A stretch of DNA of 38,584 nt from a virus: the IMG/VR virus record IMGVR_UViG_3300033552_000029, positions 1 through 38,584 of that record; one strand, 5' to 3'. Of the stretch, positions 1-38,584 are shown in pieces; positions within the stretch are counted from its first letter, which is position 1; each line of letters opens with the position of its first letter. Below the pieces are notes generated by a model. It saw only the letters and a list, made by a program, of their open reading frames with translations. It made no database searches and was not told the origin of the DNA. The position numbers and the translations under genes are program-made.

Positions 1-13
1 CCTATTTTCATTT

Positions 14-45
14 CCGCCCGGAGTAACAATTCTTACTTCCGGCGG
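14..45. repeat. Dispersed 32-bp dyad, copy 1
   Basis: Left arm CCGCCCGGAGTAA and right arm TTACTTCCGGCGG surround the 6-base spacer CAATTC, followed by TTTAT. It is one of eleven copies of the same dyad in the window. This copy lies upstream of the predicted late promoter, so it could act as a terminator for transcripts arriving from the left or as a protein-binding site. Confidence 0.85.
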
Positions 46-78
46 TTTATCCTCTTATTCCTGACCTCAGCCATCCCC

Positions 79-107
79 TTCACACTGGAAACTTTTCCTT
101 CTATACT
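79..107 (+). promoter_or_regulatory. Predicted sigma70 promoter of the late operon
   Basis: TTCACA (79-84), a 17-base spacer and TATACT (102-107) match five of six bases in each consensus box. Transcription would start near 114, about 20 bases before the small terminase start codon. It is the best + strand promoter upstream of the structural genes. Confidence 0.6.
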
Positions 108-133
108 CATTTCTACCCTTTCAACTCTTCTGA

Positions 134-931
134 ATGCCTATTATGCTCCCTACAGATGACAGTACAGTCCCTGTGAAGACTCTTCCCACCTTTGTACAGG
201 CTTCCTCCCTCCATCCACTTTCTGTGAGATTAGTCCAGGAGGCTACTGTGAGGAATCCTGGCCAACTTATCGACAAAAATGCTCCTTTAGCCCCGGCAGA
301 AGAAACAGCTGCTGGAGTAGCAGATTTGACCGCTCTTTTCGCGGATTCCCTTACTGATACTGAGGCTGAATTTGCGATGGCGAAGCACAAAGCCACCCTT
401 GTACAGCCAACCGGAGCTGCTCCTAAGAATTTCCTCCAGGCGCATATGATTATCATTGATCAGCTCCTCATGGACCCCTCAATCTCAACCACTCGCCTGG
501 CTTCAGTAACAGGATACTCCAGAAACTGGCTCCACAAGGTAATGTCTTCCGATGCCTTCCAAGCAAAGCTCGCTGACCGTCAAAAGACCCTGTGCGATCC
601 TATTGTAATGGATGCGATCAAGGATAGGCTGAATGGAATCACCTCCAGGGCCCTCGAAATCCTAGAAGAACGCCTGGATAATGATAAGGTATCTTTGGAC
701 CATGCTTTATCTGTCCTCGGGATGAGCACAAAAGCCCTTGGGCTTGGGCAGCAGAAGCAAGCGGCCGGACCAACTGCTAACTTTATCGTCCATGTTCCCG
801 CACAGATGCCTTCTGCTTCAGATTGGGCAGCACAGCACGGGGGGACTACTAAAATCTTAGCCGAGCCGATTGATATTACCCCTGCTCCGCTGGCAGATCA
901 ATCCCCTTCCCCTTCACCCTCAGAACCTTAA
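134..931 (+). CDS. Terminase small subunit (putative)
   Basis: This 265-residue protein is the likely DNA-recognition subunit of the packaging motor. It is the first gene of the late operon and lies about 1.2 kb upstream of the large terminase. Residues about 110-142 read as a helix-turn-helix (SISTTRLASVTGYSRNWLHK), typical of phage small terminases. A charged helical region follows, then a Pro/Ser-rich tail ending SPSPSPSEP. ATG 134 is used; a second in-frame ATG lies at 143. Neither has a clear Shine-Dalgarno sequence, and the leader is strongly pyrimidine-rich. The assignment rests on position and the helix-turn-helix rather than on a recognised family signature; a transcription regulator is the main alternative. 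An antisense promoter at 1578-1606 points towards this gene. Confidence 0.65.
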   Translation: MPIMLPTDDSTVPVKTLPTFVQASSLHPLSVRLVQEATVRNPGQLIDKNAPLAPAEETAAGVADLTALFADSLTDTEAEFAMAKHKATLVQPTGAAPKNFLQAHMIIIDQLLMDPSISTTRLASVTGYSRNWLHKVMSSDAFQAKLADRQKTLCDPIVMDAIKDRLNGITSRALEILEERLDNDKVSLDHALSVLGMSTKALGLGQQKQAAGPTANFIVHVPAQMPSASDWAAQHGGTTKILAEPIDITPAPLADQSPSPSPSEP

Positions 932-962
932 TCCCGCTGCCCTTCTCCCTAAAGGCCCCTCA

Positions 963-1505
963 ATGCTAAAGTGCCCCGCGCCAGAATCTTTCCGCTTCGC
1001 CCACCTTCTCCATCTTCCTTCTGGAATCTGCTTACTCTGCAATCTGAGGGTGCTGGAGGCTAAAGAAGGTTGGGAAAGAGGCTGGCTGGGGGAGACTGAA
1101 GCAGAATATACAAAAGAGGCATCCCCTTCTGCTGCTTCTGGGGCTACTGAAGCTAAAAATGTGCCCAAAGCAATCCCTCTTCACCAAGTTTTCCCTGGAT
1201 TATCCTCTGCCTGGGCTAGTCCATTCCCTGTAACAACATTTCTGGAGTATAAGACAGTGAAGAAAGCAAAACCGGCCGAAGTAACAAACATTACTCCCGG
1301 CGATAATCAGAAGCAGACTGCCCATTCTGTGGACATTCTTTCCCTTCACTTCAACCTGGATGAGGATGATACAGAGGATGCGCAGACAGTCCAAGAAGCT
1401 TCTTCTGGCTTCTGCGGGACTACTTATGATAAAATTTACCTGGGTGAGTGCGGGGATACTGAAGCTGGCTCCGGGGCTACTGCAAATCAGCCTACACCAG
1501 AATAG
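963..1505 (+). CDS. Hypothetical protein carrying an in-frame copy of the dispersed dyad
   Basis: This 180-residue protein is not recognised. ATG 963 is preceded by AAAGG about 8 bases upstream. The N-terminal third has three Cys residues including CLLC; the C-terminal half is acidic and polar. Residues about 104-113 (AEVTNITPGD) are encoded by dispersed-dyad copy 2, which is read in the same frame as copy 6 in the ejection protein at 15024; this supports real coding here. The open frame could begin further upstream (about 870), but that would overlap the small terminase and lacks a ribosome site. Its position between the terminase subunits is sometimes used by accessory packaging genes; no function is proposed. 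Confidence 0.45.
   Translation: MLKCPAPESFRFAHLLHLPSGICLLCNLRVLEAKEGWERGWLGETEAEYTKEASPSAASGATEAKNVPKAIPLHQVFPGLSSAWASPFPVTTFLEYKTVKKAKPAEVTNITPGDNQKQTAHSVDILSLHFNLDEDDTEDAQTVQEASSGFCGTTYDKIYLGECGDTEAGSGATANQPTPE
1272..1302. repeat. Dispersed dyad, copy 2 (inside a CDS)
   Basis: CCGGCCGAAGTAA, spacer CAAACA, then TTACTCCCGGCG. It lies inside the hypothetical gene at 963-1505 and is translated as AEVTNITPGD. Confidence 0.8.
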
Positions 1506-1563
1506 TAGAGTGCGCGCGGAGTATAAATCCTACAGCTAGCGCGACAACCAGAAGAGGGGGGGG

Positions 1564-1606
1564 TAAGTCAATGACTTATTCTATCATCTTTATAAAGATC
1601 CGTCAA
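1564..1606 (-). promoter_or_regulatory. Antisense-pointing sigma70 promoter with operator dyad, copy A
   Basis: On the - strand TTGACG (1606-1601), 17 bases and TAGAAT (1583-1578) form a good promoter. The perfect dyad TAAGTCA-A-TGACTTA (1564-1578) overlaps the end of the -10 box and would cover the start site. A run of eight C follows on the transcript. The same arrangement is present at 30390-30432. Transcription would run leftwards, against the genes at 963 and 134, with no - strand gene that I can support downstream inside the window. Confidence 0.6.
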
Positions 1607-1705
1607 CACAGATTTTCGGAAAGTTTTCTGGTCCCCTGCTTCGCTGGCTAAAGCTCTTCTGCTGTCCTCATCTTCTTATTCTTTCTTACTTAAGCAGTGG
1701 GAGGG

Positions 1706-1734
1706 TTGCCGAGAGGGGGCTTTGGGGCTACTGT
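1706..1734 (+). promoter_or_regulatory. Possible sigma70 promoter upstream of the 1772 gene
   Basis: TTGCCG (1706-1711), 17 bases and TACTGT (1729-1734) give a moderate match 38 bases before the start codon at 1772. It lies in the 266-base non-coding interval 1506-1771, which otherwise holds only the antisense promoter and dyad. It is a weak call. Confidence 0.3.
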
Positions 1735-1771
1735 GGCAGCTGGTACACTTATTACTTACAGGAGAATTATT

Positions 1772-2056
1772 ATGGCAGAAGTTAAGAAGGAAAAACCACG
1801 GTATTATGCAGCTTCTGGGAAGCTTTACGATGCAGGAGTAGAGATTTCTGATAAAGAAGCGGCTAAAATTCTATCCGGGAATGCAGCACGTCGACTGAAG
1901 AATGCTGCCGCCACCAAAACAGCTCAAGAAGATAAATCTGATATGGGTAAGATGATGGCTAAAGTCAATCAGTATGCTAATGAAGTATTTGACCGGGAAG
2001 ATGCAGAGTTAAATTCTGCGCTGGCGTCTCGGAAAGCCCCTTCAGTAAAGAAGTAA
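1772..2056 (+). CDS. Small charged hypothetical protein
   Basis: This 94-residue, lysine- and alanine-rich protein is not recognised. ATG 1772 is chosen over earlier in-frame starts because of the ribosome site AGGAG 8-9 bases upstream. The N-terminus (RYYAASGKLYDAGVEISDKE) looks like a small globular fold; the rest is helical and highly charged. It lies directly upstream of dispersed-dyad copy 3 and the large terminase, so it is co-transcribed with packaging genes. No signal peptide or membrane segment is seen. Confidence 0.7.
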   Translation: MAEVKKEKPRYYAASGKLYDAGVEISDKEAAKILSGNAARRLKNAAATKTAQEDKSDMGKMMAKVNQYANEVFDREDAELNSALASRKAPSVKK

Positions 2057-2064
2057 TCTCAATA

Positions 2065-2097
2065 CCGCCGGAAGTAATAATTATTACTCCTCCCGGT
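2065..2097. repeat. Dispersed dyad, copy 3
   Basis: CCGCCGGAAGTAA, spacer TAATTA, then TTACTCCTCCCGG. The right arm carries a small insertion. It lies in the 63-base gap before the large terminase gene. Confidence 0.8.
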
Positions 2098-2119
2098 CTA
2101 TTCTCCTAACTGGACTCCT

Positions 2120-3586
2120 ATGTCTAATAATGCTGTCTCCCATCTTCCTGAAGTTCTCTGGTCGCCTCAGATTGGCCCTCAGACCGCTCTTCTCCAATGT
2201 CCTGTCTTTGAAGTCTTCTACGGAGGTGCCCGAGGCGGAGGAAAGACAGAATCTTCTATCGGAGACTGGCTTCAGCATTCAGGGATGTATGGTGAAGGTG
2301 CAATTGGTATATTCTTCCGCCGGAAACTCACCCAACTTGCTGAAGTAATCGCTCGCACTAAACAAATATTCACCAAGCTTGGAGGAAAGTACAATGAGCA
2401 GAGAAAAGAATGGAGTATGCCAGGAGGTGGCCGCCTCAAATTTGCGTACCTTGAAAAAGACTCAGATGCTGAGGAGTATCAGGGACACTCCTACACTCGC
2501 GTATATATCGAGGAAGTTACCAATTTTCCCTCTCCTGATCCTATTAATAAGCTTCGAGCCACTTTACGTTCTGGCGCTGGTGTGCCTTGCGGGATGCGGC
2601 TTACTGGCAATCCTGGCGGCCCTGGGCATAATTGGGTAAAAGCACGGTATATCACTCCTGCGCCTCAAGGTTATGTTCTAATCACAGAGTCTTGTGAGGT
2701 TGAAATTGATGGTGTAATCCGCCTTGTAAGCCTCGACCGTGTATTCATCCCGTCGAAGCTCAAGGATAATGCTCTCCTCTTAAGAAACGATCCTACTTAT
2801 GTCCTCCGCTTGCGTCAATCCGGATCAGAAGCTCTTGTCAAAGCCTGGCTTGAAGGAAACTGGGATATTATCGACGGAGCATTCTTCACAGAGTTCACAG
2901 ACGCCCATATCCTCAAGTCAGAATGGAGGAAGCGAATCCCCCCACAAACCCTGCGATTCCGGTCCCACGATTGGGGATCTGCTAAACCTTTCTCAACTGG
3001 ATGGTATGCAGTTTCTGATGGCACTTGGGGTTTACCCTTTGGCGCGCTGTACAAATATCGGGAGTGGTACGGCAGCTGTGGGCCGAATAAAGGGCTGAAG
3101 ATGACGGCGGATCTTGTGGCACAAGGTATTGTCGAAAGGGAGAAGGAGGAATTTATTAAGTATGGTGTAGCTGATCCAGCTATTTTTATCCGAAACGGCG
3201 GGCCTTCGATTGCCGAGACGATGGCTATTCACAAGTGTATGTGGCGTCGTGGGGATAATAAGCGTATTCCTGGCTGGCAGCAGGTCCGGCAGCGACTTGT
3301 AGGAGAAAATGGTCTGCCTATGCTGTACTTTGATGAATCTTGCACAGATTCTTTAGAGCAAATCACCACTATTCAGCATGATGATGGTGATCCAGAGGAT
3401 ATTGATACTGATTCTGAGGAACATGCACTGGATGAAATTCGATATGCGGTAATGTCTCGTCCCTGGGTGGCTAAATCAGCGAGAGGACCAGCTCCGAACT
3501 TGCGGACAGGCCGGGCAGCACCTACTATTGACGAACTCCGCGCTATTACAAAAGCCAACCTGAAGAAGAAAGCCCAGACATTATGA
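2120..3586 (+). CDS. terL: Terminase large subunit
   Basis: This 488-residue protein is the ATP-driven DNA packaging motor and genome nuclease. The Walker A motif GARGGGKT is at about residues 36-43, and a Walker B-like segment (VYIEEVTNF) is near residue 130. An arginine- and glycine-rich coupling region (RLTGNPGGPGHNWV) follows. The C-terminal RNase H-like nuclease has the expected acidic residues in SHDWGSAKP (about 281), GVADPAIF (about 352) and EHALDEIRYA (about 433). The length is normal for phage large terminases. There is no good Shine-Dalgarno sequence before ATG 2120, unlike most genes here. The stop codon overlaps the portal start (ATGA), indicating translational coupling. Confidence 0.93.
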   Translation: MSNNAVSHLPEVLWSPQIGPQTALLQCPVFEVFYGGARGGGKTESSIGDWLQHSGMYGEGAIGIFFRRKLTQLAEVIARTKQIFTKLGGKYNEQRKEWSMPGGGRLKFAYLEKDSDAEEYQGHSYTRVYIEEVTNFPSPDPINKLRATLRSGAGVPCGMRLTGNPGGPGHNWVKARYITPAPQGYVLITESCEVEIDGVIRLVSLDRVFIPSKLKDNALLLRNDPTYVLRLRQSGSEALVKAWLEGNWDIIDGAFFTEFTDAHILKSEWRKRIPPQTLRFRSHDWGSAKPFSTGWYAVSDGTWGLPFGALYKYREWYGSCGPNKGLKMTADLVAQGIVEREKEEFIKYGVADPAIFIRNGGPSIAETMAIHKCMWRRGDNKRIPGWQQVRQRLVGENGLPMLYFDESCTDSLEQITTIQHDDGDPEDIDTDSEEHALDEIRYAVMSRPWVAKSARGPAPNLRTGRAAPTIDELRAITKANLKKKAQTL

Positions 3587-5784
3587 ATAACAACCAGATT
3601 GACAGCATCACGACAGATTCTGCTGGGCCTAAAGGTAAACTGTCGTCGAAGCAGGTTGCTGGTTGGCTGCAGGAGGTTTCTGATCAGAAGGGGAAAGAAA
3701 AAAGCTGGAGACAGGAAGCGCAGAAAATCGTGGCACTGTATGAAGGGTATAAGCGGGATGCTTCGCCTTTCAATATTCTGTACAGTAACACAGACACCCT
3801 CTCCCCCGCGCTGTACAATAACACTCCCCGACCAGCTGTTGGGCGTAGGTTCAAGGATAAGGATCCTCTTGGCGCTGCGGTGTGCATGACGCTAAATCGT
3901 ACGCTGGCATATTCCCTTGATAGTAATGATGGGGATCAGCCGGAATTTGACACTCTGGCAGAGCACGCGATTCTGCAGGCACTTGTCCCTGGTCGCGGTG
4001 TGGTGCGGTGGAAGTATGCTGCGGATTATGTGAAGCCGGAAGGTGTGGAAGGTACGGTTAAGCAGGATGCAAAGGATATCCCGAATACGAATGCAGAAGG
4101 TGGCTCGCTGCAGAATCAGCCTGAAGCAATTGAAAAGGTGACTAACGAGCGGATTTGCGGCGAAGCTGTGGAGTATGATCGTTTTCTGTGTGGATATGCC
4201 AGGAAATGGGCGCAAGTGCCTTGGATTAGCTTTGAGCATCACATGACGGAAGATGAGCTGGAGACGAACTTCGGGAAAGAGCTTGCGAAGCTTGTGAAGT
4301 GTGGTGAGCTGGAAGAAGATGCGAATGGGCAGACGGAAGAGACGAAGGATAAAAGGAAAGTAGCAGTGGTGTATGAACTGTGGAATAAAGCAGATCGTAC
4401 TGTTATGTTTCTCACGCCTGGGTTGAAAGACCGGGAATTGAAAATTGTTGATGATCCACTGAATCTGAGTGGGTTTTATCCTTGCGATGAGCCACTGAGG
4501 TTCCTGAGCAAAGTGTCTTCGATGATCCCGCAGCCTATTTACAATCTCTACCGTACGCAGGCCGAGGAGTTAAACCTGATCACGCAGCGGATTACAGCTG
4601 TGATGGAATGTTTGAAGGTTCGTGGCGCGTATGACTCAGCTGTGACAGAAATGTCGTCGGTGATGAAAGCGGGCGATGGCGAGATGGTCGCAGTTGAGAA
4701 TGTGCAGATGCTGGGAGAAGGTTCGGATTTGAAGAAAGCTATTTTCCTCATGCCGCTGGGAGAATTGGTAAGTGTGCTGCAGCAGTTGTATGTGCAGCGG
4801 ACGCAGATTAAAACAGTGATTTACGAGATTACTGGTATCAGTGATATATTGCGCGGTTCAAGTGTGGCATCTGAGACCGCCACCGCGCAAACCATTAAAA
4901 ACGACTGGGGCACGCTACGGTTGAAGAAGTCGCAGAAAAAAGTGCAAAAGTGGTGTAGGAATAACCTGCGGATTATGGGAGAGATTGCGGCTAGGAAGTT
5001 TTCGCAAGAGACTTTCATGCGCATGACGGAATTGCCTTATGCGACTGATGAACAGTATCAGCAAGCTACGATGGAAATGCAGCAGTTCCAGTCACAGCAG
5101 CAACAGCAACAGATGGCCGCGCAGATGCAGCCTCCAATGCCCGGACAACCTCCTGCACCGCCGGCCCCGCAGCAGCCTCCACCGCAAAGTACAGTCGATA
5201 CTCTGGCCACGCCTCAATGGACAAAAATCCTTGAGCTGATGCGAGATAATGTCGGCATGGAATTCAGGGTTGATATCGAGACGAATTCGACAATCGCTGA
5301 TGATATGGCCGAGGATCAGAAGAATATTGGTGAATTGCTGAATGCACTTAGCCAGTTTCTGAATGGAGTTGCGCCGCTGATTGAAAATAAGACAATGCCG
5401 TTTGAAGTGGCAAAAGCTATGATGCTGGGGATTGTGCGAAAGATGGCAATGGGACCAGAAATTGAAGATTTGATGGAGAAGATGAAAGAGCCTGAGCCTC
5501 CACCAGAAGCTGCGCCCCCACCGCCACCACCACCTGACCCAAATATTCAGTTAAAGGCACAGGCTGAGGCTGCGAAGTTGCAGATGGAAATGAAAAAGCT
5601 TGAGCAAGAAGGGCAGATGATGCAGTTGGAAATGCAGATGGCTGCTGAAGAGCATAAAAATAAAATGGAGCTTGAGCGACAGAAAATGCAGGTTAATGAG
5701 CAGAAGTTTATCATTGCAATGCAGACCGCGAAGATGAAAGCAGCGACTGCCCTGACCCCACAAAACACTCAGCCGGAAAACTGA
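3583..5784 (+). CDS. Portal protein with long Q/P-rich and coiled-coil tail
   Basis: This 733-residue protein is the likely dodecameric portal through which DNA enters and leaves the head. It follows the terminase with an ATGA overlap, the usual order. The middle region (RFLSKVSSMIPQPIYNLYRTQAEELN) has the portal-like stem context, and ISDILRGSS with TATAQTIKNDWGT is typical of podovirus portals. From about residue 500 there is a poly-Gln/Pro tract, from about 640 a run of prolines, and from about 655 to 715 a Met/Gln/Lys-rich coiled coil that could extend the barrel. The start overlaps terL and has no independent strong ribosome site. Confidence 0.88.
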   Translation: MNNNQIDSITTDSAGPKGKLSSKQVAGWLQEVSDQKGKEKSWRQEAQKIVALYEGYKRDASPFNILYSNTDTLSPALYNNTPRPAVGRRFKDKDPLGAAVCMTLNRTLAYSLDSNDGDQPEFDTLAEHAILQALVPGRGVVRWKYAADYVKPEGVEGTVKQDAKDIPNTNAEGGSLQNQPEAIEKVTNERICGEAVEYDRFLCGYARKWAQVPWISFEHHMTEDELETNFGKELAKLVKCGELEEDANGQTEETKDKRKVAVVYELWNKADRTVMFLTPGLKDRELKIVDDPLNLSGFYPCDEPLRFLSKVSSMIPQPIYNLYRTQAEELNLITQRITAVMECLKVRGAYDSAVTEMSSVMKAGDGEMVAVENVQMLGEGSDLKKAIFLMPLGELVSVLQQLYVQRTQIKTVIYEITGISDILRGSSVASETATAQTIKNDWGTLRLKKSQKKVQKWCRNNLRIMGEIAARKFSQETFMRMTELPYATDEQYQQATMEMQQFQSQQQQQQMAAQMQPPMPGQPPAPPAPQQPPPQSTVDTLATPQWTKILELMRDNVGMEFRVDIETNSTIADDMAEDQKNIGELLNALSQFLNGVAPLIENKTMPFEVAKAMMLGIVRKMAMGPEIEDLMEKMKEPEPPPEAAPPPPPPPDPNIQLKAQAEAAKLQMEMKKLEQEGQMMQLEMQMAAEEHKNKMELERQKMQVNEQKFIIAMQTAKMKAATALTPQNTQPEN

Positions 5785-5785
5785 T

Positions 5786-6133
5786 ATGCCTATCTACGAA
5801 TACCACTGCTCAGTTTGTAACAAACGCTTTGATGCTTTCAAAAAGCTTGCGAATTACAAGGATGAGCAGCAACACGCTTGCGGGACGGTGGCGACGAAGG
5901 TAGTCTCTGCCCCAATGGTCGCGGTAGATTATCCCGCGTATGTGTCACCCGCTTCTGGAAAAATGATCACAGGTAAAAAAGAGCATCTGGAAGACCTGGC
6001 AAGAACAGGTTGTCGGTTGCTTGAACCTGGAGAGCGGGAAGGGCTGACCAAGAAGGCTAAAGAGCAGGAAAAAGCACTCGACACTTTTGTCGATAACAGC
6101 GTGGATAAAGTCTTCGCAGAAATCAAAGGGTAA
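5786..6133 (+). CDS. FmdB-type zinc-ribbon protein
   Basis: This 115-residue protein begins MPIYEYHCSVCNKRFDAF, the hallmark of the FmdB putative regulatory zinc-ribbon family, with CxxC (residues 8-11) and a later HAC forming the second half of the site. The C-terminal half is a charged helix. It starts one base after the portal stop codon and ends three bases before the scaffold start, so it is translated with the head genes. FmdB-like ribbons are common between portal and scaffold genes in podophages; their role there is not known. Confidence 0.75.
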   Translation: MPIYEYHCSVCNKRFDAFKKLANYKDEQQHACGTVATKVVSAPMVAVDYPAYVSPASGKMITGKKEHLEDLARTGCRLLEPGEREGLTKKAKEQEKALDTFVDNSVDKVFAEIKG

Positions 6134-6136
6134 AAA

Positions 6137-7195
6137 ATGGATCCGGAACTGGAAGTCAGCAGCGGCACGGCAGCTGAAGGTGGAGTTGGTAATGGTCAGG
6201 CAACTGGCACAGGGCATGTATCGGAAAGCTTCGATATGGGCAGTGCAGTTGACAGTATCAGCGAGGGCTTAGGCTTTGGCGAGACTGTGAATGAAGAAGT
6301 TGCTGAGCCTGCAAAGCCAGCCGCTCCGATCGCACCAGCAGCACCAGTCGCACCAGCAGTAACCGATCCAGCCGCTCCAGTAGTACCAGTAGTTGGCACT
6401 GATGTTGCCCCGAAAACCTGGAAAGCAGATGAAGCTGCTGTCTGGGCGAATATTCCTCCTGCTGCGAAGGCCGCAATTGCCCGTCGCGAAGAGGATATGT
6501 TCAGGGGGATTGAGCAGCACAAAGCAACTGCGCAGTTTGGTAACACGGTGCAAAAGACCTTGGAACCATACATGCCGATTCTCAAGGCACATGGCATCGA
6601 CCCTGTGCAAAACATCGGCAATCTGATGCAAGCGCACTATTTGCTGGCTACTGGCACACCCGCACAGAAACAGCAGATGTTTGAACAGTTGGCCAAAGAT
6701 TACAACATCAACCTTGCCCCAGCGGTTGATGATCCATATGCAGCCCCTGTTGATCCTCGCATGGCTGCAATGGAACAAGAGCTTCAACAGCTGCGGTCAG
6801 GACAGGCACAGCAGCAGCAGCAAGCTTTCCAGCAGACGAAAGTCCAAACGGAAGGCGCAGTAAACGCGTTCGCAGCTGATCCTGCAAATGCTCATTTCGA
6901 AGAAGTTGCTGAGGAAATGGCGCAAATGCTTTCAGTTGATAAAGCGCTCACGCTTGAGAAGGCTTACGAGCGGGCAGTGTGGAGCAATCCTGTAACACGA
7001 GCAAAGGAAATTGCGCGGCAAGACGCCGAAAAGCAGACCAAAGCACGTGAGGAGGCTTCCACAAAACTGGCCGAATCTCGTAGGGCTACTGGAGCGAATG
7101 TCCAAGTCCAACCGAAGGCGGGTGCAGCGACCTTGCCCCTGGGAACGATGGATGATACCATGGCTGAAACCATGGCAATGATCAAAAACCGATAA
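6137..7195 (+). CDS. Scaffold-like head assembly protein
   Basis: This 352-residue protein lies directly before the major capsid gene, the position of the scaffold. The N-terminus is acidic; residues about 55-92 are an Ala/Pro/Val linker with repeats such as PAAPIAPAAPVAPA. The rest is strongly helical and Gln-rich (about 212-235), as in scaffolding proteins. There are no cysteines, membrane segments or protease motifs. No sequence signature settles the call; it rests on composition and gene order. Confidence 0.7.
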   Translation: MDPELEVSSGTAAEGGVGNGQATGTGHVSESFDMGSAVDSISEGLGFGETVNEEVAEPAKPAAPIAPAAPVAPAVTDPAAPVVPVVGTDVAPKTWKADEAAVWANIPPAAKAAIARREEDMFRGIEQHKATAQFGNTVQKTLEPYMPILKAHGIDPVQNIGNLMQAHYLLATGTPAQKQQMFEQLAKDYNINLAPAVDDPYAAPVDPRMAAMEQELQQLRSGQAQQQQQAFQQTKVQTEGAVNAFAADPANAHFEEVAEEMAQMLSVDKALTLEKAYERAVWSNPVTRAKEIARQDAEKQTKAREEASTKLAESRRATGANVQVQPKAGAATLPLGTMDDTMAETMAMIKNR

Positions 7196-7212
7196 CCTTT
7201 CAGGAGCACTAA

Positions 7213-8184
7213 ATGGCAACCCCATCAGCAATTTTCACGGAATTGGTTTCGACCACCTTCCGCAAGCATAGCAAAGAGATCAAGGACAACGTTAGCAACA
7301 ACAACGCGTTCTTGAAGCGTCTGATGCAAAAAGGTAACACCGAAGAACTCGACGGTGGCCTGAGTATCGTTACCGCACTGGATTACAACTCGAACAGCAC
7401 TTACCAGCGCTACACCGGCCTGGATATCCTGGACGTGTCGGAATCCGACGTGATTACGAGCGCTGAATACCAGTGGCGTCAGATTGCTCTGGCTGTTGTC
7501 AGCTCCGGTTTGCAGCTGCGTGTTAATAGCGGCGATTCGCAGATTATCAAGCTGGCGAAGGCAAAGATCAAAAATGCGATCCGCACTTTCAAGAACAACT
7601 TCAGCTATGACGCGTACAGCGACGGCACCCTGGCCAACCAGGTTAACGGTATCCAAGCACTGATCAGCGACACCGGCCTGGGTACGGTTGGCGGTATCGA
7701 CGCAACGGCCTGGGCTTTCTGGCGTAACAAGGTGCAATCGGCAGCTGCTCCCCTGCAAGGCGGCGCAGCAATCACGCCAAGCGCGACAACCATGGAAGCA
7801 CTGATGTTGCCTCTGTGGTTGTCGCTGACCCGTGGTGATGACAAGCCGAACCTGATCGTGGCCGACAACAACTACTTCTCGTTTTACGAGCAGTCGCAGA
7901 CGTCGATCAAGCGTTACACCAGTAACGACGAGCCATCGGGCGGTTTCCTGAGCCTGAAGTACAAAGGTGCAGATGTGATCTTTGACGGCGGCAGTGGTAT
8001 CCCGGAAAACCGGATGTACTTCGCCAACATGGATTACATGGGCCTGAGCGTTCACAAGGATGCCAATCTCACGGTCCTGGACGAAGCCAAGCCGTTCAAC
8101 CAGGATGGCGCTGTTGTGCCGGTTCTGTGGATGGGCAACCTCACCTGCTCGAACCGCGCGCTGCAAGGCGTTCTCAAGCCATAA
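7213..8184 (+). CDS. Major capsid protein
   Basis: This 323-residue protein is the probable head shell subunit. It follows the scaffold gene, has a strong ribosome site (AGGAGC, 7 bases before ATG 7213), and shows C-ending, high-expression codon use unlike its neighbours, as expected for the most abundant virion protein. The sequence has features of podovirus coat proteins: an N-terminal helix (ELVSTTFRKHSKEIKDNVS), a segment around SYDAYSDGTLANQVNGIQAL and a C-terminal NMDYMGLSVHKDANL region. The long open frame antisense to it is a codon-bias shadow. Confidence 0.82.
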   Translation: MATPSAIFTELVSTTFRKHSKEIKDNVSNNNAFLKRLMQKGNTEELDGGLSIVTALDYNSNSTYQRYTGLDILDVSESDVITSAEYQWRQIALAVVSSGLQLRVNSGDSQIIKLAKAKIKNAIRTFKNNFSYDAYSDGTLANQVNGIQALISDTGLGTVGGIDATAWAFWRNKVQSAAAPLQGGAAITPSATTMEALMLPLWLSLTRGDDKPNLIVADNNYFSFYEQSQTSIKRYTSNDEPSGGFLSLKYKGADVIFDGGSGIPENRMYFANMDYMGLSVHKDANLTVLDEAKPFNQDGAVVPVLWMGNLTCSNRALQGVLKP

Positions 8185-8194
8185 AAGGTAAATA

Positions 8195-8226
8195 GCCGGG
8201 AGTAATAAAAATTACTTCCGGCGGTT
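8195..8226. repeat. Dispersed dyad, copy 4
   Basis: GCCGGGAGTAA, spacer TAAAAA, then TTACTTCCGGCGG followed by TTTATTTTT. It lies between the capsid gene and the next gene. With its T-rich tail on the + strand this copy looks most like an intrinsic terminator, which would attenuate transcription after the capsid gene. Confidence 0.85.
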
Positions 8227-8253
8227 TATTTTTCTAACATTCAGGAGCATCAA

Positions 8254-9003
8254 ATGAGCAAATATCGTATCCTGGGTTCCCTCGTGGGTATCCAACACAT
8301 CGACCAGACCATCGGTTCCGTACCTGACCCAAAACAGAGCTTGCCTCTGATGGGCGGCATTCTGCCAGCTGTTGACCCTTATTGGGGCGGCGGTGAATTC
8401 ATGTATGTTCGCTTCGGCGGTACGGTACGTGAAAAAGGTCTGTGCGTCGTTACCCCAACGTTTGACGCAACTTCGCGGACCTGGCTGTATACCGCAGTTG
8501 AAGCTGGTATTGCGGCTGGTCAGGGCCAGATGCTGGGTGTGGCAGTTTTGCCAGCAACTGTCGGTACTTTTGGCTGGATTCAGATCGCAGGTCTGACCCC
8601 GGTTAATTCGAATGCCGCAGTTGCAGCCGATACCACGTTTGGTATTGCCGCAGTCGGTCAAGGTGGTGCCAACGTCGCCGGTCGTCAGGTGCTTAATGCG
8701 CGTGTCGCAGGCGCATCGACGCAAACTTCGGTCAAAGCTTCGAACGGCGGCGGTGTTGCCGGTGGTTTCACCTTCCGCGTTGCCAATACCGATGGCTGGT
8801 TTGTCGGTGGCTTCGTGTCAGGTCCCGGCATTGGCGCAGCTGCAAAAGTCACTGCGATTGACACTGCCGAACAGCTCGTAACAGTGTCGGCAGCAAACAC
8901 TGCGATCGTGACAGGTAACATTACTTTCACCTACAATAACGCGGTGGTGTTCTTCAATGTGGCGATGCTGCAACGTCCGTTTGCCCAAGGTGCCATCACC
9001 TAA
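8254..9003 (+). CDS. Head-associated structural protein (putative decoration or stabilisation)
   Basis: This 249-residue protein is rich in Gly, Ala, Val and Thr with beta-strand patterning (for example QIAGLTPVNSNAAVAADTTF) and has almost no charged helices, as in virion surface proteins. It follows the capsid gene behind AGGAGC and shares that gene's high-expression codon use. It ends just before an intrinsic terminator. Decoration or head-completion roles fit, but no family signature is visible. Confidence 0.55.
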   Translation: MSKYRILGSLVGIQHIDQTIGSVPDPKQSLPLMGGILPAVDPYWGGGEFMYVRFGGTVREKGLCVVTPTFDATSRTWLYTAVEAGIAAGQGQMLGVAVLPATVGTFGWIQIAGLTPVNSNAAVAADTTFGIAAVGQGGANVAGRQVLNARVAGASTQTSVKASNGGGVAGGFTFRVANTDGWFVGGFVSGPGIGAAAKVTAIDTAEQLVTVSAANTAIVTGNITFTYNNAVVFFNVAMLQRPFAQGAIT

Positions 9004-9027
9004 TACCAGTTAATCTGGTCGAAGCAA

Positions 9028-9060
9028 GCCAGGAGGGAATACACTCTCCTGGCAATTTTT
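9028..9060 (+). terminator. Intrinsic terminator after the capsid cluster
   Basis: The stem GCCAGGAG (9028-9035) pairs with CTCCTGGC (9046-9053), followed by AATTTTT. It probably partially terminates + strand transcription so that head proteins are made in excess of the tail proteins downstream. Confidence 0.8.
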
Positions 9061-9073
9061 ATAAGGAAATATC

Positions 9074-9706
9074 ATGGAAGTCGGTGTAATGAAGGCGCGA
9101 CCGCCTCACATTCGTTTTAAGCTGGTTCCTGTCGAGAATCGCAATAGCAGCATTGATGCCGGGCACCCTGTGTTCGACGATGTGCCTTTTGTGGTGATTA
9201 CTCCGCAAGGTTCGAAAGACAGTGTGGAAAAGCCTGCGAAAGAATGGCTGGCCACTACCGACCAACAAGTCCGTGAAGAGCGTTTGCCTGCTGATTGGGC
9301 TGAAAAATTCCATGCTGCGTTTGCGCACTGGAAGCGTGGTGAAGAAATTCCTGTTGAAGGGACTGCACTTGTGAATTGGCCTGTGATTACTCCTGGACAG
9401 TTGGCAACGTGCAAATCCATTCATGTGCTGACTATTGAAGATCTGGCTATGCTGAATGACGAAGGTATTCGTCGTCTGGGTATGGGCGGGCTGGGTATGA
9501 AGCAAATGGCAAAAAAGTACCTGGATGCTTCCGCAGGTCCGGGTAAGTTGATGGCCGAAAATGCAGCTTTGGCCGCGAAAAATGATGCAATGGCCTTGCG
9601 CTTGGAAGAAGTCGAGCGTCGTATGGCTGTTGCTGAAAACCAAGCTGGTATTAAGTCCCCTGTGCAAGCAGTGGTGGCGAAAGCTGGCATTGAAGAGAAA
9701 ATGTAA
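9074..9706 (+). CDS. Hypothetical virion-operon protein with C-terminal coiled coil
   Basis: This 210-residue protein is not recognised. AAGGA lies 8 bases before ATG 9074. The N-terminal half is globular; residues about 155-190 (ENAALAAKNDAMALRLEEVE) form a heptad-patterned coiled coil. The gene lies between the head proteins and the connector proteins, so a structural or assembly role is likely but not shown. Confidence 0.7.
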   Translation: MEVGVMKARPPHIRFKLVPVENRNSSIDAGHPVFDDVPFVVITPQGSKDSVEKPAKEWLATTDQQVREERLPADWAEKFHAAFAHWKRGEEIPVEGTALVNWPVITPGQLATCKSIHVLTIEDLAMLNDEGIRRLGMGGLGMKQMAKKYLDASAGPGKLMAENAALAAKNDAMALRLEEVERRMAVAENQAGIKSPVQAVVAKAGIEEKM

Positions 9707-9709
9707 ACC

Positions 9710-10420
9710 ATGAAAACTTTGCTCCAGATTGTCCAAGAATTCTGCAAAACAACTGCTTTGCCTACGCCAGTCGCGGCTATTTCCAGTGTGGATGATCAGG
9801 TGATTCAGATTATTGCCCTCCTCAATGAAGGCTTGGATGATCTGGTTGCAAAGTATAAATGGACACAGCTTCAGACCCTGGCAAATTTCACTACTGTAGC
9901 AGTGGAAAATCAGGGTAAATTGTCTGTTTTGGCTCCTGGGTTTAAAGCAATGATCCCAGGAACCTTGTGGAATAACTCTTCGAAGCTTCCAGGCTTTGGA
10001 GGAATTACCCCACAAGAAGCACAAGAATTGCGGCAATGGGGCGCAAGGACAGCAGTGCCGACTTACCGTGAAATGGGAGGAAATCTGTTGATTATCCCTG
10101 CCCCTGCGTTAGGGAAGCTGATTAGTTTTGAATATATCTCCACCTTTCCAGTGTTGGCTGCTGACGGTGTGACGAGAAAACAGTACTTTACTGTTGATAC
10201 CGATACATGTGTCCTTCCCGCTAACCTCCTCACGCTTGATCTGCGGTGGCGGTGGAAATCGGAAAAAGGACTCCCTTATGCAGAGCACTTACGTACGTTT
10301 GAAATTCAGTGCAAACAGGCTTATGTTGATAGTCTGGGCGCAGCTAATCTGCAAATGACTAACCAAAATTCCGGCTCACGGCCTGGGATTGTTATTCCTG
10401 CGGGGAACTGGAACCGATGA
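9710..10420 (+). CDS. Head-to-tail connector or adaptor protein (putative)
   Basis: This 236-residue protein starts with a helical segment (LLQIVQEFCKTTALPTPVAA) and EGLDDLVAKYKWTQL, resembling phage adaptor proteins that bind below the portal, such as P22 gp4-like proteins. It lies in the usual place between head genes and the larger tail hub. Its stop codon overlaps the next start (ATGA). The family call is from architecture and position only. Confidence 0.6.
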   Translation: MKTLLQIVQEFCKTTALPTPVAAISSVDDQVIQIIALLNEGLDDLVAKYKWTQLQTLANFTTVAVENQGKLSVLAPGFKAMIPGTLWNNSSKLPGFGGITPQEAQELRQWGARTAVPTYREMGGNLLIIPAPALGKLISFEYISTFPVLAADGVTRKQYFTVDTDTCVLPANLLTLDLRWRWKSEKGLPYAEHLRTFEIQCKQAYVDSLGAANLQMTNQNSGSRPGIVIPAGNWNR

Positions 10421-11985
10421 AACAAGCTCTCGGCGGACAAAAAGCACGTAATCAGGTAACAGATATCGAAAGGTCTGTTACCGCTCCTATTGGCGGGCTG
10501 AATTCTCGTGACCCTTTGGCAGCGATGAAGCCGCAGGATGCGCTGATTCTGGATAATCTTATCTGTCGTCCGAGTAGTATTGAAGTTCGTAAGGGAATGG
10601 CTAATTTTGTTACGGGGTTTGCGGAAACTGAAAAGGTGTGGGGATTGTTGCCATACCGGGCTTCTCCGGTGGATAAGCTTTTTGCGACTACGGATCTGGG
10701 AATTTACAATGCGACTACAGCTGGGGTAGTCGGGGTTAAGGTGGCTAATTCAACAAACGGCCGCTGGGAAAGTATTAACGGCGCGAATGCAGGGATTAGA
10801 TTTTTATTGGCGGTGAATGGTGCTGATCCGATGAAGCTGTATAATGGAACAGTTTGGTCAGATGCCGCAGTTACCTATATGCTAGGCGGTGTTTCGACTG
10901 TGTATAATACCGCACTGTTTACCAATATTGCTCAGTTTAAGTTTCGTGTATTCTTCACCGAAAAAAATACTTTGAGCTTTTGGTATCTTGCGGTGAATGC
11001 AGTGCAAGGATTGGCCACAGAGTTTCCGCTTGCTCCGCTGTTTAAACTTGGCGGAAGCTTGCTTGCGATTGGTAATTGGACACTGGACGGCGGTAATGGC
11101 CCAGATGATTACTGCGCGTTTATCACAACGGAAGGTGAACTGGCTGTGTATAAAGGCACTGATCCGGCGAATGCAGCTACTTGGGGTTTGGTGGGTGTTT
11201 ATGCCTTGCCGCGCCCGATTGGCAGAAAATGCTTTTTTAAGCTCGGCGGAGATTTGATTATTATCACCGAATCCGGGCTGGTTAAAATGACTTCGGTTTT
11301 GTCAGCTGTGGATGAGCGGCTGGCAAGCATTTCAGATAAGATCATCGGTGCGCTGAGTGATGCAGCGAGGAAGTATAAAACGAATTTTGGCTGGAGCTTG
11401 ACACTGTTGTCGGCAGAAGATATTTTAATTTTAAATGTCCCTACAATTGAAGGATCAGCTTCACAGCAATTTGTCATGAACACGCTTACAGGTGCCTGGA
11501 GTATGTTTAAGCAAATGAACTCTTTCTGCTTTATTGAGCTGGGCGGTAGGCTGTTTATGGGCACGACTAACAGGGTGATAAACGCTCTGTATGGACAGTC
11601 GGATTATGGCAACAATATTACTATCCGAGCGCAGACAGCTTATAACAATTTTGGCCAGCCACTGGCGAGTAAGCATATTAAATTGCTGCGCCAGAATTAT
11701 CGTACCTCGAAAGAAGTATCGGTGAGGCTTGCAATTAGCGAGAATTTTCAGCAAACTTTCACCAGCACACCGAATACTCCGATCCCTTCGAATTTATCCA
11801 CTTTCGATACCAGTTTGTGGAATGGTGCATTCTGGACGGAAGAGGATTATATCGTATCCGCCTGGCGCACAGTCGCACATAAGTCCGGGTATCAACTGTC
11901 TTTGCTGATGGTGATATCAGATGTTAATTACACTTTTGAGTGGAATAGCACAGACTTCCTGATCGAAAAAGGGATTGGATTCTAA
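10417..11985 (+). CDS. Tail hub / packaged-DNA stabilisation protein (beta-propeller-like)
   Basis: This 522-residue protein begins with APIGGLNSRDPLAAMKPQDA, a phrase common to podovirus proteins that plug the connector after packaging (P22 gp10-like or tubular B-like). Repeating beta-rich units follow, for example KLYNGTVWSD, AVYKGTDPAN and FKLGGDLIIITESGLVKM, consistent with a beta-propeller. It is translationally coupled to the adaptor gene. Dispersed-dyad copy 5 begins 3 bases after the stop codon. Confidence 0.72.
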   Translation: MKQALGGQKARNQVTDIERSVTAPIGGLNSRDPLAAMKPQDALILDNLICRPSSIEVRKGMANFVTGFAETEKVWGLLPYRASPVDKLFATTDLGIYNATTAGVVGVKVANSTNGRWESINGANAGIRFLLAVNGADPMKLYNGTVWSDAAVTYMLGGVSTVYNTALFTNIAQFKFRVFFTEKNTLSFWYLAVNAVQGLATEFPLAPLFKLGGSLLAIGNWTLDGGNGPDDYCAFITTEGELAVYKGTDPANAATWGLVGVYALPRPIGRKCFFKLGGDLIIITESGLVKMTSVLSAVDERLASISDKIIGALSDAARKYKTNFGWSLTLLSAEDILILNVPTIEGSASQQFVMNTLTGAWSMFKQMNSFCFIELGGRLFMGTTNRVINALYGQSDYGNNITIRAQTAYNNFGQPLASKHIKLLRQNYRTSKEVSVRLAISENFQQTFTSTPNTPIPSNLSTFDTSLWNGAFWTEEDYIVSAWRTVAHKSGYQLSLLMVISDVNYTFEWNSTDFLIEKGIGF

Positions 11986-11987
11986 AT

Positions 11988-12019
11988 GGCCGGGAGTAAT
12001 AATTCTTACTCGGGGCGGT
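11988..12019. repeat. Dispersed dyad, copy 5
   Basis: GGCCGGGAGTAA, spacer TAATTC, then TTACTCGGGGCGG. The right arm ends 2 bases before the ATG at 12021, so the dyad occupies the whole leader of that gene and its GGGGCGG is the only purine-rich sequence available as a ribosome site. Confidence 0.82.
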
Positions 12020-12020
12020 T

Positions 12021-12500
12021 ATGAACATCGTTACGGGCCAGGACGATCGTTGCGGTCCCTGGATGTGCGAGCGGCAAGGATTGCCTTGGATTCCAGGTTC
12101 GGGAAAGACAATTGGACTAGAATCTGACTTAGGAGAGTTGAGAGCAGTTGTATGCTTCGACTCTTATAATGAAGTAAACATTAGTATGCACGTAGCGGCT
12201 GCTCCAGGTAGGCACTGGCTCAACCGAAATTTCCTGTGGTATAGTTTTTACTATCCTTTTGTAGAGCTTCAGTGCAAAAGGATTACAGCTGTGGTCGCCT
12301 CCTGTAATGCTGAGGTTCGGCGGTTCATGGACAACTTAGGCTTTACTCTTGAGGCGACCCTTAAAGATGCTCATCCCGCCGGGGATTTGCTGATCTATGT
12401 TATGCATAGGGATCAGTGCCGGTGGATAACTCACTTAAAGGATCGTCCAAATGGGCAAGCAGAGACCCCCTCCCCCACCAGATTATGCAAGCGCGGCTAG
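12021..12500 (+). CDS. GNAT-like acetyltransferase fold protein
   Basis: This 159-residue protein resembles the GNAT-fold proteins often found among podovirus tail genes. The segments KRITAVVASCNAEVRRFMDN and LGFTLEATLKDAHPAGDLLI correspond to the GNAT strand-4/helix-4 region, where cofactor binding and the typical 'lGF..eg' turn occur. It has five cysteines. Its start is placed directly against dispersed-dyad copy 5, and its last 50 bases overlap the next gene in another frame. Whether it acetylates a virion or host target is unknown. Confidence 0.65.
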   Translation: MNIVTGQDDRCGPWMCERQGLPWIPGSGKTIGLESDLGELRAVVCFDSYNEVNISMHVAAAPGRHWLNRNFLWYSFYYPFVELQCKRITAVVASCNAEVRRFMDNLGFTLEATLKDAHPAGDLLIYVMHRDQCRWITHLKDRPNGQAETPSPTRLCKRG

Positions 12501-13545
12501 AGAGCAAGGCGTTGCAAACATCGAAGCTGCGCAGTTTACTGCCGGTTTAAATCGTCCAGAACAGCATGATCCTAATGGCTCCCAATCCTGGCGGCTGAAG
12601 GATGGTGCTGATGTAAAAGCGCCTAGGCCCGGTGACTGGATCGTAGAAAACAAACTCAACGAAACGCAGCAAAAGCTGAAAGATCAGCAGGATCAGCTTA
12701 GCGGTACTTTCGGCGGATTAGCACAAGGCGCACTAGATAATGTCGGTGCGACTATGCAATCGAAGTTTGATACTTCACCTTATGGAAAGCAGCAGCGGGT
12801 TGATCCGACGAGCGAGGCGTCACGCCAGCGGATTACAGAGGCTATGTATTCCCGACAGAAAGCCATGCTTGATCCGATGATGCAGCAGCAGAATTCGGAT
12901 TTGACTTCGCAGCTGGCCGCACAAGGGATTACCGAAGGTTCGGAGGCTTTTAATCGTGCTGAAGATAATCAGGCTCGGCAGCAGAATGATGCGTATGCGG
13001 CTGCAAGGAATGATGCTATTCTGGCTGGTGGGGCAGAAGATTCCAGGATTGGACAGGTACAGATTGCTCAGTCTGGGTTTAATAATACGCAGCGTCAGAA
13101 TGCTGTGGCAGAGGCTCTGATGCAACGTCAGCTGCCGATGAATGAGGCAAACGCCCTGCGTACAGGTAATCAAGTCGGCGGTATGGGCTTCCAAGCTTAC
13201 GGCGGCGGGGGGCAGATTGGTGCTGCCCCTACGTACCAAGCTACGAGTGACGCTTTCAAGGCTAATCAGGATAATGTAAATGCAGCTAATGCAAATTCTG
13301 CTGGAATGCTCAAAGGTTTGACTTCTGTCGGAGGTATGTTCCTGGGGTCAGATCGTAGACTGAAGAAAGATATTGTACAGATTGGTATGCACCCTATTGG
13401 TATTCCGCTGTATGAATGGACATATAAAGCCACAGGCGTACGCGCTAAAGGTGTTATGTCTGATGAACTCCTGCCAATCATGCCAGATGCAGTTATCCGG
13501 TTTGCTGATGGTATGGACCGTGTTAACTACTCAATGCTGGGATAA
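12451..13545 (+). CDS. Tail protein with C-terminal S74-type intramolecular chaperone domain
   Basis: This 364-residue protein has a Pro-rich start (RPPPPPDYASAA), a long Gln/Ala-rich helical body, and residues about 297-364 that match peptidase S74 chaperone domains: SDRRLKKDIVQIG, then YEWTYKATG, GVMSDELLPIMPDAV and DRVNYSMLG. The Ser and Lys of the cleavage dyad context (SDxRLK) are present. S74 domains normally trimerise and self-cleave at the end of beta-helical fibres, but this protein has no beta-helix in front. It starts inside the GNAT-like gene, with AAGGA 9 bases upstream. Confidence 0.72.
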   Translation: MGKQRPPPPPDYASAAREQGVANIEAAQFTAGLNRPEQHDPNGSQSWRLKDGADVKAPRPGDWIVENKLNETQQKLKDQQDQLSGTFGGLAQGALDNVGATMQSKFDTSPYGKQQRVDPTSEASRQRITEAMYSRQKAMLDPMMQQQNSDLTSQLAAQGITEGSEAFNRAEDNQARQQNDAYAAARNDAILAGGAEDSRIGQVQIAQSGFNNTQRQNAVAEALMQRQLPMNEANALRTGNQVGGMGFQAYGGGGQIGAAPTYQATSDAFKANQDNVNAANANSAGMLKGLTSVGGMFLGSDRRLKKDIVQIGMHPIGIPLYEWTYKATGVRAKGVMSDELLPIMPDAVIRFADGMDRVNYSMLG

Positions 13546-13548
13546 ATC

Positions 13549-15024
13549 ATGTCTGACGCAAATCGTGAAAGCATGTTGCTTCCGGGCGACTTTGATACGC
13601 AAGCAGCTTCTATTGCCCGGAAACGGAAAGTACTGGAAGCAGTGGTTGCCCGTACCAAAATGGGTGAAGGGCGCATGGTAGGGAATAATTATATTGCCCC
13701 GCACTGGCTGGAAGGGGTGGCTGAGCTTGGAGCTGCCTGGAAGTCGAACAGAGATAATAAAAAGCTGGATGCAGAGACTGTTGAAATGAACAGGGCGCAG
13801 AAAGCTGGACTGAGTGAGGCTGTGCAAGGGTACCTGAAAAAGCGTGATGGTCATGAGCAGATGGTGAAGACTCAAGGTCCGACGCAAGATGGCTCGCAGC
13901 TTCCTGATCATCCTGAGCAAGTTGAAGGTGATCCACGAGCGGCAGTGATTGAAGCGATGACTTCGCAGTATGCGCCGCTGCGGGCGGTGGGGGAAGCAGA
14001 GTTTGCGCAGCTGGGGAAAAAGAGTGGTGGGCTAACGCAAAAAGATCTGCTGGCATTGGCTGGGTATGATCCGAAGTCGAAGGTTGCTGCGGCGCTGGCT
14101 AATGATCCGAGCTTGCTTCGTGGGGATAAAAAGACGCAGGTTGTTAACAATCGTATTGTTGATACCAGCGGTGACACCCCGAATGTCTTGGGGAATTACA
14201 GCGATCAGTATGATGCTGTTGGTCCTATTGGGGTTGGTCCTGACGGGAAGCCGATTATCGGGCAGCTGGAAAAAGGCACAGGAAAAGCTACTTATGCTCC
14301 AGGCGCGGGTGCAACTGTCAATGTGGATACAGGGAAGAAAACGGCAGAAGCCTTTGGAACTGCTGGTGCAGACTTGGTCATGAAAAACCTGGGTGAAGGC
14401 GCAGCTGCTGCTAAAAAAGCGCAGCAAAGCTACGAGATTTTCCGGAATGCTGCAACCCTGATGGGCGATGTTAAAGGCGGTAGCGGGGCTAATCTGATCC
14501 TTGGCGCGAAGAAAATCGCTCAGCAATTGGGTGTGACCATGGACCCTTCGATTACGTCGACAGAGCAGGTTGGTGCGGCTTTGGGGCAAGCAGTGCTTGA
14601 CAATGCAAAAGCTCTGGGCACTGGTAACGGCTTTACGGATAAGGACCGGGAGTTCCTGGAGAAGATTGTCATGGGTAAGATTACTTTGGACGGTGCATCA
14701 TTGCAGCGTGCGGTTAACCTCGGCCTGACAGCTAACCTGAACACAATGCGGAATCATTCAAATCAGCTTCGTAAAGCCAAAGACATTCGTGGCGCTGACC
14801 CAGCAATTCTGGATCAACTTAGTGTTGAAATGCCAGAATTTCACCTCGATGAGGCGGTGTTTAGTTATGACCCTAAAACGGATCGTTTCGGTGTGAAGAG
14901 CAACACTCCGAACGTTTCCACCCCACTACCGGGCACGCCTGCCCCCGCTAGTGTTTCGCCTCTTACGTCACAAGATGAAGCCGAGCTGATCCGTCTTCGT
15001 GCAAAATACAAGGGGACAAAATAA
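13549..15024 (+). CDS. Internal virion / ejection protein (putative)
   Basis: This 491-residue protein is mainly helical, rich in Ala, Lys and Gln, without signal peptide or membrane segment. Residues about 260-300 (GKKTAEAFGTAGADLVMKNL) and GNGFTDKDREFLEKIVMGKI resemble parts of podovirus ejection proteins. It lies between the S74-domain protein and a larger glycine/alanine-rich protein, the normal place of the ejection set. The stop overlaps the next start (TAATG). Confidence 0.6.
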   Translation: MSDANRESMLLPGDFDTQAASIARKRKVLEAVVARTKMGEGRMVGNNYIAPHWLEGVAELGAAWKSNRDNKKLDAETVEMNRAQKAGLSEAVQGYLKKRDGHEQMVKTQGPTQDGSQLPDHPEQVEGDPRAAVIEAMTSQYAPLRAVGEAEFAQLGKKSGGLTQKDLLALAGYDPKSKVAAALANDPSLLRGDKKTQVVNNRIVDTSGDTPNVLGNYSDQYDAVGPIGVGPDGKPIIGQLEKGTGKATYAPGAGATVNVDTGKKTAEAFGTAGADLVMKNLGEGAAAAKKAQQSYEIFRNAATLMGDVKGGSGANLILGAKKIAQQLGVTMDPSITSTEQVGAALGQAVLDNAKALGTGNGFTDKDREFLEKIVMGKITLDGASLQRAVNLGLTANLNTMRNHSNQLRKAKDIRGADPAILDQLSVEMPEFHLDEAVFSYDPKTDRFGVKSNTPNVSTPLPGTPAPASVSPLTSQDEAELIRLRAKYKGTK

Positions 15025-17084
15025 TGACCACTCCCGCAGAAGAACTGGCAGAACTTCGTAAACTGGAAGAACTAGAGAAACGGGCTGCAGTAGCAAAGCC
15101 CGAAGAAGAAGGTTTTCTCTCCAGGAATACTCCTGATTGGATGAAGAATACAGGTACGGCTATTTATAAAGGATTGGCCGGACTCCCTGCTGGCGCGATG
15201 GATGCGCTTAATAGTAGTTATGATTATACTGATGCGGTAAGGGCGAGTAATGGTCTGCCGGTGCGGGAACTTGATAAGACTATGCCAGCTTCCCGTGCAC
15301 TGAATGCTACTGGTTATCAGCCAAAAACTCAGGGAGAGCGTTATGTTAATATGGCTGTTCGTGGTGCTGCAGGCGCTGCTCTCGGTCCGGGTTCTTTTAT
15401 TAACGTTCCACGTACGATGCTTGCTGGTGGTTCTGCTGGTATTGTCAGTGAAGGAGCTGGCCAGCTACCGGGGATCAAGGGCACTCCAAGTGAAGGAACA
15501 GCCCGAGTGGTCGGCGCATTGGCTGGTGGTATTGGGACTAGCATGCTACTTGCTCCCATGAAGAATTCGCGGCAGTTGGCAGGGGAGATGCTGGAAGGCG
15601 TGGCTCCTGCAGATTTGGCTGCTGCGAAAAGGGCTATGGAGCAGGCAAAAGTGGCAGGGGTTCCGATTAACCTTGATCAGGCGATGGGTAAGGATACGAA
15701 TATTACCAATGTGGTAAATGCTCTAGTGGGGAGGAAAGAAGGGCAAACAGTGGTGGATCAACTACGCGCACAGCCTGCTCAGGTAAAAGGGCTGGCGGAT
15801 AGATTGACCGCATTGCTGCCGGGTACCATCAGGGAAAAATCCGATATCGCTAATATGTCACAGGCAGCTGCAACAGCAGCGATCGTCAGAGCAAAAGAAA
15901 TGCGGACTAATGCAACAGAGCCTCTTTTTGCTCGGTCGGGGTTAATCCCTGTAAAGACCTTAGACAAAATGATTATGGAAGCAACTGCAGCTGCTAAAGC
16001 CGCTCCTGCGACTAATAAGGGGGAGTTGTTCGATGAGATGGTGCAGATGCTTAAAGGGTTTAAAGAACGCGCTACTCCGCCACCTTCCGGGCTATTAGAT
16101 GCAAGTGGTAGGCCTTATGCTTCTGCCGCTAATCCTGTAAGTATGCAGGAAGTAAACGCTGCTCTGCGGACGAAGATGACAAATGCCAAGAATGTGAACA
16201 TGAGCTCAAGCGCAGGAGATAGTGAAGCTCGGAATGCTCTGGGAAAAATGGTCGGAGGCTTCAGAGAGAAAATGGGTGCGGTTAGCCCGAAGTTTAAAGA
16301 AGCAAATGACCTGTATGGAAAAATTTCAACTGTTCGAGTCGATCCGATGAAAAAATCTGTGATTGGCCGTGTTGCAGGAATTGCTGGAGAACAGGCAGAT
16401 ACCGAAGCCGTGAATAAGCTTTTACCAATTCTGGCAGCTGGGCGGAATCCGAAGACCTTAACATCTGAAATCACAGAGTTTGCTAAAGTTACCGGGCATA
16501 CCCCAAGGATCTTCCAGGATGCCTTCAAAACCCACTTTTCGAATGCAGCTGCTGCTGCAGAAAAGCAGGCTAAAGGGGCATTATCCCCCGGCATGGCAGC
16601 AGAGATGGAAAAGGTTTTGCTGGGAAATGCCAATCAGCGAGCAGGGATGCGGGATGCTTTGCAGGCAATTGCTGTTGGGCAGGGTAAACCAAAAGATGCA
16701 CTTTATCCTGGGTTTATGGCAGCGATGAAGATCATCAGCGCCTCTGCAAAACGTCCTGGCGCAATGGGGCCAAATGGCGAAGCACTGAATCAAATCGCAG
16801 GGCAATCTGTCGCAGCAAGTGGCTTACGCATGATTGGCCTCGCTCCAGGTAAACCAGCCGCAGCGGGCCTGCAGGGGTATCTTACCGCTGACGCCTATCG
16901 TACATTAGCTGATAACTTGACAACCGCAGCGGGTGTAGCGAAACTCCAAGAGTTGGCTAGGGTGCCTATCATGAGCGCCAAAGCCCAAGGAATCGTAAAC
17001 ACTCTCCTGGCCACCAAGGCAGTCGCAACACCGGGCGAAGTAACAAATGTTACTCCCGGCGGTAATGAAACGAAAGAAAACTGA
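15024..17084 (+). CDS. Large ejection-type virion protein carrying an in-frame dyad
   Basis: This 686-residue protein has a charged N-terminal helix (EELAELRKLEELEKR), then amphipathic Gly/Ala-rich segments around residues 105-185 (VRGAAGAALGPGSFINVPRT, ALAGGIGTSMLLAP) that could insert into membranes, and a long helical body. These are features of proteins ejected with the DNA to cross the cell envelope. The last residues (GEVTNVTPGGN) are encoded by dispersed-dyad copy 6, in the same frame as copy 2 in the gene at 963. Start and stop both overlap neighbours, showing tight coupling. Confidence 0.65.
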   Translation: MTTPAEELAELRKLEELEKRAAVAKPEEEGFLSRNTPDWMKNTGTAIYKGLAGLPAGAMDALNSSYDYTDAVRASNGLPVRELDKTMPASRALNATGYQPKTQGERYVNMAVRGAAGAALGPGSFINVPRTMLAGGSAGIVSEGAGQLPGIKGTPSEGTARVVGALAGGIGTSMLLAPMKNSRQLAGEMLEGVAPADLAAAKRAMEQAKVAGVPINLDQAMGKDTNITNVVNALVGRKEGQTVVDQLRAQPAQVKGLADRLTALLPGTIREKSDIANMSQAAATAAIVRAKEMRTNATEPLFARSGLIPVKTLDKMIMEATAAAKAAPATNKGELFDEMVQMLKGFKERATPPPSGLLDASGRPYASAANPVSMQEVNAALRTKMTNAKNVNMSSSAGDSEARNALGKMVGGFREKMGAVSPKFKEANDLYGKISTVRVDPMKKSVIGRVAGIAGEQADTEAVNKLLPILAAGRNPKTLTSEITEFAKVTGHTPRIFQDAFKTHFSNAAAAAEKQAKGALSPGMAAEMEKVLLGNANQRAGMRDALQAIAVGQGKPKDALYPGFMAAMKIISASAKRPGAMGPNGEALNQIAGQSVAASGLRMIGLAPGKPAAAGLQGYLTADAYRTLADNLTTAAGVAKLQELARVPIMSAKAQGIVNTLLATKAVATPGEVTNVTPGGNETKEN
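17031..17063. repeat. Dispersed dyad, copy 6 (inside a CDS)
   Basis: CCGGGCGAAGTAA, spacer CAAATG, then TTACTCCCGGCGG. It encodes GEVTNVTPGG near the C-terminus of the ejection-type protein. Confidence 0.85.
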
Positions 17085-17329
17085 TGGAAGACCTTCCAAT
17101 GACTCGCCGCCAATCTGATATTGATGAAAAACTTGAAGTTGCTTTGCGGTTTCAGAGGATCGAAGCCACACTGGAACTTCTTTCCAAAAACCTCGAAAAG
17201 AATACTGATTCGACAAAAGAACTTTTAACAGCTTGGAATAGTTCTAACTGGCTGTTGAGTTTTATTAAGGGCGGGGCAGTTTTAGCCGCTGCTGGTCTTG
17301 CAATCTGGTACAAATTTGGAGGTCATTAA
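17084..17329 (+). CDS. Small membrane protein (holin or lysis accessory candidate)
   Basis: This 81-residue protein has a charged, coiled-coil N-terminal region (LEVALRFQRIEATLELLSKN) and one hydrophobic segment at about residues 57-76 (LLSFIKGGAVLAAAGLAIWY). It overlaps the previous stop codon (TGATG) and is followed by a second membrane protein, the tailspike and the endolysin, so a role in lysis is plausible. The topology resembles single-span phage accessory proteins often annotated as haemolysin XhlA-like; that assignment is by appearance only. Confidence 0.65.
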   Translation: MEDLPMTRRQSDIDEKLEVALRFQRIEATLELLSKNLEKNTDSTKELLTAWNSSNWLLSFIKGGAVLAAAGLAIWYKFGGH

Positions 17330-17330
17330 T

Positions 17331-17819
17331 ATGGTAGTTCCTGCCCTGGTAGCGATGTTGCTGGAAAAAGGTCTTGGTATGATCGGTGGCGCGGTACTGG
17401 CTAAAGGTCAAGCAGTGATTGAGGAGAAGTTAGGAATTTCCCTGAAAACTCCTCCTACGCAAGCTGAGCTTATTGAGTGGAAAAAGATTGAAGTTGCTGA
17501 AAGTCAGTGGCTCATGGATCAGATGATGAAAGGTCGGCAGCAGGAAGCTGACTTTCAGAAACAGCAGGAAGAGGCCGTAACCGCTCGTTGGCAGGCGGAT
17601 ACAAGCACCGATTCTGCACTGGCAAAAAATATTCGTCCTGGGGTGTTAATGTATTTGTTGGGCGCTTATACAGTCCTGGCGATTATGTCGGCATTCAGCT
17701 ATAATGTCGAAGAATCATATGTTCTGCTGCTTGGGCAGTGGGGCATGATTGTGATGACAGCCTATTTCGGCGGGCGTACGCTGGAGAAGATTATCAGTAT
17801 TAAAGAAGGAGGCAAATAA
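17331..17819 (+). CDS. Holin-like protein with three hydrophobic segments
   Basis: This 162-residue protein has hydrophobic segments at about residues 3-24, 106-124 and 130-147, with a long charged helix between the first and second. The pattern KNIRPGVLMYLLGAYTVLAI resembles the 3TM holins of gene-transfer-agent and phage clusters. ATG 17331 is chosen because GGAGG lies 9 bases upstream. It lies two genes before the endolysin, consistent with timing of lysis through the inner membrane. The stop overlaps the tailspike start (TAATG). Confidence 0.7.
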   Translation: MVVPALVAMLLEKGLGMIGGAVLAKGQAVIEEKLGISLKTPPTQAELIEWKKIEVAESQWLMDQMMKGRQQEADFQKQQEEAVTARWQADTSTDSALAKNIRPGVLMYLLGAYTVLAIMSAFSYNVEESYVLLLGQWGMIVMTAYFGGRTLEKIISIKEGGK

Positions 17820-19762
17820 TGCCTTGGAATGGAAATGGGACTTTTACCGAACCGGTTGCCCCGGAATTCCCAGCAGTAGCTGGTGACCTTATTCGCGCAG
17901 AATACTTTAACACGGTTATCCGTGCTTTGTGTTCTGGGTTTTCTAATACACTTCCGAGGGATGGGCAAGCTGTTGCTACCGGGGATGTTAATCTTGGCAA
18001 TTTGTTTAAAGTTGTCAATATGGCGGCAGCTACTGCTGACGGACAAGCTGTACGATATCAGGAATTTGTAGCGAGTCTCGCGGCCTTTTCTGTCGCTGGG
18101 TACACAGAACTGCGTGCTTATGCTGCTACCAGCAAATATATCTATGTGACAGGGTATTTAGTATCAGCTGCCCCGTTGGGGATTGCAGGTATGTTTGTGC
18201 TGGATACTGCTGATGTAACCAGCGCTGATAATGGCGGTACGATTATTGTAACTGCGCTGGGAAAAAGGTACAAAAGAATTTTTGATGGTAAAGTGAATGT
18301 GCAGTGGTTTGGAGCAAAGGGAAATAGCACTGATGAGTTTACTGCTATCTCTAATGCCCTGACATATGTTCGGGGGATTAATGGAGTTTTGTTTTTTCCT
18401 CAGTCGTCAGGAGATTACTCTCATTCAGGGACTCTTGTCCTTGGGGCGTCGAGTGTGGGGATTGAGGGGGATAGTCCTGAAGTGCGGTTAAACTACACCG
18501 GCACCGGGACCGGCTTAATTATCAATTCTAGCTATGCTTCGCCTCAGCGGGAAAGGTGCTCAATTCGCAATATCACCCTGTACTCAACAACAGGGGCAGT
18601 AGCCTTTGACTGGACAGGAAGTAATTACGGCAATTACACTGGATTTGAAATTAACTATACCGCAGCTAATGCAAAGCTGTTGTATGCAATTGGGTCGAGT
18701 GGGGCAGGACCTTACTTTAATCAGTTTTCAGGGTTCACTTTGTTTGGTGGTGCCGATCGCTCTCAGTATGGTATTTGGCTTGCTTCAGATACTTCTGGAA
18801 ATTTGGCAGATGGCCCGAATGCAAATATCTTTTCAGACATTAAACGCGCAGCTTCACTGTTCCGCTTTATTAACATTATGTCTGGTCATGGGAATCTGTT
18901 CTCAAATGGGGGGGGAGAGTCGATTAAAGATTCAATGATCGTGCTAAATGATGTGCTGGTATATGCAGACACTGGTACAGCTACAGCAACAACTACGAAC
19001 TCCTTGACCGACACCACAAAAGTCTGGAGTGCTACAATTGGCGCTGCAAATAACTGGACCAATGGGGCAGTTGTGATTACTAGCGGGCCTTTTATAGGCG
19101 CAGCACGAAAGATCTTAATTAACACTGCTACAGCACTGACCTTGGATAAGAGCTGGCCTGATAACATCGGGACACCTACTTATGCTTTGGTAAAATCTAA
19201 GGCAATTGCCAATAAATTTGTCAACTTCCGTCAGGAAGGGCTTGCTTCTGATAACCCTGAAGGCGTTCGTATTATGCCTGGGGCCTTGGCGAATGAGTGT
19301 GTTAATTTTGAGCTGGGCAGTCTTGGTTCAGGTAAGCCAGTTGATGATCAGTATGGAGAGCCGACAAATAAGGTAAATATCGGTGACCTGATGATTTATC
19401 AATATATCCTTGTTGATCCTGGCGCAAGTGCTACAAAAACCCTTATCCCCCGCTTATCAGTATTTGGCGGGATTCGTGCAGGTGCTCAAATGGCGCTGGA
19501 GTATATTGAGCTTTCCTGCCCAGATTACACTGCCGGGGTAGCGACACTTACCGTGGATCACGGAGGCTCTGCTACAGGTAATGGCTCAGAAACACTGACA
19601 GTAAAAGTAAACTCTTTCAACACGAAGGAAGCTTTTACTAATTCAAAAGCTAAAACAATGCGAAGCACTGTGAATAACGGAATTTTTGCAAGTGTGGTCA
19701 CTGATGCGGCTTTTAGTGCTACATCAGATATCATTGTTACAATTGCTTTTAAAGTCCTGTAA
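17819..19762 (+). CDS. Tailspike with pectate-lyase-like beta-helix
   Basis: This 647-residue protein is the probable host-recognition and polysaccharide-degrading spike. Residues 1-130 form a virion-anchor region (MPWNGNGTFTEPVAPEFPAV, GDLIRAEYFNTVIRAL). At about 160 the typical start of a right-handed beta-helix appears (VNVQWFGAKGNSTDEFTAIS, LFFPQSSGDYSHSGTLVL), followed by repeating short strands to about 440. The rest is beta-rich and may form the C-terminal trimer domain. AAGGAGG precedes ATG 17819. Catalytic residues cannot be assigned by eye; the host receptor is unknown. Confidence 0.82.
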   Translation: MPWNGNGTFTEPVAPEFPAVAGDLIRAEYFNTVIRALCSGFSNTLPRDGQAVATGDVNLGNLFKVVNMAAATADGQAVRYQEFVASLAAFSVAGYTELRAYAATSKYIYVTGYLVSAAPLGIAGMFVLDTADVTSADNGGTIIVTALGKRYKRIFDGKVNVQWFGAKGNSTDEFTAISNALTYVRGINGVLFFPQSSGDYSHSGTLVLGASSVGIEGDSPEVRLNYTGTGTGLIINSSYASPQRERCSIRNITLYSTTGAVAFDWTGSNYGNYTGFEINYTAANAKLLYAIGSSGAGPYFNQFSGFTLFGGADRSQYGIWLASDTSGNLADGPNANIFSDIKRAASLFRFINIMSGHGNLFSNGGGESIKDSMIVLNDVLVYADTGTATATTTNSLTDTTKVWSATIGAANNWTNGAVVITSGPFIGAARKILINTATALTLDKSWPDNIGTPTYALVKSKAIANKFVNFRQEGLASDNPEGVRIMPGALANECVNFELGSLGSGKPVDDQYGEPTNKVNIGDLMIYQYILVDPGASATKTLIPRLSVFGGIRAGAQMALEYIELSCPDYTAGVATLTVDHGGSATGNGSETLTVKVNSFNTKEAFTNSKAKTMRSTVNNGIFASVVTDAAFSATSDIIVTIAFKVL

Positions 19763-19774
19763 GGAGTCTCCTAA

Positions 19775-20308
19775 ATGAAGCCTTTGACAGTAGAGACATT
19801 GATCCAAATTTATCCTCTTGCTAAGCGAAGAGCCCCTTTATTTGTGGGGCATCTGAATAATGCGATGGATGAATGGGATATTACAAATCTGCTGAGAAGG
19901 GCTTCATTTTTGGCACAAGTGGGACATGAGTCGATGCAGCTGTTTTACACAAAAGAGATTGCGAGCGGGAAAGCTTACGAAGGTAGGCTGGATTTGGGAA
20001 ATACTCAACCTGGGGATGGGGTGAAGTTTAAGGGGAGAGGGTTGATACAACTGACAGGCAGGGCTAATTATACGAAGATGATGATGGCGCTGGATGTGGA
20101 TTGTGTGGAGCATCCAGAAATTCTTGAAGCCCCTGACTTGGCTACTCGGTCAGCAGGATGGTTTTGGAAAACTCATGGACTGAATGAGCTAGCGGATACC
20201 GGGGATCAGCGAAGGGTGACAAAGAGGATTAATGGTGGGTATAATGGGTTGCATGATAGGCTGACATTATATGAAGCTGCGCTAAAGGCACTAAAAGCCG
20301 CAAGTTAA
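19775..20308 (+). CDS. Endolysin, GH19 (chitinase-like muramidase) family
   Basis: This 177-residue enzyme probably cleaves the glycan strands of peptidoglycan at lysis. The GH19 signature is clear: FLAQVGHESMQLF with the catalytic Glu (about residue 49), then YEGRLDLGNTQPGDGVKFKG and RGLIQLTGRANY, and RRVTKRINGGYNGLHDR near the C-terminus. There is no signal or SAR segment, so release would depend on a holin. AAGGAG lies upstream of ATG 19775. It is the last gene of the late operon and ends directly before a bidirectional terminator. Confidence 0.92.
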   Translation: MKPLTVETLIQIYPLAKRRAPLFVGHLNNAMDEWDITNLLRRASFLAQVGHESMQLFYTKEIASGKAYEGRLDLGNTQPGDGVKFKGRGLIQLTGRANYTKMMMALDVDCVEHPEILEAPDLATRSAGWFWKTHGLNELADTGDQRRVTKRINGGYNGLHDRLTLYEAALKALKAAS

Positions 20309-20310
20309 AA

Positions 20311-20336
20311 AGAAGCCCGCTAGATGCGGGCTTTTG
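20311..20336. terminator. Bidirectional terminator between convergent operons
   Basis: AAGCCCGC (20313-20320), loop TAGAT and GCGGGCTT (20326-20333) with CTTTTGTTT on the + strand and TTCTTTTTAA on the - strand. It separates the endolysin from the DNA polymerase gene. Confidence 0.9.
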
Positions 20337-20337
20337 T

Positions 20338-22713
20338 TTATTTGCAATCTCCCCAACTTTTAGCTGAGGTTTTAATCCCTACAGGGACAATTAAAGGTTC
20401 GGGGTAAGGGAGAATGATTTTCGATTCTTCGATAATCCTATCCTTCACCCATCCGAGGTGGGATGGATACTGGCCAGCGAGGGAATCGTGTACCTGCAAC
20501 AGAACTTCGGCTTCCGGGAGATTGTTGTGAATGTTGACGTAAGCCCGGTTGATAATTTGTCCAACTGTTGACTGTGGAATCCACGCAACAGCCTCGTTGA
20601 AGATGTTACCTTCAATCTTGTCGAAGAAGTTGTAACGATAACCGAAGATATTTGTGATGTAACGACGGCCCGAGACTTGCTTTTTGATCTCTTCGTGCCA
20701 AACTTTGATTTCAGGACAAAGCCCGAAATACCAGTCCTGGATTCGCTGGACTTCATGGACGAGCAGGCCGATTTTTCCAGCCATTCCCTGAGGAGTTCCA
20801 AGGTAATGAGTCCCGTGGCACAGTGCTTTGAATACAGGATAAGATTTATGAGACTTGGTGATTGTCTGATCATTGTAATACTCCTTAGCTACCTCAACAT
20901 ACGGTTTTTTCCCTGCAGCCAGCTGAGCCTTAAGCCATTTGCAGTCTGACTCGGCGGCAACGATTCGCAAGTCTGCTGAGTCGAGGTCGATATCCCAGAA
21001 AGTGTTTCCTTCATCGGGGATAAAGATTCTACGTACGTTCGGGAGGTCAAGGCCTTCATCTTCAGTCTCGCCTCCGTTTGGGACATTTTGGAAGTTGCAG
21101 CCATTGTCGTAAGCATCTTTTGTTGACGCGAAACGGTAAGTTTTGGTCCCTGCAATTTTAAAGTTGGTACGTATGCGGCCATCTGGTGACGGTCTAGCCT
21201 GGATAAAATTGGAATTAAATACACCGAGGGAACGGAGTTCTGAGACTTTCCTGGTAATGGGGCGGAGGATTGGCTCCCGAGCAGCGATTTTGTGGAGTGC
21301 TTCATCATTAGTGGTCACACCGCCTTCCTTGGATACATAAGGTGCTTGACCCATATCTGTGTAAAAGAAATCGGCCATCTGTTTCGGGGACTTAATGTTG
21401 AGTTCGTAGCCGATTACGTCTTTCAGCCATGCTTCGCGCTCAGCAACGTTTTGCATGATTTCCATAGCAAACTGCGCACGGACCTGCATATCGAGCTTTA
21501 CGCCCCGCAGAATGGTTTTCAGGACAGGAGCTGCGAGCTCTTGTTGAAACTTCGCAATGTGGTCAAGCTTGAATGCACTGACAACACCTGAAAGAACTGT
21601 GTTAATCTTAAGAGTTCTGCAGGAGTCCGTACAGTTATAAGCCCAATATTTGTCCTCACCTTCTCCATCTTCTCCTTCTTGCCATAACGTACGATCATCT
21701 TTCCAGTGCAGGTGGTCATCACAATACATGGAGGACAGGAACGAGAGATTCTTTTCCAAGTTGCTGAAGACAGAGTGCTGTTTGAGCATGGTGTCTTCAA
21801 CAGTAAACTTAGGAAGCCAGTGCCAAGAATTGTAGATATACTGTGCATCATAGTTCCAGTTCTGGCCAACGAGGACTGCTGATTGGCCTATACGGTAGAT
21901 AAGGTGGCATAGGACTGCTTCTTCTTCGAGCGTCCAATAGCCTTCTTTGTTGTGGAGACACATGAGGGGGATACAGATTGCATCTAATTCCGTCCATGCG
22001 AAGGCGATACAAGCAATGTGCCCTGCACGGGTTTCAATGTCGGCACCGAGCTTCATAGTGCCAGGGGAGGCTTCGCATTGAGTGGCTAATTGAGTCAAGA
22101 TAGAAACCGCGGTGTCGAAGTCCGGGCGGAGTAAGAAATTGTACTCCGGGCGGTTAATGGTACGAAACTGCATTTCTCGTTGTACACGCTTCAGATCGTG
22201 GACAATCAGCCCGCGCCACTTCCACTGACCAAAAACAACATTCGGACTGAGGGTAGGGATAACTTTAAAACCCGGTACTAGAGTACAATCCAGCAAAGAA
22301 GAACGCCAAGAATTAGCACCCCATTGGCCGGTCAGCGCGAACAATGCGAGATTACCCATCGGAACAATTACATTAGGCTTCACCAGCTCAATTTCCTGGC
22401 GCAATTCCTCTATCCCCTCAATAACCAGAGGATGCACCATCTTCCCTTCAAACAGTTTATAGTCAGATTTTACATGGGATTTTTTTAGTGCTACCAGCCC
22501 CCCGATCGTTCCACCTGGAGCGCGGCTGCGTACAACTGAAGTGATGAAACAACTTTCACGAAAGAGATTTGCCTCTTTGAGCATCTTTGTAAGTTCGTAT
22601 CCTGCTGAACTCGACATAGGAGAACCTTTGAGAAGATCACCTTCTCCAGGGAACTCCCCGACTAGCATTACTTTGGCTGTTGAAGGCCCGGTCGGGTATA
22701 TCCTTGAGTTCAT
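20338..22713 (-). CDS. Family A DNA polymerase with N-terminal UDG-like domain
   Basis: This 791-residue protein is the replicative polymerase. Residues about 14-185 resemble family 4 uracil-DNA glycosylases: MLVGEFPGEGDLLKGSP and PNVIVPMGNLALFALTG. The later HP motif reads TLSPNVVF, so the expected His is lost and glycosylase activity is doubtful. A 3'-5' exonuclease follows (GADIET near 222, NWNYDAQ near 285, YNCTDSC near 358). Polymerase motif A is DLDSADLRIV (about 576), with Asp where E. coli Pol I has Glu710. Motif B is FKALCHGTHYLG (about 628), and motif C is QVHDSL (about 740). Dispersed-dyad copy 7 encodes the linker at residues about 187-198. The gene starts 2 bases after the methyltransferase stop codon. 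Confidence 0.9.
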   Translation of the reverse strand: MNSRIYPTGPSTAKVMLVGEFPGEGDLLKGSPMSSSAGYELTKMLKEANLFRESCFITSVVRSRAPGGTIGGLVALKKSHVKSDYKLFEGKMVHPLVIEGIEELRQEIELVKPNVIVPMGNLALFALTGQWGANSWRSSLLDCTLVPGFKVIPTLSPNVVFGQWKWRGLIVHDLKRVQREMQFRTINRPEYNFLLRPDFDTAVSILTQLATQCEASPGTMKLGADIETRAGHIACIAFAWTELDAICIPLMCLHNKEGYWTLEEEAVLCHLIYRIGQSAVLVGQNWNYDAQYIYNSWHWLPKFTVEDTMLKQHSVFSNLEKNLSFLSSMYCDDHLHWKDDRTLWQEGEDGEGEDKYWAYNCTDSCRTLKINTVLSGVVSAFKLDHIAKFQQELAAPVLKTILRGVKLDMQVRAQFAMEIMQNVAEREAWLKDVIGYELNIKSPKQMADFFYTDMGQAPYVSKEGGVTTNDEALHKIAAREPILRPITRKVSELRSLGVFNSNFIQARPSPDGRIRTNFKIAGTKTYRFASTKDAYDNGCNFQNVPNGGETEDEGLDLPNVRRIFIPDEGNTFWDIDLDSADLRIVAAESDCKWLKAQLAAGKKPYVEVAKEYYNDQTITKSHKSYPVFKALCHGTHYLGTPQGMAGKIGLLVHEVQRIQDWYFGLCPEIKVWHEEIKKQVSGRRYITNIFGYRYNFFDKIEGNIFNEAVAWIPQSTVGQIINRAYVNIHNNLPEAEVLLQVHDSLAGQYPSHLGWVKDRIIEESKIILPYPEPLIVPVGIKTSAKSWGDCK
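22121..22154. repeat. Dispersed dyad, copy 7 (inside the DNA polymerase gene)
   Basis: CCGGGCGGAGTAA, spacer reading GAAATT, then GTACTCCGGGCGG. On the coding strand it is translated as NRPEYNFLLRPD and falls at the junction of the UDG-like and exonuclease domains. It is the most diverged of the good copies. Confidence 0.7.
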
Positions 22714-22715
22714 GA

Positions 22716-24143
22716 TTAGCGAACCCTCAGCATTCCGAGAAGTTCTTTTCCAAGCGCTTCACCATCGAGAGGAGCAGGGGCATTTTCGAGTTCTTTGAGC
22801 CGCTTGTACGCCATGCCGTAATATTCCGGGTTTTGCTCTGTGACTGTTGAGATGAGTTTAAGCTCCTGCGCAGCCGCAAGCATCGTGCCGCTGCCACCGA
22901 AGAAATCGGCGACACTATCACCTGGACGGCAGGAGCGCTTGAGGAGGTCTACATACAAGGCCACTGGTTTCTGTGCTCCGTGTGTGAGGTTTGCATCTGC
23001 AGTAGTGCTAATAACGTCAGATGCGATGTGAAGGACGTTTTTGTGCCCTTTAATAGCATAGAGTATGGTTTCATACTGACGTCGTGGACCTTCTGTCGGC
23101 AAAGGCACCCGTCCGCTGTTTGGCTTGTGCGCGATGAGCATTGTTCTGAAGACATACCAACCTGCCGTTTCCATCATGATTTTCAGTTGTGGGAAATTCG
23201 CCTGATCGCAGAATACATATGCGTGGCACTGCTTTTTTGCCAAACGGAAGGATTCTGGGCACCACTTCATCATCAACTCTTCCCAAGCTTCAAAGGAGTC
23301 GTCATAGTGGTGCTCAGAGTTGACGAGTTTGCCGCCACCATCACCGAAATCCTGCGCACCCATGCCGTAAGGAGGATCGGTCAGGATACAGTCGTAGAGT
23401 TCGCTTGGCTGTTCACGCATCCAGTCGATACAATTCACATTCAACAGCGTATGCACATCGGAAGTATAGGTCTGTCCGACAGTCGCTGCTAACTTGATGT
23501 TTTCGTGTGCGGCTTCTTGCTTTTTAATGATTTTGAAAGCTTCCTCAACACTCTTGGCTTTGTTGACTTCTGGGTTATTAAGGTGTTTAGCAACGATAAG
23601 TTCTTTCCTGATGTTGTTTTGGAAAGCGCCGTCAGAGCGTCCTTTAACTTCCATGGCGGTATCTGCAACTGTGTGGATACGCCCCGCTGCAGCTGCCTGC
23701 TTAATGCGAAGAGCATGGAGTCGTTGGAGCGCTGCACCTGACTCTTGCCATGTGAGGTCTTTGCGCTTGAGGTTTTCTTCGAGTTCAGCTTCTTCTGCTT
23801 CAAGGGGGGAAAGTTGCCCGAGTGTGACATAAGGGATCATTCCTTCAGGTACAGGCTGGTTGTTATAACGGAGCTTACCGCCGGTCATGGAGAGCATGTC
23901 GATTGCCTTGAGACGGGTTTCTCCGGCTACAAGGTGAAGGACAATCTGACCGTCTATCATTACTTCCCGGACTACAGGGGCGTGGAGGAGTCCCTGGCGG
24001 TCGATGCCTTGACTGAGTTCCATGATGAAGTCAGGGTCAAATTCTTTCCGCTGGCGGTCAGGGGGGATAATGAGGTCTTTACGTGCGATTAGCTGCATGG
24101 TATGGCATCCGTTTCTGTGGGGCAAATCGTTGAGTGGTGGCAT
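22716..24143 (-). CDS. ParB-like domain fused to a DNA methyltransferase
   Basis: This 475-residue protein has a ParB N-terminal-like domain (about 16-115; LIIPPDRQRKEF and LVAGETRLKAIDML, equivalent to the ParB GERR box). A helical part follows (about 115-225; ELEENLKRKDLTWQE, TVADTAMEVKGRSDGAFQNN), resembling a ParB helix-turn-helix. The C-terminal methyltransferase has DPPYGMG (about 254) before FFGGSGTML (about 412), the beta-class order used by N6-adenine and N4-cytosine enzymes. It probably modifies phage DNA against restriction. The start is either 24143 (GGA 6-9 bases upstream) or ATG 24098. It is followed 2 bases later by the polymerase gene. Confidence 0.87.
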   Translation of the reverse strand: MPPLNDLPHRNGCHTMQLIARKDLIIPPDRQRKEFDPDFIMELSQGIDRQGLLHAPVVREVMIDGQIVLHLVAGETRLKAIDMLSMTGGKLRYNNQPVPEGMIPYVTLGQLSPLEAEEAELEENLKRKDLTWQESGAALQRLHALRIKQAAAAGRIHTVADTAMEVKGRSDGAFQNNIRKELIVAKHLNNPEVNKAKSVEEAFKIIKKQEAAHENIKLAATVGQTYTSDVHTLLNVNCIDWMREQPSELYDCILTDPPYGMGAQDFGDGGGKLVNSEHHYDDSFEAWEELMMKWCPESFRLAKKQCHAYVFCDQANFPQLKIMMETAGWYVFRTMLIAHKPNSGRVPLPTEGPRRQYETILYAIKGHKNVLHIASDVISTTADANLTHGAQKPVALYVDLLKRSCRPGDSVADFFGGSGTMLAAAQELKLISTVTEQNPEYYGMAYKRLKELENAPAPLDGEALGKELLGMLRVR

Positions 24144-24213
24144 TTTTTCCGGGCGGGAATAGGTTGGTATAGGTAAATAATTGCCGACCGGATAGACGCG
24201 ATGTTTCTTAATG

Positions 24214-24642
24214 TTAGTATTTCTTGCCGCCTTCGCCAGCCCGGTGTGCTAAGGTGTGATCGAGGCGGGAAGCATTATAGGCCATTTTTTCTGCTAAAGC
24301 GCCGCCGAGGTCGAAGCCTTTAGCACCTGCGAGATCGCAAATACGGATTACAGCATCTGCAAGTTCGACTTCCAGCATCTTGCGGTGAGGGAGTTTGTCG
24401 TCCATCAGGTCTTTGCGGTCACCTTCCATGGCTTCGGAGACTTCACTGACGATGAGCATCAGCATTTCGCCGACATTACGCTGGAGTTTTTCTCCGGTTT
24501 TCATATTGGTCCACCAGCCAGCTTTGACGTTAGCCAAATGACAGTCACGGACAAGAATGTTCATAGCTTCGGCTTGGGTGCCGGGGGAACGCAGGGTGGT
24601 TGCTGCTTGTCGCAGGCTTAAAGTGGTTTCTACAACTGACAT
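24214..24642 (-). CDS. MazG-like nucleotide pyrophosphohydrolase
   Basis: This 142-residue all-helical protein carries the MazG metal-binding pattern: SEVSEAMEGDRKD (ExxE, about residue 67) followed by LEVELADAVIRICDLA (ExxD, about 91). MazG-like enzymes hydrolyse nucleoside triphosphates to monophosphates; in phages they may clean up nucleotides or lower (p)ppGpp. GGGGAT lies upstream of ATG 24642. The gene lies directly downstream of an intrinsic terminator, so it depends on read-through or an unseen promoter. Confidence 0.82.
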   Translation of the reverse strand: MSVVETTLSLRQAATTLRSPGTQAEAMNILVRDCHLANVKAGWWTNMKTGEKLQRNVGEMLMLIVSEVSEAMEGDRKDLMDDKLPHRKMLEVELADAVIRICDLAGAKGFDLGGALAEKMAYNASRLDHTLAHRAGEGGKKY

Positions 24643-24660
24643 CTTAATCCCCTTTTATAA

Positions 24661-24697
24661 GTAAAAAAGCCCTGCAGACTTCCGAATGCAGGGCTTA
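24661..24697 (-). terminator. Intrinsic terminator after the 24720-25181 gene
   Basis: On the - strand AAGCCCTGCA, a 10-base loop and TGCAGGGCTT are followed by TTTTAC. The 10-bp stem is perfect. It isolates the strongly promoted gene upstream from the MazG-like gene. Confidence 0.9.
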
Positions 24698-24719
24698 GGT
24701 AAAAGCCGACTAGCGGCGC

Positions 24720-25181
24720 TTAGTTTGGCTTTGCAACTGCTTTGACTTCGGCGAAGGTGTCTTCGTCAACCAGACGGTGCTTGATGCTGATTTTTGCCAT
24801 CTGGCCCGGCAGTTGCTGGAACGAGAAAGCTTGACCAGGCTGATTCAGGCCAACTGCTTCACGCAGACGACCGAGGCCGATGTTTTTGCCCTTGGACATA
24901 TCGAGCTGGCCGGAAGGCAGGACGTCGAGCATCAGGCCTTGTTTGACGTTGACGGTATCGCGGCCCAGGAATTGCTTGACTTCTTCGTCTTCCACGATCC
25001 AGGTGATATCGAGGGCCAGGCCGGAGGAAGTACCGTCTTTCGAGGTCCACTGACGTGGTACGAGCTTGTCGATCACGCCCAGGTATTCGCCGATTGGTAC
25101 GGGAATGACTTTAGTGTCATTTGCTTCAGTGACTGAGGAATCGAGGAATGCTTGTGGATCGAAAGCTGATAGGTTAGACAT
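24720..25181 (-). CDS. Abundant early protein, possible ssDNA-binding protein
   Basis: This 153-residue protein is not firmly recognised. The pattern PVPIGEYLGVIDKLVPRQW, then LALDITWIVEDEEVKQFLG, then GRLREAVGLNQPGQAFSFQQ is a beta-rich fold resembling phage proteins of the DUF669/ssDNA-binding type. It has its own near-consensus promoter (25252-25280) and terminator (24661-24697), and its C-ending codon use is like that of the capsid gene, so it is probably made in large amounts. Neighbouring Sak4-like, helicase and polymerase genes fit a role in replication or annealing. The binding role is inference. Confidence 0.72.
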   Translation of the reverse strand: MSNLSAFDPQAFLDSSVTEANDTKVIPVPIGEYLGVIDKLVPRQWTSKDGTSSGLALDITWIVEDEEVKQFLGRDTVNVKQGLMLDVLPSGQLDMSKGKNIGLGRLREAVGLNQPGQAFSFQQLPGQMAKISIKHRLVDEDTFAEVKAVAKPN

Positions 25182-25251
25182 TTATTGCTCCAGTATAGGC
25201 TAGGTTAGTTTGTCTCATTCAGGAAGAAGGTTCTGCCCGGTGAGTGAAATG

Positions 25252-25280
25252 ATAGTGCCACTTTTAAAACATGCTGTCAA
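25252..25280 (-). promoter_or_regulatory. Strong sigma70 promoter for the 25181 gene
   Basis: TTGACA (25280-25275, perfect), 17 bases and CACTAT (25257-25252) lie about 70 bases upstream of the start codon at 25181. Together with the downstream terminator it makes a one-gene unit. Confidence 0.75.
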
Positions 25281-25310
25281 ATAGTATCGGGTAAGTTCTA
25301 CACGATATTC

Positions 25311-25343
25311 GCCGGAAGTAATGAATGTTACTCCCGGCGGTTT
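25311..25343. repeat. Dispersed dyad, copy 8
   Basis: GCCGGAAGTAA, spacer TGAATG, then TTACTCCCGGCGG followed by TTTA. It starts 1-3 bases beyond the stop codon of the 25345-25716 gene on the - strand, in the position of a terminator, and upstream of the promoter at 25280. Confidence 0.85.
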
Positions 25344-25344
25344 A

Positions 25345-25716
25345 TTACGGTTTTGCCTTCGGAGCTGGGGCCACAGGAGCAGCTGCAACAGGTGCTTTCA
25401 GCGTTTCCACCAGCTCTTCAATCTTCGCATCTTGCGCGTCTTTATTCCGCTCGTCCTTAATCGCTGCCTGGACTTGATAATCCATCCAGTGAGCGAAGGT
25501 CGTGCCATCCTGCGGAACATCATCGTAGCGTGGATTGAGCAGTGGGCAATTGTTCGCCACTACATGACAGCCGGTGTCATTCCAGCCCGCTACATTGACA
25601 GTTTCATCATCGTTAACGCGGGTGATCAGGGCAGCGAATGGCTGTTCCTTGGTATCGGTGTTGATGTTGGAAATGCGCAGATAAACTACGCGACCAACTG
25701 TTGGAATCATCTTCAT
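25345..25716 (-). CDS. Conserved-looking phage hypothetical protein
   Basis: This 123-residue protein begins MKMIPTVGRVVYLRISN and continues with FAALITRVNDDETVNVAGWN and AHWMDYQ, a pattern seen in small phage proteins of unknown function encoded near replication genes. The C-terminus is Ala/Pro/Lys-rich. ATG 25716 is chosen over an upstream ATG because AGAAGGA lies 8 bases before it and the ATG overlaps the previous stop codon (ATGA). It ends against dispersed-dyad copy 8. Confidence 0.78.
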   Translation of the reverse strand: MKMIPTVGRVVYLRISNINTDTKEQPFAALITRVNDDETVNVAGWNDTGCHVVANNCPLLNPRYDDVPQDGTTFAHWMDYQVQAAIKDERNKDAQDAKIEELVETLKAPVAAAPVAPAPKAKP

Positions 25717-25943
25717 TGTACTTTTCCTTCTGTAGCATCCTGGCATCCGGCCAGTTCGGTTGGTAAAACTTTTGACAGTCCTGACAGACTATCCGCAAAA
25801 TTCCTTATTGCTGGATGAGGTTCTTGCCAGGTCATCATCGCACGGACAACTAACTTACGAAAAAGCGGCGCAAGTTCAGGAGGTACGAGCATTCCCAAAC
25901 TTCCGTCTGGGTTTTCATTCAGCTCGATGCGAGGCTTGGTCAT
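25713..25943 (-). CDS. Small hypothetical protein
   Basis: This 76-residue protein (starts MTKPRIELNENPDGSLGMLV) is not recognised. It is joined to both neighbours by ATGA overlaps, which supports real translation. The middle is a hydrophobic/basic helix (APLFRKLVVRAMMTWQ). No membrane segment is evident. Confidence 0.7.
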   Translation of the reverse strand: MTKPRIELNENPDGSLGMLVPPELAPLFRKLVVRAMMTWQEPHPAIRNFADSLSGLSKVLPTELAGCQDATEGKVQ

Positions 25944-26818
25944 TTTGGCTCAGGCCCCATAACCAGCACGCCTCCACGTGACAGCCACTTCTTCACAATC
26001 GGCGCAAAGGACGGTACGATACCTTGCATGATTGGAAGGTTCCGGGTTTTGGTGTCTGCCATTGCACTGCCGGTATCCCAAGTAAATTTAGTTCCTTCCC
26101 TGACAGTCAGAATAACATCTGAAAACATCGGAGTAAGCTTTGGCGACAACTTTGCCCCAAGAGTAGCTGCCATTAATTTCACTCCTCCGAGCACCTGATC
26201 GGTCTCACGATCAATGTGAGCAATCAGGACAAACCAGCAACGGCAGTTGTCTGTCAGCATACGCAGGATTTTTTCCACCTGATCCTGGGCGATACCCCAA
26301 TCGCTGATGTTGCGGACCGGCTTACCACCAACAACCAGCGACATTGCGGCGCGGCCCAAGCCGGTCAACGAATCCATCGCCAAGCAGTAGCCTTCTGGCC
26401 AGTCGTCAACTGCACCATAGTTTTTACCTGTACGCTGATCCACAAACCCATTCAGCGCTTCCAGGATTTTCACAAACTGGTTGTAGTTCATGCGCTTAGG
26501 ATCGTTCATCTTGGCAAGAGTGTCCAGCGACATGGTGTTGATCTTCGTTGCGCTGTCAATTAAGTCGCCAAAAGACGCCTTTGGAGCTTCCACCATGTGC
26601 CAGTGGAGATTTGGCGGAACTGGCTTGTTGTTGTCGGTAAAATAACCGAGCAAGGATTCCAGCCCAGGCTCAAGCCCGAGATAAAACACTTCTACACCCG
26701 CCTCTACGAGAGTAGCCAGTGAGTGGGTTTTGCCTGTACCGCCTGGACCCATCAGCATAACATTGGGGCCGGGGAGTGCGGAGACTACTGCCGCAGGGAT
26801 TGTAGTGTCTGTAGACAT
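25940..26818 (-). CDS. RecA/Sak4-like ATPase
   Basis: This 292-residue P-loop ATPase has Walker A GPGGTGKT (residues 23-30) and a Walker B-like strand CLAMDSLTGLG (about 144-154). The layout, with CWFVLIAHIDRETDQ before a basic C-terminal region, matches phage Sak4-type RecA-like proteins that promote single-strand annealing together with an SSB. The start at 26818 has AAGGAA upstream and lies inside the preceding gene, a 34-base overlap. The nearby nuclease and SSB-tailed protein fit a recombination set. Some phage annotations call this family 'nucleotide-binding protein'. Confidence 0.83.
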   Translation of the reverse strand: MSTDTTIPAAVVSALPGPNVMLMGPGGTGKTHSLATLVEAGVEVFYLGLEPGLESLLGYFTDNNKPVPPNLHWHMVEAPKASFGDLIDSATKINTMSLDTLAKMNDPKRMNYNQFVKILEALNGFVDQRTGKNYGAVDDWPEGYCLAMDSLTGLGRAAMSLVVGGKPVRNISDWGIAQDQVEKILRMLTDNCRCWFVLIAHIDRETDQVLGGVKLMAATLGAKLSPKLTPMFSDVILTVREGTKFTWDTGSAMADTKTRNLPIMQGIVPSFAPIVKKWLSRGGVLVMGPEPK

Positions 26819-27171
26819 TCTGTTTCCTTGTAAAGTTTCATGGCTTGTTGGAATTCATACCGTATCACTTCGTCGGGCAGTATGCTATTGAATTCTCTAT
26901 CCCAACTAGACCAGATTGAACCGGGGATTGCTCCCCAAGTTGTATCAGTATGGTTAGGGCAAGGGACTCGATACGGCATAAAGTCTGACTGTTTATTTGT
27001 CAGCAAATCCAGCACAGGAAAAATTGCCCAGGTTGTTCCACAGACAGGGCAAAAATACGCCATGCTGCAGGGGGAATTGGTTTCTTCATGGACTTGAATC
27101 GACTGACGTAAAGCATCACCAAGGTACTTATTGTTGACGATGAAAGTTTGTTTGTACCTTGGAGATTTCAT
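26785..27171 (-). CDS. Zinc-binding hypothetical protein
   Basis: This 128-residue protein has CPVCGTTW (about residues 41-48) and CPNHTDTTW (about 71-79), enough Cys/His for one zinc site. The rest is helical (LPDEVIRYEFQQAMKLYKET). Its start overlaps the nuclease stop codon (TAATG) and its end overlaps the Sak4-like gene by 34 bases. No specific family is recognised. Confidence 0.72.
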   Translation of the reverse strand: MKSPRYKQTFIVNNKYLGDALRQSIQVHEETNSPCSMAYFCPVCGTTWAIFPVLDLLTNKQSDFMPYRVPCPNHTDTTWGAIPGSIWSSWDREFNSILPDEVIRYEFQQAMKLYKETECLQTLQSLRQ

Positions 27172-28229
27172 TACTTCACCACACCGGCAGCAAGGAGTTC
27201 TGCGAAAGAGTCTTGCAAGGCATAGGAATCTTGCAAAGGTGCGGCAGGGGCGATACGGGGAATGTCCCGCTTATATCCCCAAGCTTCTTCGTGCTCCTCG
27301 ACGCTGAGTTCTTTCCTTGCCAAAGGATCCCATACCTTTTGGGCAAAATATACTGGCAGCCATGATGCAGGATCGGAGGCTTTACAGACTTTGACAAAGG
27401 AGCACCCACCGTATTCAGTACATCCTCCATCAAGGGAGTAATCCCAATACCCCTCTTCCCAGGCTCGGACCATACGCTGAACGTCGCGTACCAGCTGAAC
27501 TTCGAAGCGAGCAAGTTCGTGTGCGGTGCGGTAAGTTGCAACTTCCAAAGTATCGTATTTGGTTTTAAGGATACTAACGCCGCGAATAATGGAACCTGCG
27601 GTTTTGATACCTTGCCGAGCAGCAGCCCATTCATAACCAGTGAATTGACTGCGCATTTCCCACTGATTGGCCCATTGCATACCAAGGGAAGTAGTAGTCT
27701 TTTCATCATAGACATAGATTCCCCCTGCCCGTTCGGCCAGCATGTCAGATCGCCCGGTGTAAAGGATTGGATCACCTGTGATAGGGTGTCGTATATCCAG
27801 CGGTTCAGCGAATGAGAACTCAATCCCCCGTTTGCCGTCAGAAAGAGTAATCGGGTTGGCTCCGTCTGCTCCAAGCGGATAATTGAAGAAGTAAAACTCC
27901 AGGGCACCACACATACGCTCCAAGGTTTTTGCACTTCCTTCAGGCGGTACGAAGTCGCCATAGTGGGTAATGAGCGCCGCCAGTCCAGCTCCTTCGGCAT
28001 CCTGAGCATCCATGCCCTGAACATAAAAGGCTTTTCTTGCAGCCTCAATGCCCGACGCGAACGCACCTCCTGCAATAAGGTGGACTGACGTTGACTTGGG
28101 CTTCCAGTGTTCGACATATTGTTGAAATGCTTTCTGGTTGCAGGAACGAAAGGTAGACATGATTGTACTGTCTACAGTGTTTGGAAACATCGGGCGCTGG
28201 CGACCGTCAGGGTAGTGGGTAAGGCTCAT
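27171..28229 (-). CDS. PD-(D/E)XK exonuclease, Cas4/RecB-like, with Cys cluster
   Basis: This 352-residue protein is a probable 5'-3' or single-strand exonuclease for recombination or replication. The nuclease core is visible: GRSDMLAERAGGIYVYDEKT contains the motif II Asp and the ExK motif (about residues 163-182). A cysteine near the N-terminus (FRSCNQK) and three later ones (CTEYGGCSFVKVC, about 284-296) are placed as in iron-sulphur Cas4/AddB-type nucleases. ATG 28229 is preferred to an upstream GTG because it overlaps the previous stop codon and has GAGAAGG 7 bases upstream. It lies two genes upstream of the Sak4-like ATPase. Confidence 0.82.
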   Translation of the reverse strand: MSLTHYPDGRQRPMFPNTVDSTIMSTFRSCNQKAFQQYVEHWKPKSTSVHLIAGGAFASGIEAARKAFYVQGMDAQDAEGAGLAALITHYGDFVPPEGSAKTLERMCGALEFYFFNYPLGADGANPITLSDGKRGIEFSFAEPLDIRHPITGDPILYTGRSDMLAERAGGIYVYDEKTTTSLGMQWANQWEMRSQFTGYEWAAARQGIKTAGSIIRGVSILKTKYDTLEVATYRTAHELARFEVQLVRDVQRMVRAWEEGYWDYSLDGGCTEYGGCSFVKVCKASDPASWLPVYFAQKVWDPLARKELSVEEHEEAWGYKRDIPRIAPAAPLQDSYALQDSFAELLAAGVVK

Positions 28230-28366
28230 GCCCACACCTTCTCAGCAAACTTTTCCCAAACAGCACGATCTTCATCACTGAGATCGGACCAACTATCAGA
28301 GTCAACTTGATAGAAAGAAAGAGCTTCTTGATACATTTCGTATGCTTTCATTCCAGGGCTTTTCAT
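28226..28366 (-). CDS. Very small acidic protein
   Basis: This 46-residue protein begins MKSPGMKAYEMYQEAL and ends FAEKVWA. It was found by reading the junction between its neighbours: the start overlaps the previous stop codon and its own stop overlaps the next start, both as ATGA. The last codons also supply the ribosome site GAGAAGG of the nuclease gene. It is a Trp/Tyr-containing acidic helix; no function is recognised. Confidence 0.75.
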   Translation of the reverse strand: MKSPGMKAYEMYQEALSFYQVDSDSWSDLSDEDRAVWEKFAEKVWA

Positions 28367-28683
28367 AATCCCAGCTCCCGACCCAAATCGCTACCCAGAT
28401 TCTGCGATGCTTCCCAATCTGCCTTGGTTTGGACAACAACCGCCCACTTAGTTTCCCACTTGTCTGACAGCTGTGGGGTAGGATGGACTTCTTCCACCTT
28501 GATCGTGATGATGCCACCGTGTGGAAGCTTTACATTCACACGATCACCGACTTCAACAGGTCGCTGGCATTGGTACGTGTACAGACGCTTAGCGCCGTTG
28601 AGATAAGCACCGATGGTGGTGGAACCTTGTGCAGCTACTTGCAATTCTGCTTCTGCAAGATCTTTATTAATAAGCTCGCTCAT
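28363..28683 (-). CDS. Hypothetical protein with SH3-like/KOW-like core
   Basis: This 106-residue protein has a beta-rich core, YTYQCQRPVEVGDRVNVKLP followed by GGIITIKVEEV, which looks like a small SH3/KOW-type barrel. The N-terminus is helical and the C-terminus is WEASQNLGSDLGRELGL. It is joined to both neighbours by ATGA overlaps. The fold suggestion is by pattern only. Confidence 0.72.
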   Translation of the reverse strand: MSELINKDLAEAELQVAAQGSTTIGAYLNGAKRLYTYQCQRPVEVGDRVNVKLPHGGIITIKVEEVHPTPQLSDKWETKWAVVVQTKADWEASQNLGSDLGRELGL

Positions 28684-28901
28684 AACATCAACCCTTTCAA
28701 CAAATCATCACTATCAATAGGAGCGGCTTTAGCTTTCGCTACCCGCTTAGTCGCAGTACTCTTCTCAGACACAGCACCAGACAACTGACGCTCAGCACGA
28801 ATAGCTGCCAATGCCTGCTTCATTTCCTCGACAGTAAGGTTTCCCTCACGTGCCTTACGCCTCCAGTCGGAGACTTTCATATCTATTACTTCGCTGGCCA
28901 T
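28680..28901 (-). CDS. Small basic helical protein
   Basis: This 73-residue protein has a helical N-terminal half (DMKVSDWRRKAREGNLTVEE, MKQALAAIRAERQ) and a Lys/Ala-rich linker followed by an acidic tip (DSDDLLKGLML). AGAGGAAA precedes ATG 28901. Similar small proteins with 'LTxEEMKxAIxxLRxxR' are common in phage early regions; function is unknown. Confidence 0.75.
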   Translation of the reverse strand: MASEVIDMKVSDWRRKAREGNLTVEEMKQALAAIRAERQLSGAVSEKSTATKRVAKAKAAPIDSDDLLKGLML

Positions 28902-28902
28902 T

Positions 28903-29181
28903 TCAGGTTTCCTCTAAGATTTTGCCTGTGCCACCGCACACAAGGCAGGGGTTAGCACGCTTGCCGCCAGAACCAAAACAGATCGGACAGCCCTTTCGTT
29001 TATAAGAAGTCTGCCCCTTTGGCAGGTTATTAGCCATGTATTCAGCAGCTTCCTCTGAATTGACTTCCCGGAAACGGCGTACATCATATTCGCCGCTTTC
29101 TTCCACCGCAAGAGCTTTAGCCTGTGGAACTTCCCACCAGGCTTGTGCGCCCTTAGCACGGATCATATATACAAGACTCAT
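28903..29181 (-). CDS. DnaJ-type zinc-finger protein
   Basis: This 92-residue protein ends with two CxxCxGxG-like knuckles (CPICFGSGG at about 70 and CLVCGGTG at about 83), the motif of the DnaJ cysteine-rich domain, enough for one zinc site. The N-terminal part is a short alpha/beta segment rich in Glu and Ala. AGGAG precedes ATG 29181. It has no J domain, so it is not a DnaJ homologue. Confidence 0.75.
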   Translation of the reverse strand: MSLVYMIRAKGAQAWWEVPQAKALAVEESGEYDVRRFREVNSEEAAEYMANNLPKGQTSYKRKGCPICFGSGGKRANPCLVCGGTGKILEET

Positions 29182-29373
29182 TCAGGTTCTCCTATTTGCG
29201 TCTATCGGAATTTCAACATCGGGAGAAGTATCCCATAAACTGAGCCAGAGCGCAATCCAGTTATGCGGATCGAGCGCGAAACTTACCCGCCTGAGCACTG
29301 AGGCTGTTGTAAAAATGATCACGCTCAGAGGCAAATACAGGAAGGTCCAGGGAATAAGATAGATCAACTTCAA
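29182..29373 (-). CDS. Possible overlapping membrane protein
   Basis: This 63-residue frame starts with TTG 29373, with GGGGG about 9 bases upstream, inside the DUF4406-like gene in another frame. It is very hydrophobic in its first half (LIYLIPWTFLYLPLSVIIF) and continues 79 bases past the end of that gene with DPHNWIALWLSLWDT. Its stop codon abuts the next ATG, and its last codons contain the ribosome site AGGAG. These features suggest real coding, but the non-ATG start and overlap keep this uncertain. Confidence 0.4.
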   Translation of the reverse strand: MKLIYLIPWTFLYLPLSVIIFTTASVLRRVSFALDPHNWIALWLSLWDTSPDVEIPIDANRRT

Positions 29374-29611
29374 TTAATGCCCCCGTACTATCTATCCACC
29401 CAGGAAGAGTAACCACTACATCTGCCTGCATAAGCTGAGTGATGCTGAGTTTCATCCATGCCGACCAAGAATCAGGATCGGTAGGAGGCGCGTTCTCGGC
29501 GGGGGATAGTACCGTGTATCCGAAAGATCTGAGGCCCGCTGCGAGCGTGTGGAATGCCTCACGATTGAAGTTAGGATAGCCTGTCATCGGGCCGGAGATG
29601 AAGATTTTCAT
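29261..29611 (-). CDS. DUF4406-like (nucleoside deoxyribosyltransferase-like fold) protein
   Basis: This 116-residue protein begins MKIFISGPMTGYPNFNREAF and continues with VLSPAENAPP, DVVVTLPGWIDSTGALIEVD and LDLPVF, a close match to DUF4406 proteins, which share the fold of nucleoside 2-deoxyribosyltransferases. It may act on modified or free nucleotides; the reaction is not established. ATG 29611 is chosen because it overlaps the previous stop codon (ATGA); an earlier in-frame ATG would intrude on that gene. Confidence 0.8.
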   Translation of the reverse strand: MKIFISGPMTGYPNFNREAFHTLAAGLRSFGYTVLSPAENAPPTDPDSWSAWMKLSITQLMQADVVVTLPGWIDSTGALIEVDLSYSLDLPVFASERDHFYNSLSAQAGKFRARSA

Positions 29612-29967
29612 CCTGTTACATCCTGAGCTTTCCACTCGATCACCTTACCATGGTACTGAGGGCCAGATACATTCCCCATTCGTGCATCCTGGAGGACAAG
29701 CTGATAGGCGTTGAAGTCACTTGTGGAGGTTGCACGGCCACGGAAGGTGCCATCATCGAAAGTGATGCTGATGAGGTAAGTTTTTGGGGGAAAAAAGCTT
29801 GGCCCGAGGGAAGCGGAAGGGGCGACGTCTGGTTTTTTGCCCTGGATGTACTGGCCAGCGGTGGTTACTGCCTGGAGGACACTGCTGAAGCCATACGACA
29901 GCGCGAGTTTGAGCGCTTCTTCATGAGCTTCCACAGCTGCATGTACCTTTGTTATTGGGTCTGACAC
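29608..29967 (-). CDS. Hypothetical protein
   Basis: This 119-residue protein has a helical N-terminus (VHAAVEAHEEALKLALSYGF) and a beta-rich C-terminal part (TYLISITFDDGTFRGRATST). AAGGAG precedes ATG 29967. It lies just downstream of dispersed-dyad copy 9 and is coupled to the DUF4406-like gene. It is not recognised. Confidence 0.72.
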   Translation of the reverse strand: MSDPITKVHAAVEAHEEALKLALSYGFSSVLQAVTTAGQYIQGKKPDVAPSASLGPSFFPPKTYLISITFDDGTFRGRATSTSDFNAYQLVLQDARMGNVSGPQYHGKVIEWKAQDVTG

Positions 29968-29992
29968 GATGAATCTCCTTAATATTGAATAT

Positions 29993-30025
29993 GGCCGGGA
30001 GTAACAAATATTACTCCGGGAGGTT
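29993..30025. repeat. Dispersed dyad, copy 9
   Basis: GGCCGGGAGTAA, spacer CAAATA, then TTACTCCGGGAGG followed by TTTA. It lies directly after the stop codon of the 30028-30327 gene and before the ribosome site of the 29967 gene on the - strand. Confidence 0.85.
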
Positions 30026-30027
30026 TA

Positions 30028-30327
30028 TTACATTCCTGGAGGCTTTTTACCTGTAACATGCTGCACGAAAGTCAAATCCTGCTCACGATCCGACACAAAC
30101 GGCACAGCAACAGGCACATGATGCAACAATTCCGCCAGTCGAACCTGCTCACCTTCCTGCATGATGCTGGCCATATGCATCAGTACTTCTGTGATCGCGT
30201 TAATTTGCAAGTCCAGAAACCTCAGACTGACCGTCTGATGCACAACTTCTGCAATAGTCATTTGCCCCTGCGGACGAAAGCTGCTACTCCCTGGGCCTCC
30301 ATGCTTATGTACAAACTTCTGGATCAT
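30028..30327 (-). CDS. Hypothetical early protein, first gene behind the operator-controlled promoter
   Basis: This 99-residue protein begins MIQKFVHKHGGPGSSSF and is mostly helical afterwards (LRFLDLQINAITEVLMHMAS). ATG 30327 is chosen because GAAGGAG lies 8-9 bases before it. It is the first gene after the promoter and operator at 30390-30432, so the operon running to about 25345 is probably controlled there. No family is recognised; it has no helix-turn-helix that would make it the obvious repressor. Confidence 0.75.
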   Translation of the reverse strand: MIQKFVHKHGGPGSSSFRPQGQMTIAEVVHQTVSLRFLDLQINAITEVLMHMASIMQEGEQVRLAELLHHVPVAVPFVSDREQDLTFVQHVTGKKPPGM

Positions 30328-30389
30328 GCTATACTCCTTCAAGTGGGACAATCAAACATTCAAGTCAACCGAGCGCGCGTAAGAGGGGG

Positions 30390-30432
30390 TAAGTCAATGA
30401 CTTATTCTAGCATACTTACTGCATTCGGTCAA
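30390..30432 (-). promoter_or_regulatory. Operator-controlled sigma70 promoter, copy B
   Basis: TTGACC (30432-30427), 17 bases ending TGC, and TAGAAT (30409-30404) form an extended -10 promoter. The perfect dyad TAAGTCA-A-TGACTTA (30390-30404) starts at the end of the -10 box and a C-run follows. The unit is a near copy of the one at 1564-1606 and lies about 60 bases upstream of the 30327 start codon. Confidence 0.72.
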
Positions 30433-30444
30433 CCTCTTTCTTTA

Positions 30445-30624
30445 TTACTTGGGGGACGCCGGGGAGTCAAGGGATTGAAGGTAAGCTTGCTTTTCCTGGA
30501 GGGATAAGAGGGCTTTTTCAGCACGAGCTTCAGCAGCTTTGTATGGTTGGTTATGGAAAGTCCAGTTGCGGCAGATGTGGCTGATGGCTGAGGCAAGAGG
30601 GGAATAGTAGGCAGTGCGGATCAT
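30445..30624 (-). CDS. Small helical protein
   Basis: This 59-residue protein begins MIRTAYYSPLASAISHICRN and continues as an Ala/Glu-rich helix (KAAEARAEKALLSLQEKQAY). It begins 11 bases after the stop codon of the SSB-tailed gene and ends just before the promoter at 30432. The ribosome site is weak (AAAGCTTCCC). It is not recognised. Its position at the end of an upstream operon, directly before a new promoter, fits phage packing. Confidence 0.6.
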   Translation of the reverse strand: MIRTAYYSPLASAISHICRNWTFHNQPYKAAEARAEKALLSLQEKQAYLQSLDSPASPK

Positions 30625-30635
30625 GGGAAGCTTTC

Positions 30636-31031
30636 TTAGAAAGGAATGTCGTCGTTGAAGGGAACAGGCTTAGCAAAATTAAGCATAGATTCTGTTGGGG
30701 CGTCTGCTGGTAAAGTTGCGGGAGCTTGTGTGAAGGTGGTGTAGGTTAAGGAGAGTAGATTGTTCTTCATTTCCTGCAGAAGCATGAGCTTGACATGAGT
30801 GTCTGCCTGGAGTTTGCGGGCTGCTTCCTCTAGCCTGACTACTGTATCGAGAACAAGCTTATCTTTATCTTCAACACGGACTATGCAAGTAGCTTCACCA
30901 AGGAGAATCCAGCCATTTTCAGCGTGGTCGCAGTCGGAAAGGTAGAAAGAAACTTCTTCACCTTTGAGAAGATTGTCTGCTTGGGAAGGATTTGTCAGCC
31001 AAGCCTTTTGCTTCTGTATGAGGGTACGCAT
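30636..31031 (-). CDS. Protein with SSB-type C-terminal tip
   Basis: This 131-residue protein ends FAKPVPFNDDIPF, matching the conserved acidic DDIPF tip with which bacterial SSB recruits partner proteins. The body (EEVSFYLSDCDHAENGWILL, GEATCIVRVEDKDKLVLDTV) has a short beta region and a central helix, but I cannot see a complete OB-fold. ATG 31031 is chosen over upstream ATGs because AGAGG lies 7 bases before it and those ATGs would sit inside the previous gene. It is a candidate phage ssDNA-binding or SSB-mimicking protein. Confidence 0.75.
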   Translation of the reverse strand: MRTLIQKQKAWLTNPSQADNLLKGEEVSFYLSDCDHAENGWILLGEATCIVRVEDKDKLVLDTVVRLEEAARKLQADTHVKLMLLQEMKNNLLSLTYTTFTQAPATLPADAPTESMLNFAKPVPFNDDIPF

Positions 31032-31041
31032 GATGAGCCTC

Positions 31042-31311
31042 TTAAGGATGGTCAGGATTGGTCCATTGGGCATTGGCTTCTGGGACGACAATAGTGCCGA
31101 GGTCGGTACGCCAGAATTCATTCCCAGAAGAGCCTGAATGGATGGTTAAGTCTGGTTTGCGGGTTGAGTCCCTGCCTTGATCGCCTCCAAGCTGGTTTGC
31201 CTGGGTGCGGATGACGAGACAGTCGGATACTCGGAAGACGTCCACGCTAAGGATTTGATCGTACTGCGGGAAATGGACGATGCAGCCGGTTTTGATGCAA
31301 CCTGTTTTCAT
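31042..31311 (-). CDS. Hypothetical protein
   Basis: This 89-residue protein begins with a short internal repetition (KTGCIKTGCIVHF) and continues as beta-rich segments (LSVDVFRVSDCLVIRTQANQ). AAGAGAC lies upstream of ATG 31311. It is preceded by dispersed-dyad copy 10 and followed 10 bases later by the SSB-tailed gene. Not recognised. Confidence 0.68.
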   Translation of the reverse strand: MKTGCIKTGCIVHFPQYDQILSVDVFRVSDCLVIRTQANQLGGDQGRDSTRKPDLTIHSGSSGNEFWRTDLGTIVVPEANAQWTNPDHP

Positions 31312-31335
31312 ATTAAGTCTCTTAGAGTTGAAAAT

Positions 31336-31368
31336 GGCCGGGAGTAATATTTGTTACTTCCGGCGGTA
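31336..31368. repeat. Dispersed dyad, copy 10
   Basis: GGCCGGGAGTAA, spacer TATTTG, then TTACTTCCGGCGG. It lies between the stop codon of the 31373-31519 gene and the ribosome site of the 31311 gene. Confidence 0.85.
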
Positions 31369-31372
31369 ATGA

Positions 31373-31519
31373 TTAAGATTGAGGGACTGTCGCAGGGACT
31401 TTACATTTTCCCTTGCATACAGGGCATTTTATCCCACCGATCTTCATAGTCTTGCTGCGGAAAACAGTTCCAGTAGCAAAACAGTTCTTGCAGGGGACCA
31501 TTTTGACTGAATGTTCCAT
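31373..31519 (-). CDS. Small four-cysteine zinc-knuckle protein
   Basis: This 48-residue protein carries CKNC and CPVC pairs separated by about 18 residues, with a further Cys in KGKCKV, as in small zinc-ribbon or rubredoxin-like knuckles. It starts 1-2 bases after the helicase stop codon, so it is translated by coupling. It is probably a small zinc-binding regulator or accessory factor; no target is evident. Confidence 0.68.
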   Translation of the reverse strand: MEHSVKMVPCKNCFATGTVFRSKTMKIGGIKCPVCKGKCKVPATVPQS

Positions 31520-31520
31520 A

Positions 31521-32783
31521 TTAAGCCAGCAAAAGCTTAGTTGTCGGCCTACTGCAAGCCACATACAAACACTGGAATGCTTCCCGACGCTCACGGTTGA
31601 GTAAAATATCCTGGTAATCCACATAAACATTCTCATACGTCGAACCTTGCGCGCGGTGAGCAGTAATCGCATAAGCATATTTAACATCATGGAATAATTC
31701 CTTCATAGCCCAGAATTGTTTCCACACTTTCCCTTCGACTTTTGCTTTATGGGCCAGGGATTGTACAGCATTTTTAAAGATCTGATCGCTCCGGGGATGC
31801 AAAACAGTCAACCGAATCACCCGATTGTCTTCAGTCCTGGCCTTAAGCTCAATACATTCAAACTCAGGGGACATAGGATGGCGGGATTCGACCATGCTTT
31901 CAACAATTGCTTCTTCATCCGTAGCCAGTACAACTTCCCCACCAACGATGCAGGGGCTGGCCGCAATAATCCGCTCGCCAACCTCGTAGAATCCCGCAGA
32001 TGCCCCGAAAATCCCGCGCCGGATCAGATCGTTATACATTTTCGTCGTCACGTTACGCCACGCGATAACCTTAGTAGTGTTCGTATCCGCGAATTTACCA
32101 GCTTCAGCATCAGCAAAGATCTTAGCTTTAAAATCCCCCTTGCCGATTTTCCAGACACCTTGCAGACCATCGTTAGCAGAGCGGATATTGATGTTCATTA
32201 TCGGCTGATCCATCGCCATACGGATAGCTGTTACAAGCTCCAATACCTGATTATCATGGCGTTCGACCTTTACAAGCGTAGATTGCTGAGGCAAACGCCA
32301 GATTGGTGATTCTTTTTCGCCGACAGGAGGAAGCTGGTACGGATCACCAAGTAACAGGAACCGCAAACCAGTTGATGCCGCAGTGTGACGGAGGATTTGG
32401 AAGAGCTGATTGTTAATCATCCCTGCTTCATCAATCGCCACGCCATCAAAGCCGGATAAATCAACCTCTTTTTCCGATGCCGCCAGCTCTTTCATTTCAC
32501 CGTTAGCAGACAATCGCAGGCCCAACAAAGAAAAGATAGTAGATGCTTGTCCAGTCAGTGCCCGGATTACTTTTGCCGCTTTGTTCGTTGGTGCTGTATA
32601 TGCCAGTTTACCGCTACTACGCGAATATGCTGCTGCAATCTCCCGCAAGCAGAATGTTTTACCCGTCCCTGCAGGTCCACGGAGGACATAGAAGGGATCA
32701 CGGACATGGGGAGCTGTCAGGAAATCCAAAATACTGGAGATGGCTTCTTCCTGTTCCGCGTTTGCTTTTATTACCTTAGACAT
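31521..32783 (-). CDS. SF1B DNA helicase, Dda/RecD-like
   Basis: This 420-residue protein has the SF1 motifs in order: Walker A GPAGTGKT (about 36-43), motif Ia-like APTNKAAKV (about 66), motif II IDEAGM (about 117), motif III GDPYQLPPV (about 147), motif V AITAHRAQGST (about 377) and motif VI LYVACSRPTTKL (about 407). It probably unwinds DNA 5' to 3' during replication initiation or recombination. It is the only helicase seen here, and no primase is visible. Its ribosome site AGAGG-like sequence lies before ATG 32783. Confidence 0.9.
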   Translation of the reverse strand: MSKVIKANAEQEEAISSILDFLTAPHVRDPFYVLRGPAGTGKTFCLREIAAAYSRSSGKLAYTAPTNKAAKVIRALTGQASTIFSLLGLRLSANGEMKELAASEKEVDLSGFDGVAIDEAGMINNQLFQILRHTAASTGLRFLLLGDPYQLPPVGEKESPIWRLPQQSTLVKVERHDNQVLELVTAIRMAMDQPIMNINIRSANDGLQGVWKIGKGDFKAKIFADAEAGKFADTNTTKVIAWRNVTTKMYNDLIRRGIFGASAGFYEVGERIIAASPCIVGGEVVLATDEEAIVESMVESRHPMSPEFECIELKARTEDNRVIRLTVLHPRSDQIFKNAVQSLAHKAKVEGKVWKQFWAMKELFHDVKYAYAITAHRAQGSTYENVYVDYQDILLNRERREAFQCLYVACSRPTTKLLLA

Positions 32784-32797
32784 TAAGAGGCTCCAGG

Positions 32798-33028
32798 TTA
32801 TTGTGGGAGGACTGGCTCAGCTGCATCGAACGATTCTTGTGCAGCAACCCGTTCATCAATTGCCTTGTAGTGCTGACGAATCAGATTATTAATGAATTCC
32901 GACTGCGCACCGTAAGGAATTTTTTCCTCAACATCTGAGTACAGTTCCAATTCCATACGAGCGCACAAGTCTGCGGCAATTTGCAGCTTCTTCTCGATGG
33001 TTGGGATTACATTTTTCTGGCGGGCCAT
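32798..33028 (-). CDS. Small hypothetical protein
   Basis: This 76-residue protein starts MARQKNVIPTIEKKLQIAAD and is helical and charged. ATG 33028 is chosen because of the very strong ribosome site TAAGGAG 8 bases upstream. The residues IPYGAQSEFINNLIRQHYKA could be a ribbon-helix-helix or similar dimer, but this is not certain. It ends 14 bases before the helicase start. Confidence 0.75.
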   Translation of the reverse strand: MARQKNVIPTIEKKLQIAADLCARMELELYSDVEEKIPYGAQSEFINNLIRQHYKAIDERVAAQESFDAAEPVLPQ

Positions 33029-33029
33029 T

Positions 33030-33209
33030 TTATTTCTCCTTACGTTTGGGGATAGTGTTACATTCTGGCAAACCTGGATGGTCTGCGCAGAATTTTGCAA
33101 TTTCAATCTGACGTTCTTTTTCAGTGATATACCCTGTACCGCCCAGGAATACAGCTACCAACACAGTAGCTATGATTTCCGCATCATACTTCTTAACAAA
33201 TTTCCACAT
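33030..33209 (-). CDS. Small single-span membrane protein
   Basis: This 59-residue protein has one hydrophobic segment at about residues 11-27 (IIATVLVAVFLGGTGYI) with charges KK before it and a cytoplasm- or periplasm-facing tail containing two cysteines (FCADHPGLPEC). GAGGAAG precedes ATG 33209. Small membrane proteins of this kind can alter the host envelope or act in superinfection exclusion; nothing specific is recognised. Confidence 0.72.
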   Translation of the reverse strand: MWKFVKKYDAEIIATVLVAVFLGGTGYITEKERQIEIAKFCADHPGLPECNTIPKRKEK

Positions 33210-33211
33210 GC

Positions 33212-33655
33212 TTAATCTTCCTCTAACGGCCAGCCTGTGGTATCCGCACACAGATGGCAAATTTGAACTTCCGAATCCCTGTATTCTACATCCTTCTGCA
33301 GGTCAGGCAATTCAAAGTGCTGCACCGCCGTCATCTTCGTGGTATTATTCAGGCGGTTGTTTGTGTACTGCTCAAAGAATCCGTCCAATGTTTGATGGTA
33401 AGCACCGCAAGATTTGCAGCGCTGACGATTAAACACTAAGACATTTTTGCTACGCTTCCATTCACGCTGATTGTCCCAGCGGCGCAAAAGAGCCTGGGAT
33501 TCTGCGAGTTCTGTTTGTGGAAGGTTGCCGCGAGATACTCGCTTACGAAGTTCTTTTTCAGCTTCGCGTGCGGTTTTTTGTTCCATTGATTCAGAGAGGA
33601 GATCGCTGAGATCGAGGAATGCTGGTATTGTTGTTGCTATTGTGTCCTGCGTCAT
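33212..33655 (-). CDS. Zinc-ribbon-like hypothetical protein
   Basis: This 147-residue protein has a charged helical N-terminal half (REAEKELRKRVSRGNLPQTE) and two CxxC pairs, CKSCGAYHQ (about 80) and CHLCADTTGW (about 134), sufficient for a zinc ribbon. It is the first gene behind the promoter at 33706-33734, with GGAGG upstream of ATG 33655, so it heads the operon that continues through the helicase. Confidence 0.75.
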   Translation of the reverse strand: MTQDTIATTIPAFLDLSDLLSESMEQKTAREAEKELRKRVSRGNLPQTELAESQALLRRWDNQREWKRSKNVLVFNRQRCKSCGAYHQTLDGFFEQYTNNRLNNTTKMTAVQHFELPDLQKDVEYRDSEVQICHLCADTTGWPLEED

Positions 33656-33705
33656 TATTTGAGCCTCCAGAGTTAGTCAGCCATGAAATCATTAACCGAC
33701 CATTC

Positions 33706-33758
33706 ATAATACCAAAACCGCCGGGTATTGGCAATACAGTTATTGATAAATATCAATA
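33706..33758 (-). promoter_or_regulatory. Sigma70 promoter with upstream dyads for the helicase operon
   Basis: TTGCCA (33734-33729), 17 bases and TATTAT (33711-33706) form a good promoter about 50 bases before the 33655 start codon. The dyad GTATTGGCAATAC (33725-33737) covers the -35 box, and the 8-bp-arm dyad TATTGATA-AA-TATCAATA (33741-33758) lies directly upstream, in the position of an activator or repressor site. Confidence 0.68.
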
Positions 33759-33780
33759 TCTATTCGAAAACCTGGACAAA

Positions 33781-33815
33781 GAAAAGCGCCCCCAAACAAA
33801 TAGTCTGGAGGCGCT
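33781..33815 (-). terminator. Intrinsic terminator after the 33836-35041 gene
   Basis: On the - strand AGCGCCTCC and GGGGGCGCT form a stem with one mismatch around a loop, followed by TTTTC. It separates the virion-like gene from the promoter at 33734. Confidence 0.75.
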
Positions 33816-33835
33816 GAGAAAAAACTACAGTGAGG

Positions 33836-35041
33836 TTAGTTAAACCCGATTGTCACACCCGGAGAGCCAACACCGCCAATGGCACTAATACCAACAGCTG
33901 CTGGAATATTTAATTCCAGGATCTGCCCGACAGTAGTTGTTGCTGGGGTGATACCAATGATGGTTCCAGTTGCGCCACCAGCCGCATTATCATACAGGAT
34001 AAGGGAAGCAGTACCGGCCACTGTTACCAGCAGATTGCATAAACGCCCTGGAGAGGCTTTTACGTTAGCACTTCCGGCAGCGGCAACAGCTACCGCAACC
34101 TGCCCGCCATCAGTTGTACTGGAAGCCCCATCATAACCAACTACTTGCCTGCGCCATGGAAACTGCGGATCTGAAATAGTGCCGTTTTGAGAAGTTGAAT
34201 CCCCCAGGACAACTCCACCAAGGCTAAAGGTAGATGCAATCACTGATGCAGCAGCATTAACCGACGCCACACGGATTGGCAGGGATTGAACCTGAGGTTG
34301 GAGATTGACTGCATAGCCGATTGGCACATCCAGGGAATCCATAAAGAAGAATACACTATCCCCGCGGTCTTGGATAAACACCACGTGAGGGCCTGGAGTA
34401 GGCCAAGCCATTGTCCGGCCAAAAGTGCTTGTAGCCGCTCCGGTAGGCAAACTTCCCTGTGCGGTGATAAGTGCAGGGTTGGTAGAATTAACTACATAGC
34501 GTACGCCTGCCACCCAGACCACTAAACAGATTTCGCCGGTAATATCTACTTCCAGGCCAAAACCATTTGTCAGCGGTGTGCCGATTGCATAGGCTGTAAC
34601 AACTCCGACACCAAAAAACTGATGCTTATTGTGGTTAGCTACCTTAGCAGGCGAGAAGGTGATCGCACTTCCGTATAGACGAAAGCCTAAGCCGGGAGGG
34701 ACAAAGGTTGGTTGAGAGGAGGCAACTGACGTCGCACTAGCAGTAGTGCCCCCATTCAGGAAAAAAGTACCTGCTGCCTGAGTTGGGACAGCTGTGCCGG
34801 AAAGTATCCAGCGGTTTACGGTATCAACAACTGCGCCATCAAAGCTATCAACAAATAACCCCCCCGGCTCACCGCTTACTTTTGCTCGCCCGTAAGGGGT
34901 AATTTGTGCGAACAACCCAACTGCCGCCATTCCAGGTGTGGACTGAAAAGTCCCTGTGGTTACATTCGGATCACCGCGCATATACACTTCCCCGGTAGAA
35001 GAAAGCCTCTGTCCACCGATTGTTACGTCACCTACTGCCAT
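33836..35041 (-). CDS. Virion-like beta-rich protein in a moron-like cassette
   Basis: This 401-residue protein is rich in Gly, Ala, Thr, Val and Ser and has beta-strand patterning throughout. The C-terminal about 95 residues (GQVAVAVAAAGSANVKASPG, CNLLVTVAGTASLILYDNAA, TVGQILELNIPAAVGISAIG) resemble surface-exposed modules on phage heads or tails. It lies among early replication genes on the - strand, not with the structural genes, and is bounded by terminators at 33781-33815 and 35126-35167. A capsid-fibre, decoration or adhesin role is possible. GGGGAAA precedes ATG 35041. Confidence 0.68.
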   Translation of the reverse strand: MAVGDVTIGGQRLSSTGEVYMRGDPNVTTGTFQSTPGMAAVGLFAQITPYGRAKVSGEPGGLFVDSFDGAVVDTVNRWILSGTAVPTQAAGTFFLNGGTTASATSVASSQPTFVPPGLGFRLYGSAITFSPAKVANHNKHQFFGVGVVTAYAIGTPLTNGFGLEVDITGEICLVVWVAGVRYVVNSTNPALITAQGSLPTGAATSTFGRTMAWPTPGPHVVFIQDRGDSVFFFMDSLDVPIGYAVNLQPQVQSLPIRVASVNAAASVIASTFSLGGVVLGDSTSQNGTISDPQFPWRRQVVGYDGASSTTDGGQVAVAVAAAGSANVKASPGRLCNLLVTVAGTASLILYDNAAGGATGTIIGITPATTTVGQILELNIPAAVGISAIGGVGSPGVTIGFN

Positions 35042-35125
35042 GATATTTCCCCTAAACGGTTTGACTACTTAAATAGTAGAGTGCAAAAGAGATTAGCATA
35101 GTCTCTTACAGAAGAGAATACACAA

Positions 35126-35167
35126 GGAAAAACGCCCCAACTAGGATCACTAGCTGAGGCGTTTTAT
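35126..35167. terminator. Terminator between the 35919 gene and the 35041 cassette
   Basis: AAAACGCC (35129-35136) pairs with GGCGTTTT (35158-35165), with T-runs on both sides: TTTTTCC on the - strand and TTTTAT on the + strand. It ends transcription of the 35227-35919 gene before the virion-like cassette. Confidence 0.85.
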
Positions 35168-35170
35168 ATG

Positions 35171-35206
35171 CCTTACAGGTTAGAGGCTCAATTCTTCCCT
35201 GTAAGG
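35171..35206. other. Perfect 9-bp hairpin behind the 35227-35919 gene
   Basis: CCTTACAGG (35171-35179) and CCTGTAAGG (35198-35206) form a perfect stem with an 18-base loop, without a T-run. It lies between the stop codon and the terminator, so it may protect the 3' end of that transcript or be a protein site. Confidence 0.6.
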
Positions 35207-35226
35207 ACTTCCTGGATCGTATCCAG

Positions 35227-35919
35227 TTATTGTGCGGCTTCGTCCGCAGCTTCTGCGGTGCTTTCGGCTGGTGCTTCTGCCGCGCCTTCGGTGCTGACTG
35301 GTGCTGCGATGATACCGGCCGCCAGATCACCCAACAGCGAATCGGTGTCGATAACCTTGCCCGGCTTTTTCTTCGATGCCTTGAGAGCTTCGAGTTCGGC
35401 GACGACTGGTGCGATTGCGGCGTTTTGGCGCAGGGCCACTTTTTGAGCTTGCGACAGCGGGGCCAGGAATGCGCGCACTTCGTCGATCGTCTTGCCCGAG
35501 GTTTGCACCAAGGCTTTGGCCAGGACCGAAGCACCAGCCATTGCCGAAGCATCACGCTTGGCTGACCATTCGAGATTGTACAGACGGTCTATCAGGTCAT
35601 CGACGGCCAAGACGCAATCTTCGATATCATCAACGCCTGCGATCTCATCCCCCAGCTTCTGCTCAGCGCCGTGAATGGCGAAACGCTCAACCATTTCAAC
35701 TGGCATGTAGAACAGACGGGTCTGGCCGTTGACGAAATCCAGGCGCACGCCGATTCCTTTTTCATCGGTGACGGCTTCCTTCAACAGCTTGCGTTTGCCG
35801 GTGAATTCGACAATACGGCCGTCGGTCATAGTGACCATGTTCAGCGGCGCATCGGATGCTTTTACCGAAGCATTGTCAGTTGCGCTGTTGTCGGATGCTG
35901 CGAGGTGTTTCTTATCCAT
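35227..35919 (-). CDS. Abundant early protein, paralogue A
   Basis: This 230-residue protein is not recognised. It is beta-rich at the start (VTMTDGRIVEFTGKRKLLKE), then has AIHGAEQKLGDEIAG, a TSGKTIDEVRAFLAPLSQAQ helix pair, and an Ala/Glu-rich tail. It aligns along its length with the 36862-37482 protein (HGxxQKL, GKT, Q..AL..N..I). Its C-ending codon use is like the capsid gene, and it has its own promoter (35985-36013) and terminator, so it is probably abundant early. AGGA lies upstream of ATG 35919. Confidence 0.75.
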   Translation of the reverse strand: MDKKHLAASDNSATDNASVKASDAPLNMVTMTDGRIVEFTGKRKLLKEAVTDEKGIGVRLDFVNGQTRLFYMPVEMVERFAIHGAEQKLGDEIAGVDDIEDCVLAVDDLIDRLYNLEWSAKRDASAMAGASVLAKALVQTSGKTIDEVRAFLAPLSQAQKVALRQNAAIAPVVAELEALKASKKKPGKVIDTDSLLGDLAAGIIAAPVSTEGAAEAPAESTAEAADEAAQ

Positions 35920-35984
35920 GATAATTTGTCCTATAAAGGTTAGCGGGGATTTCGCTGTTTTGTACGCCCGTTGGCGATGAATTG

Positions 35985-36013
35985 ATAATATGCGAAGCCG
36001 GACAGCAATGCAA
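35985..36013 (-). promoter_or_regulatory. Sigma70 promoter for the 35919 gene
   Basis: TTGCAT (36013-36008), 17 bases and TATTAT (35990-35985) lie about 65 bases before the 35919 start codon, downstream of the terminator at 36149-36172. The interval 35920-36193 holds these two signals and no gene that I can support. Confidence 0.68.
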
Positions 36014-36148
36014 ATAGAATCGGGTAAGTAGTATAGGCTCTAGGAACCGCGACGGTATGCGTGAATAGGATAGTAGCGGTATAGGAGGCTCGCTGCGTAT
36101 GGATAGAATGCGGGGCATTGGTGTGGATTTCCAGGATGCATGGATATG

Positions 36149-36172
36149 AAAAAACCCGCACATTGGCGGGTT
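36149..36172 (-). terminator. Intrinsic terminator after the 36194-36394 gene
   Basis: On the - strand AACCCGC, a 6-base loop and GCGGGTT are followed by TTTT. It ends the first early operon. Confidence 0.85.
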
Positions 36173-36193
36173 GGATTAGGGCAGGGGATAGAA

Positions 36194-36394
36194 TTAGAGA
36201 TTGCGCCATTTGTTGAAATCATCAACAGAAAAGTCCCCGGTACATAAATCAATCTCCAGAGAATTGAACTGCACTAGACTATGCATTTCATGGTCAGGCA
36301 GCTGTAATGCCGCCACAAATTCACATTCCGTTATAAGTCCTTTCTCTAATTGGGCAATACGGGCAGCGAGTTCATTTGTTGAGAGAGTGCTCAT
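36194..36394 (-). CDS. Small acidic hypothetical protein
   Basis: This 66-residue protein begins MSTLSTNELAARIAQLEKGL and is acidic and helical, ending DFSVDDFNKWRNL. ATG 36394 is chosen because AGGAA lies 9-10 bases upstream; an earlier in-frame start would run into dispersed-dyad copy 11. It is the last gene before the terminator at 36149-36172. Not recognised. Confidence 0.72.
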   Translation of the reverse strand: MSTLSTNELAARIAQLEKGLITECEFVAALQLPDHEMHSLVQFNSLEIDLCTGDFSVDDFNKWRNL

Positions 36395-36414
36395 ATAATC
36401 AGTTCCTAGTTGAA

Positions 36415-36446
36415 CCGCCCGAAGTAACATTTATTACTTCCGGCGG
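36415..36446. repeat. Dispersed dyad, copy 11
   Basis: CCGCCCGAAGTAA, spacer CATTTA, then TTACTTCCGGCGG. It lies between the stop codon of the 36454-36690 gene and the ribosome site of the 36394 gene. Confidence 0.85.
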
Positions 36447-36453
36447 TATTGGG

Positions 36454-36690
36454 TTAAACTCCGTCCAGCGTGCTACGATCCGGTGTATCCATTAGGATTA
36501 TCCCGACTGAACCATCATCAAACCAAACCATGATGATATCCTCTTCACGCTGTGCCAATACAGGCTCTACATCAACCGCCAGCCGTTTCTCACGCTTCCA
36601 TACTATCATTCGTTCTTCCACTGCAATGACCGTATCTTCTGCCGATTCCCGCAGCCTAGTCTCAATTGCCGTTTGTTGTTTAGTATCCAT
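36454..36690 (-). CDS. Hypothetical acidic protein
   Basis: This 78-residue protein begins with a charged helix (TKQQTAIETRLRESAEDTVI) and ends in a beta-rich region (EEDIIMVWFDDGSVGIILMD). AGAAGG lies upstream of ATG 36690, inside the end of the preceding gene (11-base overlap). Not recognised. Confidence 0.72.
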   Translation of the reverse strand: MDTKQQTAIETRLRESAEDTVIAVEERMIVWKREKRLAVDVEPVLAQREEDIIMVWFDDGSVGIILMDTPDRSTLDGV

Positions 36691-36859
36691 GCTTATTTAC
36701 CCTTCTTTTTGTCGGCCCAAGCATCGTGCGCTTTGTATCCGGCACCGTTAAAACCTGTATTGCATCTTCAATGGACCAGCCGCGCCCTTTCAAATACCGA
36801 GCGGCGCGAAAGGTTCCCAGAGAGGCGGCAATTTTACGTGCGCGCTCAATCTGGGACAT
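36680..36859 (-). CDS. Small basic protein with possible DNA-binding helix
   Basis: This 59-residue protein begins MSQIERARKIAASLGTFRAA and continues RYLKGRGWSIEDAIQVLTVP, ending in a very basic tail (GPTKRRVNKHGY). The spacing resembles a short helix-turn-helix or a small RNA-binding fold. It starts 3 bases after the stop codon of paralogue B and its end overlaps the next start by 11 bases, supporting translation. Confidence 0.7.
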   Translation of the reverse strand: MSQIERARKIAASLGTFRAARYLKGRGWSIEDAIQVLTVPDTKRTMLGPTKRRVNKHGY

Positions 36860-36861
36860 GA

Positions 36862-37482
36862 TTATTTGCCTTTACGCTTGCCGGCCAATGCCGTTACAGC
36901 CGGATCAGCATCTTCTTCTGGCCCGTTTTCGGCTTCGGATTCCTCTTCGCCAGCCGTCATCAACAGATTCAGGAGATCATCCGATTTATCGCCTTTGTTT
37001 GCGAGCGCTTCACGTTCCATACGTTGCATGATATCGACAATCTTGTCGTTCTTTTTCAACGCCGCAATCTGTTCTTTTGTCAATTTCTCCAGCATCGCAT
37101 CCAACTGCGCCTTCGTTTTACCTGTCAATTCCATGACCGCACGCATAAATACACCGCCCTGCGCTTTTTCTACCCCTTCACGGATAGCATTCCAAGTCCC
37201 ATTTACCATCGTGATACGGTCAAATACCGTCTTAACCGCCATGTACTTATCATGCTCAGTCGCGCTATCCCCCGTTTCTGTATTCCGGGCAATTGCTGCC
37301 GCATCAACCAACTTTTGTTTCAGACCATGCAACATAGCCTGTTTTTGGATTTCAGGGCTGAGAGTATTGATATCAATGCTCAATTCGTGGCCCGTTTTGA
37401 AGGTTAATGTCAGCGAGTCACCGAAAATATCGGTTGATACAACTGGCTTACGGGTAGGGGCGGCGAGTTTGCTTGCAATCAT
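36862..37482 (-). CDS. Early protein, paralogue B
   Basis: This 206-residue protein is not recognised but aligns with the 35227-35919 protein: both have a beta-rich start, HGLKQKLVDAAA, TGKTKAQLDAMLEKLTKEQI, AALKKNDKIVDI and an acidic C-terminus. It ends in a basic tip (LAGKRKGK), which paralogue A lacks. GAGG lies 8-11 bases upstream of ATG 37482. The parS-like hairpin lies in its leader. Confidence 0.75.
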   Translation of the reverse strand: MIASKLAAPTRKPVVSTDIFGDSLTLTFKTGHELSIDINTLSPEIQKQAMLHGLKQKLVDAAAIARNTETGDSATEHDKYMAVKTVFDRITMVNGTWNAIREGVEKAQGGVFMRAVMELTGKTKAQLDAMLEKLTKEQIAALKKNDKIVDIMQRMEREALANKGDKSDDLLNLLMTAGEEESEAENGPEEDADPAVTALAGKRKGK

Positions 37483-37505
37483 TTTAGAGCCTCATTTAGT
37501 TAGTA

Positions 37506-37556
37506 GGGGAAAATTCCCCGGTCAGCCTATTGTTTCACGTGGAACAGTGGCTGACC
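37506..37556. promoter_or_regulatory. parS-like site inside a nested inverted repeat
   Basis: TGTTTCACGTGGAACA lies at 37531-37546; the complementary strand reads TGTTCCACGTGAAACA, an exact match to the bacterial ParB-binding consensus TGTTNCACGTGAAACA. It is nested between the arms GGTCAGCC (37520-37527) and GGCTGACC (37549-37556), next to the small dyad GGGGAAAATTCCCC (37506-37519). The whole lies in the 87-base gap between two early genes, so it could also form an RNA hairpin before paralogue B. Confidence 0.72.
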
Positions 37557-37569
37557 GTGCAACTTTCGA

Positions 37570-37773
37570 TTAGACAATAATGCCGGATGCTGGAGCCTGA
37601 CTACACCACACATTAGCGGTACTCTCTGCATCATCGCGGCAATCGGTAAAATAGTCTGCCTTGTTTTGGTATGTATCGTTGATATAAAACTTGACGACAT
37701 ACTCTTCCCAAGTGTCATTATATTTGACAATGGCGAGACGGCTGCGATTTACCGCTGTGTGAATGAGTTTCAT
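37570..37773 (-). CDS. Small early protein
   Basis: This 67-residue protein begins MKLIHTAVNRSRLAIVKYND and has TWEEYVVKFYINDTYQNKAD, a short beta-rich fold that looks like several small early phage proteins annotated only as hypothetical. GGGGG lies 7-11 bases upstream of ATG 37773. It is one of the first genes expressed from the right-hand control region. Confidence 0.75.
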   Translation of the reverse strand: MKLIHTAVNRSRLAIVKYNDTWEEYVVKFYINDTYQNKADYFTDCRDDAESTANVWCSQAPASGIIV

Positions 37774-37784
37774 GCTAGTCCCCC

Positions 37785-37859
37785 TTAGTTAATAAAAGCT
37801 ATGATTGGCCGGGATACAATGTATCCGATGATGATGCAGGCTGCAATGACTACTACCAT
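37785..37859 (-). CDS. Very small hydrophobic peptide
   Basis: This 24-residue frame starts MVVVIAACIIIGYIVSRP and is nearly all one hydrophobic segment, so a membrane peptide is likely. GGGGAG lies 8 bases upstream of ATG 37859, a strong ribosome site. It ends 11 bases before the 37773 gene and would be the first gene after the early promoters. Its short length leaves the call uncertain. Confidence 0.5.
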   Translation of the reverse strand: MVVVIAACIIIGYIVSRPIIAFIN

Positions 37860-38128
37860 GATTCACACTCCCCTGTTTCGTTTGTCTCGTTACCCAACCG
37901 ATGACAAATTATCGCACGTATATTCCAACTCAGGGAGATTTATTTTCAATAGAGTGTATCTTTTTTCTCAGCCTGCCAAACACTCTAGTACACATCAATT
38001 CCCGCACATTCTCTATCAGCCACTAGACTACACATCCATTTAAACGGCTGGAATGACCCCACCACGCCGCGCAAACTCTCACCTATGCAATCCTACCAGC
38101 CACACTCCGTTCGTTGAACCTACGGCCC

Positions 38129-38215
38129 TGCACCAAAACAGTGCATTTTAACTCTTCTATAAGACTGCACACAACTCTTATATAAGACTCCGCTGCACCA
38201 ATTTGGTGCATTCTA
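38129..38215 (-). promoter_or_regulatory. Duplicated -10/dyad control module
   Basis: Two dyads, TGCACCAAAACAGTGCA (38129-38145) and TGCACCAATTTGGTGCA (38194-38210), each abut a - strand -10-like hexamer (TAAAAT 38150-38145; TAGAAT 38215-38210). Between them lie 17-base direct repeats AACTCTTMTATAAGACT at 38150-38166 and 38173-38189, 23 bases apart. TTGTGT (38174-38169) lies 18 bases before TAAAAT. It looks like tandem operator-controlled early promoters. Confidence 0.6.
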
Positions 38216-38359
38216 AATGTGCCCCGTTGGCTGAGCTACCATCGTAAACATAGGGAAATTACCAGCGAACGATGCGGCGAAAATTAACATTCTCAGGGTA
38301 GTGCTGAAATGCAACAAAATGTATACCCACTGCCCACACCATCGCATCAACCAGCCTAA

Positions 38360-38375
38360 TGTTCCACGTGGAACC
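38360..38375. promoter_or_regulatory. Second parS-like site
   Basis: TGTTCCACGTGGAACC contains the perfect 14-base palindrome GTTCCACGTGGAAC (38361-38374), matching 14 of 16 bases of the ParB consensus. It shares the left flank CAGCCTA with the site at 37531, so the two look like copies of one longer element. Confidence 0.6.
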
Positions 38376-38413
38376 ATTCAACACTCACATTCAGCGCGCA
38401 CACCCTAGCAATA

Positions 38414-38442
38414 ATCATACCTGACCACTCTCCTACCATCAA
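38414..38442 (-). promoter_or_regulatory. Leftward sigma70 early promoter
   Basis: TTGATG (38442-38437), 17 bases and TATGAT (38419-38414). The predicted start lies about 35 bases before the second parS-like site, so that site would lie in the early transcript. Confidence 0.6.
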
Positions 38443-38496
38443 CATACTAACACTGCGCGCGTACGCGTAGCATAAACCATGCCAGCATCCCTCTAT

Positions 38497-38574
38497 TAGC
38501 AAGTATCGTGCCCACTCGTCCCCTTAGCAAGTATCATGCCAGCTGATGGCCCAACAATTGCCTGAGCAAGGATC
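38497..38574 (-). promoter_or_regulatory. Interlocked tandem promoter repeats at the window edge
   Basis: Three copies of a 15-17 base repeat, on the - strand GGCAYGATACTTGCTAA, begin at about 38574, 38539 and 38511. In each, the -10-like GATACT runs into the -35-like TTGCTA. TTGCTA (38530-38525), 17 bases and GATACT (38507-38502) form one promoter; TTGTTG (38557-38552), 16 bases and GATACT (38535-38530) form another. The third -10-like box (GATCCT) would need a -35 beyond the window. Confidence 0.55.
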
Positions 38575-38584
38575 ATGCCAGGGG

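Follow-up and report, generated by a model that had tools for sequence, protein, structure and literature searches.

Antisense and convergent promoters in phages

In temperate phages such as lambda, early promoters are repeated and, as at PL and PR, overlapped by the same palindromic operator; a dyad that overlaps the -10 and the start occupies the standard position for a repressor. The tet operator, bound by the TetR family, is a palindrome with a TCA-T-TGA centre. Phage promoters can also point against genes: lambda paQ is antisense to the late regulator gene Q and holds back late expression, and it is co-controlled with pI and pE by one regulator; CII activates it during the lysogenic response (PMC2327240). 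In phage 186, the face-to-face promoters pR/pL and pR/pE are under regulator control and subject to transcriptional interference, with CI and CII acting in the lysis-lysogeny switch; pR and pE are separated by 340 bp, and their interference is weak (PMC6593788). Thus, phages use both the antisense principle, as in lambda paQ (PMC2327240), and the convergent one, as in 186 (PMC6593788).

Here we describe a virus record of 38,584 bases (the window, meaning the whole stretch of DNA analysed) with two similar promoter units, A and B, both on the minus strand. Like lambda paQ, unit A is predicted to be a phage promoter antisense to a gene and co-controlled with another promoter. However, the A/B pair looks repressible, its target is terS rather than Q, and its -35 is near-consensus. 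It does not belong to the paQ family proper, given the terS target and the lack of a CII-type regulator in the early genes scanned with Pfam, PHROG and NCBIfam. As in 186, unit A converges with a rightward promoter, P_R, but the gap is about 1.4-1.5 kb instead of 340 bp and we found no repressor gene. As at lambda PL/PR, both units carry the same palindromic operator over the start or core promoter; they differ in having a single dyad each, the same strand, an invariant C-run, and one copy in the packaging gene region. The dyad shares the TCA-T-TGA centre of the tet operator with different outer bases, a resemblance that we take as a lead only; no TetR-like gene was present among the proteins scanned. 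Convergent and antisense control being already known in phages, the sequence suggests a variant in which one copy of a promoter pair is set against terS.

The closest annotated relative is MW202489.1 (Bacteriophage sp., Manatee Spring), whose TerL is 68% identical. It has the same plan of late genes to the right and early genes to the left. Unlike the window, its terS and terL overlap, it has neither unit A nor unit B, and a leftward promoter matching 11/12 consensus positions stands at the head of its early genes.

Sequence and conservation of the two units

Unit A (1606-1556, minus strand) is, by sequence, a leftward sigma-70-type promoter, with a -35 hexamer TTGACG at 1601-1606, a 17-nt spacer, and an extended -10 in which TGA precedes TAGAAT (1578-1583). 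A perfect 15-bp dyad, TAAGTCA-A-TGACTTA with a T at its centre on the minus strand, lies at 1564-1578 over the predicted transcription start (about 1569-1572) and is a candidate operator; a C-run follows directly 3' of it (1556-1563). Unit B (30432-30385, minus strand) repeats this design, also as a predicted leftward sigma-70-type promoter: TTGACC at 30427-30432, a 17-nt spacer, TAGAAT at 30404-30409 with an extended -10 (TGC), an identical dyad at 30390-30404 and a C-run at 30385-30389. The two units share 25 identical bases (30385-30409 in unit B) and are 80% identical across 49 nt.

The sequence-only reading had proposed a duplicated promoter-operator unit with a perfect dyad at the start followed by a C-run, and both units bear this out: same strand, same operator, same position of the operator. 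Its motif TTGAC-N17-TAGAAT was right, but not in its exact spacing, which is TTGACN-N17-TAGAAT. Allowing up to three mismatches, the dyad occurs at only two sites in the whole window, units A and B. Likewise, the window has two promoters that match 10/12 positions or more and carry a dyad (arms of at least 6 bp) at the start; in 200 dinucleotide shuffles of it the mean was 0.02 and the maximum 1, so that even a single such unit almost never arises in shuffled sequence.

The closest relative, G1 (IMGVR_UViG_3300008267_000128), has a TerL 83% identical to that of the window and is complete, since its ends overlap by 114 bp. It carries unit A between terS and terL and unit B among the early genes, and its unit A is a 12/12 consensus promoter, the strongest found in that genome. 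Two contigs of metagenome 3300049919, G2 (3300049919_000166) with unit A and L168 (3300049919_000304) with unit B, overlap by exactly 127 bases ending in the G-run of unit A, and are therefore most likely two halves of one genome. Thus, both units stand at the same places in three genomes (the window, G1, and G2 with L168), and a fourth fragment from an early region, L097, carries unit B.

We aligned the seven units (A and B of the window and of G1, A of G2, B of L168 and of L097). All seven have a TTGAC-like -35, a 17-nt spacer, a TA(T/G)AAT -10, the dyad and at least five C, and 22 of the 48 columns are invariant. The extended -10 TGN accompanies TAGAAT in 5/5 units and TATAAT in 0/2, the pattern expected for functional promoters, and from such sequence features we infer promoter activity. 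The dyad follows AARTCAnnGAYTT with one exception, and its half-sites vary as TAARTCA. Both arms have changed jointly in G2 (AAGTC/GACTT to AAATC/GATTT); L097 combines one arm of each type. Conservation is lower in the arm distal to the -10 than in the near one, whereas the C-run is among the most invariant parts, more so than the distal arm.

In the surroundings of unit A, the unit itself is the sole blastn match between relatives, and the flanking DNA can no longer be aligned, which argues that unit A itself is under selection. Neither unit occurs in the more divergent relatives MW202489 and G3-G9 (full-length; TerL 67-73% identical). Scanning the genome collection with the unit gave no further genome and no matching virus outside the clade, and a TerS search of viral contigs gave no additional relative. 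The loose pattern matches L003-L006 and L008 had no promoter beside the dyad and were judged to be chance. Judged on these comparisons, units A and B are a real, conserved and clade-specific pair of predicted promoters with a common operator.

Position of the units among late and early genes

Late genes run rightward from terS (134-931) and terL, the large terminase (2120-3586), to about 20.3 kb, and replication genes run leftward from about 38.4 to 20.3 kb. The window itself has no end repeats; its ends are contiguous in G1. The plus-strand ORF at 134-931 is named terS by position because no profile names it; it is conserved on that strand, at 52% to G1, 48% to L168 and 32% to MW202489.

In the window, in G1, and in G2 with L168, unit A is placed in the gap that separates terS from terL. 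Just 5' of terS, the rightward promoter P_R (79-107, plus strand; TTCACA-17-TATACT) faces unit A. P_R matches 10/12 positions in the window and in L168, with a weaker counterpart at the same place in G1, and the distance to unit A is about 1.4-1.5 kb in all three genomes. Since both promoters recur, convergent promoters over terS are a trait shared by this clade. Unit A had been proposed to be antisense to terS and to an ORF at 963-1505 (plus strand). For terS, a conserved plus-strand gene in three genomes, the antisense geometry is real; for the 963 ORF, situated between terS and unit A, none of the relatives has a homologue, and this part of the proposal is weakened. No independent minus-strand ORF 3' of unit A is conserved among the relatives; the only minus-strand match reflects the conservation of terS, within which it falls. 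MW202489 and several others have abutting or overlapping terS and terL genes and thus lack the DNA in which unit A sits in the unit-bearing clade. In the same region, exact copies of CCAGCRAAGCAGG, a candidate packaging signal, occur at 1635-1647 in the window, 19156-19514 in G1, and 39 and 393 in G2, and the terS-terL region is the only place where these three carry it.

Unit B was expected to drive the early operon. Early genes for a nuclease, AAA, methylase and DNA polymerase (20338-30327, minus strand) do lie 3' of it, but it is not their sole driver: P3, a conserved leftward early promoter without the dyad (33706-33734, minus strand; at 33734 in the window, 14488 in G1 and 13960 in L168), lies upstream, with no strong terminator between the two in the window. 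Unit B would thus be a booster of that region, one of several promoters, and repressing unit B alone would leave early transcription going. P4, another conserved leftward promoter without the dyad, is clear at 5418 in G1 and 6338 in L168, and has only a TTGACA at its place in the window (about 25.3 kb). Among the conserved early promoters, the dyad is limited to units A and B. The suggestion that one repressor switches off the early operon therefore keeps its shared operator but loses the global shut-off, as a single regulator would not silence P3 and P4.

Two intrinsic terminators on the minus strand divide the early region. T2 (33785-33815; counterpart at 14010-13976 in L168) stands directly before P3. 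T1 (36153-36172), present in all three genomes, follows the first early gene cluster, which runs leftward from 37773 to 36194; transcripts of unit A running through terS could thus serve only this cluster.

Other features of these arms were also observed. An ORF at 22716-24143, conserved across the family, fuses a ParB_N-like domain to an N6/N4 DNA methylase. A minus-strand ORF of 401 aa (33836-35041) with a strong terminator after it is present in the window only and resembles an extra gene acquired by insertion. At 20216-20335, an 11/12 rightward promoter (GTGACA-18-TATAAT) lies about 65 nt before a bidirectional terminator (20311-20335) and could produce a short RNA.

Proposed role of the pair and alternatives

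At the functional level, we tentatively prefer, with somewhat less than even confidence, a reading in which A and B are co-regulated leftward promoters sharing a dyad regulator, and unit A holds terS low until that regulator accumulates. Both would be strong host-type (sigma-70) promoters answering to one regulator that recognises the dyad. Because the dyad extends from the last base of the -10 over the start site, this regulator would most likely be a repressor that blocks RNA polymerase. Unit B would boost the leftward early genes in their second half. Unit A would fire from the terS-terL gap against P_R and, while early promoters are active, keep terS expression low by head-on transcription and antisense RNA. 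Accumulation of the shared repressor would lower both units and free terS. The earlier idea that packaging would start as early transcription ends is plausible, although such a regulator would shut off early transcription only in part, P3 and P4 having no operator. The weaker conservation of the distal dyad arm also speaks against the preferred reading, and convergent interference can be weak, as in 186 pR/pE (PMC6593788).

For the regulator, neither domain search nor presence/absence combined with structure identified a repressor gene, and no lysogeny genes were seen. Two small early proteins, encoded at 28363-28683 (106 aa) and 36680-36859 (59 aa), are restricted to unit-bearing genomes and were the sole candidates by presence/absence. 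The 59-aa and 106-aa proteins were predicted as three helices and a low-confidence beta fold, respectively, had no meaningful PDB match, and were set aside.

A simple repressor model leaves the C-run without an explanation, which counts against our preferred reading. Two other readings involve the C-run. The dyad may be the site of an activator or host factor, or dyad and C-run may jointly determine initiation or escape of the early transcript or a 5' RNA feature. The constancy of the C-run (7/7, above that of the distal arm) and the failure to detect a phage repressor favour this, but the overlap with the -10 and start is typical of repressors, the first arm is probably upstream of +1, so that the dyad would not be fully in the RNA, and the leaders have no shared structure. 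Folding the 5' leaders of units B and A, L168 left out, gave a z below -3 only for unit B of G1, and Rfam had no match for the predicted RNA from unit A. Overall, we find this unlikely. Read on the plus strand, the C-run becomes a G-run with a start codon 7 nt after it, so the conserved piece might instead be a translation start, with a Shine-Dalgarno-like G-run, 7 nt, and ATG-ACT-TAT opening a small ORF. All seven units do have five or more G followed after 7 nt by a start codon (six ATG, one TTG), with ORFs of 26-94 codons. However, the -35, the 17-nt spacer, the extended -10 and the symmetrical dyad would then be unaccounted for, the peptides are unlike past the first few residues, unit B lies opposite early genes, and a G-run Shine-Dalgarno is found at 2/54 starts of this phage and is thus not usual. 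This reading we consider scarcely credible.

The position of unit A allows other accounts. If it is mainly a far-upstream early promoter, then with the genome ends joined its RNA would cross terS as a long leader and feed the first early cluster, any antisense effect being incidental. The contiguity of the window ends in G1 (through its 114-bp end overlap) agrees with this, as does the best leftward promoter of the window region between terS and the early genes, at only 9/12, and the place of unit B about midway between unit A and the early-gene end in three genomes (9.76/10.05, 9.35/9.13 and 8.12/8.18 kb). Still, the first gene would be preceded by some 2.1-2.4 kb of non-coding or antisense DNA, candidate promoters of 9-10/12 stand at the head of the early genes in G1 and L168, and T1 would stop transcripts after the first few genes, so we hold it possible but rather doubtful. 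Unit A might otherwise be a functionless relic or by-product of the duplication of unit B, for example with DNA inserted between terS and terL, where more DNA separates the two genes than in MW202489 and several relatives with abutting or overlapping genes, and where the ORFs beside unit A are not conserved. Its persistence in three genomes despite unalignable flanks, and its rank as the strongest promoter found in G1, make a relic very improbable. Phage phi29 uses a phage RNA in packaging, and there is a slim chance that unit A makes a dedicated early RNA, tied to the early genes by the operator, whose direct target would be terS mRNA or the packaging machinery; if true, this RNA would be an early-expressed clock for packaging.

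The delay of terminase until replication is under way is usually credited to late activators or antiterminators. A terS-aimed promoter coupled to the early programme through a common operator, as in our preferred reading, would offer a simple alternative that can be tested directly, since natural variants of both units exist within the clade.

Several other repeats were observed. A palindrome, CCGCCGGGAGTAA-N6-TTACTCCCGGCGG, is scattered through the window in eleven copies, most of them intergenic, at 8-49, 1266-1307, 2059-2100, 8187-8228, 11981-12022, 17025-17066, 22116-22157, 25303-25344, 29986-30027, 31329-31370 and 36409-36450. A few diverged versions occur in G2, L168 and L097, and the same rule found none in G1 or MW202489; the palindrome may be an RNA hairpin, a terminator or a mobile repeat. 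Two sites resembling bacterial chromosomal parS (TGTTTCACGTGGAACA and TGTTCCACGTGGAACC; 37531-37546 and 38360-38375) lie in or near the long region before terS and are absent from G1. Finally, iteron-like repeats of GCAANNATCRTGCCAG lie between the early genes and terS in the window (38470-38584), G1 (17265-17380) and L168 (about 16.25-16.45 kb), and are a candidate replication origin or packaging site.
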